Shown here: positions 1-64,000 of the stretch, piece by piece
How positions within the stretch are numbered: the first letter of the stretch is position 1
Layout: each line of letters opens with the position of its first letter
NCBI GenBank assembly: GCA_022448945.1
Contig: JAKVCV010000011.1
Location: 62,001-126,000 of the forward strand
DNA length: 64,000 nt
Source: Saprospiraceae bacterium
GTDB taxonomy: Bacteria; Bacteroidota; Bacteroidia; Chitinophagales; Saprospiraceae
Direction: 5' to 3'
Translations under genes and position numbers: made by a program
The notes under the pieces: generated by a model
What the model saw: only the letters and a program-made list of their open reading frames with translations
The model's database searches: none
What the model was told of the DNA's origin: nothing

Positions 1-40
1 ATCAGCGAAACCTGTATGAAATTCAATAGATTACGATTCG

Positions 41-72
41 TTTGACCATCTCCCTATTATAACCTATCTTTG
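41..72 (+). promoter_or_regulatory. Bacteroidota-type promoter for ygiQ
   Basis: TTTG at 41-44 and TATCTTTG at 65-72 are separated by 20 bases. This matches the Bacteroidota sigma-ABfr consensus (TTTG, 19-21 bases, TAnnTTTG) and lies 30 bases before the ygiQ start codon. Confidence 0.7.
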
Positions 73-101
73 CAGTGTTACCCATATAGAGTGAAATTAA
101 C

Positions 102-2039
102 ATGCAAGATCAATACAAAATAACAGATTGGCTCCCTACAACAAAAAAGGAAGTAGAACGCCGTGGCTGGGATGAACTCGACGTCATCCTTTTTAGCGGC
201 GATGCGTACGTTGACCACCCTGCATTTGGAGCAGCTGTTATAGGGCGTATAATGGAAGACATGGGCTTAAAAGTAGCTATTGTTCCTCAACCCAATTGGC
301 AAGATGATTTACGAGACTTTAAAAAACTAGGTAAACCACGATTGTTTTTTGGCGTCACTTCTGGCTGTATGGACTCAATGGTTAATCACTATACTGCTAA
401 TCGCAGACGCCGCTCAACAGATGCTTATAGCCCTGATGGGAAAAGTGGATTTCGCCCTGATTATTCAACTACTGTATATACTCAAATACTCAAAAAATTA
501 TTCCCTGATATACCTGTTATGATTGGAGGAATAGAAGCATCATTACGAAGGGTAACTCATTACGATTATTGGCAAGACGAATTATTTCCTACTATTTTAA
601 AAAGTTCAGGTGCTGACCTTTTAGTTTATGGAATGGGAGAACAGCCTCTTAGAGATTTGGTTAACTTATTAGAAAGAGGGGTCCCATTTTCTTCTTTAAA
701 AACTATAGAACAAACAGCCTTTTTAGTGAAGCAAGGGAATATTCCAAAAAACAAAAACTGGAAAGATAAAGTCCTCGCATCTCACGAAGCCTGCCTTAAA
801 AACAAAAAAACTTTTGCAAGCAATTTTAAATTTATCGAGCAGGAATCAAATAACTTAAATGCTAAACGACTCTTGCAAGATATTGGAAACGAAACTTTGG
901 TTGTCAATCCTCCCTACAAAACAATGACCGAAAAAGAAATTGATGCCTCTTTTGACCTACCATACACTAGACAACCGCATCCCAAATACAATAAAAGAGG
1001 CCCTATCCCTGCATATGAAATGATAAAATTTTCGGTTAATATGCACCGAGGATGTTTTGGTGGATGCAGCTTCTGTACGATTTCTGCACATCAGGGAAAG
1101 TTTATTGCCAGTCGTTCCAAAAGGTCAATATTAAAGGAAGTTGATCAGATAACTAAAGACAAAGATTTTAAGGGATACATAAGTGATTTAGGAGGGCCCT
1201 CTGGCAATATGTACCGTATGAAGGGGAAAGTACAGTCTATTTGTGATAAATGCATTAGTCCCTCATGCATTTCTCCTTCAATTTGTAGCAACCTAGATAC
1301 TTCTCATGCTGCAATGACCGAAATATATCGCGAGGTAGACAACCATCCGTCTGTTAAGAAAGCTTTTGTAGGCTCTGGAATTCGATATGATTTACTTGTT
1401 CCCGAATTTAATAAAAATGCCGACAAGCAAGATCTTGAAGATTATTCAGAACAATTGATTACCAGGCATGTTTCAGGCAGATTAAAAGTAGCCCCAGAAC
1501 ACACTTCCGACAATGTTCTAAAGATAATGAGAAAACCTTCATTCAAACATTTTCATACTTTCAAAAAGATGTTTGACAAAATCAACAAAAAACACAACCT
1601 GAATCAACAGCTAATTCCGTACTTTATCTCCAGCCACCCTGCATGCGAATTAGAAGACATGGCAAACCTTGCAGCAGAAACTAAAGACATGGGCTTTCAA
1701 CTTGAACAGGTTCAGGACTTCACTCCTACCCCTATGACAGTTGCAACTGTTATATATTATTCGGGTTATCACCCCTATACCTTACTCCCTACGTTCACCC
1801 CTAAGGCTGCTGAAGATAAAAAAAATCAACATCGTTTTTTCTTTTGGTATAAAAAAGAAAATCATCGTTGGATTAAAAATGTCTTAAATAAAAGTAACAG
1901 ACAAGATCTTATAAATAAATTATTATCCTCTGCAACACCTGAAAATAACAAAAAGCCCTATTTGTCTTCTTTAAAGGGGAGAAAGGGCAAATCTTTTAAA
2001 AAGAAATATCACAAGAATAAAAAAAGAAATGGCAAATAA
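102..2039 (+). CDS. ygiQ: YgiQ family radical SAM protein
   Basis: A 645-residue protein of the YgiQ (UPF0313) radical SAM family. The 4Fe-4S cluster ligands are visible as CFGGCSFC, with Cys318, Cys322 and Cys325. The N-terminal half carries the family blocks GDAYVDHPAFG and GVTSGCMDSMVNHYT. A second Cys-rich stretch around residues 383-396 follows the core domain. The C-terminus is lysine-rich, ending in a basic tail. Length is normal for the family. The reaction is not established for the family, so only SAM cleavage and [4Fe-4S] binding are inferred. A consensus promoter lies just upstream. The gene converges on the next one with three bases between the stop codons and no obvious terminator hairpin. 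Confidence 0.95.
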   Translation: MQDQYKITDWLPTTKKEVERRGWDELDVILFSGDAYVDHPAFGAAVIGRIMEDMGLKVAIVPQPNWQDDLRDFKKLGKPRLFFGVTSGCMDSMVNHYTANRRRRSTDAYSPDGKSGFRPDYSTTVYTQILKKLFPDIPVMIGGIEASLRRVTHYDYWQDELFPTILKSSGADLLVYGMGEQPLRDLVNLLERGVPFSSLKTIEQTAFLVKQGNIPKNKNWKDKVLASHEACLKNKKTFASNFKFIEQESNNLNAKRLLQDIGNETLVVNPPYKTMTEKEIDASFDLPYTRQPHPKYNKRGPIPAYEMIKFSVNMHRGCFGGCSFCTISAHQGKFIASRSKRSILKEVDQITKDKDFKGYISDLGGPSGNMYRMKGKVQSICDKCISPSCISPSICSNLDTSHAAMTEIYREVDNHPSVKKAFVGSGIRYDLLVPEFNKNADKQDLEDYSEQLITRHVSGRLKVAPEHTSDNVLKIMRKPSFKHFHTFKKMFDKINKKHNLNQQLIPYFISSHPACELEDMANLAAETKDMGFQLEQVQDFTPTPMTVATVIYYSGYHPYTLLPTFTPKAAEDKKNQHRFFFWYKKENHRWIKNVLNKSNRQDLINKLLSSATPENNKKPYLSSLKGRKGKSFKKKYHKNKKRNGK

Positions 2040-2042
2040 GTT

Positions 2043-3467
2043 TTATTTAGACCACCTCTTTAAAACATCGTTTAAATCCTTAATCAAAATAGGTTTTGAA
2101 AGATAATCATCCATACCTAAAGACAAGTACTTATCAACCTCAACTTTAAGTGCATTGGCACTAAGCCCTATTATAGGAGGCAAACTATCAAACTTTTTAT
2201 TCAATTCTTGAATAGCAGAAATCCCATCCATAACTGGCATCTGAACATCCATAAATATCAAATCAAACTTATTGGGTGAAAACATATTTAATGCTTCATG
2301 ACCGTTATTTGCAATTTCAACCTTACATCCAAGTTTTTCAAGCATCAGGTTAGCCACCTTTTGATTAACAACATTATCTTCAACCAGAAGTATTTTTAAG
2401 TCATATTTGACTTTTTCATTGTTATCATTAGCCTCGTTTTCTTGAACTTCTTTTTGTTCTATTAGATCAACTTGAAACGTAAATGAAAAAACAGAGCCCT
2501 TTCCCAATTGACTATTTACATTTATTTCGCCCCCCATCAATCGAACAAGTTTTTTGCAGATTGTCAATCCTAAACCAGTTCCTGAAGAGTTCCTATAGTC
2601 CAATTGATGAAATTCTTCAAATATTACTTTTTGATCTTCCTCGTTCAAACCAATTCCTGTATCAGAAACACTTACTTGATATATGGCTTTATTATCATCT
2701 ATTTTTTTTATGCTTTCAACAAGAATTTCAATTTTTCCATCATTTGTGAATTTTATAGCATTTCCAATAAGATTAGACAAAATTTGGCTAAAACGATTAT
2801 TGTCAAATCTAATCCAAGAATGTATACCTTCAACGATTTCATAGCTAATTTTAATGCCTTTATTTTCAGCACTGGCCATAAAAATACTTGTAACATGATT
2901 TATTATTTGATTTAAATTACAGTTTCTTGGTATTAACTGCATTTTATTTTCTTCAATCTTAGATAGATCAAGCACATCATTTAAAATGTTCATTAGCCCC
3001 AATGAAGAGTCGTATATAATATTAATCTTTTCCTTTTGCAGTACTGAAAGGGTATTATCATCTTTTATAATATTTAGCATTCCAATTATTCCATTCATAG
3101 GCGTCCTAATTTCATGGCTCATATTTGCCCAAAATATATCCTTAAAATGTAATGATTCCTGGAGCTGTTTTGTAGATTTTCGTAGAGAGGCTGTCTGATA
3201 TTCAATTTCTTTCTGAAGTGTTGAATTAAGATGTTCAATTTTATCCTGTCGATCACCAACAAACCAAGAAATTATGCCAAGAATAAATGGTGCTAAATCT
3301 ACAATGTAATGAATTGGATTAATAACATGAACAATAAAGATATTTTCTATAGAACAGTATAAACCTAAACGATATAAGTCCGTGAATACTGCAATAAAGG
3401 GGAAAAGCAATCCAAAAAACACTCCAAATATTGTATATTTAAATTTATTTAAGGAGTGTAATTTCAT
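2043..3467 (-). CDS. Hybrid histidine kinase with C-terminal receiver domain
   Basis: A 474-residue membrane sensor kinase. Two hydrophobic segments lie at about residues 11-30 and 45-70, with little periplasmic sequence between them. A coiled-coil linker (about 72-108) leads to the dimerisation/phosphoacceptor domain with His118 in ANMSHEIRTPMNG. The ATPase domain has the N box (NLIGNAIKF, about 232-240), G1 (DTGIG, 269-273) and G2 (GTGLGL, 296-301). The C-terminal receiver domain has phosphoacceptor Asp407 in IFMDVQMP and the acidic pair in VEDN (362-365). No output domain is present, so phosphate probably passes to a phosphotransfer protein or response regulator elsewhere. The signal is unknown because there is no sizeable sensor domain. 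Confidence 0.93.
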   Translation of the reverse strand: MKLHSLNKFKYTIFGVFFGLLFPFIAVFTDLYRLGLYCSIENIFIVHVINPIHYIVDLAPFILGIISWFVGDRQDKIEHLNSTLQKEIEYQTASLRKSTKQLQESLHFKDIFWANMSHEIRTPMNGIIGMLNIIKDDNTLSVLQKEKINIIYDSSLGLMNILNDVLDLSKIEENKMQLIPRNCNLNQIINHVTSIFMASAENKGIKISYEIVEGIHSWIRFDNNRFSQILSNLIGNAIKFTNDGKIEILVESIKKIDDNKAIYQVSVSDTGIGLNEEDQKVIFEEFHQLDYRNSSGTGLGLTICKKLVRLMGGEINVNSQLGKGSVFSFTFQVDLIEQKEVQENEANDNNEKVKYDLKILLVEDNVVNQKVANLMLEKLGCKVEIANNGHEALNMFSPNKFDLIFMDVQMPVMDGISAIQELNKKFDSLPPIIGLSANALKVEVDKYLSLGMDDYLSKPILIKDLNDVLKRWSK

Positions 3468-3645
3468 ATTTTATGAGAAAACTTCAAATAAGTGAATAAT
3501 AAAAAGGAAGAAATGCAAAGATGAAAATCATTAAAGAATAAAAATATTTCAATTAGGGTCTCTAATTATGTTTATGTACCCTTTGGATGTAATTTATCAA
3601 AAAAATTTACAATTAACGATAAAGGCATTACGAAAATTAGTTTTT

Positions 3646-4860
3646 TTAATAACTCCCTACAAACCCTTCTACTCCGGTTTTATAATCTCCAACAGCAGCA
3701 GAAAAATTATGTATATCTGCACGACTCAATTTTTGATCATATACAAAAAGCTGGTGATATATATATCCACCACTACCGTCCGATTCTGCATAATGAAAAC
3801 TAACTTCTAATTCAGTTGCATTTATTGGATGCAACTTTATGGCATAATAATGTACTGCTGTAGTAGAATCATTTGCAGGGACAGGATCCCCCAAGTTGTA
3901 GCCATTTGGTGCAGATTGCGTAAACACATGGGAATGTGGTGCGCCATTTGCATCAGCAATTTGATTTTTTAAAAAAGGAATGATCCTGTTTGGATTAGAT
4001 GGAGGCCCATTGCTGTCAAACCAAATATATCTATCCATCATTACAGGTGGATTACTTTCATCAAGATCTGCTTTCCGTTTTACACCAACCCAAACGCGCC
4101 TAGAAGTACCACTGGCATCAACATAAACAGGCTTAAATGTGCACATAACTCCATTTTCGTAGGTGCCGCCAACAGAACAATCAAGATCAGGTGTAGAACG
4201 AAAAATACCGCCAAAGGTAGTAGCACCAGAATGATTTTGTACAATGAAAGATCCATATACATTATGCGGATACCCTATCCATCCAACACCATTTCGATAC
4301 CAACTAACACCAATTTGATTCGAAACAGGAATGCTAAAAGCAAGAGGCTCAGACAAAGAAACACAACTAGTAAATGTACAGCTATTGGCATCAGAAACAG
4401 TTACGCAATGATTTCCGGCGTTGAGACCAACAGCAGTTTGTGTGCTTTGACCATCTGTCCACATATAACTATATGGTGGTGCCCCACATTTATGACTTAC
4501 TGTCGCTGTGCCATCAGAACCTCCATTTGCTGTAACATCCGTTGATAACATAGTGTCAGCAATAACACACCCTCCAGTTATTGTATCACCCAAAATCTGC
4601 CAACCATAACAATCGCTATAATAATAAAACCCAATAATATTATCTATTTGGAAAACAAGTAAACTTTCCTCAGGATTGTTTATTGCTAAACGGTGTGCTT
4701 TAGTCATTCTAGGCATTAGAAAACCTTTAGATGTAGATTGTAAGTCCAAAACCGAAGAAGCATCTGGAGCTGTTCCATCATTATTTAATGATATTCCTTG
4801 CTGCCCATTCAAGATTGAGGTAAATGATACTGCGAAGAGCAGCGCTATCAGACATTTCAT
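3646..4860 (-). CDS. Secreted protein with SprB-like repeat
   Basis: A 404-residue predicted secreted protein. Residues 1-19 form a signal peptide. Residues 25-55 resemble an N-terminal block common in Bacteroidota surface proteins (NNDGTAPDASSVLDLQSTSKG). Residues about 103-170 look like one SprB repeat, with the CGAPPYSYMWTDGQST and SDANSCTFT signatures; SprB is the gliding adhesin in which this repeat was named. The remaining 220 residues are a beta-rich region I do not recognise. I see no T9SS C-terminal sorting domain, so how it reaches the surface, if it does, is unclear. It stands alone, convergent with nothing close by, and its function is unknown. Confidence 0.8.
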   Translation of the reverse strand: MKCLIALLFAVSFTSILNGQQGISLNNDGTAPDASSVLDLQSTSKGFLMPRMTKAHRLAINNPEESLLVFQIDNIIGFYYYSDCYGWQILGDTITGGCVIADTMLSTDVTANGGSDGTATVSHKCGAPPYSYMWTDGQSTQTAVGLNAGNHCVTVSDANSCTFTSCVSLSEPLAFSIPVSNQIGVSWYRNGVGWIGYPHNVYGSFIVQNHSGATTFGGIFRSTPDLDCSVGGTYENGVMCTFKPVYVDASGTSRRVWVGVKRKADLDESNPPVMMDRYIWFDSNGPPSNPNRIIPFLKNQIADANGAPHSHVFTQSAPNGYNLGDPVPANDSTTAVHYYAIKLHPINATELEVSFHYAESDGSGGYIYHQLFVYDQKLSRADIHNFSAAVGDYKTGVEGFVGSY

Positions 4861-5118
4861 GTTTTGTGCGTTTTATTTGTAATAAAAAAAATAAACAATC
4901 GAGGTGTTTTAATAATTATAGGCCTAAAACCATTCCAAAACACAAAGAGCTGTTAAGCAGAGTGTTACAGCTGAATAAGCCTTTTTATAATTCCATTTTT
5001 TAGAAAAATTTCTAAATTTTAGACACATAATTAGGAATATTTCATTAGAGATATATTGATAAAGTAATAACATCTTTTATATATCTTAATGGTCAATTTT
5101 TAATCCTATTTTATTACA

Positions 5119-5505
5119 ATGAAAAAAAACATTTTTTATAATCTATTAATTACTATATTATTGTTCCCATATGTAATTGGAAGATGGGTTCTTTGGCCTT
5201 TTGGTGAAGGTATATGGACTTTTGAGGTGTTTATAGTTTTTGGAACTCTGGGAATAGGTGTCATCTTATCAATTTCAAATATCCTATTATGCTTCAGTCT
5301 GAAGTGGACAAATTATAAACCTATATTACTAAAATCAACCATTATCTTTAATTCAATTCTATTGCCATATCCTATCTATTCAGGTATTTTAATAGGCCTT
5401 GAAGGAGATCCAGTAATAATTGATATAGCTGCAATATTATTTCTTTATGGCAATATTTGGTTATCAAATAAGGAATATCAAAAACTAATCAAACCGTCTA
5501 TATAA
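5119..5505 (+). CDS. Small integral membrane protein, unknown function
   Basis: A 128-residue hydrophobic protein with about four membrane segments (roughly residues 5-22, 30-55, 68-88 and 95-112) and short charged loops. I recognise no family. It lies alone on the + strand between a divergent secreted-protein gene and the aldehyde dehydrogenase gene. Continuous hydrophobic helices with charged loop ends support real coding. Function is unknown. Confidence 0.65.
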   Translation: MKKNIFYNLLITILLFPYVIGRWVLWPFGEGIWTFEVFIVFGTLGIGVILSISNILLCFSLKWTNYKPILLKSTIIFNSILLPYPIYSGILIGLEGDPVIIDIAAILFLYGNIWLSNKEYQKLIKPSI

Positions 5506-5571
5506 CATGAGTTAACTGTTAATTGAAAATTATAAATCTGATTAATTGTTAACTCCTTTTGTCCTATTTAC

Positions 5572-5579
5572 TATCTTTG
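5572..5579 (+). promoter_or_regulatory. -7 promoter element for the aldehyde dehydrogenase gene
   Basis: TATCTTTG matches the Bacteroidota -7 consensus TAnnTTTG and lies 43 bases before the ATG at 5623. No clear TTTG is found at the ideal upstream spacing; a partial TTG is at 5546-5548. Confidence 0.5.
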
Positions 5580-5622
5580 CAAAGTTGATTTATAACTTAA
5601 ACATAAAACTTCATTAACAGAC

Positions 5623-7179
5623 ATGCAAGAAGTACTAAAAAAACCTATTATGCAAGACGTATTAAATAAATTGGGTCTCGAAAAAGTGAATTTTGGGACC
5701 AGCACCGGAGTAGAGTTTTTTGGAGATACAAGTCAAAATTTAATTGATTCTTTTTCACCTGTAGACGGACAATTGATTGGAAGAGTCAGTACAACTACTA
5801 AAACAGAATATGAAAAAGTAATGACATCTGCTGAAGCAGCCTTCAAAACATGGAGAACAATGCCGGCACCTCAAAGAGGAGAAATTGTAAGACAATATGG
5901 AGATGCTCTCCGCAAATATAAAGACGAACTTGGACGTCTAGTGTCTTATGAAATGGGCAAAAGCCTACAGGAAGGTTTTGGTGAAGTACAGGAAATGATA
6001 GATATATGTGATTTTGCTGTAGGCCTTTCACGTCAGCTTTACGGTTTAAGTATGCACTCTGAAAGACCCTCTCATCGCATGTACGAACAATGGCATCCAA
6101 TGGGTATTGTAGGGATAATTTCTGCATTCAATTTTCCTGTAGCCGTATGGGCATGGAATTCAATGATCGCAATGGTCTGTGGAAATGTATCTGTTTGGAA
6201 GGGCTCTGAAAAAACTCCATTATGTGGTCTTGCATGCCAAAATATCCTATCAGATGTATTGAAAGCAAATAACCTTCCAGAAGGAATTTCTTCTGTTGTT
6301 ACTGGCAACTATGAAGTAGGAGAATGGATGAGTACAGACAAACGTATACCCTTGTTATCTGCAACTGGATCTACACGGATGGGTAAAATCGTTGCCCAGA
6401 AAGTAGCAGCCCGTCTCGGACGTTATTTACTTGAATTGGGTGGCAATAACGCTATTATCGTAACGCCATCGGCAGACCTGGACGTTACATTGATCGGTGC
6501 TGTATTTGGAGCAGTAGGCACTTGTGGGCAACGATGTACTTCAACACGTCGACTTATCATTCATGAAAGCGTATATGATACTTTTGCACAAAAACTTGCA
6601 AACGCATATCAACAACTGCGGATTGGTGACCCATTAGATCAAAACAACCATGTCGGACCATTGATCGACAAAGACGCTGTAGCTATGTACAACAACTCTA
6701 TTAATGAAGCTCAAAAGTCGGGTGGAAAAATCTTAGTAGAAGGCGGAGTACTTAAAGGCGAGGGCTATGAAAGTGGTTGCTATGTTAAACCATGTGTGAT
6801 AGAAGTAGATGCACAATATGACATTGTCAAACATGAGACTTTTGCACCCATTTTATACCTAATGAAATATTCAACTTTAGAAGAAGCAATTCATATGCAA
6901 AATGATGTTCCACAAGGATTATCCTCAGCTATTATGACTACCAACTTAAGAGATTCTGAATTGTTCCTTAGTGCCCAAGGCTCTGACTGTGGCATTGCTA
7001 ACGTTAACATTGGAACTTCAGGAGCTGAAATCGGAGGTGCTTTTGGTGGTGAAAAAGAAACTGGTGGTGGTCGCGAATCAGGATCTGATTCTTGGAAAGC
7101 TTATATGCGTCGGCAGACAAACACTATCAATTACAGCACAGAAGTTCCGTTAGCACAAGGGATTAAATTTGATTTTTAG
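5623..7179 (+). CDS. Aldehyde dehydrogenase, ALDH7 type (alpha-aminoadipic semialdehyde dehydrogenase-like)
   Basis: A 518-residue NAD(P)-dependent aldehyde dehydrogenase. The catalytic cysteine is Cys305 in GTCGQRCTS and the general base Glu271 in LLELGGNN. The substrate-entry pattern (AFNFPVAVWAWN, and GTSGAEIGGAFGGEKETGGG near the C-terminus) is that of the ALDH7/antiquitin group, which oxidises alpha-aminoadipic semialdehyde (piperideine-6-carboxylate) in lysine degradation. The N-terminus contains a short near-repeat (MQEVLKKPI then MQDVLNKLG), so the ATG at 5650 is a possible alternative start. The gene is a single unit with its own promoter and a strong terminator. No other lysine-catabolism gene is adjacent, so the substrate is inferred from the family only. 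Confidence 0.93.
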   Translation: MQEVLKKPIMQDVLNKLGLEKVNFGTSTGVEFFGDTSQNLIDSFSPVDGQLIGRVSTTTKTEYEKVMTSAEAAFKTWRTMPAPQRGEIVRQYGDALRKYKDELGRLVSYEMGKSLQEGFGEVQEMIDICDFAVGLSRQLYGLSMHSERPSHRMYEQWHPMGIVGIISAFNFPVAVWAWNSMIAMVCGNVSVWKGSEKTPLCGLACQNILSDVLKANNLPEGISSVVTGNYEVGEWMSTDKRIPLLSATGSTRMGKIVAQKVAARLGRYLLELGGNNAIIVTPSADLDVTLIGAVFGAVGTCGQRCTSTRRLIIHESVYDTFAQKLANAYQQLRIGDPLDQNNHVGPLIDKDAVAMYNNSINEAQKSGGKILVEGGVLKGEGYESGCYVKPCVIEVDAQYDIVKHETFAPILYLMKYSTLEEAIHMQNDVPQGLSSAIMTTNLRDSELFLSAQGSDCGIANVNIGTSGAEIGGAFGGEKETGGGRESGSDSWKAYMRRQTNTINYSTEVPLAQGIKFDF

Positions 7180-7202
7180 CATATAAAAAAAAGATTTAAA
7201 CC

Positions 7203-7236
7203 AAAGCGCAAATTACTTGAGTAATTTGCGCTTTTT
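7203..7236. terminator. Strong bidirectional intrinsic terminator
   Basis: A perfect 14-base-pair stem (7203-7216 with 7221-7234) closes a four-base loop, with T-runs on both sides. It lies between the convergent aldehyde dehydrogenase and TraB/GumN genes and can serve both. Confidence 0.9.
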
Positions 7237-7256
7237 ACATAACTAGTAATATATAA

Positions 7257-8180
7257 TCATTTCATTGCGACAACCTTATACCCTGCTTTTCGCAATAGTC
7301 TTATTACACCATTTTCTCCCCCTAAATGGCCTGCACCAACCGCAAAAAAGGTAGGCATTTCCTTTGAAATTTCACCTATTTTAGGAATCCATTTCTTATT
7401 TCTATCGTCCAATAAAGCATCCTTACCTTCCATGGCATCAAGATCTTCCTGCATCGATTCAAGCATGCCATCTATATCCTGTTCTTTGTATTTTGTAACC
7501 ATCATAGCAAATTCATTTTGATCTCCTTTCCCTTCTTTAAGATTTTTAACCATTTTAACTAATTCCTCAGCTTGAACTTTATAAGGAATTTGATTAAAGA
7601 CTGCCATTTGCTCTGCTACAGTTTCTAATCCACCAAATGCCATATCTGCTTTGCGTGCTTTAGCTGTAAGTTCCATTTCATACATTTTTACAGGCCCATC
7701 TATCATTTCCATATAAAGACCAGATTGCAAAAGCATAGGTTGCCAGTTTTGCCCCATTCCAAAAGTCATTTTAGCTTCCTGAGATTTAACTTCTTCGGTA
7801 AAATATTTTTTTACAATTTCATAATCTTGCTCCGATATAAGATCCTTTAGTGTTTGATCTCCTTTCATAGGTGCTAGCTGCATCATTTGTACAGCCATTA
7901 CTAATGACTGACTCATGTCAATCTCCATCACAAGCTTTTTACTTTTTTTAAAAGCTTTATCCATATTTTTATCCCAGAAAAAATCAGTTTTACTTATCAT
8001 ATGAATCGTTCCAAAAATATAGGATGTTTTAATCCCATTGCCACTAACTTTCCACAACAATGAATTTTCTAACTTATCCTGTCTTGGATTCTCTGAATCT
8101 AATTGCTCCTGAGCATTTAAATTGTGAAATGAAATAACACTAAATGTTATTGTAAAAAAAATTGCTATTGTTTTAAACAT
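7257..8180 (-). CDS. TraB/GumN family protein
   Basis: A 307-residue secreted protein of the TraB/GumN family (related to the erythromycin esterase/TIKI superfamily). A signal peptide covers residues 1-23. The two family signatures are present: SYIFGTIHM near the N-terminus and FAVGAGHLGGENGVI near the C-terminus. These carry the GTIH and GxxH residues thought to bind metal in TIKI-type peptidases. Bacterial members are poorly characterised, so peptidase activity is only a possibility. It is a single gene facing the aldehyde dehydrogenase across a shared terminator. Confidence 0.88.
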   Translation of the reverse strand: MFKTIAIFFTITFSVISFHNLNAQEQLDSENPRQDKLENSLLWKVSGNGIKTSYIFGTIHMISKTDFFWDKNMDKAFKKSKKLVMEIDMSQSLVMAVQMMQLAPMKGDQTLKDLISEQDYEIVKKYFTEEVKSQEAKMTFGMGQNWQPMLLQSGLYMEMIDGPVKMYEMELTAKARKADMAFGGLETVAEQMAVFNQIPYKVQAEELVKMVKNLKEGKGDQNEFAMMVTKYKEQDIDGMLESMQEDLDAMEGKDALLDDRNKKWIPKIGEISKEMPTFFAVGAGHLGGENGVIRLLRKAGYKVVAMK

Positions 8181-8678
8181 TCCATTGATATTTTAATTAT
8201 TAAATAACTTGCTTTTCGATTAATAAAACTCAGTATCAATCTATTCAAATTTGTTGCCAATTTCCGCAAACGTGACAATTTTGCAGAAAAGATTATATAT
8301 CTAAATATGAATAAAGACAAATTTAATAGAAAAAAAATACACAATTCATTAAAAAAATTCGTTGCCCTTCTCGTCCAATTTTTAGTGTATAAAAGCTATA
8401 GGCCATAAAATAAGAATTTGCAATTGGTATATTTCTATCACTTATATCTAATAAAACTATTGTATCTTTATATAAAACAACTCCATTAAATACATAAATA
8501 AAAAACAAAAAAGCAGTGAAATATGCTCTAATAAATAGACATCGATTCTATATATTGGACAAAAAACGAAAAAATAAAATCACAAACCACTGATTAACAG
8601 TGCTCTATAGTTTGGTTCCTTTTTTGCATCCTTTTTTGTATCATAGAATAGAAACAACTCCCCCAAAACCTAAATTTT
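8181..8678. other. AT-rich intergenic region, no gene seen
   Basis: About 500 bases between divergent genes. It presumably holds the promoters of both neighbours, but no clear TAnnTTTG element with a partner box is seen. One short minus-strand frame at 8323-8508 has no family resemblance, and its composition matches non-coding AT-rich DNA. No RNA fold or repeat was recognised. Confidence 0.5.
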
Positions 8679-9191
8679 ATGAAAAATCTATGTTTTACAC
8701 TACTAATTAGCTCATTAGGTCTAATACCTGTGAAAAGCCAAGACCTTTACATAAAATTCTATTCTGAATTTAGTGTTAATTATGGGTTGCAAACTGTTGA
8801 TTCTATTAACTTTTCTGCTTCACATATGAATGTACATTTATGGGGAGGAAATAGCCAAAGTTACAGAATGGATACCATACTTTATTATAACTTTCAACCT
8901 AGTTCAATAGGAGTAAGCATTATAGAGGAAAAAGAAGAGGTATTAATTTACCCAAATCCAAGCAATGGATTAATACATTTATCCTATGACTTAACAAAAG
9001 CAACCCAAACAAAAATCTTAATTTACAATATATCAGGTCATCTTATGTGGTCTAGGAGCGAAAATCAAATTAAAGGCAAGCTTACAGAAACTCTAAATTT
9101 AAAAGAAATAGGATTAAAAACGGGAGTCTATTTCATAGAGTTAACAACTGATTCAAAGCGACATATAAATAAGCTAATCTTAAACCTATGA
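8679..9191 (+). CDS. Small T9SS-sorted secreted protein
   Basis: A 170-residue secreted protein. Residues 1-20 are a signal peptide. A short region (21-75) follows. From about residue 90 there is a type A T9SS C-terminal sorting domain, with the signature IYPNPSNGLIHLSY and the later block KTGVYFIELTTDS ending in KLILNL. The gene overlaps the next by four bases (ATGA), which indicates translational coupling. The mature part is very short, so it may be a small surface ligand or a partner of the downstream FISUMP-like protein. Confidence 0.82.
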   Translation: MKNLCFTLLISSLGLIPVKSQDLYIKFYSEFSVNYGLQTVDSINFSASHMNVHLWGGNSQSYRMDTILYYNFQPSSIGVSIIEEKEEVLIYPNPSNGLIHLSYDLTKATQTKILIYNISGHLMWSRSENQIKGKLTETLNLKEIGLKTGVYFIELTTDSKRHINKLILNL

Positions 9192-9925
9192 AATATTTAA
9201 CTAATATACTAATAGTGTTAACCTACTGCTACAATACTAGTGCACAAATATACATGCATGTTCGTTTAGCAAATGACACTATTAAAACTTTTGAAATTTC
9301 AGATGTTAGCAGAGTGTATTTCAATGATTTTGGAGGTTGCCCAGACTCATTAATTGACAATCGTGACAATCAGGTTTACGGAGTAGTCAGAATAAACAAC
9401 CAGTGCTGGATGACTGAAAATCTAAATTATGATGTACCCGGCGCAGCATTGATAGACATGCCAGCTCCCATCAGTGGACATGGCCGATTATATGATTGGG
9501 AGACACTAATGAACGGTGCCCCATCTAGTACTTTAAATCCAAGTGGTGTCAAAGGTATTTGTCCTGATGGCTGGCACGTTCCGAGTCACTCAGAATGGAA
9601 TGAAATGGAAATAGAACTTGGAATGTCTAAATCCGACACTAGCTCTACAGGGTGGCGAGGAACACATGGAATTAAGTTAAAGTCAACATCTGGCTGGAAT
9701 AACGGTGGCAATGGGGATAACTCAAGTAATATGAATGTGCTTCCAGCAGGAGGTTACTTCAGCTCCTTATATGGTCAAGGAGGAAATGCAGCATTTTGGA
9801 CTACAACAGAGTTTTCCAGTACATCGTCCTGGGGACGTGCTTTAAAGCATCAATATTCAGGGGTAGGAAGTTACTATTATTATTTAAAAAGTTATGGTTT
9901 TTCTTGTCGTTGCGTAATGGACTAA
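9188..9925 (+). CDS. FISUMP-domain secreted protein
   Basis: A 245-residue secreted protein. A signal peptide covers residues 1-19. Residues 22-45 (YMHVRLANDTIKTFEISDVS) are of a type often seen at the start of such Bacteroidota proteins. The main part is a Fibrobacter succinogenes major paralogous (FISUMP) domain: GVVRINNQCWMTENLNY, GICPDGWHVPSHSEWNEME, LPAGGYF, FWTTTEFSS and a final SCRCV. It lacks a T9SS tail of its own, unlike the upstream gene with which it overlaps by four bases. The two are probably an operon. The role of FISUMP domains is unknown. Confidence 0.85.
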   Translation: MKYLTNILIVLTYCYNTSAQIYMHVRLANDTIKTFEISDVSRVYFNDFGGCPDSLIDNRDNQVYGVVRINNQCWMTENLNYDVPGAALIDMPAPISGHGRLYDWETLMNGAPSSTLNPSGVKGICPDGWHVPSHSEWNEMEIELGMSKSDTSSTGWRGTHGIKLKSTSGWNNGGNGDNSSNMNVLPAGGYFSSLYGQGGNAAFWTTTEFSSTSSWGRALKHQYSGVGSYYYYLKSYGFSCRCVMD

Positions 9926-9950
9926 AGCGAATCATTTCTAATTATACTCT

Positions 9951-11516
9951 TTAATGGTTCAAAACTGTATCTTTTGTCCCTAAGCAATACAAAAACCCAT
10001 TTCTTGAAGCAACAAATACCTTTCCAGCATCAACAAAAGGCGTAGACTCACAACGAATTGGAGCTTTTTCAATGAACTTAAATTTCAATTGATCATCAAA
10101 TTCAAATAAATAAATGCCGCTATATGTAGCAGCAATAATTTTATTTTGAACAATAATCGGTGTTGATATAGAAGGGCCTGTTTCATATTTATAAAGCAAT
10201 TTAGGTTTGTCGAGTAACAATGTAGTATCATAAGTAGTAATTTTAGGCCCCTGAGATAATATTTCACTAGCGACAACATACATAAAACCATCTATAGCTG
10301 TAAAAACAGCAATACTTGCCTGTTTCGCCTTTTTGTATTGACAATTAACTGCTGCCGACCCTATAATCCCACCTTTCCAAGTAGAATACTCCAAATTATT
10401 GGTAGGAAAATACCAAACTGCAGCATTTTTAGGAGCCTTCCTGGGGTTGAGTTTCAATACACCCCCTCGACCATTTATATATTGTTTTTCTATTGTAATT
10501 AACAAACAACTATCGCTAGTAACAACCGGTGTGCCATCAATATCCGAACCGATATCATAATCCCAATCAATTTGATTATTAGTTAAATTATACCCCCAAA
10601 GATGTCCAGAACCTGACGCTATATAGATATGATTTCCCAATAAGGTTGGCGAAGCCTCGGTAACTAAATTACCTCTATGTTTTTTTAGGTCTTTTTTTAA
10701 ATATAAAGTATCGCAATTTTTATAAATTTTAGGCTGCAATATTTTATTTTTTAGCTTAGCAGAATCAGGATCAGGGTCAAAAACAGCAAAAATCCCATTC
10801 TCTAAACCAAGAAAAGCAGTATCATGCAACAATAGAGCAGATGCATCAACATCTCTACTATAGGATGAAGTCTTAGTACTATTCAAACGCCAAAGTTCTT
10901 CTCCTGTGAAATATGAAACAGCACGATAACTAGGGATGACTCCTGAATAAATACTTTTACCAGCTCTACTCCCTTGTAGTATCACACAGAAATCTTTTAA
11001 TTCCTTAGCCTTATGATTAATCCAAATGGTTCCTGTCCCCTTAATAACATCATCATACAAATATTGCCAAACCAACTTTCCTGTTTCTGCTTCTATTTTT
11101 TTTAAATTATGGTCAAAAGCTCCTTGAATTAGATATTTTTTGCCATTTTCCTTTACCATTAACGGCTGACCTGTCCACCCAGCACCATGCCATATTTTGA
11201 TTTCTTTACCAATCTGAGTTTTACCAAAGCCAAGGTTATGTTTCCATATAACAGACAATTGACTTGGAGCGCTATCACCATAATAATTACGTGCATTATT
11301 ATGAAATAAACTTGCATTTAAAACTTCTATTTGATTTTTTTTACCTTGACTATCTATAAAAACTCCTTCATGTGGTGGCGGAAAAGGAAGAATTTGGGGG
11401 CGCAACTTCTCAATGTCTTCGACAATATTACTTTTGGGCTTATCCGACTCACAACTAAAAATAATTGCACATATCAAAAATAAAAAAACAAAAGCATTAA
11501 AATACCCCGTATTCAT
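9951..11516 (-). CDS. PQQ-like beta-propeller lipoprotein
   Basis: A 521-residue predicted lipoprotein: a hydrophobic leader ends in FSC with acylation at Cys22. The mature protein is built of beta-propeller repeats of the PQQ-binding-like type, for example KIEAETGKLVWQYLY, LWGYNLTNNQIDWDYDIG, GIFAVFDPD and FLYCLGTKD. No dehydrogenase catalytic residues are evident, so it is probably a structural or binding propeller, not a quinoprotein enzyme. It is a single gene, convergent with the FISUMP gene. Confidence 0.85.
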   Translation of the reverse strand: MNTGYFNAFVFLFLICAIIFSCESDKPKSNIVEDIEKLRPQILPFPPPHEGVFIDSQGKKNQIEVLNASLFHNNARNYYGDSAPSQLSVIWKHNLGFGKTQIGKEIKIWHGAGWTGQPLMVKENGKKYLIQGAFDHNLKKIEAETGKLVWQYLYDDVIKGTGTIWINHKAKELKDFCVILQGSRAGKSIYSGVIPSYRAVSYFTGEELWRLNSTKTSSYSRDVDASALLLHDTAFLGLENGIFAVFDPDPDSAKLKNKILQPKIYKNCDTLYLKKDLKKHRGNLVTEASPTLLGNHIYIASGSGHLWGYNLTNNQIDWDYDIGSDIDGTPVVTSDSCLLITIEKQYINGRGGVLKLNPRKAPKNAAVWYFPTNNLEYSTWKGGIIGSAAVNCQYKKAKQASIAVFTAIDGFMYVVASEILSQGPKITTYDTTLLLDKPKLLYKYETGPSISTPIIVQNKIIAATYSGIYLFEFDDQLKFKFIEKAPIRCESTPFVDAGKVFVASRNGFLYCLGTKDTVLNH

Positions 11517-11697
11517 ATTAAAAAAATTATAAATTGGAAACTTGAATGGTTTATTTTATTGTCACAAACTACACATAGTTAACTATTTTCAAGAAAAAAA
11601 AATAACACTTTGCCTTTTAATTAATAGATGGCAATTAAAAAAAGAGGAGAAAAAATCTTTGTTTTTAAATTTATAGGTAAGAGCGAAAGAAATTGAT

Positions 11698-11705
11698 TAA
11701 CTTTG
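11698..11705 (+). promoter_or_regulatory. Possible -7 element for the flavin reductase gene
   Basis: TAACTTTG fits the TAnnTTTG consensus 73 bases before the start codon. No TTTG partner is found at 19-21 bases upstream, so support is modest. Confidence 0.4.
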
Positions 11706-11778
11706 ACGAATACTAATTCTACAAAAGAGTCACATTTTATATTATTCTCTTTTATTATTCAATGTTAATGTTTTGAGC

Positions 11779-12681
11779 ATGCGCGTTATTACTCCCGGAG
11801 AAGTAGAAACTAAAGATTTACACCAATTTATTCTTGGCGCTGTTGCTCCTAGACCTATTGCTTTCGTTAGTACAATTGATGAGAATAATATCCCTAACAT
11901 TGCGCCTTATAGCTTTTTTAATGCTTTTAGTTCAAATCCCCCTGTACTGGTGTTTTCCTCCAACCGAAGAGTCGCTGATAACACAACAAAAGACACTTTA
12001 CATAATGCTAAACTAAATCAAGAAGTAGTCATCAATGTTGTTAATTTTAGTATTGTCCGCCAAATGGCCCTAGCTAGTATTTCGTACCCCGCTCACATAA
12101 ATGAATTTTCAAAATCAGGACTAACGCCAATACCTTCTGACTTAGTCAAACCATTTCGGATTAAAGAATCTCCTGCACATTTTGAATGTAAGGTTAGTGA
12201 AATCATTACGCTCGGTAAACATGGAGGTGCTGGACACCTAATTGTATGCAATGTATTACGGATGCATATAAATGAAACTATTATTGATGAAAACAACAGA
12301 ATAAACCCCCACAAAATAGATTTAGTAGGAAGAATGGGCCGTTCACATTATGTGCGTGCTCAGGGGAATTCAATTTTTGACGTTTACCAATCCGTTATGA
12401 AACCTGCATTAGGCTTTGATCAATTGCCCGAACACATCCTAAAAAGTAATATATTGACTGGCAATGACATAGCTCAAATTGCAGGCCTTTATGAATTCCC
12501 CAATAATGCGGCCATAGAAAAACTAAAAACATCAGATGCGAGAATTATGAACATCCTTAAGTCTTCAAGCCATCCTGATGAAAATATGCGGAGCGCCCTA
12601 CACAAGGAAGCAAAAAGTGCACTGGATAATGGAAATGTAACTAAAGCATTTGAAATTGCAATGATTTATCAAAGTTTGTAA
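11779..12681 (+). CDS. Flavin reductase-like FMN-binding protein
   Basis: A 300-residue protein with a flavin reductase-like, FMN-binding split-barrel domain in residues about 10-190. Signatures are GAVAPRPIAFVST, NIAPYSFFNAFSSNPPVLVFS and a later GHLIVCNVLRMH. The family reduces flavins with NAD(P)H or binds FMN for other oxidoreductions. The C-terminal 100 residues are helical and extend beyond the minimal domain. I place the start at the ATG at 11779; an in-frame TTG two codons earlier would give 302 residues, but ATG is the more usual start and is followed directly by the conserved VITPGE. The next gene follows after 74 bases and may be co-transcribed. Confidence 0.9.
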   Translation: MRVITPGEVETKDLHQFILGAVAPRPIAFVSTIDENNIPNIAPYSFFNAFSSNPPVLVFSSNRRVADNTTKDTLHNAKLNQEVVINVVNFSIVRQMALASISYPAHINEFSKSGLTPIPSDLVKPFRIKESPAHFECKVSEIITLGKHGGAGHLIVCNVLRMHINETIIDENNRINPHKIDLVGRMGRSHYVRAQGNSIFDVYQSVMKPALGFDQLPEHILKSNILTGNDIAQIAGLYEFPNNAAIEKLKTSDARIMNILKSSSHPDENMRSALHKEAKSALDNGNVTKAFEIAMIYQSL

Positions 12682-12755
12682 TTCGTAAAAATAGAACAAT
12701 TTTGATTTTATAAACGTAAAATCTAACAACAACATTAAATATATAAATATAAAAA

Positions 12756-13931
12756 ATGGGCAGCCAAGAACAAATATTCTCTCTACTACCTAGACACATT
12801 AGAAAGATTGTACAAGCTAAAATTGCATCTCCTTTTGTTCTACCTAAAACAAAAGATGGGTTTCTTAATATGGATAGTACTGTTAGCCCTTTCGGCACTG
12901 TAGGGACAGATGAAATGTACAATATTGTGCCAGACAGTGAAACAAAAACACTTAAAAAAGAATTATCTGCATTTTCAAAAACAAACTCAAATCAAATTAG
13001 TATTGGCAATGGCTCTGACGAGCTATTCGACTTGTTGATTCGAACTTTCTGCAACCCTCATGAAGATAAGATACTGTGCTTTTCTACTGGCAACCAAAGG
13101 GTCATTCACCATGCAAAAATGAATGCTGTAGAAGTAGACGAACTAACCTTGCAAGGAGATTTTGAATTGCCAGTTTTTGACATTAAAAGAGCAATTACGA
13201 AAGAAACTAAAGTAATCTTTGTTGAAAACCCTAACCAAATTACTGGGAAATGTTTTTCAAATTTCGACATCATCGATTTGGCTACTGGCTTTGATGGGAT
13301 TGTAGTTATAGACGAATCCGCAATTGACTACGCAGCAAATAAAAGTTTGATTTCTATGATAAATCTATGTTCAAATGTTGTAATCATTCAAAACTTTTGT
13401 AGAGCTTGGGGCCTTTCAGGCCTACCTGTTGGCGTAGCTTATGCACAACCCTCAATTATTACTATACTCAATCTTTTAAAACCACCATTTTCGGTAAACA
13501 TCATGGCTCAGCGAATGGCTATAAAGGCGATGTATGTGACTGATCAAAAAGATAGAATTGTACAGAAGACTATTGAAGAAAGAGCAAAAGTAAAAGCTGC
13601 TCTTGAGCAGTTACCAAATGTTAACAAAGTACATGATAGCGAAACGAACACGCTATTAATAGAAGTGATAAATGTTGCCGAAACTATAGCTTACTTGCGC
13701 AATGAAGAGCAAATTTATGTCTTTGATGCATCATCAATTTCTGGATTAGAAAATTGTATTAGAATTACTATAGGCTTAGGCATTCAAAATATGAGATTAG
13801 TCAAAGCATTGAAAAATATGCCGGCAAAAACCTCTAAAGGATACATTTTTTGGCGAAAAATGGGCAAAACCCTACGTAAAGCCAGTATGTATTTGGGCAT
13901 TTTCAAAAAAATATTTGGCGCTGGGTCTTAG
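12756..13931 (+). CDS. HisC-like aminotransferase-fold protein lacking the PLP lysine
   Basis: A 391-residue protein with the class I/II (fold type I) aminotransferase fold, closest to histidinol-phosphate aminotransferase. The HisC landmarks can be followed in order: SIGNGSDELFDLLIRTFCNP, then ENPNQITG for NPNNPTG, VVIDES for VVDEAY, CRAWGLSGLPVG for SKAFGLAGLRVG, and CIRITIG near the C-terminus. The position of the Schiff-base lysine is Arg216 (codon AGA at 13401-13403). The tyrosine after the conserved DE is replaced (DESAID), and the usual YP and TYGMY tyrosines are missing. Loss of several cofactor contacts at once argues for a pseudoenzyme rather than a sequencing error. It lies in a short + strand run with the flavin reductase and a metallophosphoesterase. 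Its role is unknown. Confidence 0.85.
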   Translation: MGSQEQIFSLLPRHIRKIVQAKIASPFVLPKTKDGFLNMDSTVSPFGTVGTDEMYNIVPDSETKTLKKELSAFSKTNSNQISIGNGSDELFDLLIRTFCNPHEDKILCFSTGNQRVIHHAKMNAVEVDELTLQGDFELPVFDIKRAITKETKVIFVENPNQITGKCFSNFDIIDLATGFDGIVVIDESAIDYAANKSLISMINLCSNVVIIQNFCRAWGLSGLPVGVAYAQPSIITILNLLKPPFSVNIMAQRMAIKAMYVTDQKDRIVQKTIEERAKVKAALEQLPNVNKVHDSETNTLLIEVINVAETIAYLRNEEQIYVFDASSISGLENCIRITIGLGIQNMRLVKALKNMPAKTSKGYIFWRKMGKTLRKASMYLGIFKKIFGAGS

Positions 13932-13955
13932 AGGCCATCTTTATTCACTATATCT

Positions 13956-14852
13956 ATGAACAAACTATATGCACAGTTATCAATTCTATCTGTATTTCTT
14001 GCAATCCTGATTTCTTTTGTATTAAGCAAACAAGTTGAAAAAGAAATTTTAGCAAAAAGAGGAGAAATATTATATTCCTTTTTTTCAGCAGGACACACAT
14101 CCGGCAACCCCCTCAACCCTCAACTTGGGCTCTACCCCCCTTTTGTAAATCACCTTCCATACATTAATCACAATGTCAAAATAGAACTGGGTTTTCTTAC
14201 TGGTGATCTTGTAAGAAAAGGCACACCAAAAGAATGGGCTGCGGCTCAGAACGATCTTAAAAAATTAAAAAAGCCCATCTACATTGCAGCTGGAAATCAT
14301 GACATTGGGCTTGAATTTGAAAAACGTTTCGAAGAATATTATTACAGTCTCAAACATAAAAATGATTTATTTATTGTACTAACCCCTGGCTTGAACGAAT
14401 GGAATATTTCAGGCAAACAATTGAATTTTCTAAAAAAAACACTTGCCGATAATTCCGCATCTGTAAATAATATTTTCATTTTATTACACGAATTGATTTG
14501 GTGGAGCCCTACTAACAGATACAAAAACATTAAAATCAATTACGAACCTCATTACCCCGGCTCTACAAATTTTGACACAGTAATAAAACCTTTGTTACTT
14601 TCATACGACAACAACATTACTCTTATTGCAGGGGATTTAGGTTGCACAGACCTTGTCACTCCTTTTATGTACGACCAATTTAACAACATAACCCTTATTG
14701 GTTCAGGAATGGGCAACGGGAAAAACGATAATATTATAATAACCAATGTATACCAAGACACAGTCGTACACAATCTTATTGCTTTTAATGGCAAAAACAT
14801 ACACAGCCTTGGACAATTATCTGATTTTTCTCTTGAAAATCCAGAAAACTAG
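13956..14852 (+). CDS. Metallophosphoesterase-like protein with incomplete metal site
   Basis: A 298-residue protein with an N-terminal membrane anchor or signal segment (residues about 5-24). Calcineurin-type phosphoesterase motifs are partly present: TGDLVR, AGNHD and LLHEL. The first motif (normally DxH) reads FSAGHT, so the aspartate is absent. The last motif (normally GHxH) reads AGDLGC, so both histidines are absent. It may bind metal differently, or form a divergent subfamily active on a special substrate. It follows the HisC-like gene after 24 bases, which suggests one transcript. Confidence 0.72.
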   Translation: MNKLYAQLSILSVFLAILISFVLSKQVEKEILAKRGEILYSFFSAGHTSGNPLNPQLGLYPPFVNHLPYINHNVKIELGFLTGDLVRKGTPKEWAAAQNDLKKLKKPIYIAAGNHDIGLEFEKRFEEYYYSLKHKNDLFIVLTPGLNEWNISGKQLNFLKKTLADNSASVNNIFILLHELIWWSPTNRYKNIKINYEPHYPGSTNFDTVIKPLLLSYDNNITLIAGDLGCTDLVTPFMYDQFNNITLIGSGMGNGKNDNIIITNVYQDTVVHNLIAFNGKNIHSLGQLSDFSLENPEN

Positions 14853-14937
14853 TCTTACAAGGTTTCTTCCATTATTAATCCCACCAAAATTTAAGTCATC
14901 TTAATAGGTTAGGTTATAATTTATAACAATACTTGTG

Positions 14938-14945
14938 TACTTTTG
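14938..14945 (+). promoter_or_regulatory. Possible -7 element for the ArsA-type ATPase gene
   Basis: TACTTTTG fits TAnnTTTG, 97 bases before the ATG at 15043. The upstream box is not recognisable. Confidence 0.4.
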
Positions 14946-15042
14946 CCCTATCAAGAAAATCAATCACTTATTCCAGACTCCAATACTAATACATTTTTTA
15001 ATCAAAAAACATCTATTAGACTGGTTTCATTAAACTTTAAAC

Positions 15043-16236
15043 ATGCGTATTATTTTATTTACAGGCAAAGGAGGGGTTGGGAAAACTACTACTGCTGCGG
15101 CAACAGCATTGCAATGTTCCCAAAAAGGCCTAAAGACCTTAGTCGTCTCAACCGACCCTGCACACAGCCTATCTGACGCCCTGAATATTGAATTACAACC
15201 TGAACCCACTAAAATTGCTAATAACCTTTGGGGGCAAGAATTTGACGTATATTACTCAATGAAAAAAAATTGGGAAAGCATGCGCCATTTGATGCTCTCT
15301 ATTTTCAAATGGAAAGGGGTGAATAATGTGGTTGCTGAAGAATTATCGGTTTTGCCAGGAATGGAAGAGGCTTCTGCTTTTTTATGGATAGAAAAATATT
15401 ACAGAGAAAAGTTTTATGATGTACTAATTATTGATAGTGCCCCTACTGGAGAAACATTGACATTGCTTACTTTACCTCAAGTAATGCAATCGTGGCTAAC
15501 AAAAGCTTTCCCTGGACAAAAACTTGTTATTAAAACTGTAGGGAAGCTACTAAATAAAACAAAAGGAATCCCTCTCGACAAAGGTTATGAGGAAATTCAA
15601 AAATTATTTGAAAAACTAGAAGCGGTTCAAAAAGTGATGCTTAATGCCAAAATTTGTTCTATTCGCATTGTAGCAAACCCAGAAAGAATGGTAATTCAGG
15701 AAGCGAAAAGAGCATATACATACCTTAATCTATATGGTTACAATGTAGATGCAATTATTGTAAATAGAATACTGCCAGATTTAGCAGGTCTTAAAGGAAG
15801 TATTTTCGAACAATATGTAAAAAGCCAAAAAACATATTTGGAAGATATTGAAGAAAGTTTTCAACCTTTGCCAATATTTAAAGTAGAACATCAGGGTGAA
15901 GAAGTATTTGGATTAGAATTACTACAAAAAATAGGCAAAGCAATTTATGGAAAAACTGATGCTAATGAAATTTATCATTCTGAAAGTCCTTTTAAAGTAA
16001 AAGAATTTGACACTTATTATAAGATGTCTATATACTTACCCTTTATTGGCCAATCAGAGTTTGATTTAGAAAAATTTGGTGACGAATTAATAATAGCCGT
16101 TAATGGCCGAAAAAAAAGTGTTCTATTGCCAAGATTTGCAAACTTTTTGAACTTAAATGGTTCTGCTTTCGAAGATTCATGGCTTCATATTCGCTTAAAT
16201 AAAGAAAAAAATGAATACATTAAAATGGGAAAATAA
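15043..16236 (+). CDS. ArsA/Get3 family ATPase
   Basis: A 397-residue single-domain ArsA/Get3-type ATPase of the SIMIBI class. The deviant Walker A motif GKGGVGKTT is at residues 8-16 and switch I, STDPAHSLSD, at about 37-46. The Walker B-like DSAPTGETL follows further on. The C-terminal about 75 residues resemble the small beta-sandwich (HSP20-like) domain found in many bacterial ArsA proteins. No arsenic transporter, reductase or ArsR gene is nearby, so arsenic efflux is unlikely; a role in handling membrane or tail-anchored proteins is possible but unproven. The last 26 bases overlap the next gene. Confidence 0.92.
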   Translation: MRIILFTGKGGVGKTTTAAATALQCSQKGLKTLVVSTDPAHSLSDALNIELQPEPTKIANNLWGQEFDVYYSMKKNWESMRHLMLSIFKWKGVNNVVAEELSVLPGMEEASAFLWIEKYYREKFYDVLIIDSAPTGETLTLLTLPQVMQSWLTKAFPGQKLVIKTVGKLLNKTKGIPLDKGYEEIQKLFEKLEAVQKVMLNAKICSIRIVANPERMVIQEAKRAYTYLNLYGYNVDAIIVNRILPDLAGLKGSIFEQYVKSQKTYLEDIEESFQPLPIFKVEHQGEEVFGLELLQKIGKAIYGKTDANEIYHSESPFKVKEFDTYYKMSIYLPFIGQSEFDLEKFGDELIIAVNGRKKSVLLPRFANFLNLNGSAFEDSWLHIRLNKEKNEYIKMGK

Positions 16237-16678
16237 ATCATTTGATGAACTTTCCACTCATGACATTTATGCTATAGGTCACTTACGGCAAGAAGTGTTT
16301 GTAGTAGAACAAAATTGCCCTTATTTGGATTTTGATTTTAAAGATCAAAAATGTTGGCATGTAATGGCTTGGGATGAAAATCGGAAAATGGTTGCCTATT
16401 CAAGGTTGTTGCCTATAGGATTAAAATACACTGATTCATCAGCAATAGGAAGAGTAATAACATCCCAAAATGTACGAGGGCTTGGAATCGGCAAAGAACT
16501 CATGAGAAAATCCATTAATTATTGTCTTGAAGTATTCGGAAAACATAACATTCGAATTTCTGCACAGGATTATTTGTTGAAATTTTATTCAGAATTAGGC
16601 TTTGTTGATACTGGCAATAAATATTTGGAAGATAATTTCCCCCACTCTGAAATGTGTTTAAATATTGAAAAACAATGA
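16211..16678 (+). CDS. ElaA-like GNAT acetyltransferase
   Basis: A 155-residue GNAT-fold acetyltransferase of the ElaA type. The start is fixed by the family block LRQEVFVVEQNCPYLDFD near residues 25-42. The acetyl-CoA-binding loop is NVRGLGIGKELM, and the C-terminal part has the typical FYSELGFVDTG. The substrate is not known for this group. The gene begins 26 bases inside the ATPase gene in another frame, so the two are very probably translated from one mRNA. Confidence 0.9.
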   Translation: MNTLKWENKSFDELSTHDIYAIGHLRQEVFVVEQNCPYLDFDFKDQKCWHVMAWDENRKMVAYSRLLPIGLKYTDSSAIGRVITSQNVRGLGIGKELMRKSINYCLEVFGKHNIRISAQDYLLKFYSELGFVDTGNKYLEDNFPHSEMCLNIEKQ

Positions 16679-16865
16679 GCCCCTGCCCCTATTAACGATC
16701 AAAATAAAAACCCAAAAAACCATAGAAAACAGCAATAATATAATTATAGAATTCGACGCTTTTTAAAATGAACAACAAATACAAAAAAAATAATTATAAA
16801 TGTCAACTATTTAGGATTCATAACTTACTTTTTGATTTTTCTTTACGTTCATAATAATAATAACA

Positions 16866-17600
16866 ATGAATCTTTGTATCGACGCAGGAAACACAAGGGT
16901 GAAAATTGCAATTTTTAATGCCGATGGTTCGTTATTAGAAACAAAGGTTTATAACACTCTTGAGAAAAAAGTATTGGATGAAATTGCAATGAAATTTCCT
17001 TGCAAAAATGCAATTATTTCGTCAGTAAGCCCGCTTCAAAACGAAACAATTACATCTTTGAAAACCCAAATAAATCAACTCTTGTTTTTGAATGCAGACC
17101 TACCTATACCAATTAAAAACCTATATAAAACACCGGAATCTTTAGGTAACGACAGGTTGGCAGGTATAATTGCTGCTTCTGTTTTATTTCCTAAAGAAAA
17201 TATATTGGTGGTAGATGCAGGGACTTGTATTACTTGTGATTTCATTACACAGAACAAGGATTATTTGGGTGGGAATATATTGCCAGGAATTCTTATGCGA
17301 TTTAAGAGCATGGCTAATTATACAGCCCAATTGCCTTTAGTTGAAAAAGCAGAAATAGATTTTTTTATCGGTAACACTACAATAACCTCTATTCAAACTG
17401 GAGTTTTACATGGTGTTTTACACGAAATTAAAGGCTTCATAGAACAATATGAGAAAGAATTTGAAAAAATTAGGGTAATTGTGACTGGAGGAGACGCTCC
17501 TTATTTTGAAAGTCAATTGAAAAATAAGATATTTGTGCAGCCTGATTTAGTACTGATTGGTTTAAATGAAATTTTAAATTATAATACACAACAACTTTAA
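16866..17600 (+). CDS. coaX: Type III pantothenate kinase
   Basis: A 244-residue type III pantothenate kinase, the ATP-dependent first step of coenzyme A synthesis. ASKHA-fold signatures are present: MNLCIDAGNTRVKIAIF at the N-terminus (phosphate loop), SLGNDRLAGIIAA, VVDAGTCITCDFI with the catalytic Asp, GGNILPGILMRF, and VTGGDAPYF near the end. Length is normal for the family. The stop codon abuts the next reading frame, which suggests an operon with the following outer-membrane protein gene. Confidence 0.95.
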   Translation: MNLCIDAGNTRVKIAIFNADGSLLETKVYNTLEKKVLDEIAMKFPCKNAIISSVSPLQNETITSLKTQINQLLFLNADLPIPIKNLYKTPESLGNDRLAGIIAASVLFPKENILVVDAGTCITCDFITQNKDYLGGNILPGILMRFKSMANYTAQLPLVEKAEIDFFIGNTTITSIQTGVLHGVLHEIKGFIEQYEKEFEKIRVIVTGGDAPYFESQLKNKIFVQPDLVLIGLNEILNYNTQQL

Positions 17601-17650
17601 TGCGAGGGAACCAAAAATCCATAATTTTGAAGTTATATAAATATTATCAA

Positions 17651-19045
17651 ATGAAAAGGTTTTTCAAGCAATTCTTATCACCTATATTAATCATGGGTCT
17701 TAATATTACCCTAGTAACTACTTCTATAGGTCAATATGCCCGGGGCAACTCTCCTTATTCTCGATATGGATTAGGAGACCTGTCTGGAAGCATGTTTACT
17801 CCTAATTCTTCTATGGGAGGGGGATTGTGTGCAACATACAGAAGTTTTTGGGATGTTAACCTTACAAATCCTGCTTCTTTAGGGAAACTTCGTTATACTG
17901 CTTTTCAACTGGGAATTAATTATGAACATAATGAAATGTCAGAAAAAACTGGAGAGTATGCTCAAGCGGACAATGGGAACTTAACTTATGTTTCTTTAGC
18001 TTTCCCAATTACAAAAAGTTGGGAAATCATAAGAGATACACTACGGAGGGGCATACCTATTCAATGGGGAATGGGATTCAACCTTATGCCATATACAAAT
18101 GTAAGCTACGATGTTTCCGTGACAAGAAAAGTTAGCTCCATTGATAGTGTACTTTTCAATTATACGGGTGAAGGAAATAAATATCGAGTTAACTGGTCAA
18201 ATGGATTCACATACAAAGGTTTTTCTTTAGGTGGGAATGTAGGATTAATATTTGGCAAATTAAGCAATAGCACCTTTATCAATTTTCAAGATAGCAGCAA
18301 TAAATATAGCTATGATGATCAATATACTGTTAATGAAAATGGTGTTGGATTTATTTGGGATGTTGGTGTACAATACGAATATGTATTTAAAAACAAATCT
18401 GGAATTTCTTCATCAAACACTAACTATAGTATTGATAATAAATTAGCTATTGGGGCTTACGCAGGGGGCGTGTCAGATATTGTTACTACATCGAATCAAT
18501 ACTACACGAGGCAAAGCCTTTTTCATGGAGTAGATACAATACAAAACATTTCAGGGGTAGAAGGTTCATTAGTTATGCCCATTAAAATAGGAGGCGGAAT
18601 TTCTTTTGGAAATGAAATAGGGCTTCTGATTGGTGCTTCTTATGAGACAGAATTATGGGATATGTTTAGAAGGGATAATGTTAAAGATCCAAACTTGACC
18701 AATTCACACACCATTGCAATTGGCATGCAAATAGTCCCTGATTTTTCTGACTATTCTGGATATTTTAACAGAGTCAGATATAGGTTAGGAATACACTATA
18801 GTCTTGATGCACGTGCTATTTCTCCAAAAGGAACAAGGTATCAATTAATTGATTACGGTCTTTCAATTGGGGCTGGATTCCCAATGCGTCCCCCTAAATC
18901 CAAAACTGTTTTAGGATTTGTAAACCTAGGCTTTGATGTTGGCTATCTTGGCCACCCTGAATTAATTAATGATATATATTTCAAAGTTAATCTCGGGTTT
19001 TCACTAAACTCAAGTGGCTGGTTTGATAAATCTAAATTTAGATAG
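17651..19045 (+). CDS. Predicted outer-membrane beta-barrel protein
   Basis: A 464-residue protein with a signal peptide (about 28 residues from the ATG at 17651) and a body of alternating, aromatic-rich beta strands typical of an outer-membrane barrel. It opens with YARGNSPYSRYGLGDLSGSM and ends with a strand rich in F/L residues. I choose 17651 because the in-frame ATG at 17600 would add 17 polar residues before the signal peptide. The resemblance is to conserved Bacteroidota envelope proteins found next to coaX; a FadL- or PorV-like role is possible but not shown. Confidence 0.78.
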   Translation: MKRFFKQFLSPILIMGLNITLVTTSIGQYARGNSPYSRYGLGDLSGSMFTPNSSMGGGLCATYRSFWDVNLTNPASLGKLRYTAFQLGINYEHNEMSEKTGEYAQADNGNLTYVSLAFPITKSWEIIRDTLRRGIPIQWGMGFNLMPYTNVSYDVSVTRKVSSIDSVLFNYTGEGNKYRVNWSNGFTYKGFSLGGNVGLIFGKLSNSTFINFQDSSNKYSYDDQYTVNENGVGFIWDVGVQYEYVFKNKSGISSSNTNYSIDNKLAIGAYAGGVSDIVTTSNQYYTRQSLFHGVDTIQNISGVEGSLVMPIKIGGGISFGNEIGLLIGASYETELWDMFRRDNVKDPNLTNSHTIAIGMQIVPDFSDYSGYFNRVRYRLGIHYSLDARAISPKGTRYQLIDYGLSIGAGFPMRPPKSKTVLGFVNLGFDVGYLGHPELINDIYFKVNLGFSLNSSGWFDKSKFR

Positions 19046-19148
19046 AATATATTAGTTATAAATTCATTTAGATACTTTGATTAAAATTTGTTATTTTGGG
19101 CTTTTATTTAATACAAATTAAAATTAACTGATAAGTAAAAAATAATAC

Positions 19149-19185
19149 CCATGCCACTAAACCAATAAATTGTGGCACGGCTTTT
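19149..19185 (+). terminator. Possible imperfect terminator
   Basis: TGCCAC at 19152-19157 pairs with GTGGCA at 19172-19177. After one mismatch the stem is extended by CC/GG, and CTTTT follows. It lies about 100 bases after the outer-membrane protein gene; the loop is 14 bases. Confidence 0.4.
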
Positions 19186-19239
19186 GAATTTCAAGAATAA
19201 ATTAAAACTAAACAGGTTAGAGTAAAAAAATCCATTATT

Positions 19240-20703
19240 ATGATGAAAATTTGGACTGCCATTATGAAGTCAGGGTTAATTATATTGTTTCTTTTTGTGT
19301 TTTTAGGACAATTAATCGCTCAATGCAATTCCTGGGAAGCGCATCCTGATGGTGCCGAAGCTGCAAAAGAACAACATGTTATTTATAGGCGCTCTTTTGA
19401 AAACAAAAATTATACTGAAGCATTCCCAGTCTGGGAAGGCCTTTTTAAGTATGTTACAACTCCCAAAGAGGCTAAATCTCGCCATTTAAAAGATGGCATT
19501 ATAATGTACCAAGCTTTTGCAAAAGAAGAGAAAGATAAAAAGAAAAAAACAGACCTTTTGGATAAAATGAATGCCTTATATGATCAAATTGCAGTTTGTC
19601 TTGGAGAGAAATCTTCAGATAGAGCTTGGCAAGGATATCGTATTTATTCTGCAAGAGGAAATTCAGAGAAAGCTATTGAAGCCTTTGAAAAAGCTATAGA
19701 ACTAGGAAAAAATGAAACACACAATATGGTTTTAGTTCCTATAAGCCAATTGACGATATGGTTGTTCCAGAAAAAACACCCAAAGTTTACAGTAGAATAT
19801 ATGCGTAAGTTATATGATACACTTAAAGACATTGCTGACTATAATATCCAGAACAATCAAAAAGATAGTGAAAAATATAAAACGAAGTGGGAAAAAGTAA
19901 AGAATGAATTCCGAAAAATAGGTGATGACATCTGGGGTTGTGATTTTCATGTTAGCGAATGGCAACCAAAATTTGAGCGTGATAAAATGAACATGGAACA
20001 AAATAAAGAAATCCTTAAAGTACTTAAAAAGAAATGCGGAGAAGGGAATGAACTTTATGAATCTGTATTGGCAATTTACGCACCCTGGAAACAACGAGTT
20101 GACGATTCAATAGCAGAAGCTAATTTTAAAGAGCTTTGCAATCTAAAAAAAGGAGAGTTTCAAGAAAAAAAATCATTTAAAGCAAGAAAAAATAACGCTA
20201 TTGAAAAAGCTGACTCGTTGAAAAATGAGGCTTTCAGCTGGTATGAAAAATCTTTAAATGACCCATTAGATGAAAGCTGTGAAACGACTAATGAAGCTAA
20301 AGGAGAACTCGCCTACAGACTAGCAGATAATTATTATCGATTAGGAGCTTATAGCAAAGCCCGCTCTTTATGTAATCAGGCTGCACAACTAAAGCCAAAT
20401 TGGGGTGACCCCTTTATGCTTATAGGAACAATGTATGCCTCTAGTGGTAAACGCTGTTCAGGAGGGAAAGGCACAGGATGGGATGCACAAACAGTAGCCT
20501 GGGCTGCAATGGATATGTGGTCTAAAGCCAAAAGAATAGACCCTTCAGTAGCATCTGAGGCAAGCAAAAAAATTGCTAGATACAAAAAATATTTACCAAC
20601 TAAAGGAGATATTTTTCAACGTGGACTAAAAGAAAACTCTAGTTATAAAATTGGCTGTTGGATAGGGGTTACTACTACTATCCGTGCTGGTGGCGAGGAA
20701 TAG
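19240..20703 (+). CDS. Secreted tetratricopeptide-repeat protein
   Basis: A 487-residue exported protein. A signal peptide ends near residue 28 (QLIAQ). The body is almost wholly helical with TPR-like units, for example AWQGYRIYSARGNSEKAIEAFEKAIELGK (split over residues about 128-156) and LAYRLADNYYRLGAYSKARSL followed by AQLKPNWGDPFMLIG (about 355-398). The central part is highly charged and probably coiled coil. It probably acts as a scaffold in the periplasm. A terminator follows, so it appears to be a single-gene unit. No partner can be named from context. Confidence 0.83.
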   Translation: MMKIWTAIMKSGLIILFLFVFLGQLIAQCNSWEAHPDGAEAAKEQHVIYRRSFENKNYTEAFPVWEGLFKYVTTPKEAKSRHLKDGIIMYQAFAKEEKDKKKKTDLLDKMNALYDQIAVCLGEKSSDRAWQGYRIYSARGNSEKAIEAFEKAIELGKNETHNMVLVPISQLTIWLFQKKHPKFTVEYMRKLYDTLKDIADYNIQNNQKDSEKYKTKWEKVKNEFRKIGDDIWGCDFHVSEWQPKFERDKMNMEQNKEILKVLKKKCGEGNELYESVLAIYAPWKQRVDDSIAEANFKELCNLKKGEFQEKKSFKARKNNAIEKADSLKNEAFSWYEKSLNDPLDESCETTNEAKGELAYRLADNYYRLGAYSKARSLCNQAAQLKPNWGDPFMLIGTMYASSGKRCSGGKGTGWDAQTVAWAAMDMWSKAKRIDPSVASEASKKIARYKKYLPTKGDIFQRGLKENSSYKIGCWIGVTTTIRAGGEE

Positions 20704-20736
20704 TTGATTTTGTATTTAAAATTAACAATAAAACAT

Positions 20737-20791
20737 AAGTCTTTCGTCTTTAAACTGCGATTATAAGCAAGATAAGATGAAAGACTTTTTT
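20737..20791 (+). terminator. Intrinsic terminator after the TPR gene
   Basis: AAGTCTTTCGTCTT (20737-20750) pairs with AAGATGAAAGACTT (20774-20787) over 14 positions with one G-T pair, around a 23-base loop, and runs into a T-tract. Confidence 0.75.
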
Positions 20792-20916
20792 AATTAAATA
20801 ACCATTTGGGGAAGACAAATACTAATTTTTAAATGACAGTTTTACCCATAGAATTCTACTTTCTAAACAAACACACTTACTCATATTTTTATAATAGAAC
20901 TATAAACTTTACGTAA

Positions 20917-23712
20917 ATGATATTAAAGTATTTTTTTGCACTTTCAATAGCTTCCTTTTTTTTTGTAGGATGCAAAACCAATAGCAAGTTCATAACTACT
21001 GCGCAACTTGTTGAAAACAGAGTCCTCGACACATTATCTGTAACTGCATCAAAACTTTCAACCTTTAAAAGACCTAACTACAATCCTGCAGCTACACGTA
21101 CAAATGATTTACTCCACACAAAACTAGATATTTCTTTTGACTGGGAGAATCAATATCTAAATGGGGAAGCAACACTAGATCTAAAACCTCTTTTTTATCC
21201 AACTAATCAGGTCCGACTAGATGCGAAGGGCTTTGACATTCACAAGATTGCCATGATTGGCGACAATGGTGAAATTCCTTTAAAATTCACATACGAGAAC
21301 AATAAAGATTTATATATAAACCTTGATAGAACATACACTAATAGTGAGGAATACCGCCTTTTTATTTCTTATACTGCCAAACCTAATGAATTGCCAATTG
21401 GAGGAAGCAATGCAATTACATCAGATAAAGGGCTCTACTTTATCAACCCTCTAGGCAAAGAAGTTGGAAAACCAAAACAAATCTGGACACAAGGAGAAAC
21501 TGAATCAAGTTCATGTTGGTTCCCAACTATTGATAGACCAAATGAAAGGTGTACTCAGGAAATGCTGATAACTGTAAATGAAAAATACAAGACACTATCT
21601 AATGGTGAACTTAAAAAGACTGTTATTAACAACAATGGAACCCGCACAGATCATTGGATAATGGACCTTCCACATGCACCTTATTTATTTGCTATGATAG
21701 TTGGCGAATTTGCAGTCGTTTCAGAAAAATGGAATGGGAAATTATTAGAATATTATGTAGAAAAGAAATATGAAAATGATGCCCGGGAAATCTATAAAAA
21801 CACACCCGAAATGTTAACTTTTTTTTCAGAAAAACTTGGCATTGACTACCCATGGAACAAATACTCACAAGTGGTTGTAAGAGATTTTGTATCTGGTGCA
21901 ATGGAAAATACTACTGCTGTTATTTTTGGAGATTTTGTCCAAATGACCTCTAGAGAACTCATCGATCATGGAGACTTGAATGAATCTATAGTTGCACATG
22001 AAATGATGCATCATTGGTTTGGAGATCTTGTCACCTGTGAAAGTTGGGCAAATCTTCCACTAAACGAATCTTTTGCAAATTATAGCGAATACCTTTGGTT
22101 TGAACAAAAATATGGCAGAGATGCCGCTGACTACATTCGAAAAAATCAAATAGAAGGCTATTTTAATCAAGCCGTTATTGGTGGAGACAAACATCCACTT
22201 ATATATTTTGGTTATAATGACAAGGAAGACATGTTCGATGCTCACAGCTATAACAAAGGTGGAACTATACTACACATGTTACGATATGTTGTTGGAGATG
22301 AAGCCTTTTTTGCTAGTTTAAACAAATACCTAAAAGATAATGAATTCAACACTACAGAATTCCATCATTTGCGTCTGGCTTTTGAATCTGTTACAGGTCA
22401 GGATCTAAATTGGTTTTTTAATCAATGGTTTCTAACTGCTGGACACCCTAATTTAGAAGTCTCCAAAAGTTATAATGCAACTGATAAAATCCTAAATGTA
22501 ACTGTAAAACAAACACAAGACCTTGAAGAAAGTACTGTTTTTATTTTACCTTTTGCTATTGATGTCTATACTTCTGAAACCCGAATGGCTACAAGAACAA
22601 ATGTAATCATGACTGAACAAGAACAAACCTTTTCTATCAAAGTTGAAAACACCCCGATATGGGTTGCTGTAGATGCAGAGCGTGTATTACTTTCTAAATT
22701 CCAATATAAACAAAGCAAAGAAGAGTTGGTTCACCAATACAACCTTAGCAAACGTTTTCAAGATAGATATGACGCAATTAAAAACTTAAGGTATTTACAA
22801 AATGACAACCCAACTGTCACAAAAGTATTTAAAGATGCACTGGAAGACCCTTTTTGGGTTATAAGAGAAAAGGCTATTGACGGGATTCTATTAGAACAAA
22901 ACAATAAAGTTTTAATAGAAAAAATTATTTCAATTGCTCAAACTGATCCCCGTTCACATGTAAGATCTGCTGCTATTGAAAAAATAGGGCGCCTTAATAA
23001 TCCTAACTATCTTAATGTTGCCAAAAATGCTATCGACAATGATCAATCATTCAAGGTTATTACTGCTGCCTTAGATGCCATCAACAGTAATGATGAGGCA
23101 TCGGGAATTGAAAATGCTGAAAAACTTATGGGCCTAGACAACCCTATATTATTAAATGGGATTGCTGTAATATTTGAAAAAACAGGAAATAAAAAATACA
23201 CAGACTTTTATGAGCAAAACTGGTCGAAAACAGACAATTATTCAAGATTTACTTTCTTTAATAGTTATGCCACTTTATTATTAAATAGTAATGATAAAGA
23301 CCTGATCAAAGAAAAGATTGCATATTTAAAATCGATCTCTACAGATCGGAATGTCTCGCAATGGGGCCGTTATGCATCTTCAAATGCACTAAAAAAAATA
23401 AGAACCTACTTTTTTAGACTTGTTGAAAAAGAGTATAATACAATCAAAAAAAAGATTGATGAAACTAAAGATCCAAACACAAATGATGTACTAGAGAAAT
23501 TAAAAAAATTACAAAACAATAAATCTAAAGCACATTTTGAAAGTACTATAGATGCCGTAAAAACACTTAAAACCGACTCCATTAACCAAATTATAAAGCA
23601 AATAGAAGGGTTTTATGAGGAAAATATTTATGATCTGACAACTAATGCAATTAAGGATATTAAAAACTGGGAAAAGAATAAAATGTTATTAAAGTTGTAT
23701 GGATCATGGTAG
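20917..23712 (+). CDS. M1 family metallo-aminopeptidase lipoprotein
   Basis: A 931-residue zinc aminopeptidase of family M1. The leader ends in FVGC with lipid attachment at Cys19. The exopeptidase motif GAMEN is at 327-331, the zinc motif HEMMHH at 361-366 and the third ligand Glu384 in LPLNESFANY. AHSYNKGG follows with the catalytic tyrosine. After the catalytic core, residues about 620-930 form helical HEAT-like repeats (for example EDPFWVIREKAIDGIL). It is probably anchored in the periplasm or outer membrane and trims peptides. It converges on the next gene with nine bases between. Confidence 0.94.
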   Translation: MILKYFFALSIASFFFVGCKTNSKFITTAQLVENRVLDTLSVTASKLSTFKRPNYNPAATRTNDLLHTKLDISFDWENQYLNGEATLDLKPLFYPTNQVRLDAKGFDIHKIAMIGDNGEIPLKFTYENNKDLYINLDRTYTNSEEYRLFISYTAKPNELPIGGSNAITSDKGLYFINPLGKEVGKPKQIWTQGETESSSCWFPTIDRPNERCTQEMLITVNEKYKTLSNGELKKTVINNNGTRTDHWIMDLPHAPYLFAMIVGEFAVVSEKWNGKLLEYYVEKKYENDAREIYKNTPEMLTFFSEKLGIDYPWNKYSQVVVRDFVSGAMENTTAVIFGDFVQMTSRELIDHGDLNESIVAHEMMHHWFGDLVTCESWANLPLNESFANYSEYLWFEQKYGRDAADYIRKNQIEGYFNQAVIGGDKHPLIYFGYNDKEDMFDAHSYNKGGTILHMLRYVVGDEAFFASLNKYLKDNEFNTTEFHHLRLAFESVTGQDLNWFFNQWFLTAGHPNLEVSKSYNATDKILNVTVKQTQDLEESTVFILPFAIDVYTSETRMATRTNVIMTEQEQTFSIKVENTPIWVAVDAERVLLSKFQYKQSKEELVHQYNLSKRFQDRYDAIKNLRYLQNDNPTVTKVFKDALEDPFWVIREKAIDGILLEQNNKVLIEKIISIAQTDPRSHVRSAAIEKIGRLNNPNYLNVAKNAIDNDQSFKVITAALDAINSNDEASGIENAEKLMGLDNPILLNGIAVIFEKTGNKKYTDFYEQNWSKTDNYSRFTFFNSYATLLLNSNDKDLIKEKIAYLKSISTDRNVSQWGRYASSNALKKIRTYFFRLVEKEYNTIKKKIDETKDPNTNDVLEKLKKLQNNKSKAHFESTIDAVKTLKTDSINQIIKQIEGFYEENIYDLTTNAIKDIKNWEKNKMLLKLYGSW

Positions 23713-23721
23713 ATGAAATGC

Positions 23722-24729
23722 TTAAAAATAAAAAGGGTGAAATTTTACCTGTCCCAAAGTATTTACTTCTAAAGTTGGGAAAGGAACTTTGAAGATATTT
23801 AAAATACTAAAAACAACCTTTAACCATTTGTGTTTAGTTGGTATGCGTTCAAAATCAATATCTAAAGATAAATAAAACTGGCTATGGCGCTCATAACTCT
23901 GAGGGATTGAAAATATATTGCCATTATCATCTTCCCATGTATTACTTTCTGCTCCGAATACATTTTCGATGCCGTACCCTAATGCAACATTAATCCAAGA
24001 TGGGGGAAAATTATTCTTACGTGTTTTACAAAAGGAAGCAACATTAATTGAAAGCCATATTGTTTGGCCGTTATATTCCTTAAAAAGCAACTCCGGAGCA
24101 CTAGTGCCAAAGAGACTTGCTGCCCGCTCATTAATACTTGTTGTTGAGCTACTGTTTGAAGATTGAATAGGCGCTTCAGAATACTGCGGTTTGTGAATTG
24201 ACATTTTCAAACGAATACGCTGCTCGTTCCAAAGTAATTCTTGTCCCAGATAAAGGCCTCCCCCAATTAAATTAAAAGCCATATCTCCCCATGAGAATCC
24301 CCACTTTTCAGAAAACCCATCCAAAACCTCCAAGGTTGTCTGAAACAACATCCCAGTACCGAACCCTATCCAGCATGAGTGCTTTCGAGGTATGCCTGTC
24401 CAGCGATAAAGATCTCCAGCCCACTTGCTTTCAAAGTAACCAGTCATCGCATGGCCAAACTTATCCATTTGACGCCAGCCATTCCAATCGTCAAAAAAAT
24501 GGAATTCACTTCTTTTGTAATTAGTATACCAAGCCTGATTAAACCCTATAGTCACTCCTGTATATCCTATAAATCCAACACTAGTCAAAACCCAAAATCT
24601 TGATTTGTTAAAAGATGGGACAACATCTAAAAACTGCGTTTTAAAAGTCAATTCAAGACTATCTGATTGAGATTGGACATCATTTTGAGAATAATAAAAG
24701 AATATTAGTATCCAGAATATTTTTTTCAT
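23722..24729 (-). CDS. DUF2279-type envelope protein
   Basis: A 335-residue protein. The start is set at the ATG at 24729 because it gives a clean signal peptide (MKKIFWILIFFYYSQ); an in-frame ATG 18 codons earlier would bury it. The core has the DUF2279 pattern: WRQMDKFGHAMTGYFESKW, then WIGFGTGMLFQTTLEVLDG and FSWGDMAFNLIGGGLY, with conserved D, H and E residues in membrane-like helices. Function of the family is unknown. The C-terminal half looks like barrel-type beta strands. Confidence 0.8.
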   Translation of the reverse strand: MKKIFWILIFFYYSQNDVQSQSDSLELTFKTQFLDVVPSFNKSRFWVLTSVGFIGYTGVTIGFNQAWYTNYKRSEFHFFDDWNGWRQMDKFGHAMTGYFESKWAGDLYRWTGIPRKHSCWIGFGTGMLFQTTLEVLDGFSEKWGFSWGDMAFNLIGGGLYLGQELLWNEQRIRLKMSIHKPQYSEAPIQSSNSSSTTSINERAASLFGTSAPELLFKEYNGQTIWLSINVASFCKTRKNNFPPSWINVALGYGIENVFGAESNTWEDDNGNIFSIPQSYERHSQFYLSLDIDFERIPTKHKWLKVVFSILNIFKVPFPTLEVNTLGQVKFHPFYF

Positions 24730-24844
24730 AATAACAGAAAATAATTCAAGTCTATAAATATTAGATAGAACATCTGCAAACATAAAACCATTTACGGTTA
24801 TATTGTTTTTTTAATGATTTTTATATTGATATGCCAATTCCTTT

Positions 24845-25843
24845 TTATTCCTCAACAACTCGTTTCCCTCTACGCATTTCATAATATAAAACACTCTCCC
24901 TGGTCTTGTTTCTTTGAATCTCTATAGCCTTTAACATTGATTTTACTCCACGATGCAGAATGACAAAATAATCTTTTTGTGTTGTTTCTTCTTTTACTTG
25001 CAATTCCAATACTTTAGTTACTTTATCTTTTCGACGATATTCTGCCTCTTTTGTTTTTTTTAGTAAAAAATTAAATTTTTTACCATCCAATGTGTTAAAA
25101 AAAATATGTCGAGTTACCTTTTCCTTTTTTCCCTTAATAACTGATTTTTCTTCAAATACAATATCTACGTTATCCCTAGCATAAATCCTAGTAACTTTAC
25201 GCTCATCTACAACGGAACTTTCTTCAAAAGAAAGAAAAGGATAAAGCGTTTCTCCCATTAACTCCTCCAAAGATTTTACCTTAAAATCTTCCTGATGGGT
25301 AAAAAACTTACTGTCAATATTTCTTTGTCGTTTAGGAATTCTCTTTATGAAATAGGTGTGCTCAGGATCTGTAGAACTTGGTCGATATTTAAGCATCGTT
25401 ACTTGACTTTTCTCATCAATATATAATTTTAGGTGGCCTTGAAGATCACGATGGAATCTGTTTATTAGACTCACTTCATATCCGTAACCTGTCTTATCTA
25501 ATCTGGAAATATAGAACGTATATGGTTCAGCATCTGTTGATCCTTGAATTCCTCCAGGGGTGAAATTCACACGCTCTACTATATTCACTTTCAAACTTGT
25601 AATCTCAAAAGAAACCCAACCAGCTTTAATAGGGTCCGGGTAATGCGCATGACTCATTTTTCCTTCAAAAGGAACAAAAAGAGATCCATATAAATCTGAT
25701 GAACTTGCAAATTGACGATCCTCAGCTAGGGTGTATTTTACTGCATTTTGTGCCATAAGGGCGAAAGGCGAAAAACCGATCAACACAAAAAGGGAAACTA
25801 AGTACACAAAATACCTATTTAAAATAAGATTCAGATTAAACAT
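24845..25843 (-). CDS. DUF3108-like secreted protein
   Basis: A 332-residue protein with a signal peptide through about residue 31 (ending ALMAQ) and a beta-rich body. The layout resembles DUF3108 proteins (AGWVSFEI near residue 74, later repeated strands on a Lys/Arg-rich scaffold), but the match is weak. The gene lies 115 bases upstream of the DUF2279 gene on the same strand, so the two may share a transcript. Function is unknown. Confidence 0.65.
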   Translation of the reverse strand: MFNLNLILNRYFVYLVSLFVLIGFSPFALMAQNAVKYTLAEDRQFASSSDLYGSLFVPFEGKMSHAHYPDPIKAGWVSFEITSLKVNIVERVNFTPGGIQGSTDAEPYTFYISRLDKTGYGYEVSLINRFHRDLQGHLKLYIDEKSQVTMLKYRPSSTDPEHTYFIKRIPKRQRNIDSKFFTHQEDFKVKSLEELMGETLYPFLSFEESSVVDERKVTRIYARDNVDIVFEEKSVIKGKKEKVTRHIFFNTLDGKKFNFLLKKTKEAEYRRKDKVTKVLELQVKEETTQKDYFVILHRGVKSMLKAIEIQRNKTRESVLYYEMRRGKRVVEE

Positions 25844-26167
25844 CTAAATTGAAATTAATTTCATCTTTAACAGGCTGAAAAACCAATGAAAAAAAACTAA
25901 AATCTCAAAATATTATTTGCTAAGGGCTAAACAAAAATACTGATTTATGGCCTTATTTTTAAATAATTATGAAAATAGCTAAATAAAATTCAATTTAATT
26001 TCGCTAAATACAAGAACGAACAGGATATTTTTTTGTGTTATATTTTTTGGTAATGCTATATTTAGGACCGAAATTTGCGCTATTGATGATACTGGTGCTT
26101 TGGGGTGTCAGAGGATTATAAAGATGCTGTTATTTATTCATAAAGTCTTAGTGTTCCTTTTTCTAAC
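25844..26167. other. AT-rich intergenic region between divergent genes
   Basis: About 320 bases of AT-rich DNA between divergent genes. It should hold both promoters, but no consensus pair is visible. CTTAGTGTT at 26146-26154 resembles half of the glucan-locus element described at 52309, but the rest of that element is missing. Confidence 0.4.
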
Positions 26168-28423
26168 ATGAAAGATAGATTAACAAACATATATTACACT
26201 TTTCCCATTCAACTTGCAAAAATGCAACTGAAGCATAATGTATTATTGTTAAGTATATGGGGGTTTTTATTCATTATTTTAAGTGGGAAGTTTGGGGCTT
26301 CTATGGGTATACACTTTTTATTTTTAGACCCTGAATACATGGGAGAAGTAACATTCTGGAGTTTCTTTATAATTGGTGTAGCATTTGGAGGCTTTCTTAT
26401 TGCATGGAACACAAGTGTCTATATATTAAATAGCTATAGATTTCCTTTTTTAGCATCTCTGCATCGGCCTTTTGCGAAGTTTAGCTTTAACAATTTTTTG
26501 ATACCTTGCTCATTTGTTACCTATTATATTTATAGAGTAATCAAATTTCAATGGTATAATGAATATGCTGGAGAATATAGTATCCTCTTCTATTGTCTAG
26601 GCTTTTTGTTGGGTACATTTGCAATGATACTGCTATCTATGTCCTATTTTTTTTACACAAATACTGACATGAAAAGCTACCAGAAAGCACATAAACTTAA
26701 GCTTTCAAAAATGTTAAAGTCAATAGTGGTCAAACGAAAAGAACGAGAAAGAAATCTTGCTACAGAAACACCTTATAAACATGCCTGGAGAGTTGATTTT
26801 TTTCTTACAGAGTTTTTTCAATGGAGAATTGTCAGGAATGTCGAACATTATAATTTTAAGTTGCTGGAGCGGGTATTCAGACAAAACCATGCTAATGCCT
26901 TAGTGATACAAAGTTTGAGCATAACTACTTTAATACTAATGGCGGCAATGGTAGAATATGAATATTTTAGAATTCCCGCTGCAGCAAGTATGCTATTATT
27001 GTTTTCAATTATTACTACAATTATAGGAGCCCTGACTTACTGGCTTGAAGAATGGAGAGTGATTTTTTTTATTTTTATTCTATTTGTTGTAAATCAAATG
27101 ATTACGTGGGGTTGGTTTTCTTACCAGAACAGGGCTTATGGGCTAAATTACAACAAACCTGGAGCAGAATACTCTGCATATGTATTAGATTCGATATGCT
27201 CAAAAAAACAATACCAGAAAGACACAAAAAACACCTTGAACATATTGAATTTATGGCGTTCAAAGTTCGGTCAAAACAAAACACAAACAAAGCCAAAACT
27301 TATCCTCTTATGTCTTAGTGGTGGAGGAATAAGGTCGAGTGTATGGTCAAATCATGTAATAAGAGAAATTGACAAAGCCCTTAAAGGCAATCTGATGAAA
27401 CATACTGCACTAATAACTGGCTCTTCTGGAGGAATGTGGGGTGCATCAATTTTTCGGGAACTATACTATAGAAAACAAAAAGGCGAAGACATCAACTTGT
27501 ATGATCTAAAGTATCTAAATTACACTGCCAAAGACCTAGAAAACTCACTCGTTTTTACTTTTTTAGTAAATGATATTTTTATTCCTTGGGTAAACAGAGA
27601 AGTTAACGGTTACACTTATAAACAGGACAGAGGCTATGTATTCGAGCAACAACTTATTGAAAACACGGAAGGCTTACTTGGAATGAACCTTGGTTATTAT
27701 AAAGAACCAGAAGAAAAAGCAGAAATTCCAATGATGTTTCTTACACCAATGATCACAAATGACAGTAGAATGATGGTGATCTCCCCTCATGGAGTTAGTT
27801 ATATGATGCGCCCACCCTTTATCTATCAAGGCGCTGGAGACGACTCTAGAATTGATGCTGTAGATTATGGTGCTTTATTTAAAAACCATGATCCTTTGAA
27901 CCTTAGGTTTACAACTGCTTTAAGAATGAACGCTACTTTTCCTTTTATTTTTCCTAGTATACAAATGCCTACTATTCCTGTTACATCTGTTATGGATGCA
28001 GGCTTCAGGGATAATTTTGGTTTAGAAACTGCAACACGATTTGCCGCTATTTTTAGAAATTGGATCCGAGAAAACACTAGCGGAGTTACACTTATCGCTA
28101 TACGTTCCTATGCAAAAAAAGAAACAATCCAAGCATCTACATCAAAATCATTATTTGAGCTTGCATTTAATCCATTGGGGCCTATTTTTACACTCGACCC
28201 ATTACAAAATTATCATCATGACACTTATGTATCTTATCTTAAATCAAAAATCGGATATGATAAAGTTGACGTTGTAGACTTTGTATACAAACCAACTATG
28301 CTTGACAGAAAAGCATCTCTAAGCTTACATTTGACTCAAAGAGAAAAAAATGATATTTTAAAAGCTATATACCTTAAAGAAAACCAACAAAGCATCAAAA
28401 AGCTAAAAGAATTAATAAAATGA
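26168..28423 (+). CDS. Multi-pass membrane protein with patatin-like phospholipase domain
   Basis: A 751-residue protein. The N-terminal half has about seven membrane helices (for example residues 24-50, 57-83, 95-112, 122-145, 245-262, 268-290 and 296-316). The C-terminal half is a patatin domain: oxyanion loop LSGGGIRSS at about 377-385, nucleophile Ser420 in GSSGG, and a catalytic aspartate in DAGFRDNFGLE, where DAG replaces the usual DGG/DGA. This predicts a lipid acyl hydrolase held at the inner membrane. Fusion of patatin to a long membrane region is less common than free patatin. It stands alone, before rplY. Confidence 0.88.
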   Translation: MKDRLTNIYYTFPIQLAKMQLKHNVLLLSIWGFLFIILSGKFGASMGIHFLFLDPEYMGEVTFWSFFIIGVAFGGFLIAWNTSVYILNSYRFPFLASLHRPFAKFSFNNFLIPCSFVTYYIYRVIKFQWYNEYAGEYSILFYCLGFLLGTFAMILLSMSYFFYTNTDMKSYQKAHKLKLSKMLKSIVVKRKERERNLATETPYKHAWRVDFFLTEFFQWRIVRNVEHYNFKLLERVFRQNHANALVIQSLSITTLILMAAMVEYEYFRIPAAASMLLLFSIITTIIGALTYWLEEWRVIFFIFILFVVNQMITWGWFSYQNRAYGLNYNKPGAEYSAYVLDSICSKKQYQKDTKNTLNILNLWRSKFGQNKTQTKPKLILLCLSGGGIRSSVWSNHVIREIDKALKGNLMKHTALITGSSGGMWGASIFRELYYRKQKGEDINLYDLKYLNYTAKDLENSLVFTFLVNDIFIPWVNREVNGYTYKQDRGYVFEQQLIENTEGLLGMNLGYYKEPEEKAEIPMMFLTPMITNDSRMMVISPHGVSYMMRPPFIYQGAGDDSRIDAVDYGALFKNHDPLNLRFTTALRMNATFPFIFPSIQMPTIPVTSVMDAGFRDNFGLETATRFAAIFRNWIRENTSGVTLIAIRSYAKKETIQASTSKSLFELAFNPLGPIFTLDPLQNYHHDTYVSYLKSKIGYDKVDVVDFVYKPTMLDRKASLSLHLTQREKNDILKAIYLKENQQSIKKLKELIK

Positions 28424-28433
28424 TTGTTTCTTT

Positions 28434-28463
28434 TTTGTTTAAGGAAATAGTTTTATATCTTTG
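28434..28463 (+). promoter_or_regulatory. Promoter for rplY
   Basis: TTTG at 28434-28437 and TATCTTTG at 28456-28463 are separated by 18 bases, close to the Bacteroidota consensus, 47 bases before the rplY start. Confidence 0.6.
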
Positions 28464-28510
28464 CGTGTCCAAAAAGAAAAGTAATTTCAAGAATAAAATA
28501 TAACTTTAAA

Positions 28511-29155
28511 ATGAAGACGATTACATTAGAAGGCACCTTAAGAACAGACTTGGGTAAAAAAAGCACAAAAGCATTAAGAAATGCAAGCTTCGTACCTTGT
28601 GTTGTATATGGAAGTGGAGAAAACGTTCATTTTAGTACACCAGCTCAATCATTCCGGGATTTAATTTACACCAATGAATATAGAATTGCAGAAATTAACA
28701 TCGATGGAAAAACAATAAAGGCTATTGTTAAAGCAATTCAATTCCACCCTGTAAATGACAAAATAATGCATGTTGACCTTCTTGAACTAGTTGATGGCAA
28801 ATCCTTTAAAACTGAGATTCCTATTAATTTAGTAGGCCAACCAGAAGGTGTAAAAGTCGGCGGAATTTTAATGCAAAAAATTCGTAAAGTTAAAGTGAAA
28901 ACTACACCTGAAAACCTAACTGCTTCTATTGATGTGGATGTGGCACACCTAGTACTAGGAAAATCCATTCGTATTCGTGAAATTCAAGTTCCTGAAGGTG
29001 TTGAGATCATGAACGCAGGTGGAATCCCACTAGCTTCTGTAGAAGTGCCACGTGCTTTACGTTCTTCTACTGCTAAAGAAGAAGAAGAAGAAGGAGTTGA
29101 AGGAACTGAAGAAGAAGGAGTTGAGACAACTGAAGAAAAAGTTACTGAAGGATAG
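28511..29155 (+). CDS. rplY: 50S ribosomal protein L25 (Ctc form)
   Basis: A 214-residue long-form L25/Ctc protein that binds 5S rRNA. The N-terminal L25 domain (1-90) has the usual LRTDLGKKSTKALRNASFVPCVVYG. The C-terminal TL5-type beta domain (about 95-180) has IPINLVGQPEGVKVGG and VPEGVEIMNAGGIPLASV. The end is a low-complexity acidic tail rich in Glu, Gly and Thr (from about residue 190), common in Bacteroidota L25. A promoter precedes it and a strong terminator follows; pth is next on the same strand, an arrangement seen in many bacteria. Confidence 0.96.
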   Translation: MKTITLEGTLRTDLGKKSTKALRNASFVPCVVYGSGENVHFSTPAQSFRDLIYTNEYRIAEINIDGKTIKAIVKAIQFHPVNDKIMHVDLLELVDGKSFKTEIPINLVGQPEGVKVGGILMQKIRKVKVKTTPENLTASIDVDVAHLVLGKSIRIREIQVPEGVEIMNAGGIPLASVEVPRALRSSTAKEEEEEGVEGTEEEGVETTEEKVTEG

Positions 29156-29178
29156 TCTTTCTTTTCTAAGGATATATA

Positions 29179-29213
29179 AAAGACGTAGTAAGTGTGCTTA
29201 CTACGTCTTTCTT
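29179..29213 (+). terminator. Intrinsic terminator after rplY
   Basis: A perfect 14-base-pair stem (29179-29192 with 29197-29210) around a TGTG loop, ending in TTTCTT. Confidence 0.88.
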
Positions 29214-29325
29214 GTATAGAACCATAACAACAATACAAATAATTAATTACCTTTCAGATATGGCATATTCCTCTTTATTAATCATGTTCGCAAAAACAAA
29301 AGAACCTCATTTTTAAAGCAAAGAA

Positions 29326-29967
29326 ATGATCCGCTTTATTTTAAATCTTTTTAAGAAGAAAACTACTGTAATACAAACCGATCCTATCGTGAAATATCTT
29401 ATCGTAGGCCTAGGAAATATGGACTCAGATTATAAAGGGACACGACACAATATAGGCTTTGCCGTTGTTGATTATTTAGCTAAAAAGTTTGAAGTCACCT
29501 TTACGAGTAAACGCTATGGAATGGTCGGCTCTTTTAAATACAAAGGGCGTACATTTATTTTACTAAAACCTAATACTTATATGAATTTAAGTGGTCAGGC
29601 TGTACGTTACTGGGTGCAAAAGGAAAAAATTAAGCTGGCAAACACGCTAGCGATATTAGATGACCTCAACCTTAAGTTTGGCGAAGTTAGAATTAAATTA
29701 AAAGGTGGTGCAGGTGGACACAATGGCCTAAAAAACATAGAACAACTCCTTAACACATCCCAATACCCGCGCTTACGAATAGGAATTGGTAATAAGTTTC
29801 CAAAAAGCCAACAGGTTGATTTTGTTTTAGGACACTGGAACGAAGAAGAGGCTGCATTCCTGCCAAATATCATTAAACATGCAGCAGAGGCTGTACTTTC
29901 TTTTGGGACGATAAAAATAGGCCAAACTATGACCCTTTTTAATAAAAACATAAAGGAATCTAATTAA
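29326..29967 (+). CDS. pth: Peptidyl-tRNA hydrolase
   Basis: A 213-residue bacterial Pth that releases tRNA from stalled peptidyl-tRNA. Family motifs are YLIVGLGN, GTRHNIGF with the catalytic His, KPNTYMNLSGQAV, and KLKGGAGGHNGLKNIEQLL. The family normally begins at (M)KYLIVGLGN; here the ATG adds 21 residues rich in Lys/Thr. A GTG at 29389 falls exactly at the usual start and is an alternative. It is separated from rplY by a terminator, so it needs its own promoter, which I could not identify. Confidence 0.95.
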   Translation: MIRFILNLFKKKTTVIQTDPIVKYLIVGLGNMDSDYKGTRHNIGFAVVDYLAKKFEVTFTSKRYGMVGSFKYKGRTFILLKPNTYMNLSGQAVRYWVQKEKIKLANTLAILDDLNLKFGEVRIKLKGGAGGHNGLKNIEQLLNTSQYPRLRIGIGNKFPKSQQVDFVLGHWNEEEAAFLPNIIKHAAEAVLSFGTIKIGQTMTLFNKNIKESN

Positions 29968-29984
29968 ACCTCACTCCAAACACA

Positions 29985-31196
29985 TTAATAGTAAGTGTAT
30001 ATAAACTTAGTTTTTTCAAAGCTTTTACGATTATCATAAGATAAACTATTAGATATCCTATTCCCCTCTTCGTCATATTTCATTACTAAAACAGATAATA
30101 TCTTGTTTCCCGACACCTGTTCTTCCCTAATTGGATAACCACGTTTATTATAGAAAGTAATTAAAGAATACCGCACCTGGCCCTTCTTGGTGTATTTGGT
30201 ATGTGTTTTTTTTGTTTTAATTCCGACTGTATTATATTCAATCTTTTGCTGCTCTAATAAAATTCGATTTTGGGTATTAGTAATAAGAACTGGAAGGCTA
30301 TCTTGGTATTCACAAGCCTCCTTGTTTATTTCAACGTTATTAAGGTGTTTTACATCACTTATATACATCCCATTTACATAAGTGATTACATGTTTTTCAT
30401 AATCAACCTTATACTTTTTTGAATTCCCTTTTTGAGGGGATAATCTTATTTTTATTCTTCTGATTGACTTATCTTCTAAAATATTCCCAATTTTATCATA
30501 CTTAACTTTTCTAATAGCACGATTGCGATAGTGTTTTTCTTTAGAACAGGTAAGTTGTTCTCTTTTATTATAAATCATTCTTGCATCCCGTCTTTTTGCC
30601 TTGCGATTAACTACATCTCCCCGGCCGTTGATAGTAGTCCATTTAGAATAAGTTCTCCAACGCTTGAGCAATCCTTTCTTATTATAGCTGTAATAATGAC
30701 ACAATAAAGAAGTGTTTCCTCTATAGTCATAATTACACAATTGTATCAGGTTCTTATTTGTATCATAAGTTAAAGTATCTTCTCTTAATAGATCCATATA
30801 ATCATCATATAACTTACGATAAATTCTTTTACTTTCCTTTTCCTTTACACCATAATCTAAATACTTTGTGACCATTTTTTTGCTTTCTGGATCCTTCCCT
30901 ACTTGATAAGTTATAATCTTTTCTGTAAGAACTTGGTCTTGGTTATTAAAGTAAGAACGCTCTTCTTTTGTTAATACATCCTTCAGCTTGGAATGATAAA
31001 AAAAATTTTTCTTGGTAATCGCTCTACCTATAGTATCATAAACAGTATTTTTCCTATACCTAATTATACTATCTTGATCTATTAAACGATAACCAATTTC
31101 AATTTTCTGCTGTATCTTTTTTTGGCAAAAACTAGGAATAACATTAAAGGCAATAAAAAATAAAGAGAAAAAAAAACACTTGAATAAGTAGCACAT
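29985..31196 (-). CDS. Secreted protein with YD/RHS-like repeats
   Basis: A protein of about 403 residues with a long hydrophobic leader. The ATG at 31196 gives a typical signal peptide (MCYLFKCFFFSLFFIAF), but in-frame ATGs at 31220 and 31238 cannot be excluded. The body is a string of short strands with the pattern Y(D/N)xxGxxxxxxxY, for example VYDTIGRAITKKNFFYH, VKYDKIGNILEDKSI, FYNKRGYPIREEQV and MKYDEEGNRISNSLSYD. These resemble YD/RHS repeats that wrap into shells or fibres, though no toxin or self-cleavage domain follows. It is very rich in Lys and Tyr. Function is unknown. Confidence 0.72.
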   Translation of the reverse strand: MCYLFKCFFFSLFFIAFNVIPSFCQKKIQQKIEIGYRLIDQDSIIRYRKNTVYDTIGRAITKKNFFYHSKLKDVLTKEERSYFNNQDQVLTEKIITYQVGKDPESKKMVTKYLDYGVKEKESKRIYRKLYDDYMDLLREDTLTYDTNKNLIQLCNYDYRGNTSLLCHYYSYNKKGLLKRWRTYSKWTTINGRGDVVNRKAKRRDARMIYNKREQLTCSKEKHYRNRAIRKVKYDKIGNILEDKSIRRIKIRLSPQKGNSKKYKVDYEKHVITYVNGMYISDVKHLNNVEINKEACEYQDSLPVLITNTQNRILLEQQKIEYNTVGIKTKKTHTKYTKKGQVRYSLITFYNKRGYPIREEQVSGNKILSVLVMKYDEEGNRISNSLSYDNRKSFEKTKFIYTYY

Positions 31197-31459
31197 ATAA
31201 AGTAATTTGAAATAAACCATAAGCTTCAATCCCAACAATTAAAATTTGTGAAATATTACTACTGCTCAAAATAAGTCAATCTTTTGAAAATGCTATTGTC
31301 TTAAAACAAAAAAGACAAATACTCGCTAAAATTGGTTATGTTATAAAAAAAAACTAACTTATTTCCTCAAATGGGGAATCCGTGGATTTGAATATCTCAG
31401 AAAAAAAGAATATCAACTAGGCCCCTTATAATTTAACGATTCAGCACCTTGAAATAGAT

Positions 31460-32812
31460 ATGTGGAAGAAAATTTTAAAAATTATTACCCTTAGAGATGT
31501 TTTCCTAAAAGCACGGTTCTTTTGGTTTTTCGGAGCAATCACAACTATTTTTGTAGCTAGTTTTCCATTCCCTATTTTATTTGCAATCGGAAAAGCATCT
31601 TTGATCTTTGGATTAACTTTGGTTATAGTAGACCTTTTTCTATTATTCAACAGAGGTGTCCATATTCAATGCGAGCGGCTATTACCGCGTCAACTTTCAC
31701 TTGGTGATCAAAATACAATTAAACTAAATATTCATAACCAATATGGCCTGGGGCTCGGAATATCCTTAATTGATGAGTTGCCAATTGAATTTCAGAATCG
31801 AAACTTTGAAATAAAAGACTTTTTAAAGGCGAATGAACAAAAAACATTTAAATACAAACTTCGCCCTACAGTCAGAGGAGAGTATACATTCTTTAATATT
31901 AACCTTTTTATCCATTCGATTCTTGGCCTAGTTGAAAGAAAAATTCAATACAAACTTCAAAAGAAGATACTTGTGTACCCATCTATACTACAAATGAACC
32001 ATTTTTCTCTTATGGCTGTAGCAAAGATATCAACGATGCAAGGCGTAAAAAAAATAAGAAAATTAGGCGCTAGCTATGAATTTGCACAGATCCGTAATTA
32101 TGTAAAAGGCGATGATTATAAAAGTATCAACTGGAAGGCGACTAGCAGAAAGAACAGCTTAATGGTTAACCAGTATGAAGATGAACGCTCTCAACAAATT
32201 TATTGTGTTATTGATAAAGGACGCTCTATGCAAATGCCATTTAATGGTTTAAGCTTACTAGATTACGCAATAAACACTAGTTTAGTAATTTCAAGTGTGT
32301 CGCTCCAAAAACACGACAAAGCAGGTTTAATGACCTTTTCTGACAAGATTGGTTCAACCATAAAGGCCGATGAAAGCGCAAAACAACTGAATCTGATTAT
32401 TGAAACTTTATATAAAGAACAAGCGAGAAATTTTGAAGCAAATTATGAACTTCTTTATACCGCAACAAAGCAATTTATTAAAAGACGAAGCCTGATCTTT
32501 CTATATACTAATTTTGAAAGCTATTCTGCAATGGTACGGGTTTTGCCGCTTTTGCGACGCATAAATGTATCGCACCTACTTGTTGTAGTATTTTTTGAAA
32601 ACACTGAAATAGTCGATTACTCATACAGAGAAGCAATCTCAACAGAAGACATCTACAATAAAACCATAGCGTCAAAATTTGTAGAGGAAAAACATCGTAT
32701 TGTTCAGAAATTACGTCAATATGGGATACAGGTTATTCTTACCCGCCCTGAAAAATTATCGGTCAACAGTATAAATAAATACTTAGAAATGAAGGCCAGG
32801 GGGATGATCTAA
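31460..32812 (+). CDS. DUF58 domain protein
   Basis: A 450-residue membrane protein. Two membrane helices lie at about residues 20-36 and 40-60. A beta-rich stretch follows. The DUF58 core is marked by EFAQIRNYVKGDDYKSINW and KATSRKNSLMVNQYEDERSQ, followed by a von Willebrand A-like region (CVIDKGRSMQM, AINTSLVISSVSLQKHDKAGLMTFSD). In many bacteria DUF58 proteins sit with MoxR ATPases and VWA proteins. Neither is visible here, which is slightly unusual. It stands alone on its strand. Confidence 0.88.
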   Translation: MWKKILKIITLRDVFLKARFFWFFGAITTIFVASFPFPILFAIGKASLIFGLTLVIVDLFLLFNRGVHIQCERLLPRQLSLGDQNTIKLNIHNQYGLGLGISLIDELPIEFQNRNFEIKDFLKANEQKTFKYKLRPTVRGEYTFFNINLFIHSILGLVERKIQYKLQKKILVYPSILQMNHFSLMAVAKISTMQGVKKIRKLGASYEFAQIRNYVKGDDYKSINWKATSRKNSLMVNQYEDERSQQIYCVIDKGRSMQMPFNGLSLLDYAINTSLVISSVSLQKHDKAGLMTFSDKIGSTIKADESAKQLNLIIETLYKEQARNFEANYELLYTATKQFIKRRSLIFLYTNFESYSAMVRVLPLLRRINVSHLLVVVFFENTEIVDYSYREAISTEDIYNKTIASKFVEEKHRIVQKLRQYGIQVILTRPEKLSVNSINKYLEMKARGMI

Positions 32813-33086
32813 ATTCTACTTTTATCTTTTAATAAACTTCTCCAATTAGAATTCCATTTAGATTTCTATTATCTCTACCTAAACAGATCCTACCTATTTC
32901 TTTTTATAAATTTTTATTTGGTTTAAATGGGCTAAAACTGTTAACAAACAATATAAAAATCTGCATTTTAAACCAAAAACAATTAGCCAACTATTATTTT
33001 AATAAAAATTAAAATTTCATGAAAATAATTAAATAACATTTTTTATATTGGGTTCTTAACCCCACTAACAACATAATTACACCAAA

Positions 33087-36000
33087 ATGAGAATCCACTA
33101 TTTATTATTAGTTTTTCTGCTTCTGCAGGGCTACGGGCTACGGGCTCAGATCAGCCAACAACATCACTCAATACATAAAGAACAACTAACTTACTACAAC
33201 AGTCTCGGGCCTATGACTGATGCCCAGTATGACAAAATGAACGGCTACTACCCCATGCCCGAAAGGCGTAATAGTCGCTCTAACTGCACTTTGGATAAAA
33301 TTGTCTTTGGCTGGCACCCTTATTGGGTAGGTAGCGCATACAATAATTACGATTGGGACCTTCTTTCAGACTTGTCTTTCTTTTCATACGAAGTAGATCC
33401 GGCTACAGGAAATGCGAATTCAACACATGGCTGGGCTACTGCACCCGTTATTGACATTGCTAAATCCAATGGAGTTAGAGTGAACTTATGTGTAACATTA
33501 TTTTCAGGACATTCAACATTCTTTGGAAGCAGTAGTGCGCAACAAACATTGATTACAAATCTTATTAACATGATCCAAAGTAGAGGTGCACATGGTGTTA
33601 ACATTGACTTTGAAGGGATTCCAAGTTCGCAGAAAACGAACTTTACAAATTTCATGATAAATTTAGCCAATCAAATGCACACCGCAATTCCAGGCTCTCA
33701 AGTAAGTACTGTTTTATATGCTATTGATTGGAATGATGTTTTTGATGTTTCAACTCTTGCTCCACATGTTGATCTATTCGTTATGATGGGATATGGTTAT
33801 TACTGGACAGGAAGTTCAACGGCAGGCCCTTGTGATCCTCTATACAACTTCCTTGAAAACACATATAAATACAGTTTGTCTAGGTCCATCACTTACTATT
33901 TAGCAGAAGGTTTGCCAGCTGATCAATTTGTAATTGGATTGCCATATTACGGAAGGGACTGGCCGGTTTCATCATCTACTATCCCCTCTTCAACTACCGG
34001 CTCTGGAAGTGCACGCACTTACAAAGTAGTCAGGAATAATAGTAGCGGAAATTATAGCACAAAGCTATGGGACAACCCTAGCAAAACACCATATTATACC
34101 TATACAAGTGGCTCTACCCTAAGACAATGTTTTGCCCTTGACCAAGAAAGCCTGACTGAACGCCTTGATATTATTTTAAAAAGAGATTTGGCTGGCATGG
34201 GAATCTGGGCGCTCGGATATGATGATGGATATACTGAATTATGGGATGCCCTTGAAAATAAAATGACATTATGTAGATCCGAACCCTGTACAGACACATT
34301 GTATGACATGGGCGGCGAAGAAAGGAATTATTATAACAAAGAAGATTACATCTACACTGTAAGCCCGCAAAATGGAGCTTATCCACTAACACTAACTTTC
34401 AATTCCTTCGATATTGAATTGAACTATGATTACCTACATCTATACGATGGAGTAGATACTACTGCGCCTCTTATTGGTGTTTATACAGGTACAAATAGCC
34501 CTGGAACATTTACTGCTAATAGTGGTGCAGTAACTTTTTGGTTTGAATCCGACGTTGCAACTACTTCTCCTGGTTGGGAAGTTGTATATGACTGTAATCT
34601 ACCTGCCAATATTTTGACTGACACAGTTCTATTAGGAGGAACTTCTGGCAATGTACTAAATTGTGGCAACTCCTATCATTGGCTTTTTGATAGTGGTGGC
34701 GAAACTGGAAACTATAGTAATAATGAAAATATAGAACAAACTTTCTGCAATTCTGACTCGAATAAAGCTGTTCGAATTTCTTTCAGACCAAATCCCACTG
34801 CGTCCAGACAAATACAACTGAGTAGCACGACAACTGGCAATGATTACATCTATATATATAATGGGCCCAATACTTCCTCTAATTTAATTGGTGTTTATAC
34901 AGGACTTTCAGAAGCAGCACCTCAACCTGGAACTTTTATTTCAAGTGGGCACTGCTTAACAGTTAAAATGACTTCGGACGCTGCTATAACAGAAGACGGC
35001 TTTAAAGCTAGGCTATATTGTGCAGATCCGCCAATTCAAAACACAACTATATATGTTGGAGGAACTGCAGGAAATGTAAATTTCACAGATAATGGAGGGC
35101 TTGGAGCCGATTATAATAATAATGAAAATTACATTGTTACATATTGCCCTCATTCATCTACTACAGGCGAAGTTGTATGGGCAGATTTTAATACAGCTAT
35201 TGGCATAGAACGAAATTGGGATTATTTATATGTTTATGATGGAGCAGATACTGAAACAGGAAGAATTATAGGCGTTTATACTGGGGATACCTCAAACAGT
35301 AACCTGCTGGGTACAATTAAAGCAACAATAAATAATACTTCGGGATGCCTAACTTTTCAATTCTTTTCTGATGGAGCTGTAGTTGGTTCAGGTTGGGATG
35401 CAACAATTACAACTGGACTAGCAAGAGAAATTTATGGCTCTGATAATTGCTCTTCTGCAACCCAAATCACAAAAGAAAATACTACTTATGCAGGAAGTAC
35501 AATGATCGCTACAGGACAACCTGGCGGACCAGATCCAAATCTAAATATCTCTTTATCTTCCTTGCCAGAATGCTCAGGAGCAAATACTATTACTCGGCTA
35601 GAAAATACTATATGGTATACTTTTACAACTGCTGACACCTTCTGCATGGGACTTCAAACCGCTATACATCTTGACAATATTTCTTGTCAAAGTGTATCTG
35701 GCTCTGGGTCTGGGGTGCAATTCGTCTTATATGAAGTAAGCAGTTGCCAAAATGGAACATGGGGGTCACCAATATACTGTGCAGACAAATTAACAAATGG
35801 TGACAGTGTTGCAGTAAATAGCCTTTTGCAAGCGAACACAACCTATTACATTATGATAGATGGATTTGCAGGACAACATTGTAATTTCGACCTGCAAATT
35901 AAGAACCTAGATTCTACCTCATGTGTTATATCAAGTATCCAACCAAAAACAATAGAATTAGCTACTTTCAGAGCATACCCTAATCCTATTTTAAATATTT

Positions 36001-36209
36001 TAAATCTTGAATATCATAATGCGCCAATAGGTAATGGGATTTTAAATATTTACGACATCACAGGCCGGATACTTTTTCAAAAAGATATCTTCATTGATGA
36101 AGAAAACTGGGCGTATCAAATTGAACTTGATTTCTTATCAAATGGCCTCTATATTTATCAACTTAAAACAGAAGAAAAAGAACAAATTGGAAAATTCCAA
36201 AAGTTATAA
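33087..36209 (+). CDS. T9SS-secreted GH18 glycosidase with CUB modules
   Basis: A 1040-residue secreted protein. Signal peptide: residues 1-20. The GH18 barrel (about 70-395) has the active-site strand GVNIDFEG with Asp174 and the proton donor Glu176, so chitinase-like or related N-acetylglucosaminidase activity is likely. Three CUB-like modules follow at about 405-505, 520-640 and 660-780, each with the pattern (Y/D)NNEN/NKEDY...YLHLYDG and a FxSDxxxxxxGW block. A further unrecognised region (about 790-955) with Cys residues precedes the type A T9SS sorting domain (AYPNPILNILNLEY, GLYIYQLKTEEKEQIGKFQ). The signal-peptide DNA contains a short tandem GGGCTAC repeat. A terminator follows, so it is probably a single-gene unit. 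Confidence 0.92.
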   Translation: MRIHYLLLVFLLLQGYGLRAQISQQHHSIHKEQLTYYNSLGPMTDAQYDKMNGYYPMPERRNSRSNCTLDKIVFGWHPYWVGSAYNNYDWDLLSDLSFFSYEVDPATGNANSTHGWATAPVIDIAKSNGVRVNLCVTLFSGHSTFFGSSSAQQTLITNLINMIQSRGAHGVNIDFEGIPSSQKTNFTNFMINLANQMHTAIPGSQVSTVLYAIDWNDVFDVSTLAPHVDLFVMMGYGYYWTGSSTAGPCDPLYNFLENTYKYSLSRSITYYLAEGLPADQFVIGLPYYGRDWPVSSSTIPSSTTGSGSARTYKVVRNNSSGNYSTKLWDNPSKTPYYTYTSGSTLRQCFALDQESLTERLDIILKRDLAGMGIWALGYDDGYTELWDALENKMTLCRSEPCTDTLYDMGGEERNYYNKEDYIYTVSPQNGAYPLTLTFNSFDIELNYDYLHLYDGVDTTAPLIGVYTGTNSPGTFTANSGAVTFWFESDVATTSPGWEVVYDCNLPANILTDTVLLGGTSGNVLNCGNSYHWLFDSGGETGNYSNNENIEQTFCNSDSNKAVRISFRPNPTASRQIQLSSTTTGNDYIYIYNGPNTSSNLIGVYTGLSEAAPQPGTFISSGHCLTVKMTSDAAITEDGFKARLYCADPPIQNTTIYVGGTAGNVNFTDNGGLGADYNNNENYIVTYCPHSSTTGEVVWADFNTAIGIERNWDYLYVYDGADTETGRIIGVYTGDTSNSNLLGTIKATINNTSGCLTFQFFSDGAVVGSGWDATITTGLAREIYGSDNCSSATQITKENTTYAGSTMIATGQPGGPDPNLNISLSSLPECSGANTITRLENTIWYTFTTADTFCMGLQTAIHLDNISCQSVSGSGSGVQFVLYEVSSCQNGTWGSPIYCADKLTNGDSVAVNSLLQANTTYYIMIDGFAGQHCNFDLQIKNLDSTSCVISSIQPKTIELATFRAYPNPILNILNLEYHNAPIGNGILNIYDITGRILFQKDIFIDEENWAYQIELDFLSNGLYIYQLKTEEKEQIGKFQKL

Positions 36210-36238
36210 TGTAACACTACACTCCAATTATTTATCTC

Positions 36239-36273
36239 ATAGTGTCAGTTATTTTGACTGACACTATTTTTTA
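36239..36273 (+). terminator. Intrinsic terminator after the GH18 gene
   Basis: ATAGTGTCAGT (36239-36249) pairs with ACTGACACTAT (36257-36267) around a seven-base loop and runs into TTTTTT. The stem arms contain GTGTCA/TGACAC, the half-sites of the nearby operator-like element, but the spacing differs. Confidence 0.85.
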
Positions 36274-36317
36274 TTTAAAACCACTGTAATTAAACATAAT
36301 ATCCCCAGAAAAACTTA

Positions 36318-36339
36318 GTGTCACTTTGACAACAAGTTA
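36318..36339. promoter_or_regulatory. Operator-like element upstream of susC
   Basis: This 22-base element matches the one at 52309-52330 at 17 of 22 positions in the same orientation; the shared form is GTGTNNNTTTGACANNAAG followed by TTA. It contains the inverted repeat TGTCA-CTT-TGACA (36319-36331). It ends 69 bases before the susC start. TCACTTTG inside it resembles a -7 element with one mismatch. Binding by the NrtR-type regulator at 52493 is an inference. Confidence 0.6.
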
Positions 36340-36408
36340 TTTTTCCTTATTTTAGTATTAGTGTAAATACAACTAAAGAAAAAAGGAGGCTTATACAAAT
36401 AAAATAAC

Positions 36409-39400
36409 ATGAAAGAATTTTTCATTTTTCTAATAATCCTGTTATCCTCATCTATATTAGCACAAAACAGTTCAATCAAAGGAATTGTAACAGATACAGA
36501 TGGGATGGGTATTCCGTTAGCAACCATAGTTATTAAGGATACCGAAAAAGTATATCAAACTGATTTCGAAGGAAATTATATTATTAAAGATCTTAAATCG
36601 GGGAAATACACTTTGACATTCTCCTCACTAGGGTCACCAGAAACAATTTTATACGTAGAATTATTAAAAGGAGAACAAAAGGTTTTAGATGTCACTCTTG
36701 GGAATAGCTTACTTGAAGAAATAGTAGTTGTGGGTTATGGCACCAGTCTGAAAAGAGATCTAACAGGTTCCATTTCATCTATAAAATCGGAGGATATAGA
36801 AAATATGCTCTCTCCATCTTTTGACCAGGCTCTTCAAGGCAAAATGGCCGGAGTACAAATCACCTCTGCAAATGGTGTTGCTGGGGGCGGAAATACAAAA
36901 ATTCAAATTAGAGGAAGCAATTCTATCGCTGCAGGAAGTAACCCACTTATCGTTATTGATGGCGTACCAATCTCTAATGAAGATGTAAGTGCAGATGTAA
37001 TGGGAAACGGGGCAAATGGCTTATCTGATATAAATATGGACGACATTGCTTCTATTGACGTCCTAAAAGATGCGTCTGCTGCAGCTATTTATGGTGCACG
37101 AGGTGCCAATGGTGTGATTATTATAACAACTAAGCTAGGAAAGAAAGGTAAAACAAAATTTAATTTTAATGTAAAATCTGGATTCGTCCAAGAAACAAAC
37201 AGATTGAAGGTGCTAAATGCAGCCGAACAACTTTCTTTGAGAGATCAAATAAGCATAGAAAACACAGGTACACCAGAAGCAAAAAACACAGTCTTAGGAA
37301 TCTTTGATGGACAATCTTTTACAAGACAAGATGCTGATGATCATGCCGCTAAAGGAGGCTCAGACTGGATCAACGAAACTTTAAAAACTGGATTTTTTCA
37401 CGAGGCTAACCTTTCTGCTTCATCTGGCACTGAAAAAACAAAGTTATATTTTTCGGGTGCTTACAGAAATGAAGATAGTTTTCTAAAAGGCAATAATTTC
37501 CAAAGAGTCTCAGGAAGATTCAATATGGAAAGTAAAGCACATGAAATTGTTACCTTAGGAGCCAATGCAGGAATTACCTACACAATTAATGATCGTGTAG
37601 CAACAGGAGACAATGGAGGCCTTGGCTGGGCGCAACAAATCCCTACATATATTCCGATATACAATCAGGATGGCACTTTTTTCAATCCTGCTGGAAATCC
37701 AATTTGGTATCTAGAAAATCGCGACTTTAAAGCCAAAAGACTACGTACGCTCGCAAATGTTTTTGCAGGAATAAACCTTCATAAAAAACTTAATTTTCGA
37801 TCTTCTTTTGGACTTGATTTTACCAATCTAAAAGAAGATGAATTTCAAGCAACTAACCCTGCTGCTAATTCTGAAGCATGGGCATGGGAGCGGACTTCAA
37901 ATATATTTAACTGGAATATCAGCAATTACCTTACTTATAGCGATCAATTCAAAGAAGATCATACCTTAAATATAGTATTAGGTAGCGATTATCAAAGAAC
38001 AGATATTAATGGTTTTGGAATTTATGGCTATGGCTTTTCAAATGCTAGTTTCACGAATCCACAACAAGGTGCTGACCAATCCCTTTATTCATACCAAACC
38101 GGGAATGCAATATTATCTTTCTACTCAAGAATCAATTACAAATTTAAAGATAGGTACTTGTTTGGAATAACTGCAAGAGCTGATGGATCTTCCCGGTTTT
38201 CTGACAATTATCGTTATGGATTTTTTCCTTCATTCTCTGCAGGCTGGATTATTACAGATGAAAAATTTATGGAAAACGCTAAAGCACTTAACTTCCTTAA
38301 ACTAAGAGCTAGTTATGGTTTTACGGGCAATGACAATATAGGAGATTTCACCCGCTTTGGTGTATACACTACAGGTATAGGGTATGCCGGAAGCTTAGCA
38401 TTATATCCCTCTACCTTAGCCAACAGTGAATTACGATGGGAAAAAGCACAAATGTTTGATGTTTCAGTAGAATATGGCTTATGGAACAATCGAATCTCTG
38501 GATCTATAACATTCTTTCATAAACAATCATCCGATTTGCTCTTACCAATTCAACTGCCGACTTCCTCAGGGTTTTCAACAATTACTGTAAATGCTGGTTC
38601 AGTTAACAACTGGGGTTGCGAAATTATGCTAAATTCTTATAATATTTCAACCAAAAACTTCAAGTGGAAAACTAATATTAACTTTTCAATTATTCGAAAC
38701 AAAGTTACTGATGTTGCTGGCCTTCCTCCCGATGCATTTGAAAGTGGTCAACCTGGGGAAGGAAGAATTATTGAAGGCTATCCTGTTGGACAATCATTCG
38801 TTGTCAGATATGCAGGCGTACAACAAGAGGATGGTACAATAACTCGATATAATACTGATGGCAGTGTTTTAACAGATGTAAATGGCAACCCAATAACGGT
38901 AAGTGTGAATGCGGGAGAGGCACTTTATTACGACATCAATGGGAATCTAATAGCATTTGGCGTAGACGACAATGGCACTAGTTCAATAAGCACAGATGAT
39001 GTTAACCGTTTTACTGGTTCTGATTTTTACGACAATAGAGTGCCAGTAGGAAATCCAACCCCTGACTTTTTTGCTGGAATTTCCAATACAATAAGTTATA
39101 AATTCATTGAATTAGACTTTCTAGTAAACATGGTGGTAGGTCAAACCATATATGATGATCCAGCTAAGAACCAAATAGGAAATTATAATAGTTTTGCACA
39201 AAGACCTGAAATCCTAAACAGCTGGACTACCGAAAACCAATCCAATGTTCCTGCTTTAAATACCGTTTCTATCCCTGTAAATTCAGATCGTTTTTTATAC
39301 GACGGATCCTATATCCGCCTTCGAAGTTTAACCCTTTCATTTACATTGCCTAAAAAATTGTGTAAGAAAATAAATTTCTCTTCACTAAAAATATATGCTA

Positions 39401-39564
39401 CTGGTTATAATCTTCTTACATGGACTCCTTACCCCGGTTGGGACCCAGAAGTAATGCGGCATGTAGCACAAAATTCTCAACAAGAAAATATTTCATTTTC
39501 AGGCCCTTCATGGCAAACTCCTCAAGCTAGGATTATCATGTTTGGCATTAAAGCTGGATTATAA
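36409..39564 (+). CDS. SusC/RagA family TonB-linked outer-membrane transporter
   Basis: A 1051-residue SusC-type TonB-dependent transporter. Signal peptide: 1-19. A carboxypeptidase-regulatory-like domain covers about 22-98. The TonB box/plug junction is EEIVVVGYGTSLKRDLTGS. The plug continues with IQIRGSNSIAAGSNPLIVIDG and VLKDASAAAIYGARGANG, followed by a long beta barrel. It forms the outer-membrane oligosaccharide import complex with the SusD-like protein two bases downstream. Its substrate is inferred to be alpha-glucan because the opposing cluster consists of GH13 and GH31 enzymes and shares an operator-like element. Confidence 0.95.
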   Translation: MKEFFIFLIILLSSSILAQNSSIKGIVTDTDGMGIPLATIVIKDTEKVYQTDFEGNYIIKDLKSGKYTLTFSSLGSPETILYVELLKGEQKVLDVTLGNSLLEEIVVVGYGTSLKRDLTGSISSIKSEDIENMLSPSFDQALQGKMAGVQITSANGVAGGGNTKIQIRGSNSIAAGSNPLIVIDGVPISNEDVSADVMGNGANGLSDINMDDIASIDVLKDASAAAIYGARGANGVIIITTKLGKKGKTKFNFNVKSGFVQETNRLKVLNAAEQLSLRDQISIENTGTPEAKNTVLGIFDGQSFTRQDADDHAAKGGSDWINETLKTGFFHEANLSASSGTEKTKLYFSGAYRNEDSFLKGNNFQRVSGRFNMESKAHEIVTLGANAGITYTINDRVATGDNGGLGWAQQIPTYIPIYNQDGTFFNPAGNPIWYLENRDFKAKRLRTLANVFAGINLHKKLNFRSSFGLDFTNLKEDEFQATNPAANSEAWAWERTSNIFNWNISNYLTYSDQFKEDHTLNIVLGSDYQRTDINGFGIYGYGFSNASFTNPQQGADQSLYSYQTGNAILSFYSRINYKFKDRYLFGITARADGSSRFSDNYRYGFFPSFSAGWIITDEKFMENAKALNFLKLRASYGFTGNDNIGDFTRFGVYTTGIGYAGSLALYPSTLANSELRWEKAQMFDVSVEYGLWNNRISGSITFFHKQSSDLLLPIQLPTSSGFSTITVNAGSVNNWGCEIMLNSYNISTKNFKWKTNINFSIIRNKVTDVAGLPPDAFESGQPGEGRIIEGYPVGQSFVVRYAGVQQEDGTITRYNTDGSVLTDVNGNPITVSVNAGEALYYDINGNLIAFGVDDNGTSSISTDDVNRFTGSDFYDNRVPVGNPTPDFFAGISNTISYKFIELDFLVNMVVGQTIYDDPAKNQIGNYNSFAQRPEILNSWTTENQSNVPALNTVSIPVNSDRFLYDGSYIRLRSLTLSFTLPKKLCKKINFSSLKIYATGYNLLTWTPYPGWDPEVMRHVAQNSQQENISFSGPSWQTPQARIIMFGIKAGL

Positions 39565-39566
39565 TT

Positions 39567-40997
39567 ATGAGACTTTCAATATGTATTTGCATAGGTATCT
39601 TTTGCGTATTTTCCTGTAGAAAGGCACTAGAAATTAGACCTCAAAACTCACTTTTAAACGAAGTAGCTATAACAACTCCTGCTGATCTTTCAAATGTCGT
39701 AGAAGGCATTTACGATGGGCTACAAAGCGGAATGGTTCTGGGTGGGAATAGGTATATTTATGCAGATTTATTGGCGGATGATGCAGCTGTTATTGAAACA
39801 CAACTAAATGCCTTTGGAACACTAGAAATCTACAATAGAACGATGACCTCGCAAATTAATGATCTTAGAAATATGTGGCGAGATGGTTATTCCGTTATTA
39901 ATAGGGCTAACAATGTAATTAAAGTGATTGACCAAGAAATTTTATCGAATCACGTTGATTACAATCCGACTACATTTACTGTATTTAAAGCTACTGCTCT
40001 TTTTGCCAGAGCTATTGTTCACTTTGAAATGGTTAGATTTTGGGGCAACCCTTATGATGTTGAAACCCCTGGGAATAATACACAATTAGGGATCCCTTAT
40101 AGAAAAGAACCGACTCTTTCTGGCCCAATTGGGCTTGAAATTGCAAGAAATAGTGTAGAAGAAGTATATAATTTCGTGACCAATGATCTAAATGAAGCCA
40201 ATAATATGTTGGATACATTAAGTGATGGATCTTCGTTATACAACGAATGGTATCGACATAAAGTAGATAAATGGGCTGTTAAATCATTGCTGGCCAAAGT
40301 ATATTTTTTTATGGGGAAATACACAGAGGCATCGAATCTGGCAGAAGAAGTTATAAACTCCGGAAGTTTTACCCTCGAAACAAACCCTAGAAATAATTTT
40401 ATAAAAAGTGGGCTTGAAAATAACGATGAGCAAATATTCCAACTAATTAGCATTGCAACAGACCAAAGTGGAAATCCTGCTTGGGGCTATTCCCGATATG
40501 GTTATCCATTACTTACCAGTATAGAATCATCCATGTCTCTATTTCACAATAATGATAAACGGTTAGACAACATTAATGGTTATTTTTATGTTAGTTTTTT
40601 TGGTGATTCAACGATAGCTAAATATGACCTGCCAAATGCAACAAATGGCATCAATATGACCGTACTCAGACTTTCAGAAATGCACCTTATCGCTGCAGAG
40701 TCTAACCTAAGTGCGGGTGGCAATGGAAATAGAACTCGCTCAGAAGAATTATATACAGAATTGTACCAAACTCGCGTAGGTAGCGCACCTGCGATTCCAT
40801 CAACAAATGATAGTCTTAAAACATCCATACAACTTGAAAGACGACTTGAACTTATGTACGAAGGAGATAGATACCACAACCTTAAAAGAATGAAACAACC
40901 CTTAAGAAATGGAGTACCTTATAATGACCCCAGTCTGCTTTTTAGAATACCTCAGGAAGAAATGTCTGGCAATAGCTTAATGGTTCAGAATCCATAA
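39567..40997 (+). CDS. SusD/RagB family glycan-binding lipoprotein
   Basis: A 476-residue SusD-type surface lipoprotein. The leader ends in VFSC with lipid attachment at Cys17. The N-terminal part has the SusD signature DLSNVVEGIYDGLQSG, then helical TPR-like segments (KWAVKSLLAKVYFFMGKYTEASNLAEEVI). The C-terminus has the typical LERRLELMYEGDRYHNLKRM. It acts as the lid and glycan binder of the SusC barrel encoded two bases upstream. It is shorter than many SusD proteins, at the low end of the family. No SusE/SusF gene follows on this strand; the next gene is convergent, 25 bases away. Confidence 0.94.
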   Translation: MRLSICICIGIFCVFSCRKALEIRPQNSLLNEVAITTPADLSNVVEGIYDGLQSGMVLGGNRYIYADLLADDAAVIETQLNAFGTLEIYNRTMTSQINDLRNMWRDGYSVINRANNVIKVIDQEILSNHVDYNPTTFTVFKATALFARAIVHFEMVRFWGNPYDVETPGNNTQLGIPYRKEPTLSGPIGLEIARNSVEEVYNFVTNDLNEANNMLDTLSDGSSLYNEWYRHKVDKWAVKSLLAKVYFFMGKYTEASNLAEEVINSGSFTLETNPRNNFIKSGLENNDEQIFQLISIATDQSGNPAWGYSRYGYPLLTSIESSMSLFHNNDKRLDNINGYFYVSFFGDSTIAKYDLPNATNGINMTVLRLSEMHLIAAESNLSAGGNGNRTRSEELYTELYQTRVGSAPAIPSTNDSLKTSIQLERRLELMYEGDRYHNLKRMKQPLRNGVPYNDPSLLFRIPQEEMSGNSLMVQNP

Positions 40998-41022
40998 AAA
41001 CTAACCTGAGAAGATAAAAACA

Positions 41023-42327
41023 TTAATCTTCTTTAACTCTAAATGTCAAAAAAGCAGCAATAATTAACAATAGACCTCCTAACATCACGCCATACAATCT
41101 ATTATTTCCTAATAGCTGACTCATCACCCATCCAAATCCTAATGCGGCAATAATTTCAGGTAAAACTATAAACATATTAAATAACCCCATGAAAATACCC
41201 ATTTGTTTAGGGGGTATATCTTTGGCAATTAAGACATAAGGGATAGACACAATACTAGCCCATGCAATACCAACTCCCGTCATAGGCAACAATAACAAAT
41301 ACGGATCATGTACAAAATTTATGCTTAATAGGCCCAACCCTCCAGCAATTAAACAACAAAAATGCAATTTAACATTCCCTATTTTTTGCGCAATGGAAGG
41401 CATTATAAGAGCAAATAAAAAAGTAATTACAGAATAATAACCAAAACAAATATTCGCCCAAGCCAAGCCATCAGCATAAAGTGGACTATTGGGATCGGAT
41501 GCGCCAAATACATGCTCACAAATTGTTACGGTCAAATAAAACCACATCAAAAACAAACCTAGCCAAGTAAAAAATTGAACAGGCGCTAATTTTACAAATG
41601 ATTTAGGCATGTTCTTGAAAGCTATTTTCAGTCCCTGAACATACCCTATTGATTCTTCATTTTCATCGGATTCATAAAATTCAGGAGGATATTCTTTTGT
41701 TGTAAAAACAGTATATAACATTGCACCTAAAAAGGCAATGCCCCCAACCAAAAAACTTATTTTTACATAACCAGGAATAGAACCATCAACACTCGTTTTG
41801 TCCATTCCGATTATATTGAGTAAAAACCATGGCATTAAAGCAGCCAAAACAGCTCCAAATCCGATAAAAAAGCTTTGCATAGTATAGCCCTTTGGCAATT
41901 GTTCTTCCGGCAAAATATCTGCAACAAAAGCTCTTGTTGGCTCCATAGAAATATTAATGGACGCATCTAGAACCCAAAGCATTCCAGCTGCCATCCATAT
42001 CGTTGAAGAATAAGGCATGACAACTAAAGCAACAGAAGCTAAAATAGCTCCAATTAAAAAATATGGCCTTCTTCGACCAAAATAAGGATGCCAGGTGCGA
42101 TCACTCATATAACCAATAATGGGTTGTACAATCAATCCTGTCATGGGTGCTGCCAACCACAAAAAAGGAATTTGATCTGGTTCAGCACCCAAAAACTCAT
42201 AGATGGCACTCATGTTCCCCATTTGCAAACCCCACCCAAATTGGATGCCCAAAAACCCAAAGGTCATATTCCAGATTTGCCAAGATGACAAGTTTGGCTT
42301 TTGTTTATTTAAATGTATATCACTCAT
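41023..42327 (-). CDS. SLC45/sucrose-maltose type MFS transporter
   Basis: A 434-residue inner-membrane carrier with about 12 helices. It resembles the SLC45/plant sucrose-transporter branch of the major facilitator superfamily: WNMTFGFLGIQFGWGLQMGN at helix 1 and the loop SDRTWHPYFGRRRPYFLIG between helices 2 and 3. It probably imports maltose or short maltodextrins across the inner membrane. It is the last gene of the alpha-glucan enzyme series, seven bases after the lipoprotein amylase, so co-translation is likely. Confidence 0.9.
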   Translation of the reverse strand: MSDIHLNKQKPNLSSWQIWNMTFGFLGIQFGWGLQMGNMSAIYEFLGAEPDQIPFLWLAAPMTGLIVQPIIGYMSDRTWHPYFGRRRPYFLIGAILASVALVVMPYSSTIWMAAGMLWVLDASINISMEPTRAFVADILPEEQLPKGYTMQSFFIGFGAVLAALMPWFLLNIIGMDKTSVDGSIPGYVKISFLVGGIAFLGAMLYTVFTTKEYPPEFYESDENEESIGYVQGLKIAFKNMPKSFVKLAPVQFFTWLGLFLMWFYLTVTICEHVFGASDPNSPLYADGLAWANICFGYYSVITFLFALIMPSIAQKIGNVKLHFCCLIAGGLGLLSINFVHDPYLLLLPMTGVGIAWASIVSIPYVLIAKDIPPKQMGIFMGLFNMFIVLPEIIAALGFGWVMSQLLGNNRLYGVMLGGLLLIIAAFLTFRVKED

Positions 42328-42334
42328 TTTATTT

Positions 42335-43717
42335 TTATTTAAAAAACACTAAATAGCCCCATGGATCTAGTTCGGCAGAAGCTACTTTACTATTTAAAAT
42401 AGAATTGTCAAACAACTCTTTGAATTCACCTGATAAACTTTCATTATTATATTCAACAGTTCTTGTTTTATTAGAAAAATTGAAAATGCAAAACACCTCA
42501 TTATCTCCTTTGGTTCTGCTAAAGGCAAAGCCAATGGTATCTTCTGGTGGAGACAATAAATTTAAACTGCCTCCGTAATTCCCATTCCATAATGCTTCAT
42601 TATCCTTATTTAACTTCAGCAATGGTTTATAAAATTCCGTCATCGAACAATCCTGCCATTCAATGGGGTCTTTTTCGAAAAACTCTAACCTTTTATCTAA
42701 GCTACATTCTTGCCCATTGTAAATTAAAGGCATCCCCTCCATTGTTGCAGAGAGTACAGCAAAGATTTTAGTCGCATCTCCTAGGCGTTCTTTCACTGTG
42801 CCCTTCCATGAGTTTTCATCATGATTAGAAGTGAAATGTAATCTATATGCATCTTTTTGAAACTTTTTAGCTTTATTACTTAAGTAATTTCTAATATCTT
42901 TAACAGACTTTTTCCCTTCTGCAATTTCATTCATAATAAAATGAAATTCCCAGCCGTAGGACATATCGAAGGCCTTTTTATGATGCTCAGGATTTTCGGC
43001 CTCTGCCAGCATGAAGACGGGTTTGACCTTATCGAGTTCGGCCCTTGCTTCGTTCCAAAAATCGATAGGAACCCAATCGGCAACATCACAGCGATAACCA
43101 TCTATGTCACATTCTCTAACCCAAAAAGCAAGTGCATCAATCATAGCAGCCCTCATATCCGAATTTTCATAATTCAAATCAGCAACGTCCCACCAGTCTG
43201 TACCAATCGGCGGCTGTAGATTACCTGTAGAGTCTAAGGTATACCAATCCTTATGGCTTTCCTCAACCCAAACATTATCAAAAGCAGTGTGATTTGCTAC
43301 CCAATCTATAATTACATGCATTCCTAAATTGTGCGCTTCTTTAACCAATGCTTTAAAATCTTCAATTGTCCCATAATCTGCATGGACGGCTTTATAATCT
43401 TTTACAGAATAGTAACTGCCCTCCGTTCCTTTTCTGTTTTTTTGACCGATCGGATGTATTGGCATAAACCAAAGTATATCTATACCAAGATCTTTAATAC
43501 GTTTTAAATCTTTTTGAAAAGCCTTAAATGTACCTTCTTTACTATATTGACGTATGTTAACTTCATACATAGTAGCATTTTTAGACCATTCTGGCACCGT
43601 TTTAACATAAGTTGCTTTAGCATCCTCTTTGGATACTCCATTATTTACTAGATCCTTATTTTCGCAAGAAAAAAAGAAAAATACAATATAGAATATCAAA
43701 TAATATATATATTTCAT
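42335..43717 (-). CDS. GH13 alpha-amylase family lipoprotein
   Basis: A 460-residue GH13 enzyme. The leader ends in FFSC with lipid attachment at Cys18. The catalytic triad is visible as nucleophile Asp211 (GYRCDVADW), acid/base Glu239 (MLAEAEN) and stabiliser Asp300 (TSNHDENSW); the first conserved block is DWVANHTA. It has no extra carbohydrate-binding module, and ends with a short C-terminal beta domain. It probably trims maltodextrins in the periplasm or at the membrane. It follows the larger GH13 gene by two bases. Confidence 0.93.
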   Translation of the reverse strand: MKYIYYLIFYIVFFFFSCENKDLVNNGVSKEDAKATYVKTVPEWSKNATMYEVNIRQYSKEGTFKAFQKDLKRIKDLGIDILWFMPIHPIGQKNRKGTEGSYYSVKDYKAVHADYGTIEDFKALVKEAHNLGMHVIIDWVANHTAFDNVWVEESHKDWYTLDSTGNLQPPIGTDWWDVADLNYENSDMRAAMIDALAFWVRECDIDGYRCDVADWVPIDFWNEARAELDKVKPVFMLAEAENPEHHKKAFDMSYGWEFHFIMNEIAEGKKSVKDIRNYLSNKAKKFQKDAYRLHFTSNHDENSWKGTVKERLGDATKIFAVLSATMEGMPLIYNGQECSLDKRLEFFEKDPIEWQDCSMTEFYKPLLKLNKDNEALWNGNYGGSLNLLSPPEDTIGFAFSRTKGDNEVFCIFNFSNKTRTVEYNNESLSGEFKELFDNSILNSKVASAELDPWGYLVFFK

Positions 43718-43719
43718 AA

Positions 43720-45990
43720 CTAATAATTTAGTAAGGTTTTATACGAATAAGCAGTAAGATTATATGTTTTATTATTTATTTTAACTTGTTGGTTATCCGC
43801 AGAATTATTTAATATAACAAGAGTGGATTCACTCATATATTTACGACTATAGGCATAAACCTTATCTGATACATATTCAGTTTTAAAAGAGCCATACATT
43901 AGGGACATTCTTTTTTTTCTCAGCCTAACCAACTCCTTAGTGTTATCTAAAACAGATTGTTCATGGCTTGACAAAGAATCAAATTTCATAGGTTTTCGAT
44001 TATCAGGGTCACCAGCACCGGGCATACCTATTTCATCTCCATAATAAATTACCGGGACTCCTGGAGCAGTCATTATAAATGCTGTTAATAATTTTAATTT
44101 TGCATAACCAATTGTGTCCTCAACGACAATTTCTCTTGTCCAGCCAGCCATCTTATCATCCTCAGAAAATTTTAGGGATTTACCAGCATAACTTATAAAT
44201 CTTGCAATATCATGATTGCCGGTTATATTGCCCATCAATGTACTTGTACCATAATATTGAATAGATGTATGTACCGATTCGTCCAATTGTTTAAAAGAGC
44301 TATTGTCACGAGCCAAAACAGATCTTAAATCAAAATAAAGGTTAAAGTCAAACTGCCCATCCATCTGACCAGAACCAACATAACTTCCTATAAGTTCACG
44401 ACTGCCAAAGGTCTCTCCTATCTGATAAACAGCTCTTTTACAATTTTTTTTAATTTTTTTAGTCAACGCCCTCCAATAAGCTTCTGGTATATGTTTAGTC
44501 GCATCATGACGAAATCCATCAAGGTTATAATGTTCTAACATAAAAAAAGCGGAATCAGAGATTGTTTTAATTACTTCAGGTATTGAAAAATCAAGTGTAG
44601 GTAAAAACAGATCAAACCATGTTGTAAGTCTATGTTCATCCCAAAGTCTAATATTCTTTCTTCCATCTTCAAGGATTAATTTTGTCTGCCACTCTGGGTG
44701 GTCTCTAATAATGGGATTTTCGTCATGGACATGATTCGATACATAATCGAGAATTACATTTATTTTTTGATCGTGGGCAGTTTTTACAAGTGTTTTTAAA
44801 TCAGCCTCTTTCCCAAGTCGATTATCAATTTGAGTTAAAGAAATAGGCCAATAACCATGGTAACCAGAATATTTGCGATGAGGTGCTGGATATTCAATCT
44901 CTGCATGCAATGGATTTTGAGTTATTGGAGAAAGCCAAATGGTATTAACCCCTAAACTTTTAAAATAGCCTTCTTCTAGCTTTTCTAATATCCCTTTGAT
45001 ATCGCCTCCGTAATAATTAGCCTTTGTATCAACATCAGGATCAGATAATGGTTCATCATTCATATGGTTCCCATTATGGAACCTATCAACCAACATGAAA
45101 TATAATATATTTGCATGTTTATCATTCCTAGATAATAATTCAGGGTCAACAATAACCTCTCCGTAATGTAATGGAAGCATAAAATCATTAACATTTCCAT
45201 TGTCATCTGAATACCAAACCCTTATGTGCGATCGTTGTCTATCTTTTGCAATTGCAGGAATTTTATAATTGTAAGCATCTGTTAATTGCGGCTGAAGTTC
45301 AAAATTCTCCCATAACACTATTGGTTTAGCTTTAAAGTTCATGAAATCAAACGAAATACTGTTCTCTTTGACATGAGTATTGCATGACACATCACTACTT
45401 CTTACTAATCTACCGACATTAAGTAATGAATTAAGACCTCCGTTGCCATTATCTATAGTCAATTTGTTTGACGCATCGATTTGCCACTCATCATCGAAAA
45501 CTAATTGATATTGATATTTCCCTGGAGTTAAATTCAATTTCAATGACCAAGAATTTTCTCCATCTTTTGTAAACATTTGAGGACTCCAATTGTTCATATC
45601 CCCCGCTAATTCTACTTTTTGTGCTTTTGAATTAAGACGAAAGACAATAGATTCTTTTTTAGACTTAAAACAGACTAAATCATAACGAATGCCATTATCC
45701 CAACAATTAAGTATAGATATATTCGGGGCTGTATCGGAAGCAACAATTTGAATTGTTCGTTCATTAAGTTCAGCAGAAAACCCACTAGAAATTCTTATGG
45801 AATCGAGATGATTGCTTTCAGAAAAGTAATCCTCAATTACAACTTCATGTGCAGTTGAATTCATGCGAATCACAGAAGCTAAACCTACTATAGAAGCACC
45901 TTCATAGTTAGCACTAAGATCTAAACTCTTTTCTTGATTGCAACTGAGATGCAAAAGCAACACTACAAATATTAAAAAACATCTTACCAT
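43720..45990 (-). CDS. GH13 cyclomaltodextrinase/neopullulanase-like lipoprotein
   Basis: A 756-residue GH13 enzyme. The leader ends in HLSC with lipid attachment at Cys17. Residues about 113-190 form a CBM48-like glycogen-binding module (VELAGDMNNWSPQMF, PGKYQYQLVFDDEWQ). A second beta domain precedes the catalytic barrel. Catalytic residues are Asp496 (GFRHDATKH), Glu526 (QIGETFG) and Asp594 (TGNHD). This layout fits SusA-type neopullulanase or cyclomaltodextrinase. The start overlaps the GH31 stop by seven bases (ATGGTAA), which implies coupled translation. Confidence 0.92.
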   Translation of the reverse strand: MVRCFLIFVVLLLHLSCNQEKSLDLSANYEGASIVGLASVIRMNSTAHEVVIEDYFSESNHLDSIRISSGFSAELNERTIQIVASDTAPNISILNCWDNGIRYDLVCFKSKKESIVFRLNSKAQKVELAGDMNNWSPQMFTKDGENSWSLKLNLTPGKYQYQLVFDDEWQIDASNKLTIDNGNGGLNSLLNVGRLVRSSDVSCNTHVKENSISFDFMNFKAKPIVLWENFELQPQLTDAYNYKIPAIAKDRQRSHIRVWYSDDNGNVNDFMLPLHYGEVIVDPELLSRNDKHANILYFMLVDRFHNGNHMNDEPLSDPDVDTKANYYGGDIKGILEKLEEGYFKSLGVNTIWLSPITQNPLHAEIEYPAPHRKYSGYHGYWPISLTQIDNRLGKEADLKTLVKTAHDQKINVILDYVSNHVHDENPIIRDHPEWQTKLILEDGRKNIRLWDEHRLTTWFDLFLPTLDFSIPEVIKTISDSAFFMLEHYNLDGFRHDATKHIPEAYWRALTKKIKKNCKRAVYQIGETFGSRELIGSYVGSGQMDGQFDFNLYFDLRSVLARDNSSFKQLDESVHTSIQYYGTSTLMGNITGNHDIARFISYAGKSLKFSEDDKMAGWTREIVVEDTIGYAKLKLLTAFIMTAPGVPVIYYGDEIGMPGAGDPDNRKPMKFDSLSSHEQSVLDNTKELVRLRKKRMSLMYGSFKTEYVSDKVYAYSRKYMSESTLVILNNSADNQQVKINNKTYNLTAYSYKTLLNY

Positions 45991-48365
45991 CTTAATTTTA
46001 TTTCATCAGCAACATATTCGAACTCTAAACAAGAAAGATCCTCTTCTTTCATCTCCTGTCCGTTTTGGGTGCTAAATATATCTATAGATTCAATTGGTTC
46101 AACAAATCTATTATTCATAGTATATACTTTGCAATCAATACCATTTAAAGTGACATTGGCAGGATTTATTCCATGAAAAACAATCTTAATAACTCTAATT
46201 GAAGATTGGTAGTCCCCAATTGATTTTGAGAAATGCAAACATCCATCACTGTACATTATTTTTCGCAAACTGTATACACCTCGCTCATAGTCATGGGTAA
46301 TACCATCATCCTCATAAAACTGAATATATCCATTGGCTTTTGCATAGACATGAAGCGTCAATTCATCACTCTTTTTATCAAGATTTTGACAAAGCTTCTG
46401 CGTTGGAATAATGGCGCCAGCTTTTACAAAAACGGGCAATTTCCACAATGGCGCCTCAAATATTATCTCCTTATTGCCCTCAAATAGCTCTCCTGTCCAA
46501 AAACAAAACCAATTTCCTTTGGGCAACCAAACTTTTACAAATTCTTTAGTGCTTTCCAAGGGGCATATCATCAAATGATTTCCAAGAAAAAATTGATTTT
46601 GAAACTTTTCTTGATACGTATTTTCATCGAGAGGAAAATCAAAAACCAAGGAACGATTAACAGGGATTCCAGTAACTGCAGACTCTCTGAATAAACTATA
46701 AATCAATGGCATTAATTTATATCTTAACCCAATATAGTTTCTAGCAATTTGTTCTACTAATTCACCAAAACACCAAGGTTCAGCATCTCGAGAATTAACA
46801 ACTGTATGCGCCCTAAAAAAGGGCTGAAAAGCTGCAATAGTAATCCATCGTGCATATAGCTCTGGCGATGCATCCCCTGCAAATCCTCCAGCATCATTTC
46901 CACAAAACGAAACACCAGTTAAACCCAAACTATTTACAAGCCTTACTCCAGCAAGAAGATGTTCGTCCGAAGATATGTTATCTCCTGTCCAAACAGCTGA
47001 AAAACGTTGAATTCCAGAAAAGCCTGCTCTAGTCAACACAAATGGTCTTTCACCAGGTTGATTCTCAATTAAACCTTCTGCTGTGGCTCGTGCCATCTGC
47101 ATACCATATACGTTTCTAGCTTCTCGATGCGTTGTTTTATCACCATCGAAATCAAACTCAATAAAATTGGGGATACACTGTCCCCAAACTGCAGGTTCAT
47201 TCATGTCATTCCAAAAACCCTTAACCCCAAGGTCACTATAAAAAGGCAAAAGATTTTTCCACCATTCCCTAGCGTTATTTGAAGTGAAATCGGGGAAATG
47301 ACTTCTCCCAGACCAAACTTCCCCTATATAATTTTCTCCATCAGGATACTTTAAAAATACATCTTTTTTAATGCCAGAATCATAAGGACCATACCCATCC
47401 TCCACTTTTATGCCAGGATCCAATATGACAGCAGTTTTAAATCCAGATTTGCGAATATCAGATATCATTTGCATTGGAAAAGGGAAGCGCTCCTTATCAA
47501 AGGTAAATGACTTATAGGCATCCATATAATGAATATCAAGATACAAAACATCACAAGGAATTTGTTTAGCCCTAAATGTTTGAGCCAATTGATAAATCTC
47601 ATCATCAGGATAATAACTATATCTACATTGCTGAAAACCCAAAGACCAAAGTGGTGGCATTTTCATTCTTCCCGTAAGCCAGGTATAGTGTTGTATTACT
47701 TCTGCAACTGTATCACCATGAATAAAATAATAATTCATTTCACCATCCTCAGCAGAGAACCATGAAAATCGCTCCGTGGATGCACCAAAATTAAAAACAG
47801 TTTTATAACTATTGTCTACAAAAACTCCATAAAACATTCCATTATGTATTCCTATATAGAATGGCGTAGAAAGATATAATGGATCCTGATCTATTGCATA
47901 TCCAAATTTATCCGTATTCCAATTAACGTAAGCATTGCCTCTTCGGTTTAAAGGTCCTGTCTTCTCACCCAATCCAACAAACTTTTCACCTTCTAGCAAT
48001 TCCTTTGAAACAACTACCTCTGTACCTAACCATCTTACAGCAAGACCATCTTTACTTATAAGTTTATCTTGAAGATCAAATATTGCAATTTTCCCATTCT
48101 CTATATTTAATTCTACCTTAAGTTTATCAGAGTTGAACTTTAATACCTGATCATCTTTTGTATACGATGTATGGACATTTTCAGGACTACTAATAACAGC
48201 ATAAGAATGTTTGTTGTTTATTTCATCTTTTGAAAGAACCACATTAAGAACCGAACTTCTATAATAAGTAAGTTGACCATAGGCATTACCTGAATTATAC
48301 CTCACACAATCGTCTTTTACAGAAATTTGATTGATATGTCCAAAAGTTTCAGATATTTTACCCAT
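45984..48365 (-). CDS. GH31 alpha-glucosidase
   Basis: A 793-residue GH31 enzyme. The nucleophile is Asp387 in FWNDMNEP and the acid/base Asp462 in WTGDNISS. The N-terminal beta-sandwich domain and a C-terminal beta domain ending in a short tail flank the barrel. No signal peptide or lipobox is visible (it starts MGKISETFGHINQ), so unlike its SusB-like counterparts it is probably cytoplasmic and hydrolyses maltose and dextrins after import. A terminator hairpin lies between this gene and the upstream amylase, so it may have its own promoter. Confidence 0.94.
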   Translation of the reverse strand: MGKISETFGHINQISVKDDCVRYNSGNAYGQLTYYRSSVLNVVLSKDEINNKHSYAVISSPENVHTSYTKDDQVLKFNSDKLKVELNIENGKIAIFDLQDKLISKDGLAVRWLGTEVVVSKELLEGEKFVGLGEKTGPLNRRGNAYVNWNTDKFGYAIDQDPLYLSTPFYIGIHNGMFYGVFVDNSYKTVFNFGASTERFSWFSAEDGEMNYYFIHGDTVAEVIQHYTWLTGRMKMPPLWSLGFQQCRYSYYPDDEIYQLAQTFRAKQIPCDVLYLDIHYMDAYKSFTFDKERFPFPMQMISDIRKSGFKTAVILDPGIKVEDGYGPYDSGIKKDVFLKYPDGENYIGEVWSGRSHFPDFTSNNAREWWKNLLPFYSDLGVKGFWNDMNEPAVWGQCIPNFIEFDFDGDKTTHREARNVYGMQMARATAEGLIENQPGERPFVLTRAGFSGIQRFSAVWTGDNISSDEHLLAGVRLVNSLGLTGVSFCGNDAGGFAGDASPELYARWITIAAFQPFFRAHTVVNSRDAEPWCFGELVEQIARNYIGLRYKLMPLIYSLFRESAVTGIPVNRSLVFDFPLDENTYQEKFQNQFFLGNHLMICPLESTKEFVKVWLPKGNWFCFWTGELFEGNKEIIFEAPLWKLPVFVKAGAIIPTQKLCQNLDKKSDELTLHVYAKANGYIQFYEDDGITHDYERGVYSLRKIMYSDGCLHFSKSIGDYQSSIRVIKIVFHGINPANVTLNGIDCKVYTMNNRFVEPIESIDIFSTQNGQEMKEEDLSCLEFEYVADEIKLRW

Positions 48366-48404
48366 AAAAAAAAATTAAAGGATTGGAAAAAGCATGGTGA
48401 CTAA

Positions 48405-48439
48405 AAAGAGTAGGATGTAACAAAACAAACCTACTCCTT
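48405..48439 (-). terminator. Terminator on the minus strand inside the glucan enzyme series
   Basis: On the minus strand AAGGAGTAGG (48439-48430) pairs with CCTACTCTTT (48414-48405) at nine of ten positions around a 15-base loop, followed by TTTTTAG. It can end the transcript of the T9SS amylase. TAGGTTTG on the minus strand (48433-48426) fits the -7 consensus and overlaps the stem; it could start a separate transcript for the GH31 gene, but no TTTG partner is seen. Confidence 0.65.
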
Positions 48440-48463
48440 CTAAAATAAATAACTTCTATTTTA

Positions 48464-51328
48464 TTAATTAATTTTAAGAATGGTATTTACAGATACATTA
48501 ACTCCATGAACAAGTTTATAAAAATAAACTCCATTGGGTGCCCTGCTCTGGCCTATATTCCCATCCCATTTAACGCTATATTCTCCTGCCGTTTGAAATT
48601 GGCTTACAAGGGTCTTTAAAAGTGTCCCTTTGATATCATAAATATAAACACTTAAATCACCATCTGCAGGTAATATGTAGGAAATAGTTACTTCTTTATT
48701 AAATGGAATTGGAGAAGCATTTGAAATAATTGTATTTTCTGGTCCTGTTAACTTTTTGTTTACATCAACAGTCAAATCTGGAGTATTCAATTTTACATTT
48801 GTATAAATATGAAAATCACCTGGTCCCAAAGGAATAGGGCTGTTTACATCTACAACATTAATAGTATCCCCAGAAAGGTAGTCAAACCAATAGCCAGTTT
48901 GTTGAAATCCTGGCATCATTGTATTTAATGAATCTACACCAAAATTACCTATAACAGTAACATTCATAGAAGGATCTGTAACCCAAAGACGTTTACCATC
49001 GCCTCCTACATCCATATCATAGTTTGCAGAACGAAATGCAATGTTTTCAGTTTTCAATTTAATTAAGGCCGCAAATGTTTTATATAGATGAAGACGATTG
49101 GCATCCTGAAGATAATTCCACCTCAAAGGTTTTTCTTTTGTTCTGCCATTAAAATTAATAGAGAAATCATATCCAATCTCCCCAAATTGCCATAGCATTT
49201 TCGGTCCAGGCACTGTATAAAAGAAAGCCGCACAAGCTTCTATTCTCTTTAGAGCTGTAGGCACTTCACGTATATTATAAATAGTATCTCCAATAATGTC
49301 AATATTAAAATTACCATATTCAGCACATTCATACATTATTCTTTCTTCATCATGCGACTCCATATAACCAACAAGATGTTGATACGGCCAACCTCTATGT
49401 TTCGAAGAAACATGCCAGCTAAAATCAGAACCACTTGAATAGCCAATTGCAGACTGTTTATATTGTGAATTAGCATTTCCCCATAACATAAACCCATGAT
49501 TAGATAATTCTAACTCCTCAGAATTATCAGCAAAGTGCTCTAAAATCATATAACAATCACTATCAAAGGTTCTCACCTGATCAAAAATTCTTTTAAGCCA
49601 ATAAACCCTATCACTATCGTAATTAGACCATAAGCCCAAATTAGATGGATAACTATATACTTGTGTAAATCCTTTAGACAAATCAAACCGAAATCCGTCA
49701 ACTTTATATTCTGAAAGCCAATAGTGTAAGCATCTATCAACAAAGTACTGAGTTTCAATTGTTGAATGGTCAAAATCGCTATTAAATCCAAAGGGATGAG
49801 GTATATAAGAATTAAACCAAGGGTTATCATTTGTAGGTTTTCCCGAGTTCTTATCCATATATAGTCTTGCCATAGTATTCTGACTAAATGCATGGTTAAA
49901 TACAACATCTAATATGACTGCTATTCCACGTGTATGACATTCATCAATAAATCTTTTTAAGTCTCCTTTAGGTCCATAAAACTTATCAGGTGCGAAATAA
50001 AAAGCGGGGGAATACCCCCAACTCTTATTATCATCAAACTCATTTATAGGCATTAATTCAATGGCATTAATTCCTAAGTTTTGAAGATAATCAAGCGTAT
50101 CAATTAACGTAGTGTAATCATGTCTCAAAACAAAATCTCTAATCAACAATTCATAGATAACCAAATCCTGGTTAGCAGGCCTTACAAAAGAAGTGTTTTG
50201 CCATGAAAATGGAGTTTGTGCAGGTTGAAAAACAGAAACCATCCCATGTGTTTTTCCAGTAGGATAACTGATTAAACCTGGATAAGTAAAGAAAAAAATA
50301 TTGACATCATTAAATTCATCTAAATACTTATCGGCCCAAGGGTCAGCAATTACAACATCTTGATCGACAACATATTGAAAACGATATTCCTGGCCAGGAT
50401 TAAGACCTGTTAACTCAATCCAAAATGCTGTTCCATCAGTAGTTTGTTTCATCCGATATGAAGGATCAATTTTCCAATCATTAAAATCTCCTATTACATT
50501 AACAAAAGATTTATTAGGAGCATACAACTGCAATAAAACAGTAGAGTCATTTACATAATTAATACCATTCATTGAAGCAAACGGCGGGTCTTGAATTACA
50601 GTAGGTTCATCAACAATATAATAAATCGAATCCGTTATTATAGAACTCCCATCATTTGCCTCAAGTTTTAGCCAATGGATTCCAGGGTTATTTGCAACAA
50701 CAGAAGAAATCAGATTTGTATTTGAGCTATTCTGTAAAATTAATTGACCATCATGATAAAATTTTATCTGAGAATTAATGTTAGCTAATATTTCGATATT
50801 AACTGTATCATTTAAATCAACTCTATATGCATTAGTTAAAGGTTCAAAAAAGAAAGCATCAAATGAATTGCTTTTAAATACAGGAATAAAAATATCTGAA
50901 TTGTCGGTATTTTTCCCAGCAAGAGAACCATCTTGATTCCTAAAAACAAAAGCTATAGCATTATAATCAATTTGAGAGTTATAACCATAAAAAGTTGAAG
51001 GCTTAATTTTTATTTTATGTAAACCTCCTCCAATATTTTGCATTGTAACAATTGTATCATTTATAACCAAATCAGGATCTCCTGTAGGCCAAGGATTAAT
51101 TCGATGCTTCCAATCAGCATTAGATAAACTATTTTCAGATATCAAGCCAGTATGCATATATACTGTATTTACACCTGCTAAAGCACCATTCCCCGCAGCA
51201 GCATTAAAAACAATTTCTAATGAATCTTGCATTATAGGATAAGCAGGGGTATAAGTAACTACCTGAGCAATTAAGTTAGTTATTAAAGATAGACTTAAAA
51301 TGAGGATAAATATGAATTTATGAAACAT
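48464..51328 (-). CDS. T9SS-secreted multidomain GH13 alpha-amylase
   Basis: A 954-residue secreted amylase. Signal peptide: 1-21. Residues about 50-150 form a domain (VYMHTG...FVFRNQDGSLAG) shared with the small protein encoded upstream. A CBM48-like module follows at about 263-350 (FVNVIGDFNDWKI). The GH13 barrel has nucleophile Asp549 (GFRFDLSKG), acid/base Glu597 (MILEHFAD) and Asp660 (MESHDEER). The C-terminal domain is a T9SS sorting domain of the FlgD-like type (SPIPFNKEVTISY, APNGVYFYKLVHG). It probably is the surface-exposed enzyme that first cuts starch, taking the place of SusG. Confidence 0.94.
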   Translation of the reverse strand: MFHKFIFILILSLSLITNLIAQVVTYTPAYPIMQDSLEIVFNAAAGNGALAGVNTVYMHTGLISENSLSNADWKHRINPWPTGDPDLVINDTIVTMQNIGGGLHKIKIKPSTFYGYNSQIDYNAIAFVFRNQDGSLAGKNTDNSDIFIPVFKSNSFDAFFFEPLTNAYRVDLNDTVNIEILANINSQIKFYHDGQLILQNSSNTNLISSVVANNPGIHWLKLEANDGSSIITDSIYYIVDEPTVIQDPPFASMNGINYVNDSTVLLQLYAPNKSFVNVIGDFNDWKIDPSYRMKQTTDGTAFWIELTGLNPGQEYRFQYVVDQDVVIADPWADKYLDEFNDVNIFFFTYPGLISYPTGKTHGMVSVFQPAQTPFSWQNTSFVRPANQDLVIYELLIRDFVLRHDYTTLIDTLDYLQNLGINAIELMPINEFDDNKSWGYSPAFYFAPDKFYGPKGDLKRFIDECHTRGIAVILDVVFNHAFSQNTMARLYMDKNSGKPTNDNPWFNSYIPHPFGFNSDFDHSTIETQYFVDRCLHYWLSEYKVDGFRFDLSKGFTQVYSYPSNLGLWSNYDSDRVYWLKRIFDQVRTFDSDCYMILEHFADNSEELELSNHGFMLWGNANSQYKQSAIGYSSGSDFSWHVSSKHRGWPYQHLVGYMESHDEERIMYECAEYGNFNIDIIGDTIYNIREVPTALKRIEACAAFFYTVPGPKMLWQFGEIGYDFSINFNGRTKEKPLRWNYLQDANRLHLYKTFAALIKLKTENIAFRSANYDMDVGGDGKRLWVTDPSMNVTVIGNFGVDSLNTMMPGFQQTGYWFDYLSGDTINVVDVNSPIPLGPGDFHIYTNVKLNTPDLTVDVNKKLTGPENTIISNASPIPFNKEVTISYILPADGDLSVYIYDIKGTLLKTLVSQFQTAGEYSVKWDGNIGQSRAPNGVYFYKLVHGVNVSVNTILKIN

Positions 51329-51340
51329 CTTGCCAAACTT

Positions 51341-52234
51341 TTATTGTTTTATAATTACTTCGAATTTCGAAGATTTCCCATTACTAATTATAGCATAGTA
51401 TGCTCCTTGTTGAACTTCACTTCCCAAATCAGACTTGCCATCCCATAATATTGTATACACTCCAGAATCCATATCACCATAATATAAAGTTCTAATCTTT
51501 TGACCAAGTGTATTATAGATTGAGAAGTCTACACCCTTGGCAGTTTTGGGCACATGATAAGTAAATTTAATTTGGTTAGTAAAAGGATTAGGATAAGCAG
51601 TTTCAAATGAAACATTTACAACTTCTCTTACAGACGTAGGATTTAAACTATTATTGACACTAAAAACCGTATCAGGAAGTGTAAACCCTGGTAATCCAAC
51701 ATCAACATTTGTGTTTCCTTGATGTAAATTAAAAACAAAAAAATCTGTGCATCCACCGGTTATACCTCCAATAGTTCCATCTTCATTTCTAAAAACAAAT
51801 CCCATTGAGTATGCACTTGCTCCCATAGGCTTGGGTGTAGAGGCACCTGCTGACCCTTGACCAGTTTGACTAATTGTAGCAGGGTTGCTATAGAAAGTGT
51901 CTACATCAATATAGATATCCCAAATACTATCAAGCTGTTCAGTCATTAGGCCAAAACCATTATCTTGGCCCCAATCTCCAACAACATGTTCCCAGACGTA
52001 TGTTGGATCCTGACAATCCATGGAATCAGGAACATTGGGTGTTGTTGCAGAACAAACTCCAGAATGAATATACATTTTGTAGTTTGCAGTATTAGGCTCT
52101 AAAACACAACCGGTAATATTAGCAGCATCATTCTTATGGTTTTTAAGATCCAACGATATGTGTATAACTTGTGCAAAGTTTTGGGTGGTGCATAATAAAC
52201 AAATAACAATGATAATTAGGAAAATTTTACTCAT
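51341..52234 (-). CDS. Small T9SS-secreted protein sharing the amylase N-terminal domain
   Basis: A 297-residue secreted protein. Signal peptide: 1-22. Residues about 50-170 match residues 50-150 of the downstream amylase: MYIHSG against MYMHTG, DVDTFYSNP against KPSTFYGYN, and GFVFRNEDGTIGG against AFVFRNQDGSLAG. The C-terminal part is a T9SS sorting domain (AYPNPFTNQIKFTYHVP, QQGAYYAIISNGKSSKFEVIIKQ). In effect it is the amylase without its catalytic core. It is the first gene of the minus-strand series, 12 bases before the amylase, where SusE/SusF-type starch-binding proteins would be expected. A starch-binding role is an inference. Confidence 0.85.
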   Translation of the reverse strand: MSKIFLIIIVICLLCTTQNFAQVIHISLDLKNHKNDAANITGCVLEPNTANYKMYIHSGVCSATTPNVPDSMDCQDPTYVWEHVVGDWGQDNGFGLMTEQLDSIWDIYIDVDTFYSNPATISQTGQGSAGASTPKPMGASAYSMGFVFRNEDGTIGGITGGCTDFFVFNLHQGNTNVDVGLPGFTLPDTVFSVNNSLNPTSVREVVNVSFETAYPNPFTNQIKFTYHVPKTAKGVDFSIYNTLGQKIRTLYYGDMDSGVYTILWDGKSDLGSEVQQGAYYAIISNGKSSKFEVIIKQ

Positions 52235-52308
52235 GATTTACTGATTTTAACTTCAAAAAAACAAAGAATTAGCTGTTATCCCAATATAACATAAAAGCGT
52301 AATTATAG

Positions 52309-52330
52309 GTGTATATTTGACACTAAGTTA
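52309..52330. promoter_or_regulatory. Operator-like element between the amylase series and its regulator
   Basis: This element matches the one upstream of susC (36318-36339) at 17 of 22 positions. The inverted repeat is GTGTAT-ATT-TGACAC (52309-52323), followed by TAAG. TATATTTG at 52312-52319 inside it fits a plus-strand -7 promoter box for the regulator gene. It lies 75 bases upstream of the first gene of the minus-strand series, so one bound protein could control both directions. Confidence 0.6.
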
Positions 52331-52458
52331 CGTGTTTTATCTTTAATATGAAATTTATTCTAGTCTTTTTGACAAATCAACTTGTTTGCCTTTTAGCAAC
52401 AAAATAGAAATCCTATCAATACATTCAAATTCCTAATAAAAAACCATATATTAGCTTC

Positions 52459-52477
52459 GTGTTACCATAACACTAAG
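52459..52477. promoter_or_regulatory. Second operator-like palindrome next to the regulator start
   Basis: GTGTTA-CCA-TAACAC (52459-52473) is a perfect inverted repeat with a three-base spacer, followed by TAAG as in the element at 52309. It lies 15 bases before the regulator ATG, a position suited to autorepression. Confidence 0.55.
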
Positions 52478-52492
52478 AATAAAACAAGGCCA

Positions 52493-53236
52493 ATGATTAA
52501 AAAAAAACAACAATTAAACCCTTATATATCGGTGGACTGTGTAATATTCGGCTTTGATTCTGACCGACTAAAAGTATTACTTATTGAGCGAGAAGATCAT
52601 TCTCTAAACACTGAGTCGACACTTGCACTCCCAGGGGATTTGATAAATAATGAAGAAAACCTAAATGAATCAGCAAACAGAGTGCTTAAAGAACTAACAG
52701 GCCTTAAAAATATATACCTTAAACAAATAGGAGCCTTTGGAGATTTAAATAGAATTTCAAAAAAAGATGATAAAGCATGGCTGCAAACCGTACGTACAAA
52801 TCCAGAAGCAAGAGTTATAACCATTGCATATTATTCGCTTGTTAAAATTTCTGACTCCAATCCCAAGGCATCTTCTTTTGCGACTTCAGCCAAATGGTAT
52901 AATGTCGAGGAAATAAAAGCACTTGCTTTTGATCATTATGATATACTTAGAGCTGCTCTTAGTCAATTGAGAAATGAAATAATACATCAACCAGTTGGAT
53001 TTAATTTAATGCCTAAAATGTTTACATTAGGCCAGCTTCAAAAAATGTACGAGGCCATTTTGAACAAAAAACTAGATAAAAGAAATTTTAGACGAAAAAT
53101 ACTAAAGCTTAACATACTAGACGCAACTCAAGAAAAAGAAACAGGTGTCTCTCACAAACCTGCACAATATTTTGTTTTCAACAAAAAAAATTATAATTCA
53201 CTAGCAGACACAGGATTTAATAACTTTGGTTTTTAA
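52493..53236 (+). CDS. Nudix-derived transcriptional regulator (NrtR family)
   Basis: A 247-residue NrtR-type regulator: an N-terminal Nudix fold (about 10-150) and a C-terminal winged helix (about 165-235, with MPKMFTLGQLQKMYEAIL and KRNFRRKILKLNIL). The Nudix box is degenerate: the first glycine is Asp49 in LPGDL and the metal-binding REUxEE core reads RVLKEL (63-68), so it should not hydrolyse nucleotides. Sugar-responsive members of this family with lost Nudix activity are known in Bacteroides (AraR). It is divergent from the amylase series and flanked by two operator-like palindromes, so it is the likely local regulator. Confidence 0.88.
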   Translation: MIKKKQQLNPYISVDCVIFGFDSDRLKVLLIEREDHSLNTESTLALPGDLINNEENLNESANRVLKELTGLKNIYLKQIGAFGDLNRISKKDDKAWLQTVRTNPEARVITIAYYSLVKISDSNPKASSFATSAKWYNVEEIKALAFDHYDILRAALSQLRNEIIHQPVGFNLMPKMFTLGQLQKMYEAILNKKLDKRNFRRKILKLNILDATQEKETGVSHKPAQYFVFNKKNYNSLADTGFNNFGF

Positions 53237-53342
53237 TAATTGCTCTACTTAACTTGACATTTAAAAAATAGATTGGGCAAATTAATTTTCCATCCAATAG
53301 CAATAAAAATTCATTATTTTTTTTAGAATTAAATATTTTTTA

Positions 53343-53350
53343 TACTTTTG
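53343..53350 (+). promoter_or_regulatory. -7 element for the tetR-hydrolase pair
   Basis: TACTTTTG fits TAnnTTTG, 14 bases before the ATG at 53365. The leader would be very short, so translation may start at the second ATG (53374). Confidence 0.45.
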
Positions 53351-53364
53351 AACAAATTATTAAA

Positions 53365-53958
53365 ATGTTCAAAATGGGAGATCCGAAAGATAATATTCTA
53401 AAAAAGGCTCAAGAACTGTTCCAGCGATTTGGCTACAATAAAACAACATTAACAGATATAGCCCAATCTGTTGGTAAAGTAAAAACTGCAATATATTACT
53501 ACTTCAGCGGCAAAGAAGAAATCTTTGCGCAACTCGTTAAAATTGAAGCAGAACAATTCCTTTCTAAACTCATGAACGCAGTTAAAAAGGAAAATTCTGC
53601 TATAGACCAACTAGAATGTTACGTAAGAACACGAATTGAATTAATGGAAAAAATAGCCACCAGATATAAATTCCTTAAAGGTGAGTTGTTCCAATTGCTT
53701 CCATTAGTTGAAACCAACAGAGCTGAAATCGATCTTCAAGAAATCGATTTTGTTACAAAAATATTTGAAACTGGAATTGAACAAAATGAATTTCATTCGG
53801 ACAATCCTGCATTTACTGCAAAATTACTAATGTATAATTTAAAAAGCTTAGAAATACAAATGTACGTTACAGACCAACTCCCTGTAAACGAAGACAACAA
53901 AAATGAATTTATCCACTACCTCCTATATGGAGCAATCACTAAAATACCAATTTTATGA
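53365..53958 (+). CDS. TetR family transcriptional regulator
   Basis: A 197-residue TetR-type repressor. The N-terminal helix-turn-helix is clear: KAQELFQRFGYNKTTLTDIA then VGKVKTAIYYYFSGKEEIFAQL (about residues 12-55). The rest is an all-helical ligand-binding domain with no recognised ligand. A second in-frame ATG lies three codons in. The stop codon overlaps the start of the hydrolase gene by four bases (ATGA), so the two are co-translated and the regulator probably controls the hydrolase. Confidence 0.92.
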   Translation: MFKMGDPKDNILKKAQELFQRFGYNKTTLTDIAQSVGKVKTAIYYYFSGKEEIFAQLVKIEAEQFLSKLMNAVKKENSAIDQLECYVRTRIELMEKIATRYKFLKGELFQLLPLVETNRAEIDLQEIDFVTKIFETGIEQNEFHSDNPAFTAKLLMYNLKSLEIQMYVTDQLPVNEDNKNEFIHYLLYGAITKIPIL

Positions 53959-55703
53959 AAAACTCAATACTCACAATTCTTTTATTACTCCCAACTATAA
54001 TATTATTATCTCAAACTCACAGTGTGGGCCATACAACCGTAACATTTAACGACCCTAACAGAACTGGTGGTTTTGGCTCTGGCGCAGGTTCTGGACGTCA
54101 AATCCAAACTGAAATATATTATCCTGCAACTTCTAATGGAACAAATACTAATCCTTCGAGTGGAACTTTCCCCGTAATTGTATTCGGTCATGGGTTTGTA
54201 ATGGCTTGGGATGCCTATCAAAACATTTGGGAAACACTTGTCCCCTTAGGCTACATTATGGTATTCCCAAGGACGGAAGGCGGTCTTTCTCCAAGCCATG
54301 AGGAATATGGCAAAGACCTTGCGCTATGTGTTACTGAAACACAAAATCTCAATACCAATAGTAGCTCAATTCTATACAATCACATCACTAACAAAAGTGC
54401 GATAATGGGCCATTCAATGGGGGGTGGATCTACCATTCTTGCAGCAAAAAACAATACTACGATTGAAACAATAATTGGTCTTGCGCCTGCTGAAACAACG
54501 CCTTCTGCAATTACAGCTGCCTCACAAGTAACTGTCCCTGCACTTATTTTATCTGGCAGTTCTGATGGTGTAACACCTCCGAGTAGCCACCACCTTCCTA
54601 TTTATAATAGCCTTAGCAGTAATTGTAAAAATTATATTAGTATCACAGGCGGAGCACATTGTTATTATGCCAATACAAACTTCTACTGTGACTTTGGCGA
54701 AAGTACATCATCTAGTGGCATCAGCATTACCAGAACAGAACAACAGCTTACGATGTTTAATTATATAACACCTTGGTTAAATTTTAAATTAAAAGACGAT
54801 TGTGCATCATACAATATATTTAAAACATCATTATCTGTAGATTCAACTATAAATTACCAAGAGACATGCACACAAAATTTGCCTTCTCCGACTTTATCCC
54901 CAACAGGTTCCATAGAACTTTGCGAAGGAACATCGATTCAAATTAATGCTTCTTCATCGCTAAACTGGTCTAATGGTAGCACTGGAGCCCAAATCACAAT
55001 CAATGTGCCGGGATATTATTTTGGAGTAGATAATAATTGTCAAAACTCTGACACTATAAATGTAATTTTAAACACCAAAGATACAACCACTCAAACAATC
55101 ACTATCTGCGAAGGCGAGGTGTATTCTATAGCTAATAACAATTACTCAATGGCTGGAAATTATACAGACATACTAACCAATAGCAACAATTGTGATTCGA
55201 TTATATTCACTCAAATAATTGTTGACTCAATTGATAATTCTACTTTTAATTCTTCACCTGCAACACTAACATCCAGCCAACAAGGAGCATCATACCAGTG
55301 GCTTGATTGCGACAATAACTACGCTATAATTACAGGAGAAACAAACCAATCTTTTTCTCCCAACCAAAACGGCAATTACGCTGTTGAAGTAATCGTTAAC
55401 AATTGCAAAGACACCTCATCATGCACATCTTTTGCAATCACAACCCAAAACAGTATCAAACAACTTGCTAATAATATCAACATATACCCAAACCCATCTA
55501 GGGGAGCCTTTACTGTTGATTTAGGTCGAAATTTAAATTGTATCACATGGACCATTAAAGATGTTTTAGGCAAAATCGTATTCTATGATTATAGTCCCCA
55601 AGAAAAAAGAAAAAACATCACTTTTGATGGGCCTAGCGGAGTCTATATTCTATCAATAAATGCACCAGAAGACCAAGTTTCTTTGAAAATATGGAAACAG
55701 TAA
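53955..55703 (+). CDS. T9SS-secreted alpha/beta hydrolase, polyesterase/PETase-like
   Basis: A 582-residue secreted serine hydrolase. Signal peptide: 1-20. The catalytic domain (about 22-275) has nucleophile Ser154 in MGHSMGGGS, Asp204 in LSGSSDGVTPP and His235 in TGGAHCYY. The stretch from the nucleophile to the histidine follows the order and spacing of cutinase-like polyesterases such as PETase, including LPIYNSLSS and TGGAH for LPIYDSMSR and NGGSH. The substrate-clamp tryptophan position reads Ala (LAPAET). A linker of Ig-like segments (about 300-490) precedes a T9SS sorting domain (IYPNPSRGAFTVDLG, VYILSINAPEDQVSLKIWKQ). Natural substrate unknown; an ester or polyester is likely. Confidence 0.85.
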   Translation: MKNSILTILLLLPTIILLSQTHSVGHTTVTFNDPNRTGGFGSGAGSGRQIQTEIYYPATSNGTNTNPSSGTFPVIVFGHGFVMAWDAYQNIWETLVPLGYIMVFPRTEGGLSPSHEEYGKDLALCVTETQNLNTNSSSILYNHITNKSAIMGHSMGGGSTILAAKNNTTIETIIGLAPAETTPSAITAASQVTVPALILSGSSDGVTPPSSHHLPIYNSLSSNCKNYISITGGAHCYYANTNFYCDFGESTSSSGISITRTEQQLTMFNYITPWLNFKLKDDCASYNIFKTSLSVDSTINYQETCTQNLPSPTLSPTGSIELCEGTSIQINASSSLNWSNGSTGAQITINVPGYYFGVDNNCQNSDTINVILNTKDTTTQTITICEGEVYSIANNNYSMAGNYTDILTNSNNCDSIIFTQIIVDSIDNSTFNSSPATLTSSQQGASYQWLDCDNNYAIITGETNQSFSPNQNGNYAVEVIVNNCKDTSSCTSFAITTQNSIKQLANNINIYPNPSRGAFTVDLGRNLNCITWTIKDVLGKIVFYDYSPQEKRKNITFDGPSGVYILSINAPEDQVSLKIWKQ

Positions 55704-55760
55704 ATATTTAAAAATTCTTATTTGTTTTTTTGTTCTAAACACCCTTTAAAACCCCAAAAA

Positions 55761-57935
55761 ATGCCAAAATTTTCTACAAACTATCCTGTAGTTATATCTG
55801 CTCTTTTGTTTTTCATAATACCCAATATTAATTTAGCCCAATGCACATTAACGGCCAACACACCTACAGACACTATTGTGTGTGGAGACTGCATTGAATT
55901 ATCAGCTTTTGGACAAGGACAAGGGGTTTCTATTTTTAATGAAGACTTCAATTCAGGTGGGTTTAGTACTGGATGGGGATCAACTCCAGGTGCTGTCAAC
56001 TTCACAAACCCGTGCTCCTCAAACGGTGTCGACGGAACGACACACGCCTGGATGGACAATAACACTTCTGTCCCCAGAACACTCCAATCTGCAAATTACA
56101 ATCTAAGTTCAGGAACCTCTGGTGTTACTATTTGCTTTGATATGCTATTCGCAGAACAAGGCAATGCCGCTCCTTGCGAAGGCCCCGATGAACCAGATGA
56201 AGGGGTTTATCTCCAATATTCTATAGATGGAGGCAACACCTGGGTTAATATACATTATTTTGACCCAAACGGAGGATATGATCAATCACTAATCAACTGG
56301 AACAACTGGTGCTTTCAGCTACCTCCTGCTGCAATTACTCCTAACACAATTATAAGGTGGTTTCAGGATAATGATTCCGGAGCAGATTACGACCATTGGG
56401 GAATTGATAATGTCAATATTTATTTTAATGATCCCAACTACAATATAACCTGGCTACATGACAATTTCTCTTATGGAACAGGAAATAGTGGTGGCATAAA
56501 CCCAAACTTAGTTTGCCCTCTTGCTACTACAACTTATAATGTAAACATGACTAATGGGGTCTCTAACTGTTCAGCATCAGTGACCGTAAATGTCAAAAAC
56601 CCAACATTCAGAATAAATGCTAGTCCTGACACTTTTATTTGTACAGGTGCCTGTGTGACACTTAGTGGTGAAGCTACAGTAATTGTTTCAGAAGGAGGTT
56701 TAAAAAGATTTGAAAATAACCAACCATCAATTGTAACAAGTGGATTGGCATCTGTAGGCATTAATGTTCAGAATTTAAATGCAACAAGCATCCCTGCCAA
56801 CGCTATACAAGAAGTATGTATTAACAACTTTAGCTTTTCAGGTTCACAAATATGTACTAACTTTATGGGATGCAATTGCAATGGCACTAATATTTCATTT
56901 GGCAGTACTTGCAACCTTGACATAAGCAGTTTTCAGGTTAATTTAATCACACCAGATAATTGCAGAATCGAACTTGTACCTGTAGGTGCAGCATCAGGCA
57001 CAGCCTATTCAAATGTTTGTTTTGTCCCTTCTGGAGGAGCAAACATAAATGGAGGAAATTTTCCTGGTCCCGGACAATGGTCCCCAAATCAAAATTTCAA
57101 CAATTTGAGTGGTTGCCAAGCAAATGGGGTTTGGCAAATAGAATTTGATGCTGGTGCCGGACTGGGGTTTGGGCTTGGTTCATTAATGGGATGGTCTATA
57201 TTATTTGATGATCCAGAAATCAGTTATCCTGCTAACTTCACATGGTCACCTACAACAAACATGACAAACAGCAACACATTAACCCCTACAGTATGTCCAC
57301 CAACTGCAGGAAACTATACATACACCCTTCAAGCTACGGACAACGCAGGATGCACCAACGAATCTCGGTCAGTTACATTTTCTGTGGGTTGTCTTATGGA
57401 CAATGACCTGTTAAATTTTAACGGACTACCAAAATCAAATTACAATCTATTGCATTGGTCAACATCTTATAATTCAAAAATTGAAAAATTTGAAATACAA
57501 ACATCCCCCAATGGCTTTTCTGATATCTCCACTAAAGGTGAAATAACCCCAACTAACACTCAATCTGAATTTATATTTAAAGATTTTAATCCTTTGGCTA
57601 AATCATATTATAGACTAAAAAACACAACAGAATGGGGTGAAATAGAATTTTCTAATTGGATTTTTATAGATAATTCCAATATAAATATACAATCTCTAAA
57701 AATCACAAAAAACAATAATGACATAATAGAAATTTCCTGTTATTCGGAACAAAACTATACTACTGAAATATACATTTTTGACGTACTAGGAAAATTGATC
57801 CTGAATCAAAAAAAGAAGCTCACAACTGGCAATAATAGCATAAAAATAAACTTTTCCAATTATACCCAAGGAATATATATTATTGGCCTAAAAAACAAAG
57901 ATCATATGTTGGTTAAAAAGTTTTATAATGATTAA
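55761..57935 (+). CDS. Large T9SS-secreted protein with reelin-like and P-domain-like regions
   Basis: A 724-residue secreted protein when started at the ATG at 55761, which gives a proper signal peptide (MPKFSTNYPVVISALLFFI); an ATG at 55722 adds 13 residues. Residues about 50-190 resemble a reelin-type subrepeat (YSIDGGNTWVNIHYF, IIRWFQDNDSGADYDHWGID). A Cys-containing region (about 330-480) resembles a proprotein-convertase P domain. An Ig-like segment (FTWSPTTNMTNSNTLTPTVC) and a T9SS sorting domain (from about 640, ending GIYIIGLKNKDHMLVKKFY) follow. No enzyme active site is evident. It lies 57 bases after the hydrolase gene on the same strand, so it may belong to the same unit. Confidence 0.85.
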   Translation: MPKFSTNYPVVISALLFFIIPNINLAQCTLTANTPTDTIVCGDCIELSAFGQGQGVSIFNEDFNSGGFSTGWGSTPGAVNFTNPCSSNGVDGTTHAWMDNNTSVPRTLQSANYNLSSGTSGVTICFDMLFAEQGNAAPCEGPDEPDEGVYLQYSIDGGNTWVNIHYFDPNGGYDQSLINWNNWCFQLPPAAITPNTIIRWFQDNDSGADYDHWGIDNVNIYFNDPNYNITWLHDNFSYGTGNSGGINPNLVCPLATTTYNVNMTNGVSNCSASVTVNVKNPTFRINASPDTFICTGACVTLSGEATVIVSEGGLKRFENNQPSIVTSGLASVGINVQNLNATSIPANAIQEVCINNFSFSGSQICTNFMGCNCNGTNISFGSTCNLDISSFQVNLITPDNCRIELVPVGAASGTAYSNVCFVPSGGANINGGNFPGPGQWSPNQNFNNLSGCQANGVWQIEFDAGAGLGFGLGSLMGWSILFDDPEISYPANFTWSPTTNMTNSNTLTPTVCPPTAGNYTYTLQATDNAGCTNESRSVTFSVGCLMDNDLLNFNGLPKSNYNLLHWSTSYNSKIEKFEIQTSPNGFSDISTKGEITPTNTQSEFIFKDFNPLAKSYYRLKNTTEWGEIEFSNWIFIDNSNINIQSLKITKNNNDIIEISCYSEQNYTTEIYIFDVLGKLILNQKKKLTTGNNSIKINFSNYTQGIYIIGLKNKDHMLVKKFYND

Positions 57936-57966
57936 CTTTGATTTATTATAAAAAAACAAACCCACT

Positions 57967-58326
57967 ATGGCAAAGAAAAGTCAGATAATCTGGTATGGTA
58001 TTGCTCATGTAAAAAAAGTTGGTTTTAGTGCTCAAAAGATTGGCAATGCTATGGGCGCTGAAACATATATCGCAATAAGAGCTGATAACGCTGAAGTATT
58101 TAGGTATAAAGCTATTGCTGTAATGAGGCAAAACAGGTTCCAATTATTAAGCTTAGACCATATTCGAACAGAATTTGATGTTCCAAAAGATGGAGACAAT
58201 CCATTAGTTGAAGAAATTATTTCGCTATTTAAAAAATTATCACAAGGCGGAAAATCATTTGCCTGGGGGAATTTTTACCCACATGGTGAATATAATTTTT
58301 TCATCCCCCCCATTAAAGAAGAATAA
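57967..58326 (+). CDS. Small conserved-looking protein, unknown function
   Basis: A 119-residue soluble protein of mixed alpha/beta composition, with no signal peptide or membrane helix. It has a basic N-terminus (MAKKSQIIWYGIAHVKKVGFS) and an aromatic, proline-rich C-terminus (GNFYPHGEYNFFIPP). I recognise no family. Coding is supported by even codon use and the absence of a competing frame. It follows the large secreted protein by 31 bases on the same strand. Confidence 0.65.
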   Translation: MAKKSQIIWYGIAHVKKVGFSAQKIGNAMGAETYIAIRADNAEVFRYKAIAVMRQNRFQLLSLDHIRTEFDVPKDGDNPLVEEIISLFKKLSQGGKSFAWGNFYPHGEYNFFIPPIKEE

Positions 58327-58367
58327 ATGTCTAGAATTGACCACTCATACCAATTAAAAACTCTAAA

Positions 58368-59408
58368 TCATCTATCAATTGCACTCAATATTTTCTTATT
58401 AATTTTCTTAATCAACCCAGGACCCTCATAAATAAATCCAGTATATATCTGTATCAAATCCGCACCGGCATTCAGCTTTTCAATAGCATCTTCCGGACTA
58501 TGTATGCCTCCTACTCCAATAACAGGAAAAGCATTATTTGATTTTTCTTTAAGATATTTAATGACCTCTGTTGATCTTTTTTGAACAGGCTTCCCACTTA
58601 AGCCACCCAAGCCAATTCCATTAATTTTTTCAGCAGATGTTTTTAGATCATTTCTTGCCGTAGTGGTATTAGTAGCAATGATACCATCTATTTTTGTTTT
58701 AATTGCGAGGTCAACAACTTCATCTAACTCCGACTTATTAAGATCAGGAGATATTTTAAGTAATATTGGTTTAGGTTTTAATTTTGACGCATTGATGTTG
58801 TGCAGTTCCTCAAATAGTTTAACAAGGAATTCAGTGTTTTGAAGACCACTTAAATCTTTTACATTCGGGCAACTTATATTAACAACAAAATAATCTACAT
58901 AATCATGAAGGGTTTTGAAATTAAAGATATAATCGTCCAAAGCATTGTTATTATCCGTTTCAGTGTTTTTACCAATATTGCCTCCTATAATAATATTAGT
59001 CTTCCTTTTTTTTAGACGCTTAATCGCATCTTCAGCACCCAGGTTATTAAAACCCATACGGTTTATCAAACCTTGATCTTCAACTATTCTGAACAATCTG
59101 GGTTTCGTATTTCCAGACTGCGGTCTAGGCGTAAGCGTACCCACCTCTATAAACCCAAAACCTAAGTTCGCCAATTGATTAAACCACCTCGCATCCTTAT
59201 CAAAACCCGCAGCCAAACCAACAGGATTGTTAAATTTAAGCCCAAATAGTTTTCTTTCAAGTTTTGGATCCTTTAATGTAAACAACATCCTTATAAGGCT
59301 GGAAATTCCGGGTACTGCAGACAAAAAGGAAAGACAACCCATTGCAAAATAATGGGCTTTTTCAGGCTGCATTCTAAACATCAATGGCTTAATAAAATAT
59401 TTATACAT
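58368..59408 (-). CDS. pyrD: Dihydroorotate dehydrogenase (quinone), class 2
   Basis: A 346-residue class 2 dihydroorotate dehydrogenase, the membrane-linked FMN enzyme of pyrimidine synthesis that passes electrons to quinone. The N-terminal amphipathic region (MYKYFIKPLMFRMQPEKAHYF) fits membrane binding. Motifs are NPVGLAAGFDKDA, EVGTLTPRPQSGN, RMGFNN, and VVNISCPN with the catalytic serine. The C-terminus has IGVGGIHSPEDAIEKLNAGA for FMN phosphate binding. Length is normal. No other pyr gene is adjacent. Confidence 0.96.
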   Translation of the reverse strand: MYKYFIKPLMFRMQPEKAHYFAMGCLSFLSAVPGISSLIRMLFTLKDPKLERKLFGLKFNNPVGLAAGFDKDARWFNQLANLGFGFIEVGTLTPRPQSGNTKPRLFRIVEDQGLINRMGFNNLGAEDAIKRLKKRKTNIIIGGNIGKNTETDNNNALDDYIFNFKTLHDYVDYFVVNISCPNVKDLSGLQNTEFLVKLFEELHNINASKLKPKPILLKISPDLNKSELDEVVDLAIKTKIDGIIATNTTTARNDLKTSAEKINGIGLGGLSGKPVQKRSTEVIKYLKEKSNNAFPVIGVGGIHSPEDAIEKLNAGADLIQIYTGFIYEGPGLIKKINKKILSAIDR

Positions 59409-59481
59409 TAGGTTTATTTGCTAATTAAACTATAAAAGCCAATAAATTATCCATACCAAACTTTAATTATTAGACACTAAA

Positions 59482-59895
59482 TTATATCATATATTTTAAG
59501 TTCATCCCATAAAGTAGTACAAATAAAAACACAAAAACCATAACATCAAAACGAGGCATTCCATACCCAAACAGAAAAGGAAAGAACACGCTTGCAAAAC
59601 AGGAAAGCAAATAGAAATAAAAACCAAGCTTCCTGAGTTGCCACATTTTAATGCTTCCAAACAAAGATAGCAGGGATATAAAAATAGCTATCAACAAATA
59701 AATCTTTACTCCAGAGTTCGACAAACCAGTTATTCCGGGAAAAATATCTGACACTATCCCAACACCCATAATAATTAGACCATAAAACAATATGGAGGAT
59801 CCGCTACCAACAAAAGAGAATAGACATATTACTGTCAAAAACAAAGGTCTTTCAATCTTTTGTTCTTCCGAGGAGTCTAAAACTTCAAAACTCAT
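59482..59895 (-). CDS. Small membrane protein, unknown function
   Basis: A 137-residue protein with a short polar N-terminus (MSFEVLDSSEEQKIERP) and four hydrophobic helices (about 19-45, 60-80, 85-108 and 115-135). No family recognised. It lies 73 bases upstream of pyrD on the same strand and could be transcribed with it, but a functional link is not implied. Confidence 0.65.
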   Translation of the reverse strand: MSFEVLDSSEEQKIERPLFLTVICLFSFVGSGSSILFYGLIIMGVGIVSDIFPGITGLSNSGVKIYLLIAIFISLLSLFGSIKMWQLRKLGFYFYLLSCFASVFFPFLFGYGMPRFDVMVFVFLFVLLYGMNLKYMI

Positions 59896-60173
59896 AAATT
59901 AATTTTTATAAATAAAACGTCCCCTGTTACTTTGATCTAATACAACTTATAAAAAACAAATATGTTTTCCAAGTTATAGTCCGAATGAATGTATTTAGAA
60001 AAAGAAAATCATCCACAAATATTAACAATTAATATCAAATAACATTTATTATAATATTTAATACATATCTTTCTTGCCTTAATAATTGAATATTAAGCAG
60101 CCATTATTAAATATGAATCCGTTAAATAGAAGGAACACGGCAGTCCATAAACTCAAACAATAAAGCAAAGCAG

Positions 60174-60746
60174 ATGTCAGAAAAAATAATTGATAATCAG
60201 TCATTTATAGAAGTAGACTATTCAGGAAAACGTCTAAACATACATAAATATGAATGCTGCAGTTTCAAAAACTGTACATTTCAGGAAAGTCTATTATCTA
60301 GTATTACCTTTATGGAATGCACTTTTGAAAATTGTGATTTTGGTTTAGCTAATGTAAAAAGCACTGCTTTTAAAGATGTACGATTTATCAACTGCAAATT
60401 GGTTGGACTAAAATTCTGTGACTGTAACGATTTTTTATTATCCCTATATTTTGAGCATTGCAATTTACACTTTGCATCTTTCAGAGAGTTATTACTTCAG
60501 GGAACGACTTTCAGGAACTGTAATTTAAAAGAGGTTGATTTCTCTGCTGCAGATTTAACTAATTCCATATTTGACAATTGTGATTTAGATCGCACGATTT
60601 TTGATCAAAGTAAACTTGAAAAAGTTGATTTTTTTACTGCCTACAATTATAATATTAACCCACAAACTAACCGAATAAAAAATGCCAGATTCTCGAAAGA
60701 TGGCGTTAGCGGTTTACTTGGAAATTATAACATTATCATTGAATAA
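60174..60746 (+). CDS. Pentapeptide-repeat protein
   Basis: A 190-residue protein made of pentapeptide repeats of the A(D/N)LXX type, expressed here as C(T/N/D)F and similar five-residue steps: FKNCTFQES, FMECTFENCDF, FRNCNLKEVDFSAADL and FDNCDLDRTIFDQS. It should fold as a right-handed quadrilateral beta helix. The final YNYNINPQTNRIKNARFS and GVSGLLGNYNIIIE is a conserved C-terminal cap in this group. Some members (MfpA, Qnr) mimic DNA and bind gyrase; whether this one does is unknown. Confidence 0.88.
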   Translation: MSEKIIDNQSFIEVDYSGKRLNIHKYECCSFKNCTFQESLLSSITFMECTFENCDFGLANVKSTAFKDVRFINCKLVGLKFCDCNDFLLSLYFEHCNLHFASFRELLLQGTTFRNCNLKEVDFSAADLTNSIFDNCDLDRTIFDQSKLEKVDFFTAYNYNINPQTNRIKNARFSKDGVSGLLGNYNIIIE

Positions 60747-60844
60747 CCTCCTTAAGGCTTGCGTAATGCAACTAGATTAATTATACATATTTTGATATGT
60801 TGCTTTTTTTAAGTACCTTAAAAGTAAATTGACGAAAGAGAAAA

Positions 60845-62398
60845 ATGAAATATAAGGATAGATACGAAGATGAAGACCAACATGAACAAAGTGTTCATAG
60901 TAAGACCTGGCAGGACATGGGCAAGGTGACTGAATTTCCTGAAGTTGACCCTGCAGAAAATGATACAATACAAAAAAAAGAAAAAATCCCTCAAATTTCT
61001 GCCGAAGAACAACAAGCGGTTGAAGATTGGAGAAATAGTCCTGCCATGCAAAAAGGACTTCTAAATATGTTGCCGAAAAGTAATGGCTCTAATGCTGCAT
61101 CTAATGAAAGTGCGCATGAAAACCTTCCACAGATAATACAAAAACAAGAAATAGAAGGAGAAGAAGAATCAACTAATACTACTGCATCTCGTATACCAGC
61201 AGTTGCAGTGCCAAATATTATAGATGTTACCTCTATCAATGATCCCGTTGCGCGGAACAACCAAATCAATTCGTGGTACAATATGGTTGACAGCTCAATG
61301 ACAACCTATCTAGGAACACCTCAAGTACCCAACTGGGCAACTTACGGAAAACATGCTTCCTCTAATGCAGGTGCACAAATTCGTAATATGGATGATGGCA
61401 TTGCTACACTTGGTGATGTCGCAAGTATATTGGGCGGCCTTATTGTCTCAGATCCTATCGGATCAATCCAATCGTCAATAAGAGCTTTCAGAACAGTTAC
61501 AGGACTCCTATCTCAGGAAGGCATGACACAACAAGCCATGCAACTTGGTTTTGCCAAAGCTGGTGTAAGCGACTCAAACATACAAGATGTCATAGATGCC
61601 TCAGCAGAAGTTACGACTTTTGAATGGTCTGATTTAATCCCTGGGGTTGCCCTTTATGAACAAGCAGAATTAGCTGGCTCTGTTGGCAAAATTGCCCTTA
61701 AGGTTGCTTCAGCGATACCAACTATAATTTCGTCACTTGCTTCTATTCGCAATAATCTTATCACCGGCAACACTCAAATATATCAAAATATAGCTCCTGT
61801 ATACGCTAGTTTCTTTGCTGCAGCAAATGCATCCGCTACAGGAAACCCTGGCGAGATGTCATTCGCTGGAGACTCAAATGGCTTCATATCTGCTGGTTTT
61901 GCACTTTATGGTGAAGTTGCAGCACTTGCTCGTCAAATAGCTGTACTCCCTGATGGCCCTGAAAAAGAAGCATTGAAAGCCGAAAGGCTTGAAAAAATAA
62001 AACGAGCAAATTTGCTGGTTGTATTCCACGAACAGGCAATTGTTGCTCAGCCCATATACGATCTAATGTTTGAAGAACTAGCTGCAATGTCTGGCACCAT
62101 GTCTATTGTAGACCCTAATGGCACTTTTGAGCTTTTACCGAATGGCGGGAACTGGGCTGACCTTTATACTCGAATGGGTATGGATCCAACAGGTGCTCCA
62201 GCTATTGAAGACATGACTGCTGATGAGGTGCCAGAATTCCGAGATGAAAATGACCCAGCGGCAGAAGGAACAATTGGCGCCTATTTTGGTAATGTCTATA
62301 ATGAAGATGGAGAAGTCGATACTTCAGAAGAAGACGACCCTGAAACAGAAGAAAAACTACATGAGGACCCTGCATATATCGAGAGACTTCGAAGATAA
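60845..62398 (+). CDS. Uncharacterised protein with NWATY...AS...AG and HEQ signatures
   Basis: A 517-residue protein without signal peptide. The first 110 residues are charged and disordered and include QIIQKQEIEGEEE, reminiscent of linkers in DUF4157-type proteins linked to contractile injection systems. Residues about 137-185 contain NNQINSWYNMVDSSM and NWATYGKHASSNAGAQIRNM. Around residue 400 the helix NLLVVFHEQAIVAQPIYDLM follows. From memory, similar blocks (NW..f..wAS..aG..IR, and N.LvglHEQ..lQP.I) occur together in uncharacterised proteins, mostly actinobacterial. A Gly/Ala/Ser-rich hydrophobic stretch lies in the middle. The end is acidic. Function unknown. Confidence 0.75.
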   Translation: MKYKDRYEDEDQHEQSVHSKTWQDMGKVTEFPEVDPAENDTIQKKEKIPQISAEEQQAVEDWRNSPAMQKGLLNMLPKSNGSNAASNESAHENLPQIIQKQEIEGEEESTNTTASRIPAVAVPNIIDVTSINDPVARNNQINSWYNMVDSSMTTYLGTPQVPNWATYGKHASSNAGAQIRNMDDGIATLGDVASILGGLIVSDPIGSIQSSIRAFRTVTGLLSQEGMTQQAMQLGFAKAGVSDSNIQDVIDASAEVTTFEWSDLIPGVALYEQAELAGSVGKIALKVASAIPTIISSLASIRNNLITGNTQIYQNIAPVYASFFAAANASATGNPGEMSFAGDSNGFISAGFALYGEVAALARQIAVLPDGPEKEALKAERLEKIKRANLLVVFHEQAIVAQPIYDLMFEELAAMSGTMSIVDPNGTFELLPNGGNWADLYTRMGMDPTGAPAIEDMTADEVPEFRDENDPAAEGTIGAYFGNVYNEDGEVDTSEEDDPETEEKLHEDPAYIERLRR

Positions 62399-62492
62399 CT
62401 TTGTTGTTTAATTGTTAAAGTAAGACCTAAACCCACAAATACTTCATTTTATTTACGTTTAAAAAGAAAACTATACAACAAAAAATAATTCA

Positions 62493-63017
62493 ATGAAAGT
62501 ATATCTATTACTATTAACCGTTATTTTCCTATACAATGCCTGCGAAAAACCACCATGCACTGAAAGCTATATTCCTGGGGAAATTATTCTAACATTTAAA
62601 GATAGTACTACTCTGTTAGAAACTTATGACCTTATGGATTCCTTAAACTTAAGTATTTTAAACCTTAATAATTTTGATTACTATTTAAACAATAACAACA
62701 CCCCTATTGATACAATCATAAATAAATTAGAATCAAAAAACTATTTAGTTCTACATTCGTACACACAAAACACGCCTTTTCAAACAGAATTCAATCTCGC
62801 ATTCAACAACTTTGACCTTATATCTAAATCTGACTGGTTTACGACCGTCACTCAATACCAACTCGTTGAAAAAACCAGTAATATAAGTTTTATGAAATTC
62901 GGAACGATTAAGGTCCCCGAATCCGAAGAAAATTATTGGATAGAAATCCTTAATGAGCATAAGAATATAACTAGTGCAAGTCGAAATGCCCATGTATGTA
63001 TTTCATACTGCCAATGA
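62493..63017 (+). CDS. Small lipoprotein, unknown function
   Basis: A 174-residue predicted lipoprotein; the leader ends in YNAC with attachment at Cys17. The start of the mature part (ESYIPGEIILTFKDSTT) resembles the inhibitor-type prodomains of subtilases, a ferredoxin-like fold that often begins PGEIIVKF. A second alpha/beta unit follows (FGTIKVPESEENYWIEIL, ending NAHVCISYC). No protease is adjacent, so a free inhibitor-like role is only a guess. Confidence 0.72.
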   Translation: MKVYLLLLTVIFLYNACEKPPCTESYIPGEIILTFKDSTTLLETYDLMDSLNLSILNLNNFDYYLNNNNTPIDTIINKLESKNYLVLHSYTQNTPFQTEFNLAFNNFDLISKSDWFTTVTQYQLVEKTSNISFMKFGTIKVPESEENYWIEILNEHKNITSASRNAHVCISYCQ

Positions 63018-63159
63018 TTATAAACGCAATTTCAAAAAACATATGAAATTTGTTTAGTTTAAAGAGGTTTGATTATATTTCAGTTTCTTATTAAATTTGA
63101 GTCAATTAAAAACAAAGGGAATCGTTAATAGCTGATCCCCTTGACCAAAAGAAACAGAA

Positions 63160-64000
63160 ATGACACTTAAAAGCTTAATTATCCACATGTTCATAATTAG
63201 CCCACTAGCAATTACTGGACAAGAGATTGTAAAACTCGACGAAGTGGTGAAAATAGCTATAGAAAATAATTTCAATATAAAAATTGCTAAAAATGACCTT
63301 GAGATTTCTGCCTTGAATGCAACTATTGGCAATGCTGGGTTTTTACCTACAGTTGATTTCTCTGCTGGCTATAATTACTCCAATACCATATCTAAAACCA
63401 CCTTTCATGGTGGATTCCCTGATCAAAACAATAGTGCCGCTGCTTCCCAGAATTACAATGCTAATTTAAATCTAAATTACACACTTTTTGATGGCCTGAA
63501 ACCTGTTTACAAGCTCAAACGATCTAAGCTAGATGTAACACTAAGAAATACACAATATAAACAGGCAATTGAAAATACAATTTACGAAGTAATACAAGCC
63601 TATTATTCATTGGCAATTCTTCAGGAAGACTACAGAATTGCAGAACAAAAATTATCATTTACAAAGGTTCAGTTAGATCGCATAGAAACCAAACGAAAAT
63701 ATGGTCAGGGAACTGAAGTAGAACGCCTCAATCTTTTGACAAGCTACAATAAAGACAGCACACAGCTGCTACGTCTAAAGCTGAACATACGACAATCAAT
63801 TCGGCAAATCAATAAAGCCATAGGAACTGAAGATATTACAGATGCTGTTATTGTAAAAGCCGACACCGACCTTGACCTTGATATTAACTATGAAAAAACT
63901 TTGGAGTCAGCCCTGCAAAACAATTTAATGATACTACAGGCAAATCAAAATATTACCCGTTCTAAGCTAGACCTTAAAATTGCTAAAACAGAGCTGTATC
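63160..64000 (+). CDS. TolC family outer-membrane efflux protein (partial)
   Basis: The reading frame opens at the ATG at 63160 and runs to the window end without a stop (280 codons seen). A signal peptide covers about 20 residues (ending ITGQ). The rest has the TolC/OEP layout: VVKIAIENNFNIKIAKNDLE, LPTVDFSAGYNYS, LFDGLKPVYKLKRSKLD, and a long coiled coil (YSLAILQEDYRIAEQKLSF...) with YGQGTEVERLNLLTSYNKD. It would form the outer-membrane channel of a tripartite exporter; membrane-fusion and pump genes would be expected beyond the window. Confidence 0.92.
   Translation, partial: MTLKSLIIHMFIISPLAITGQEIVKLDEVVKIAIENNFNIKIAKNDLEISALNATIGNAGFLPTVDFSAGYNYSNTISKTTFHGGFPDQNNSAAASQNYNANLNLNYTLFDGLKPVYKLKRSKLDVTLRNTQYKQAIENTIYEVIQAYYSLAILQEDYRIAEQKLSFTKVQLDRIETKRKYGQGTEVERLNLLTSYNKDSTQLLRLKLNIRQSIRQINKAIGTEDITDAVIVKADTDLDLDINYEKTLESALQNNLMILQANQNITRSKLDLKIAKTELY

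Follow-up and report, generated by a model that had tools for sequence, protein, structure and literature searches.

The window analysed in this study, that is, the whole stretch of 64,000 nucleotides from Saprospiraceae bacterium (contig JAKVCV010000011.1, positions 62,001 to 126,000), carries an alpha-glucan locus with a regulator gene and three operator-like sites. Its features are the following (window coordinates; the sites have no strand).

36314-36336, site A, CTTAGTGTCACTTTGACAACAAG, predicted operator with 2 mismatches to the 23-bp consensus
36409-39564, plus strand, susC, a SusC/RagA TonB-linked receptor (TIGR04056, Pfam), predicted target of site A
39567-40997, plus strand, susD-like protein (Pfam), second gene downstream of site A
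41023-52234, minus strand, run of six glucan genes (MFS, GH13, GH13, GH31, GH13 and T9SS-FlgD_ig protein), directed away from site B
52305-52327, site B, ATAGGTGTATATTTGACACTAAG, predicted operator with a perfect right half and a left half that retains GTGT
52455-52477, site C, CTTCGTGTTACCATAACACTAAG, predicted operator with 1 mismatch and 9 of 10 pairs
52493-53236, plus strand, AraR-like NrtR-family regulator, with a 15-residue insert in its decayed Nudix sensor domain, which is followed by an NrtR_WHD/AraR_C winged helix
53365-53958, TetR-type protein

The original prediction held that both arms of the locus share a 22-base element. The sequences at 36318-36339 (GTGTCACTTTGACAACAAGTTA) and 52309-52330 (GTGTATATTTGACACTAAGTTA) were confirmed to agree at 17 of 22 positions in the same orientation, the former lying 69 bases before the susC ATG (36409), and the perfect palindrome proposed for a third site was found at 52459-52473 (GTGTTACCATAACAC, 6+3+6). 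The full motif common to sites A, B and C was a 23-bp palindrome, CTTAGTGTYA-N3-TRACACTAAG. The palindromic plan stood, being perfect in C over the stretch just given, but the arms of five to six bases did not, since the half-sites comprise 10 bases and the inner arm of B is paired at only 4 of 6 positions. Site B departed from the full consensus at 5 of 20 positions, all of them in its left half. The GTGT-N7-ACAC core was intact at B and C, while A differed from it by one letter. The centre of A was located 84 bp from the susC ATG, that of B 82 bp 5' of the ATG of the amylase run (minus strand) and that of C 27 bp from the ATG of the regulator, with B and C both in the interval that separates the amylase operon from the regulator gene.

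Promoters of Bacteroidota have the consensus TTTG (-33), about 19 bp, TAnnTTTG. Two of the sites had been described as covering a -7-like box and, as far as the letters are concerned, TATATTTG in site B fits TAnnTTTG and TCACTTTG in site A is one letter off. However, the spacing makes the TTTG of the sites a better candidate for a -33 than for a -7 element: in A (36325-36328) it lies 19 bp upstream of the -7-like TATTTTAG (36348-36355), and in B 18 bp upstream of the -7-like TATCTTTA. Given that -7-like boxes clustered only weakly downstream of the sites, their placement was rejected as proof of mechanism.

Outside the ORFs of at least 120 aa, 17 or more positions agree in 291 pairs of 22-mers of the window; an agreement of 17/22 is thus not rare and was rejected as evidence by itself. 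The bare GTGT-N7-ACAC core was likewise rejected as genome-level evidence, because it was not enriched in the own genome (24 places, 15 of which were examined, vs. 23 in the reversed control). With up to 3 mismatches to the 23-bp palindrome, A and C were the sole matches in the 4.35-Mb genome (0 in the control) and none appeared in 100 shuffles of the window, a count that is partly circular in the own genome as the consensus was derived from sites A-C themselves. The exact pattern GTGTN5TRACACTAAG occurred in the genome at B and C and nowhere else; with one mismatch allowed, its 4+2 matches did not exceed the control (4+5). Less circular was a matrix of 49 sites from relatives, with the own-genome sites excluded, which ranked C (25.9 bits), A (23.5 bits) and B (18.2 bits) as the top three matches of the 64-kb window, followed by a match of 13.8 bits within an ORF; no equally good matches arose in 150 simulated 64-kb sequences. 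In a six-site matrix, one member of the near-identical pair L105/L106 was used. A model scan of the whole genome, with scores for 150 of the 4156 first-look candidates, gave no significant place (best E 0.36). It listed seven distinct places: A, B and C, three others within ORFs, two of which scored slightly higher than A, B and C, and one near which no ORF start was found (C21:17780). The good sites found directly 5' of genes in the own genome were A, B and C.

The regulator matched the Pfam families NUDIX (5.9e-6), NrtR_WHD (1e-25) and AraR_C (1.7e-13), and its closest solved relative was BtAraR (PDB 5bs6, E 3.9e-44). PDB 3gz5 was also matched (E 6.7e-16); we take 3gz5 and 3gz6 to be the NrtR of S. 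oneidensis. Judged by these matches, the protein is assigned to the NrtR family, with a Nudix-like N-terminal domain plus the NrtR winged helix, and to its AraR-like branch. The Nudix catalytic signature is given as REUXEEXGU in PMC4666351; the regulator has RVLKELTGL in its place, with two glutamates gone. Since glucan genes adjoin the regulator and the 15-residue insert is missing in AraR, it was not filed as an L-arabinose AraR orthologue. An NAD-type NrtR orthologue (NCBIfam NF050029) was also rejected, the score being 130.6 bits vs. an equivalog cut-off of 400. The alignment and the tree, the latter built without L007 (whose regulator is cut by the contig end), identified a clade sharing the insert in the sensor domain, and this putative clade of NrtR-family regulators is new here. 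The AlphaFold model of the regulator (two sequences) had a mean pLDDT of 34.7 and was left unused, so the insert was located by alignment only. The genome encodes a second NrtR-family protein with an intact Nudix box and the helix LNRRNFRSK; the 400 bp upstream of it contained no match to the motif with fewer than 6 mismatches. In the same-genus relative L030, CTTAGTTT...AAACTAAG was found upstream of the counterpart of this second protein. Relatives of the regulator were sought in viral contigs and none were found.

BtAraR (BT0354 of Bacteroides thetaiotaomicron; PDB 5bs6/5dd4/5ddg/5deq) is likewise an NrtR-family protein with a winged helix and a DKRNFR helix, and it shares with the regulator a Nudix-like sensor without the catalytic glutamates and, on the present prediction, a GTGT-N7-ACAC operator and the presence of several operators in one sugar-use regulon. 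It is reported to contact operator DNA via K179, R180, N181 and K184; its operator is AAAGTGTTACTTTTACACCC, with GTGT-N7-ACAC geometry, which its crystallised operator also shows, and L-arabinose lowers its affinity for DNA, whereupon the AraR operon rises (PMC4666351). In the alignment, the contact residues were close to those of AraR without being identical: K179, R180 and N181 were conserved, K184 was replaced by R and the contact residues K204-R205 of the wing by H-K, the recognition helix being LDKRNFRRK in the regulator vs. MDKRNFRKR in AraR. The regulator differs from BtAraR in its 15-residue sensor insert and its alpha-glucan locus, and its predicted operator has CTTA/TAAG flanks. BtXylR (BT0791), likened here by description only, appears in PMC3878776 as a predicted NrtR-family sugar regulator of Bacteroides and differs in being predicted for xylose. 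NrtR proper has a two-domain architecture like that of the regulator, but it is described in PMC4666351 as ADP-ribose-responsive, with a nucleotide effector and NAD genes as targets. In B. thetaiotaomicron, the SusCD-type genes of the starch locus are controlled by SusR in response to maltose, according to PMC3878776. SusR differs in being an activator and in belonging to another protein family. Cra/FruR and CggR jointly regulate the genes of glycolysis and PEPCK, which resembles the gene set suggested by the motif in relatives, although the protein families are unrelated.

Conservation upstream of orthologous regulator genes was found in other genomes. In a blind count of 4096 inverted repeats 5' of eight orthologues, with the window excluded, GTGT-N7-ACAC was the best, being present in 7/8 within 310 bp (6/8 within 250 bp), compared with 3/8 for the next-best repeat. 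The exceptions were L104, without the repeat in 310 bp, and L107, whose repeat lies 301 bp upstream; L106, a near-copy of L105, was omitted and L007 was dropped for lack of upstream DNA. Palindromicity alone did not exceed shuffles for most orthologues and was rejected as evidence for that reason. The family scan of 199 genomes yielded 39 places outside the own genome vs. 7 for the reversed control, and only 2 of the 39 (L037, L059) fell within ORFs vs. 7/7 retrieved control loci (Fisher 7e-7). A Pfam-supported sugar, glycolytic or Sus-type gene lay at most 400 bp downstream of 23 of the 39 places (20 plus L051, L088 and L096), as a raw count. For the remaining 16, Pfam supported no sugar neighbour, the scan having covered all places but L042, L053 and L100; at L033, L098 and L101 there was no gene start within 400 bp. 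A looser pattern in 11 genomes gave 57 places vs. 20 control places, with 12 of 49 scored places within ORFs vs. 10 of the 15 control loci retrieved.

The motif of relatives precedes PFK, GAPDH, pyruvate kinase, PEPCK (ATP-PEPCK), iPGM, FBA, amylase, maltose-phosphorylase-type, GH65-linked and susC genes, and its place before glycolytic as well as starch/maltose-type genes is new here. It also precedes GntR, Lrp, NAPRTase and pantothenate-kinase genes, a misfit for a sugar regulon. G7 and C17 were invariant across 39 aligned relative sites, which had been selected by similarity. Model R1 contains 39 of the 49 matrix sites and omits L100, L036, L038, L042, L047, L053, L055, L058, L138 and L163; as these are mostly places without a sugar neighbour, R1 is biased towards sugar-linked sites. 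A scan of genome contigs returned one locus, in Cryomorpha ignava, and the phylum scan at E<=1e-65 one orthologue (L229) besides the own. Related NrtR-family proteins may share the operator, so that where a genome has no orthologue of the window type, its sites may belong to these proteins. No susC orthologues at E<=1e-150 were found in the 8 other genomes of the genus.

In attention to the above, A, B and C are probably operators of the AraR-like regulator encoded at 52493-53236 (probability about 0.82). This agrees with the original prediction of a common operator for both arms, and it is supported by the rarity of the motif and its placement 5' of genes, the AraR-like domains, the nearly identical GTGT-reading helix, the AraR operator geometry, the repeats of the orthologues and the sugar and glycolytic neighbours in relatives. 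Against it stand the departures of B from the consensus, the outcome of the whole-genome model scan, the counts of the asymmetric pattern with one mismatch and of the looser pattern within ORFs, the two exceptions among the orthologues, the palindromicity of shuffled sequences and the places without a sugar neighbour or before genes alien to a sugar regulon. As regards binding, direction of control, effector and autoregulation, we infer the following. A regulator dimer would place one winged helix in the major groove of each GTGT/ACAC of the 23-bp palindrome, as the BtAraR-DNA structure suggests. At A the dimer would sit on the -33 region of the susCD promoter, at B on the promoter DNA of the divergent amylase/MFS genes and at C on the start of its own gene. 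It would most likely act as a repressor until its decayed Nudix domain takes up a sugar from the imported alpha-glucan, possibly maltose, glucose or a phosphorylated derivative; the winged helices would then be rotated away from the DNA, by analogy with L-arabinose and AraR.

Other explanations must be considered. The sites could be operators of this same protein acting as an activator or dual regulator, Cra/CggR-like, that senses a glycolytic intermediate. The PFK, GAPDH, PK, iPGM and FBA genes behind the motif in relatives speak for this, as does ATP-PEPCK, which acts in the opposite direction; nevertheless, the positions of A, at the -33 region, and of C, 27 bp from the ATG, are repressor-like, and AraR loses affinity for DNA once its sugar is bound, after which its operon rises (PMC4666351). 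This version is less likely than repression. It is quite improbable that A and B are merely similar promoters in which TTTGACA is a -33 box and not an operator: the 19 and 18 bp to their -7-like boxes would suit it, but C is palindromic without any TTTG, relatives keep both arms with the invariant G7 and C17, the -7-like boxes cluster weakly and places with the motif are scarce in genomes while promoters are not.

We give little credence to another reader of the sites. The TetR-type protein (53365-53958) and the second NrtR-family protein are both encoded in the genome, and paralogues within one family can share operators; against this, the second NrtR protein differs in its Nudix box and helix and lacks the motif upstream, no result links the TetR-type protein to the sites, and the repeat accompanies the orthologues of the regulator at 52493-53236. 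A fortuitous resemblance between stretches of AT-rich DNA would account for the 291 pairs and for the count of the bare core, but it is scarcely credible for sites that a matrix from relatives alone ranks exactly on top, and whose core recurs upstream of 7/8 orthologues; for A and C, the rarity, matrix and orthologue results already oppose it.

A wider reading can be put forward tentatively, at somewhat under even odds: in some of the Bacteroidota, glucose metabolism may be under a master regulator of Nudix descent, namely the insert-bearing clade. A single operator code would then stand before the genes of glycolysis (PFK, GAPDH, pyruvate kinase) and those for PEPCK, glycogen, maltose and SusCD, an AraR-type fold would take the role of Cra or CggR with sensing via a remodelled Nudix pocket, and the regulon of the window genome would be reduced to one self-contained starch locus.

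Among the literature matches listed (titles and abstract openings, with few subscription journals), there was no NrtR-family regulator of maltose, starch or glycolysis. In the Bacteroidota, the starch locus known best is under the control of SusR, which is an activator from a different family, and an AraR-like, Nudix-derived candidate regulator with a readable predicted operator is a directly testable alternative to SusR control of an alpha-glucan locus. The predicted operator allows the regulon to be read from genome sequence. Elsewhere, cousins of the regulator seem to have starch use as well as glycolysis under their control, and the operator in these relatives is a candidate answer to how polysaccharide import is tied to glycolysis.

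Re-reading of the window sequence confirmed the positions of the three sites from the original prediction, the likeness of A to B (17 of 22 bases) and the perfect palindrome at C (6+3+6). The full motif is a 23-bp palindrome, CTTAGTGTYA-N3-TRACACTAAG, with which the sites compare as follows:

Site A, before susC: 36314-36336; 2 mismatches to the 23-bp consensus
Site B, between the amylase run and the regulator gene: 52305-52327; 5 mismatches, affecting the left half alone; right half TGACACTAAG perfect
Site C, before the regulator gene: 52455-52477; 1 mismatch

The 17/22 match is not unusual alone: among the 22-mers that lie outside the window's longer ORFs, 291 pairs do as well. Immediately upstream of site A lies a GH18 chitinase-like gene (33087-36209), whose product has a T9SS tail in addition to two CUB stretches.

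The rarity of the motif was examined in the whole assembly (4.35 Mb, 73 contigs, window included). Allowing up to 3 mismatches, the 23-mer matched A and C and nowhere else, and its reversed control had 0 places; as the consensus was derived from the window sites themselves, the meaningful part is the absence of other matches. B and C were the sole exact matches to GTGTN5TRACACTAAG; when one mismatch was allowed, there were 4+2 places against 4+5 in the control, and the two besides A, B and C were both within ORFs. The bare core GTGT-N7-ACAC is uninformative by itself, since it has 24 places against 23 for the control. Two of the 24 are in the stretch of 258 bp that precedes the regulator (Poisson ~1e-6, the gap having been picked post hoc). 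A sequence model derived from the relatives, with 150 of 4156 first-look candidates scored, placed seven distinct places among the matches listed: A, B, C and four more, two of which slightly outscore the window sites, with all E-values at least 0.36. Three of these four were within ORFs and no gene start was found near the fourth (C21:17780); a looser pattern added four further places, again within ORFs. Therefore, among the sites found, the good ones directly upstream of genes in this genome are A, B and C.

With a matrix of 49 sites from other genomes, C (25.9 bits), A (23.5) and B (18.2) scored highest in the window, followed at 13.8 by a place within an ORF, and none in 150 simulated windows equalled B. 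A six-site matrix, from sites upstream of regulator orthologues, ranked C, B and A first, second and third (chance hits expected, 0, 0.15 and 0.34, respectively). Because the training sites came from window-derived patterns, a blind test was added, in which inverted repeats of each of the 256 tetramers at 16 spacings, 4096 in all, were sought upstream of eight orthologues more than 50% identical. The winner was GTGT-N7-ACAC, present in 7/8 within 310 bp and in 6/8 within 250 bp; the runner-up signal reached 3/8.

The regulator (52493-53236, plus strand), which the original prediction had proposed as the ligand of these sites, carries the Pfam domains NUDIX, NrtR_WHD and AraR_C. Its best solved relative is BtAraR, the L-arabinose regulator of Bacteroides thetaiotaomicron (5bs6, E 3.9e-44). 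According to PMC4666351, the crystallised operator of BtAraR includes GTGTTACTTTTACAC, whose spacing B and C share, and GTGT is defined via contacts of K179, R180, N181, K184 and residues of the wing. In the window protein, the helix LDKRNFRRK retains K, R and N, while K184 is replaced by R and the wing is less similar. Two Nudix glutamates are missing; in AraR proteins two or three are substituted (PMC4666351). Ten proteins matching D..W[LM]...R (L003, L004, L005, L006, L082, L104-L107, L229) have in common, in the alignment, about 15 extra residues within the Nudix sensor domain, an insert absent from BtAraR. A quick tree with 56 rows unites them in a single branch (SH-aLRT 97), which also includes the long-branched L121, in which the insert pattern is unmatched. 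Matches to this clade at E<=1e-65 were found in 2 of 395 genomes of the phylum, own counted, and it looks uncommon. Near the regulator, a TetR-type gene (53365-53958) adjoins the gene (53955-55703) of a PETase-like/alpha-beta hydrolase that bears a T9SS sorting tail.

Among 199 family genomes, with the own counted, the motif with up to 2 mismatches gave 39 places outside the own genome versus 7 for the reversed pattern, and 2/39 were within ORFs compared with 7/7 of the control (Fisher 7e-7). At 23/39, a Pfam sugar, glycolysis or Sus-type gene lay within 400 bp: SusC, SusE/F, GH13, GH57, CBM48/AMPK1_CBM proteins, PEPCK, iPGM, class-II aldolase, PfkB-type kinase and MGS-like protein; three of the 23 were counted by DUF4961 (which in L096 accompanies an amylase domain) and three by HAD genes followed by GH65 (L089, L090, L097). 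An NrtR-family gene was in the fetched stretch at 6/39 site loci versus 0/22 control loci, site stretches being longer; at L089 it lies on one side of the site and a run of HAD, GH65, GH13 and MFS on the other. Part of the family-scan sites may be those of sister NrtR-family proteins. The second such protein of the own genome is:

G000:C1:522640-523296 (L077 9605-10318): NrtR-family protein, Nudix box intact, helix LNRRNFRSK

No close match to the motif was found in its upstream region. Upstream of its relative in the same genus (L030) lies the palindrome CTTAGTTTATTCACTAAACTAAG, in which the operator takes a GTTT form. In another genome (G151), CTTAGTTTCATATTAAAACTAAG (L036 1297-1319), whose centre precedes a nicotinate phosphoribosyltransferase gene by 15 bp, differs from the sugar-type operator by one letter per half-site and is possibly a GTTT-type operator of an NAD-linked NrtR.

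The looser pattern was also sought in 11 genomes (the own genome, eight whose orthologue is of the insert type, G005, whose regulator is truncated at a contig end, and G057, with a relative lacking the insert), giving 57 places versus 20 in the control. In the insert-type genomes, the genes downstream of the motif included:

PFK: L063, L082, L229 (L229 from the phylum search)
GAPDH: L136, L162
Pyruvate kinase: L145, L185
PEPCK: L172
Branching-enzyme-like GH13: L161
MFS: L158
SusC: L157, L184
Amylases: L166, L167

In Cryomorpha ignava there were ten places versus 2 in the control: in the PFK/regulator gap, at SusC, MFS, GAPDH, branching-enzyme-like and glutamate dehydrogenase genes, at an aminotransferase and two small proteins outside the Pfam scan, and one within an ORF. 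Additionally, related genes at L062 8840-9694 and L187 2060-2926 (MILIADSGSTK...) follow the motif; with no Pfam match, their products look, by eye, like BadF/N-acetylglucosamine-kinase-type proteins.

The B centre is 82 bp before the ATG of the amylase run and the C centre 27 bp before the regulator ATG. TTTG lies 19 bp ahead of TATTTTAG at A and 18 bp ahead of TATCTTTA (plus strand) at B. From the spacing at A and the Bacteroidota promoter consensus, A would lie over a -33 box; the -7 boxes cluster only weakly relative to the sites.

The operator type and the protein fold are already known from AraR. For Bacteroides, PMC3878776 names the NrtR-family regulators AraR and XylR, and SusR for starch; among the matches listed in our literature search, none concerned an NrtR-family regulator of maltose, starch or glycolysis. 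Dual control after the Cra pattern is possible, because PEPCK and glycolytic genes alike bear the motif. Read most simply, and in analogy to AraR, the regulator would repress its targets and an alpha-glucan-derived sugar would lift this repression.
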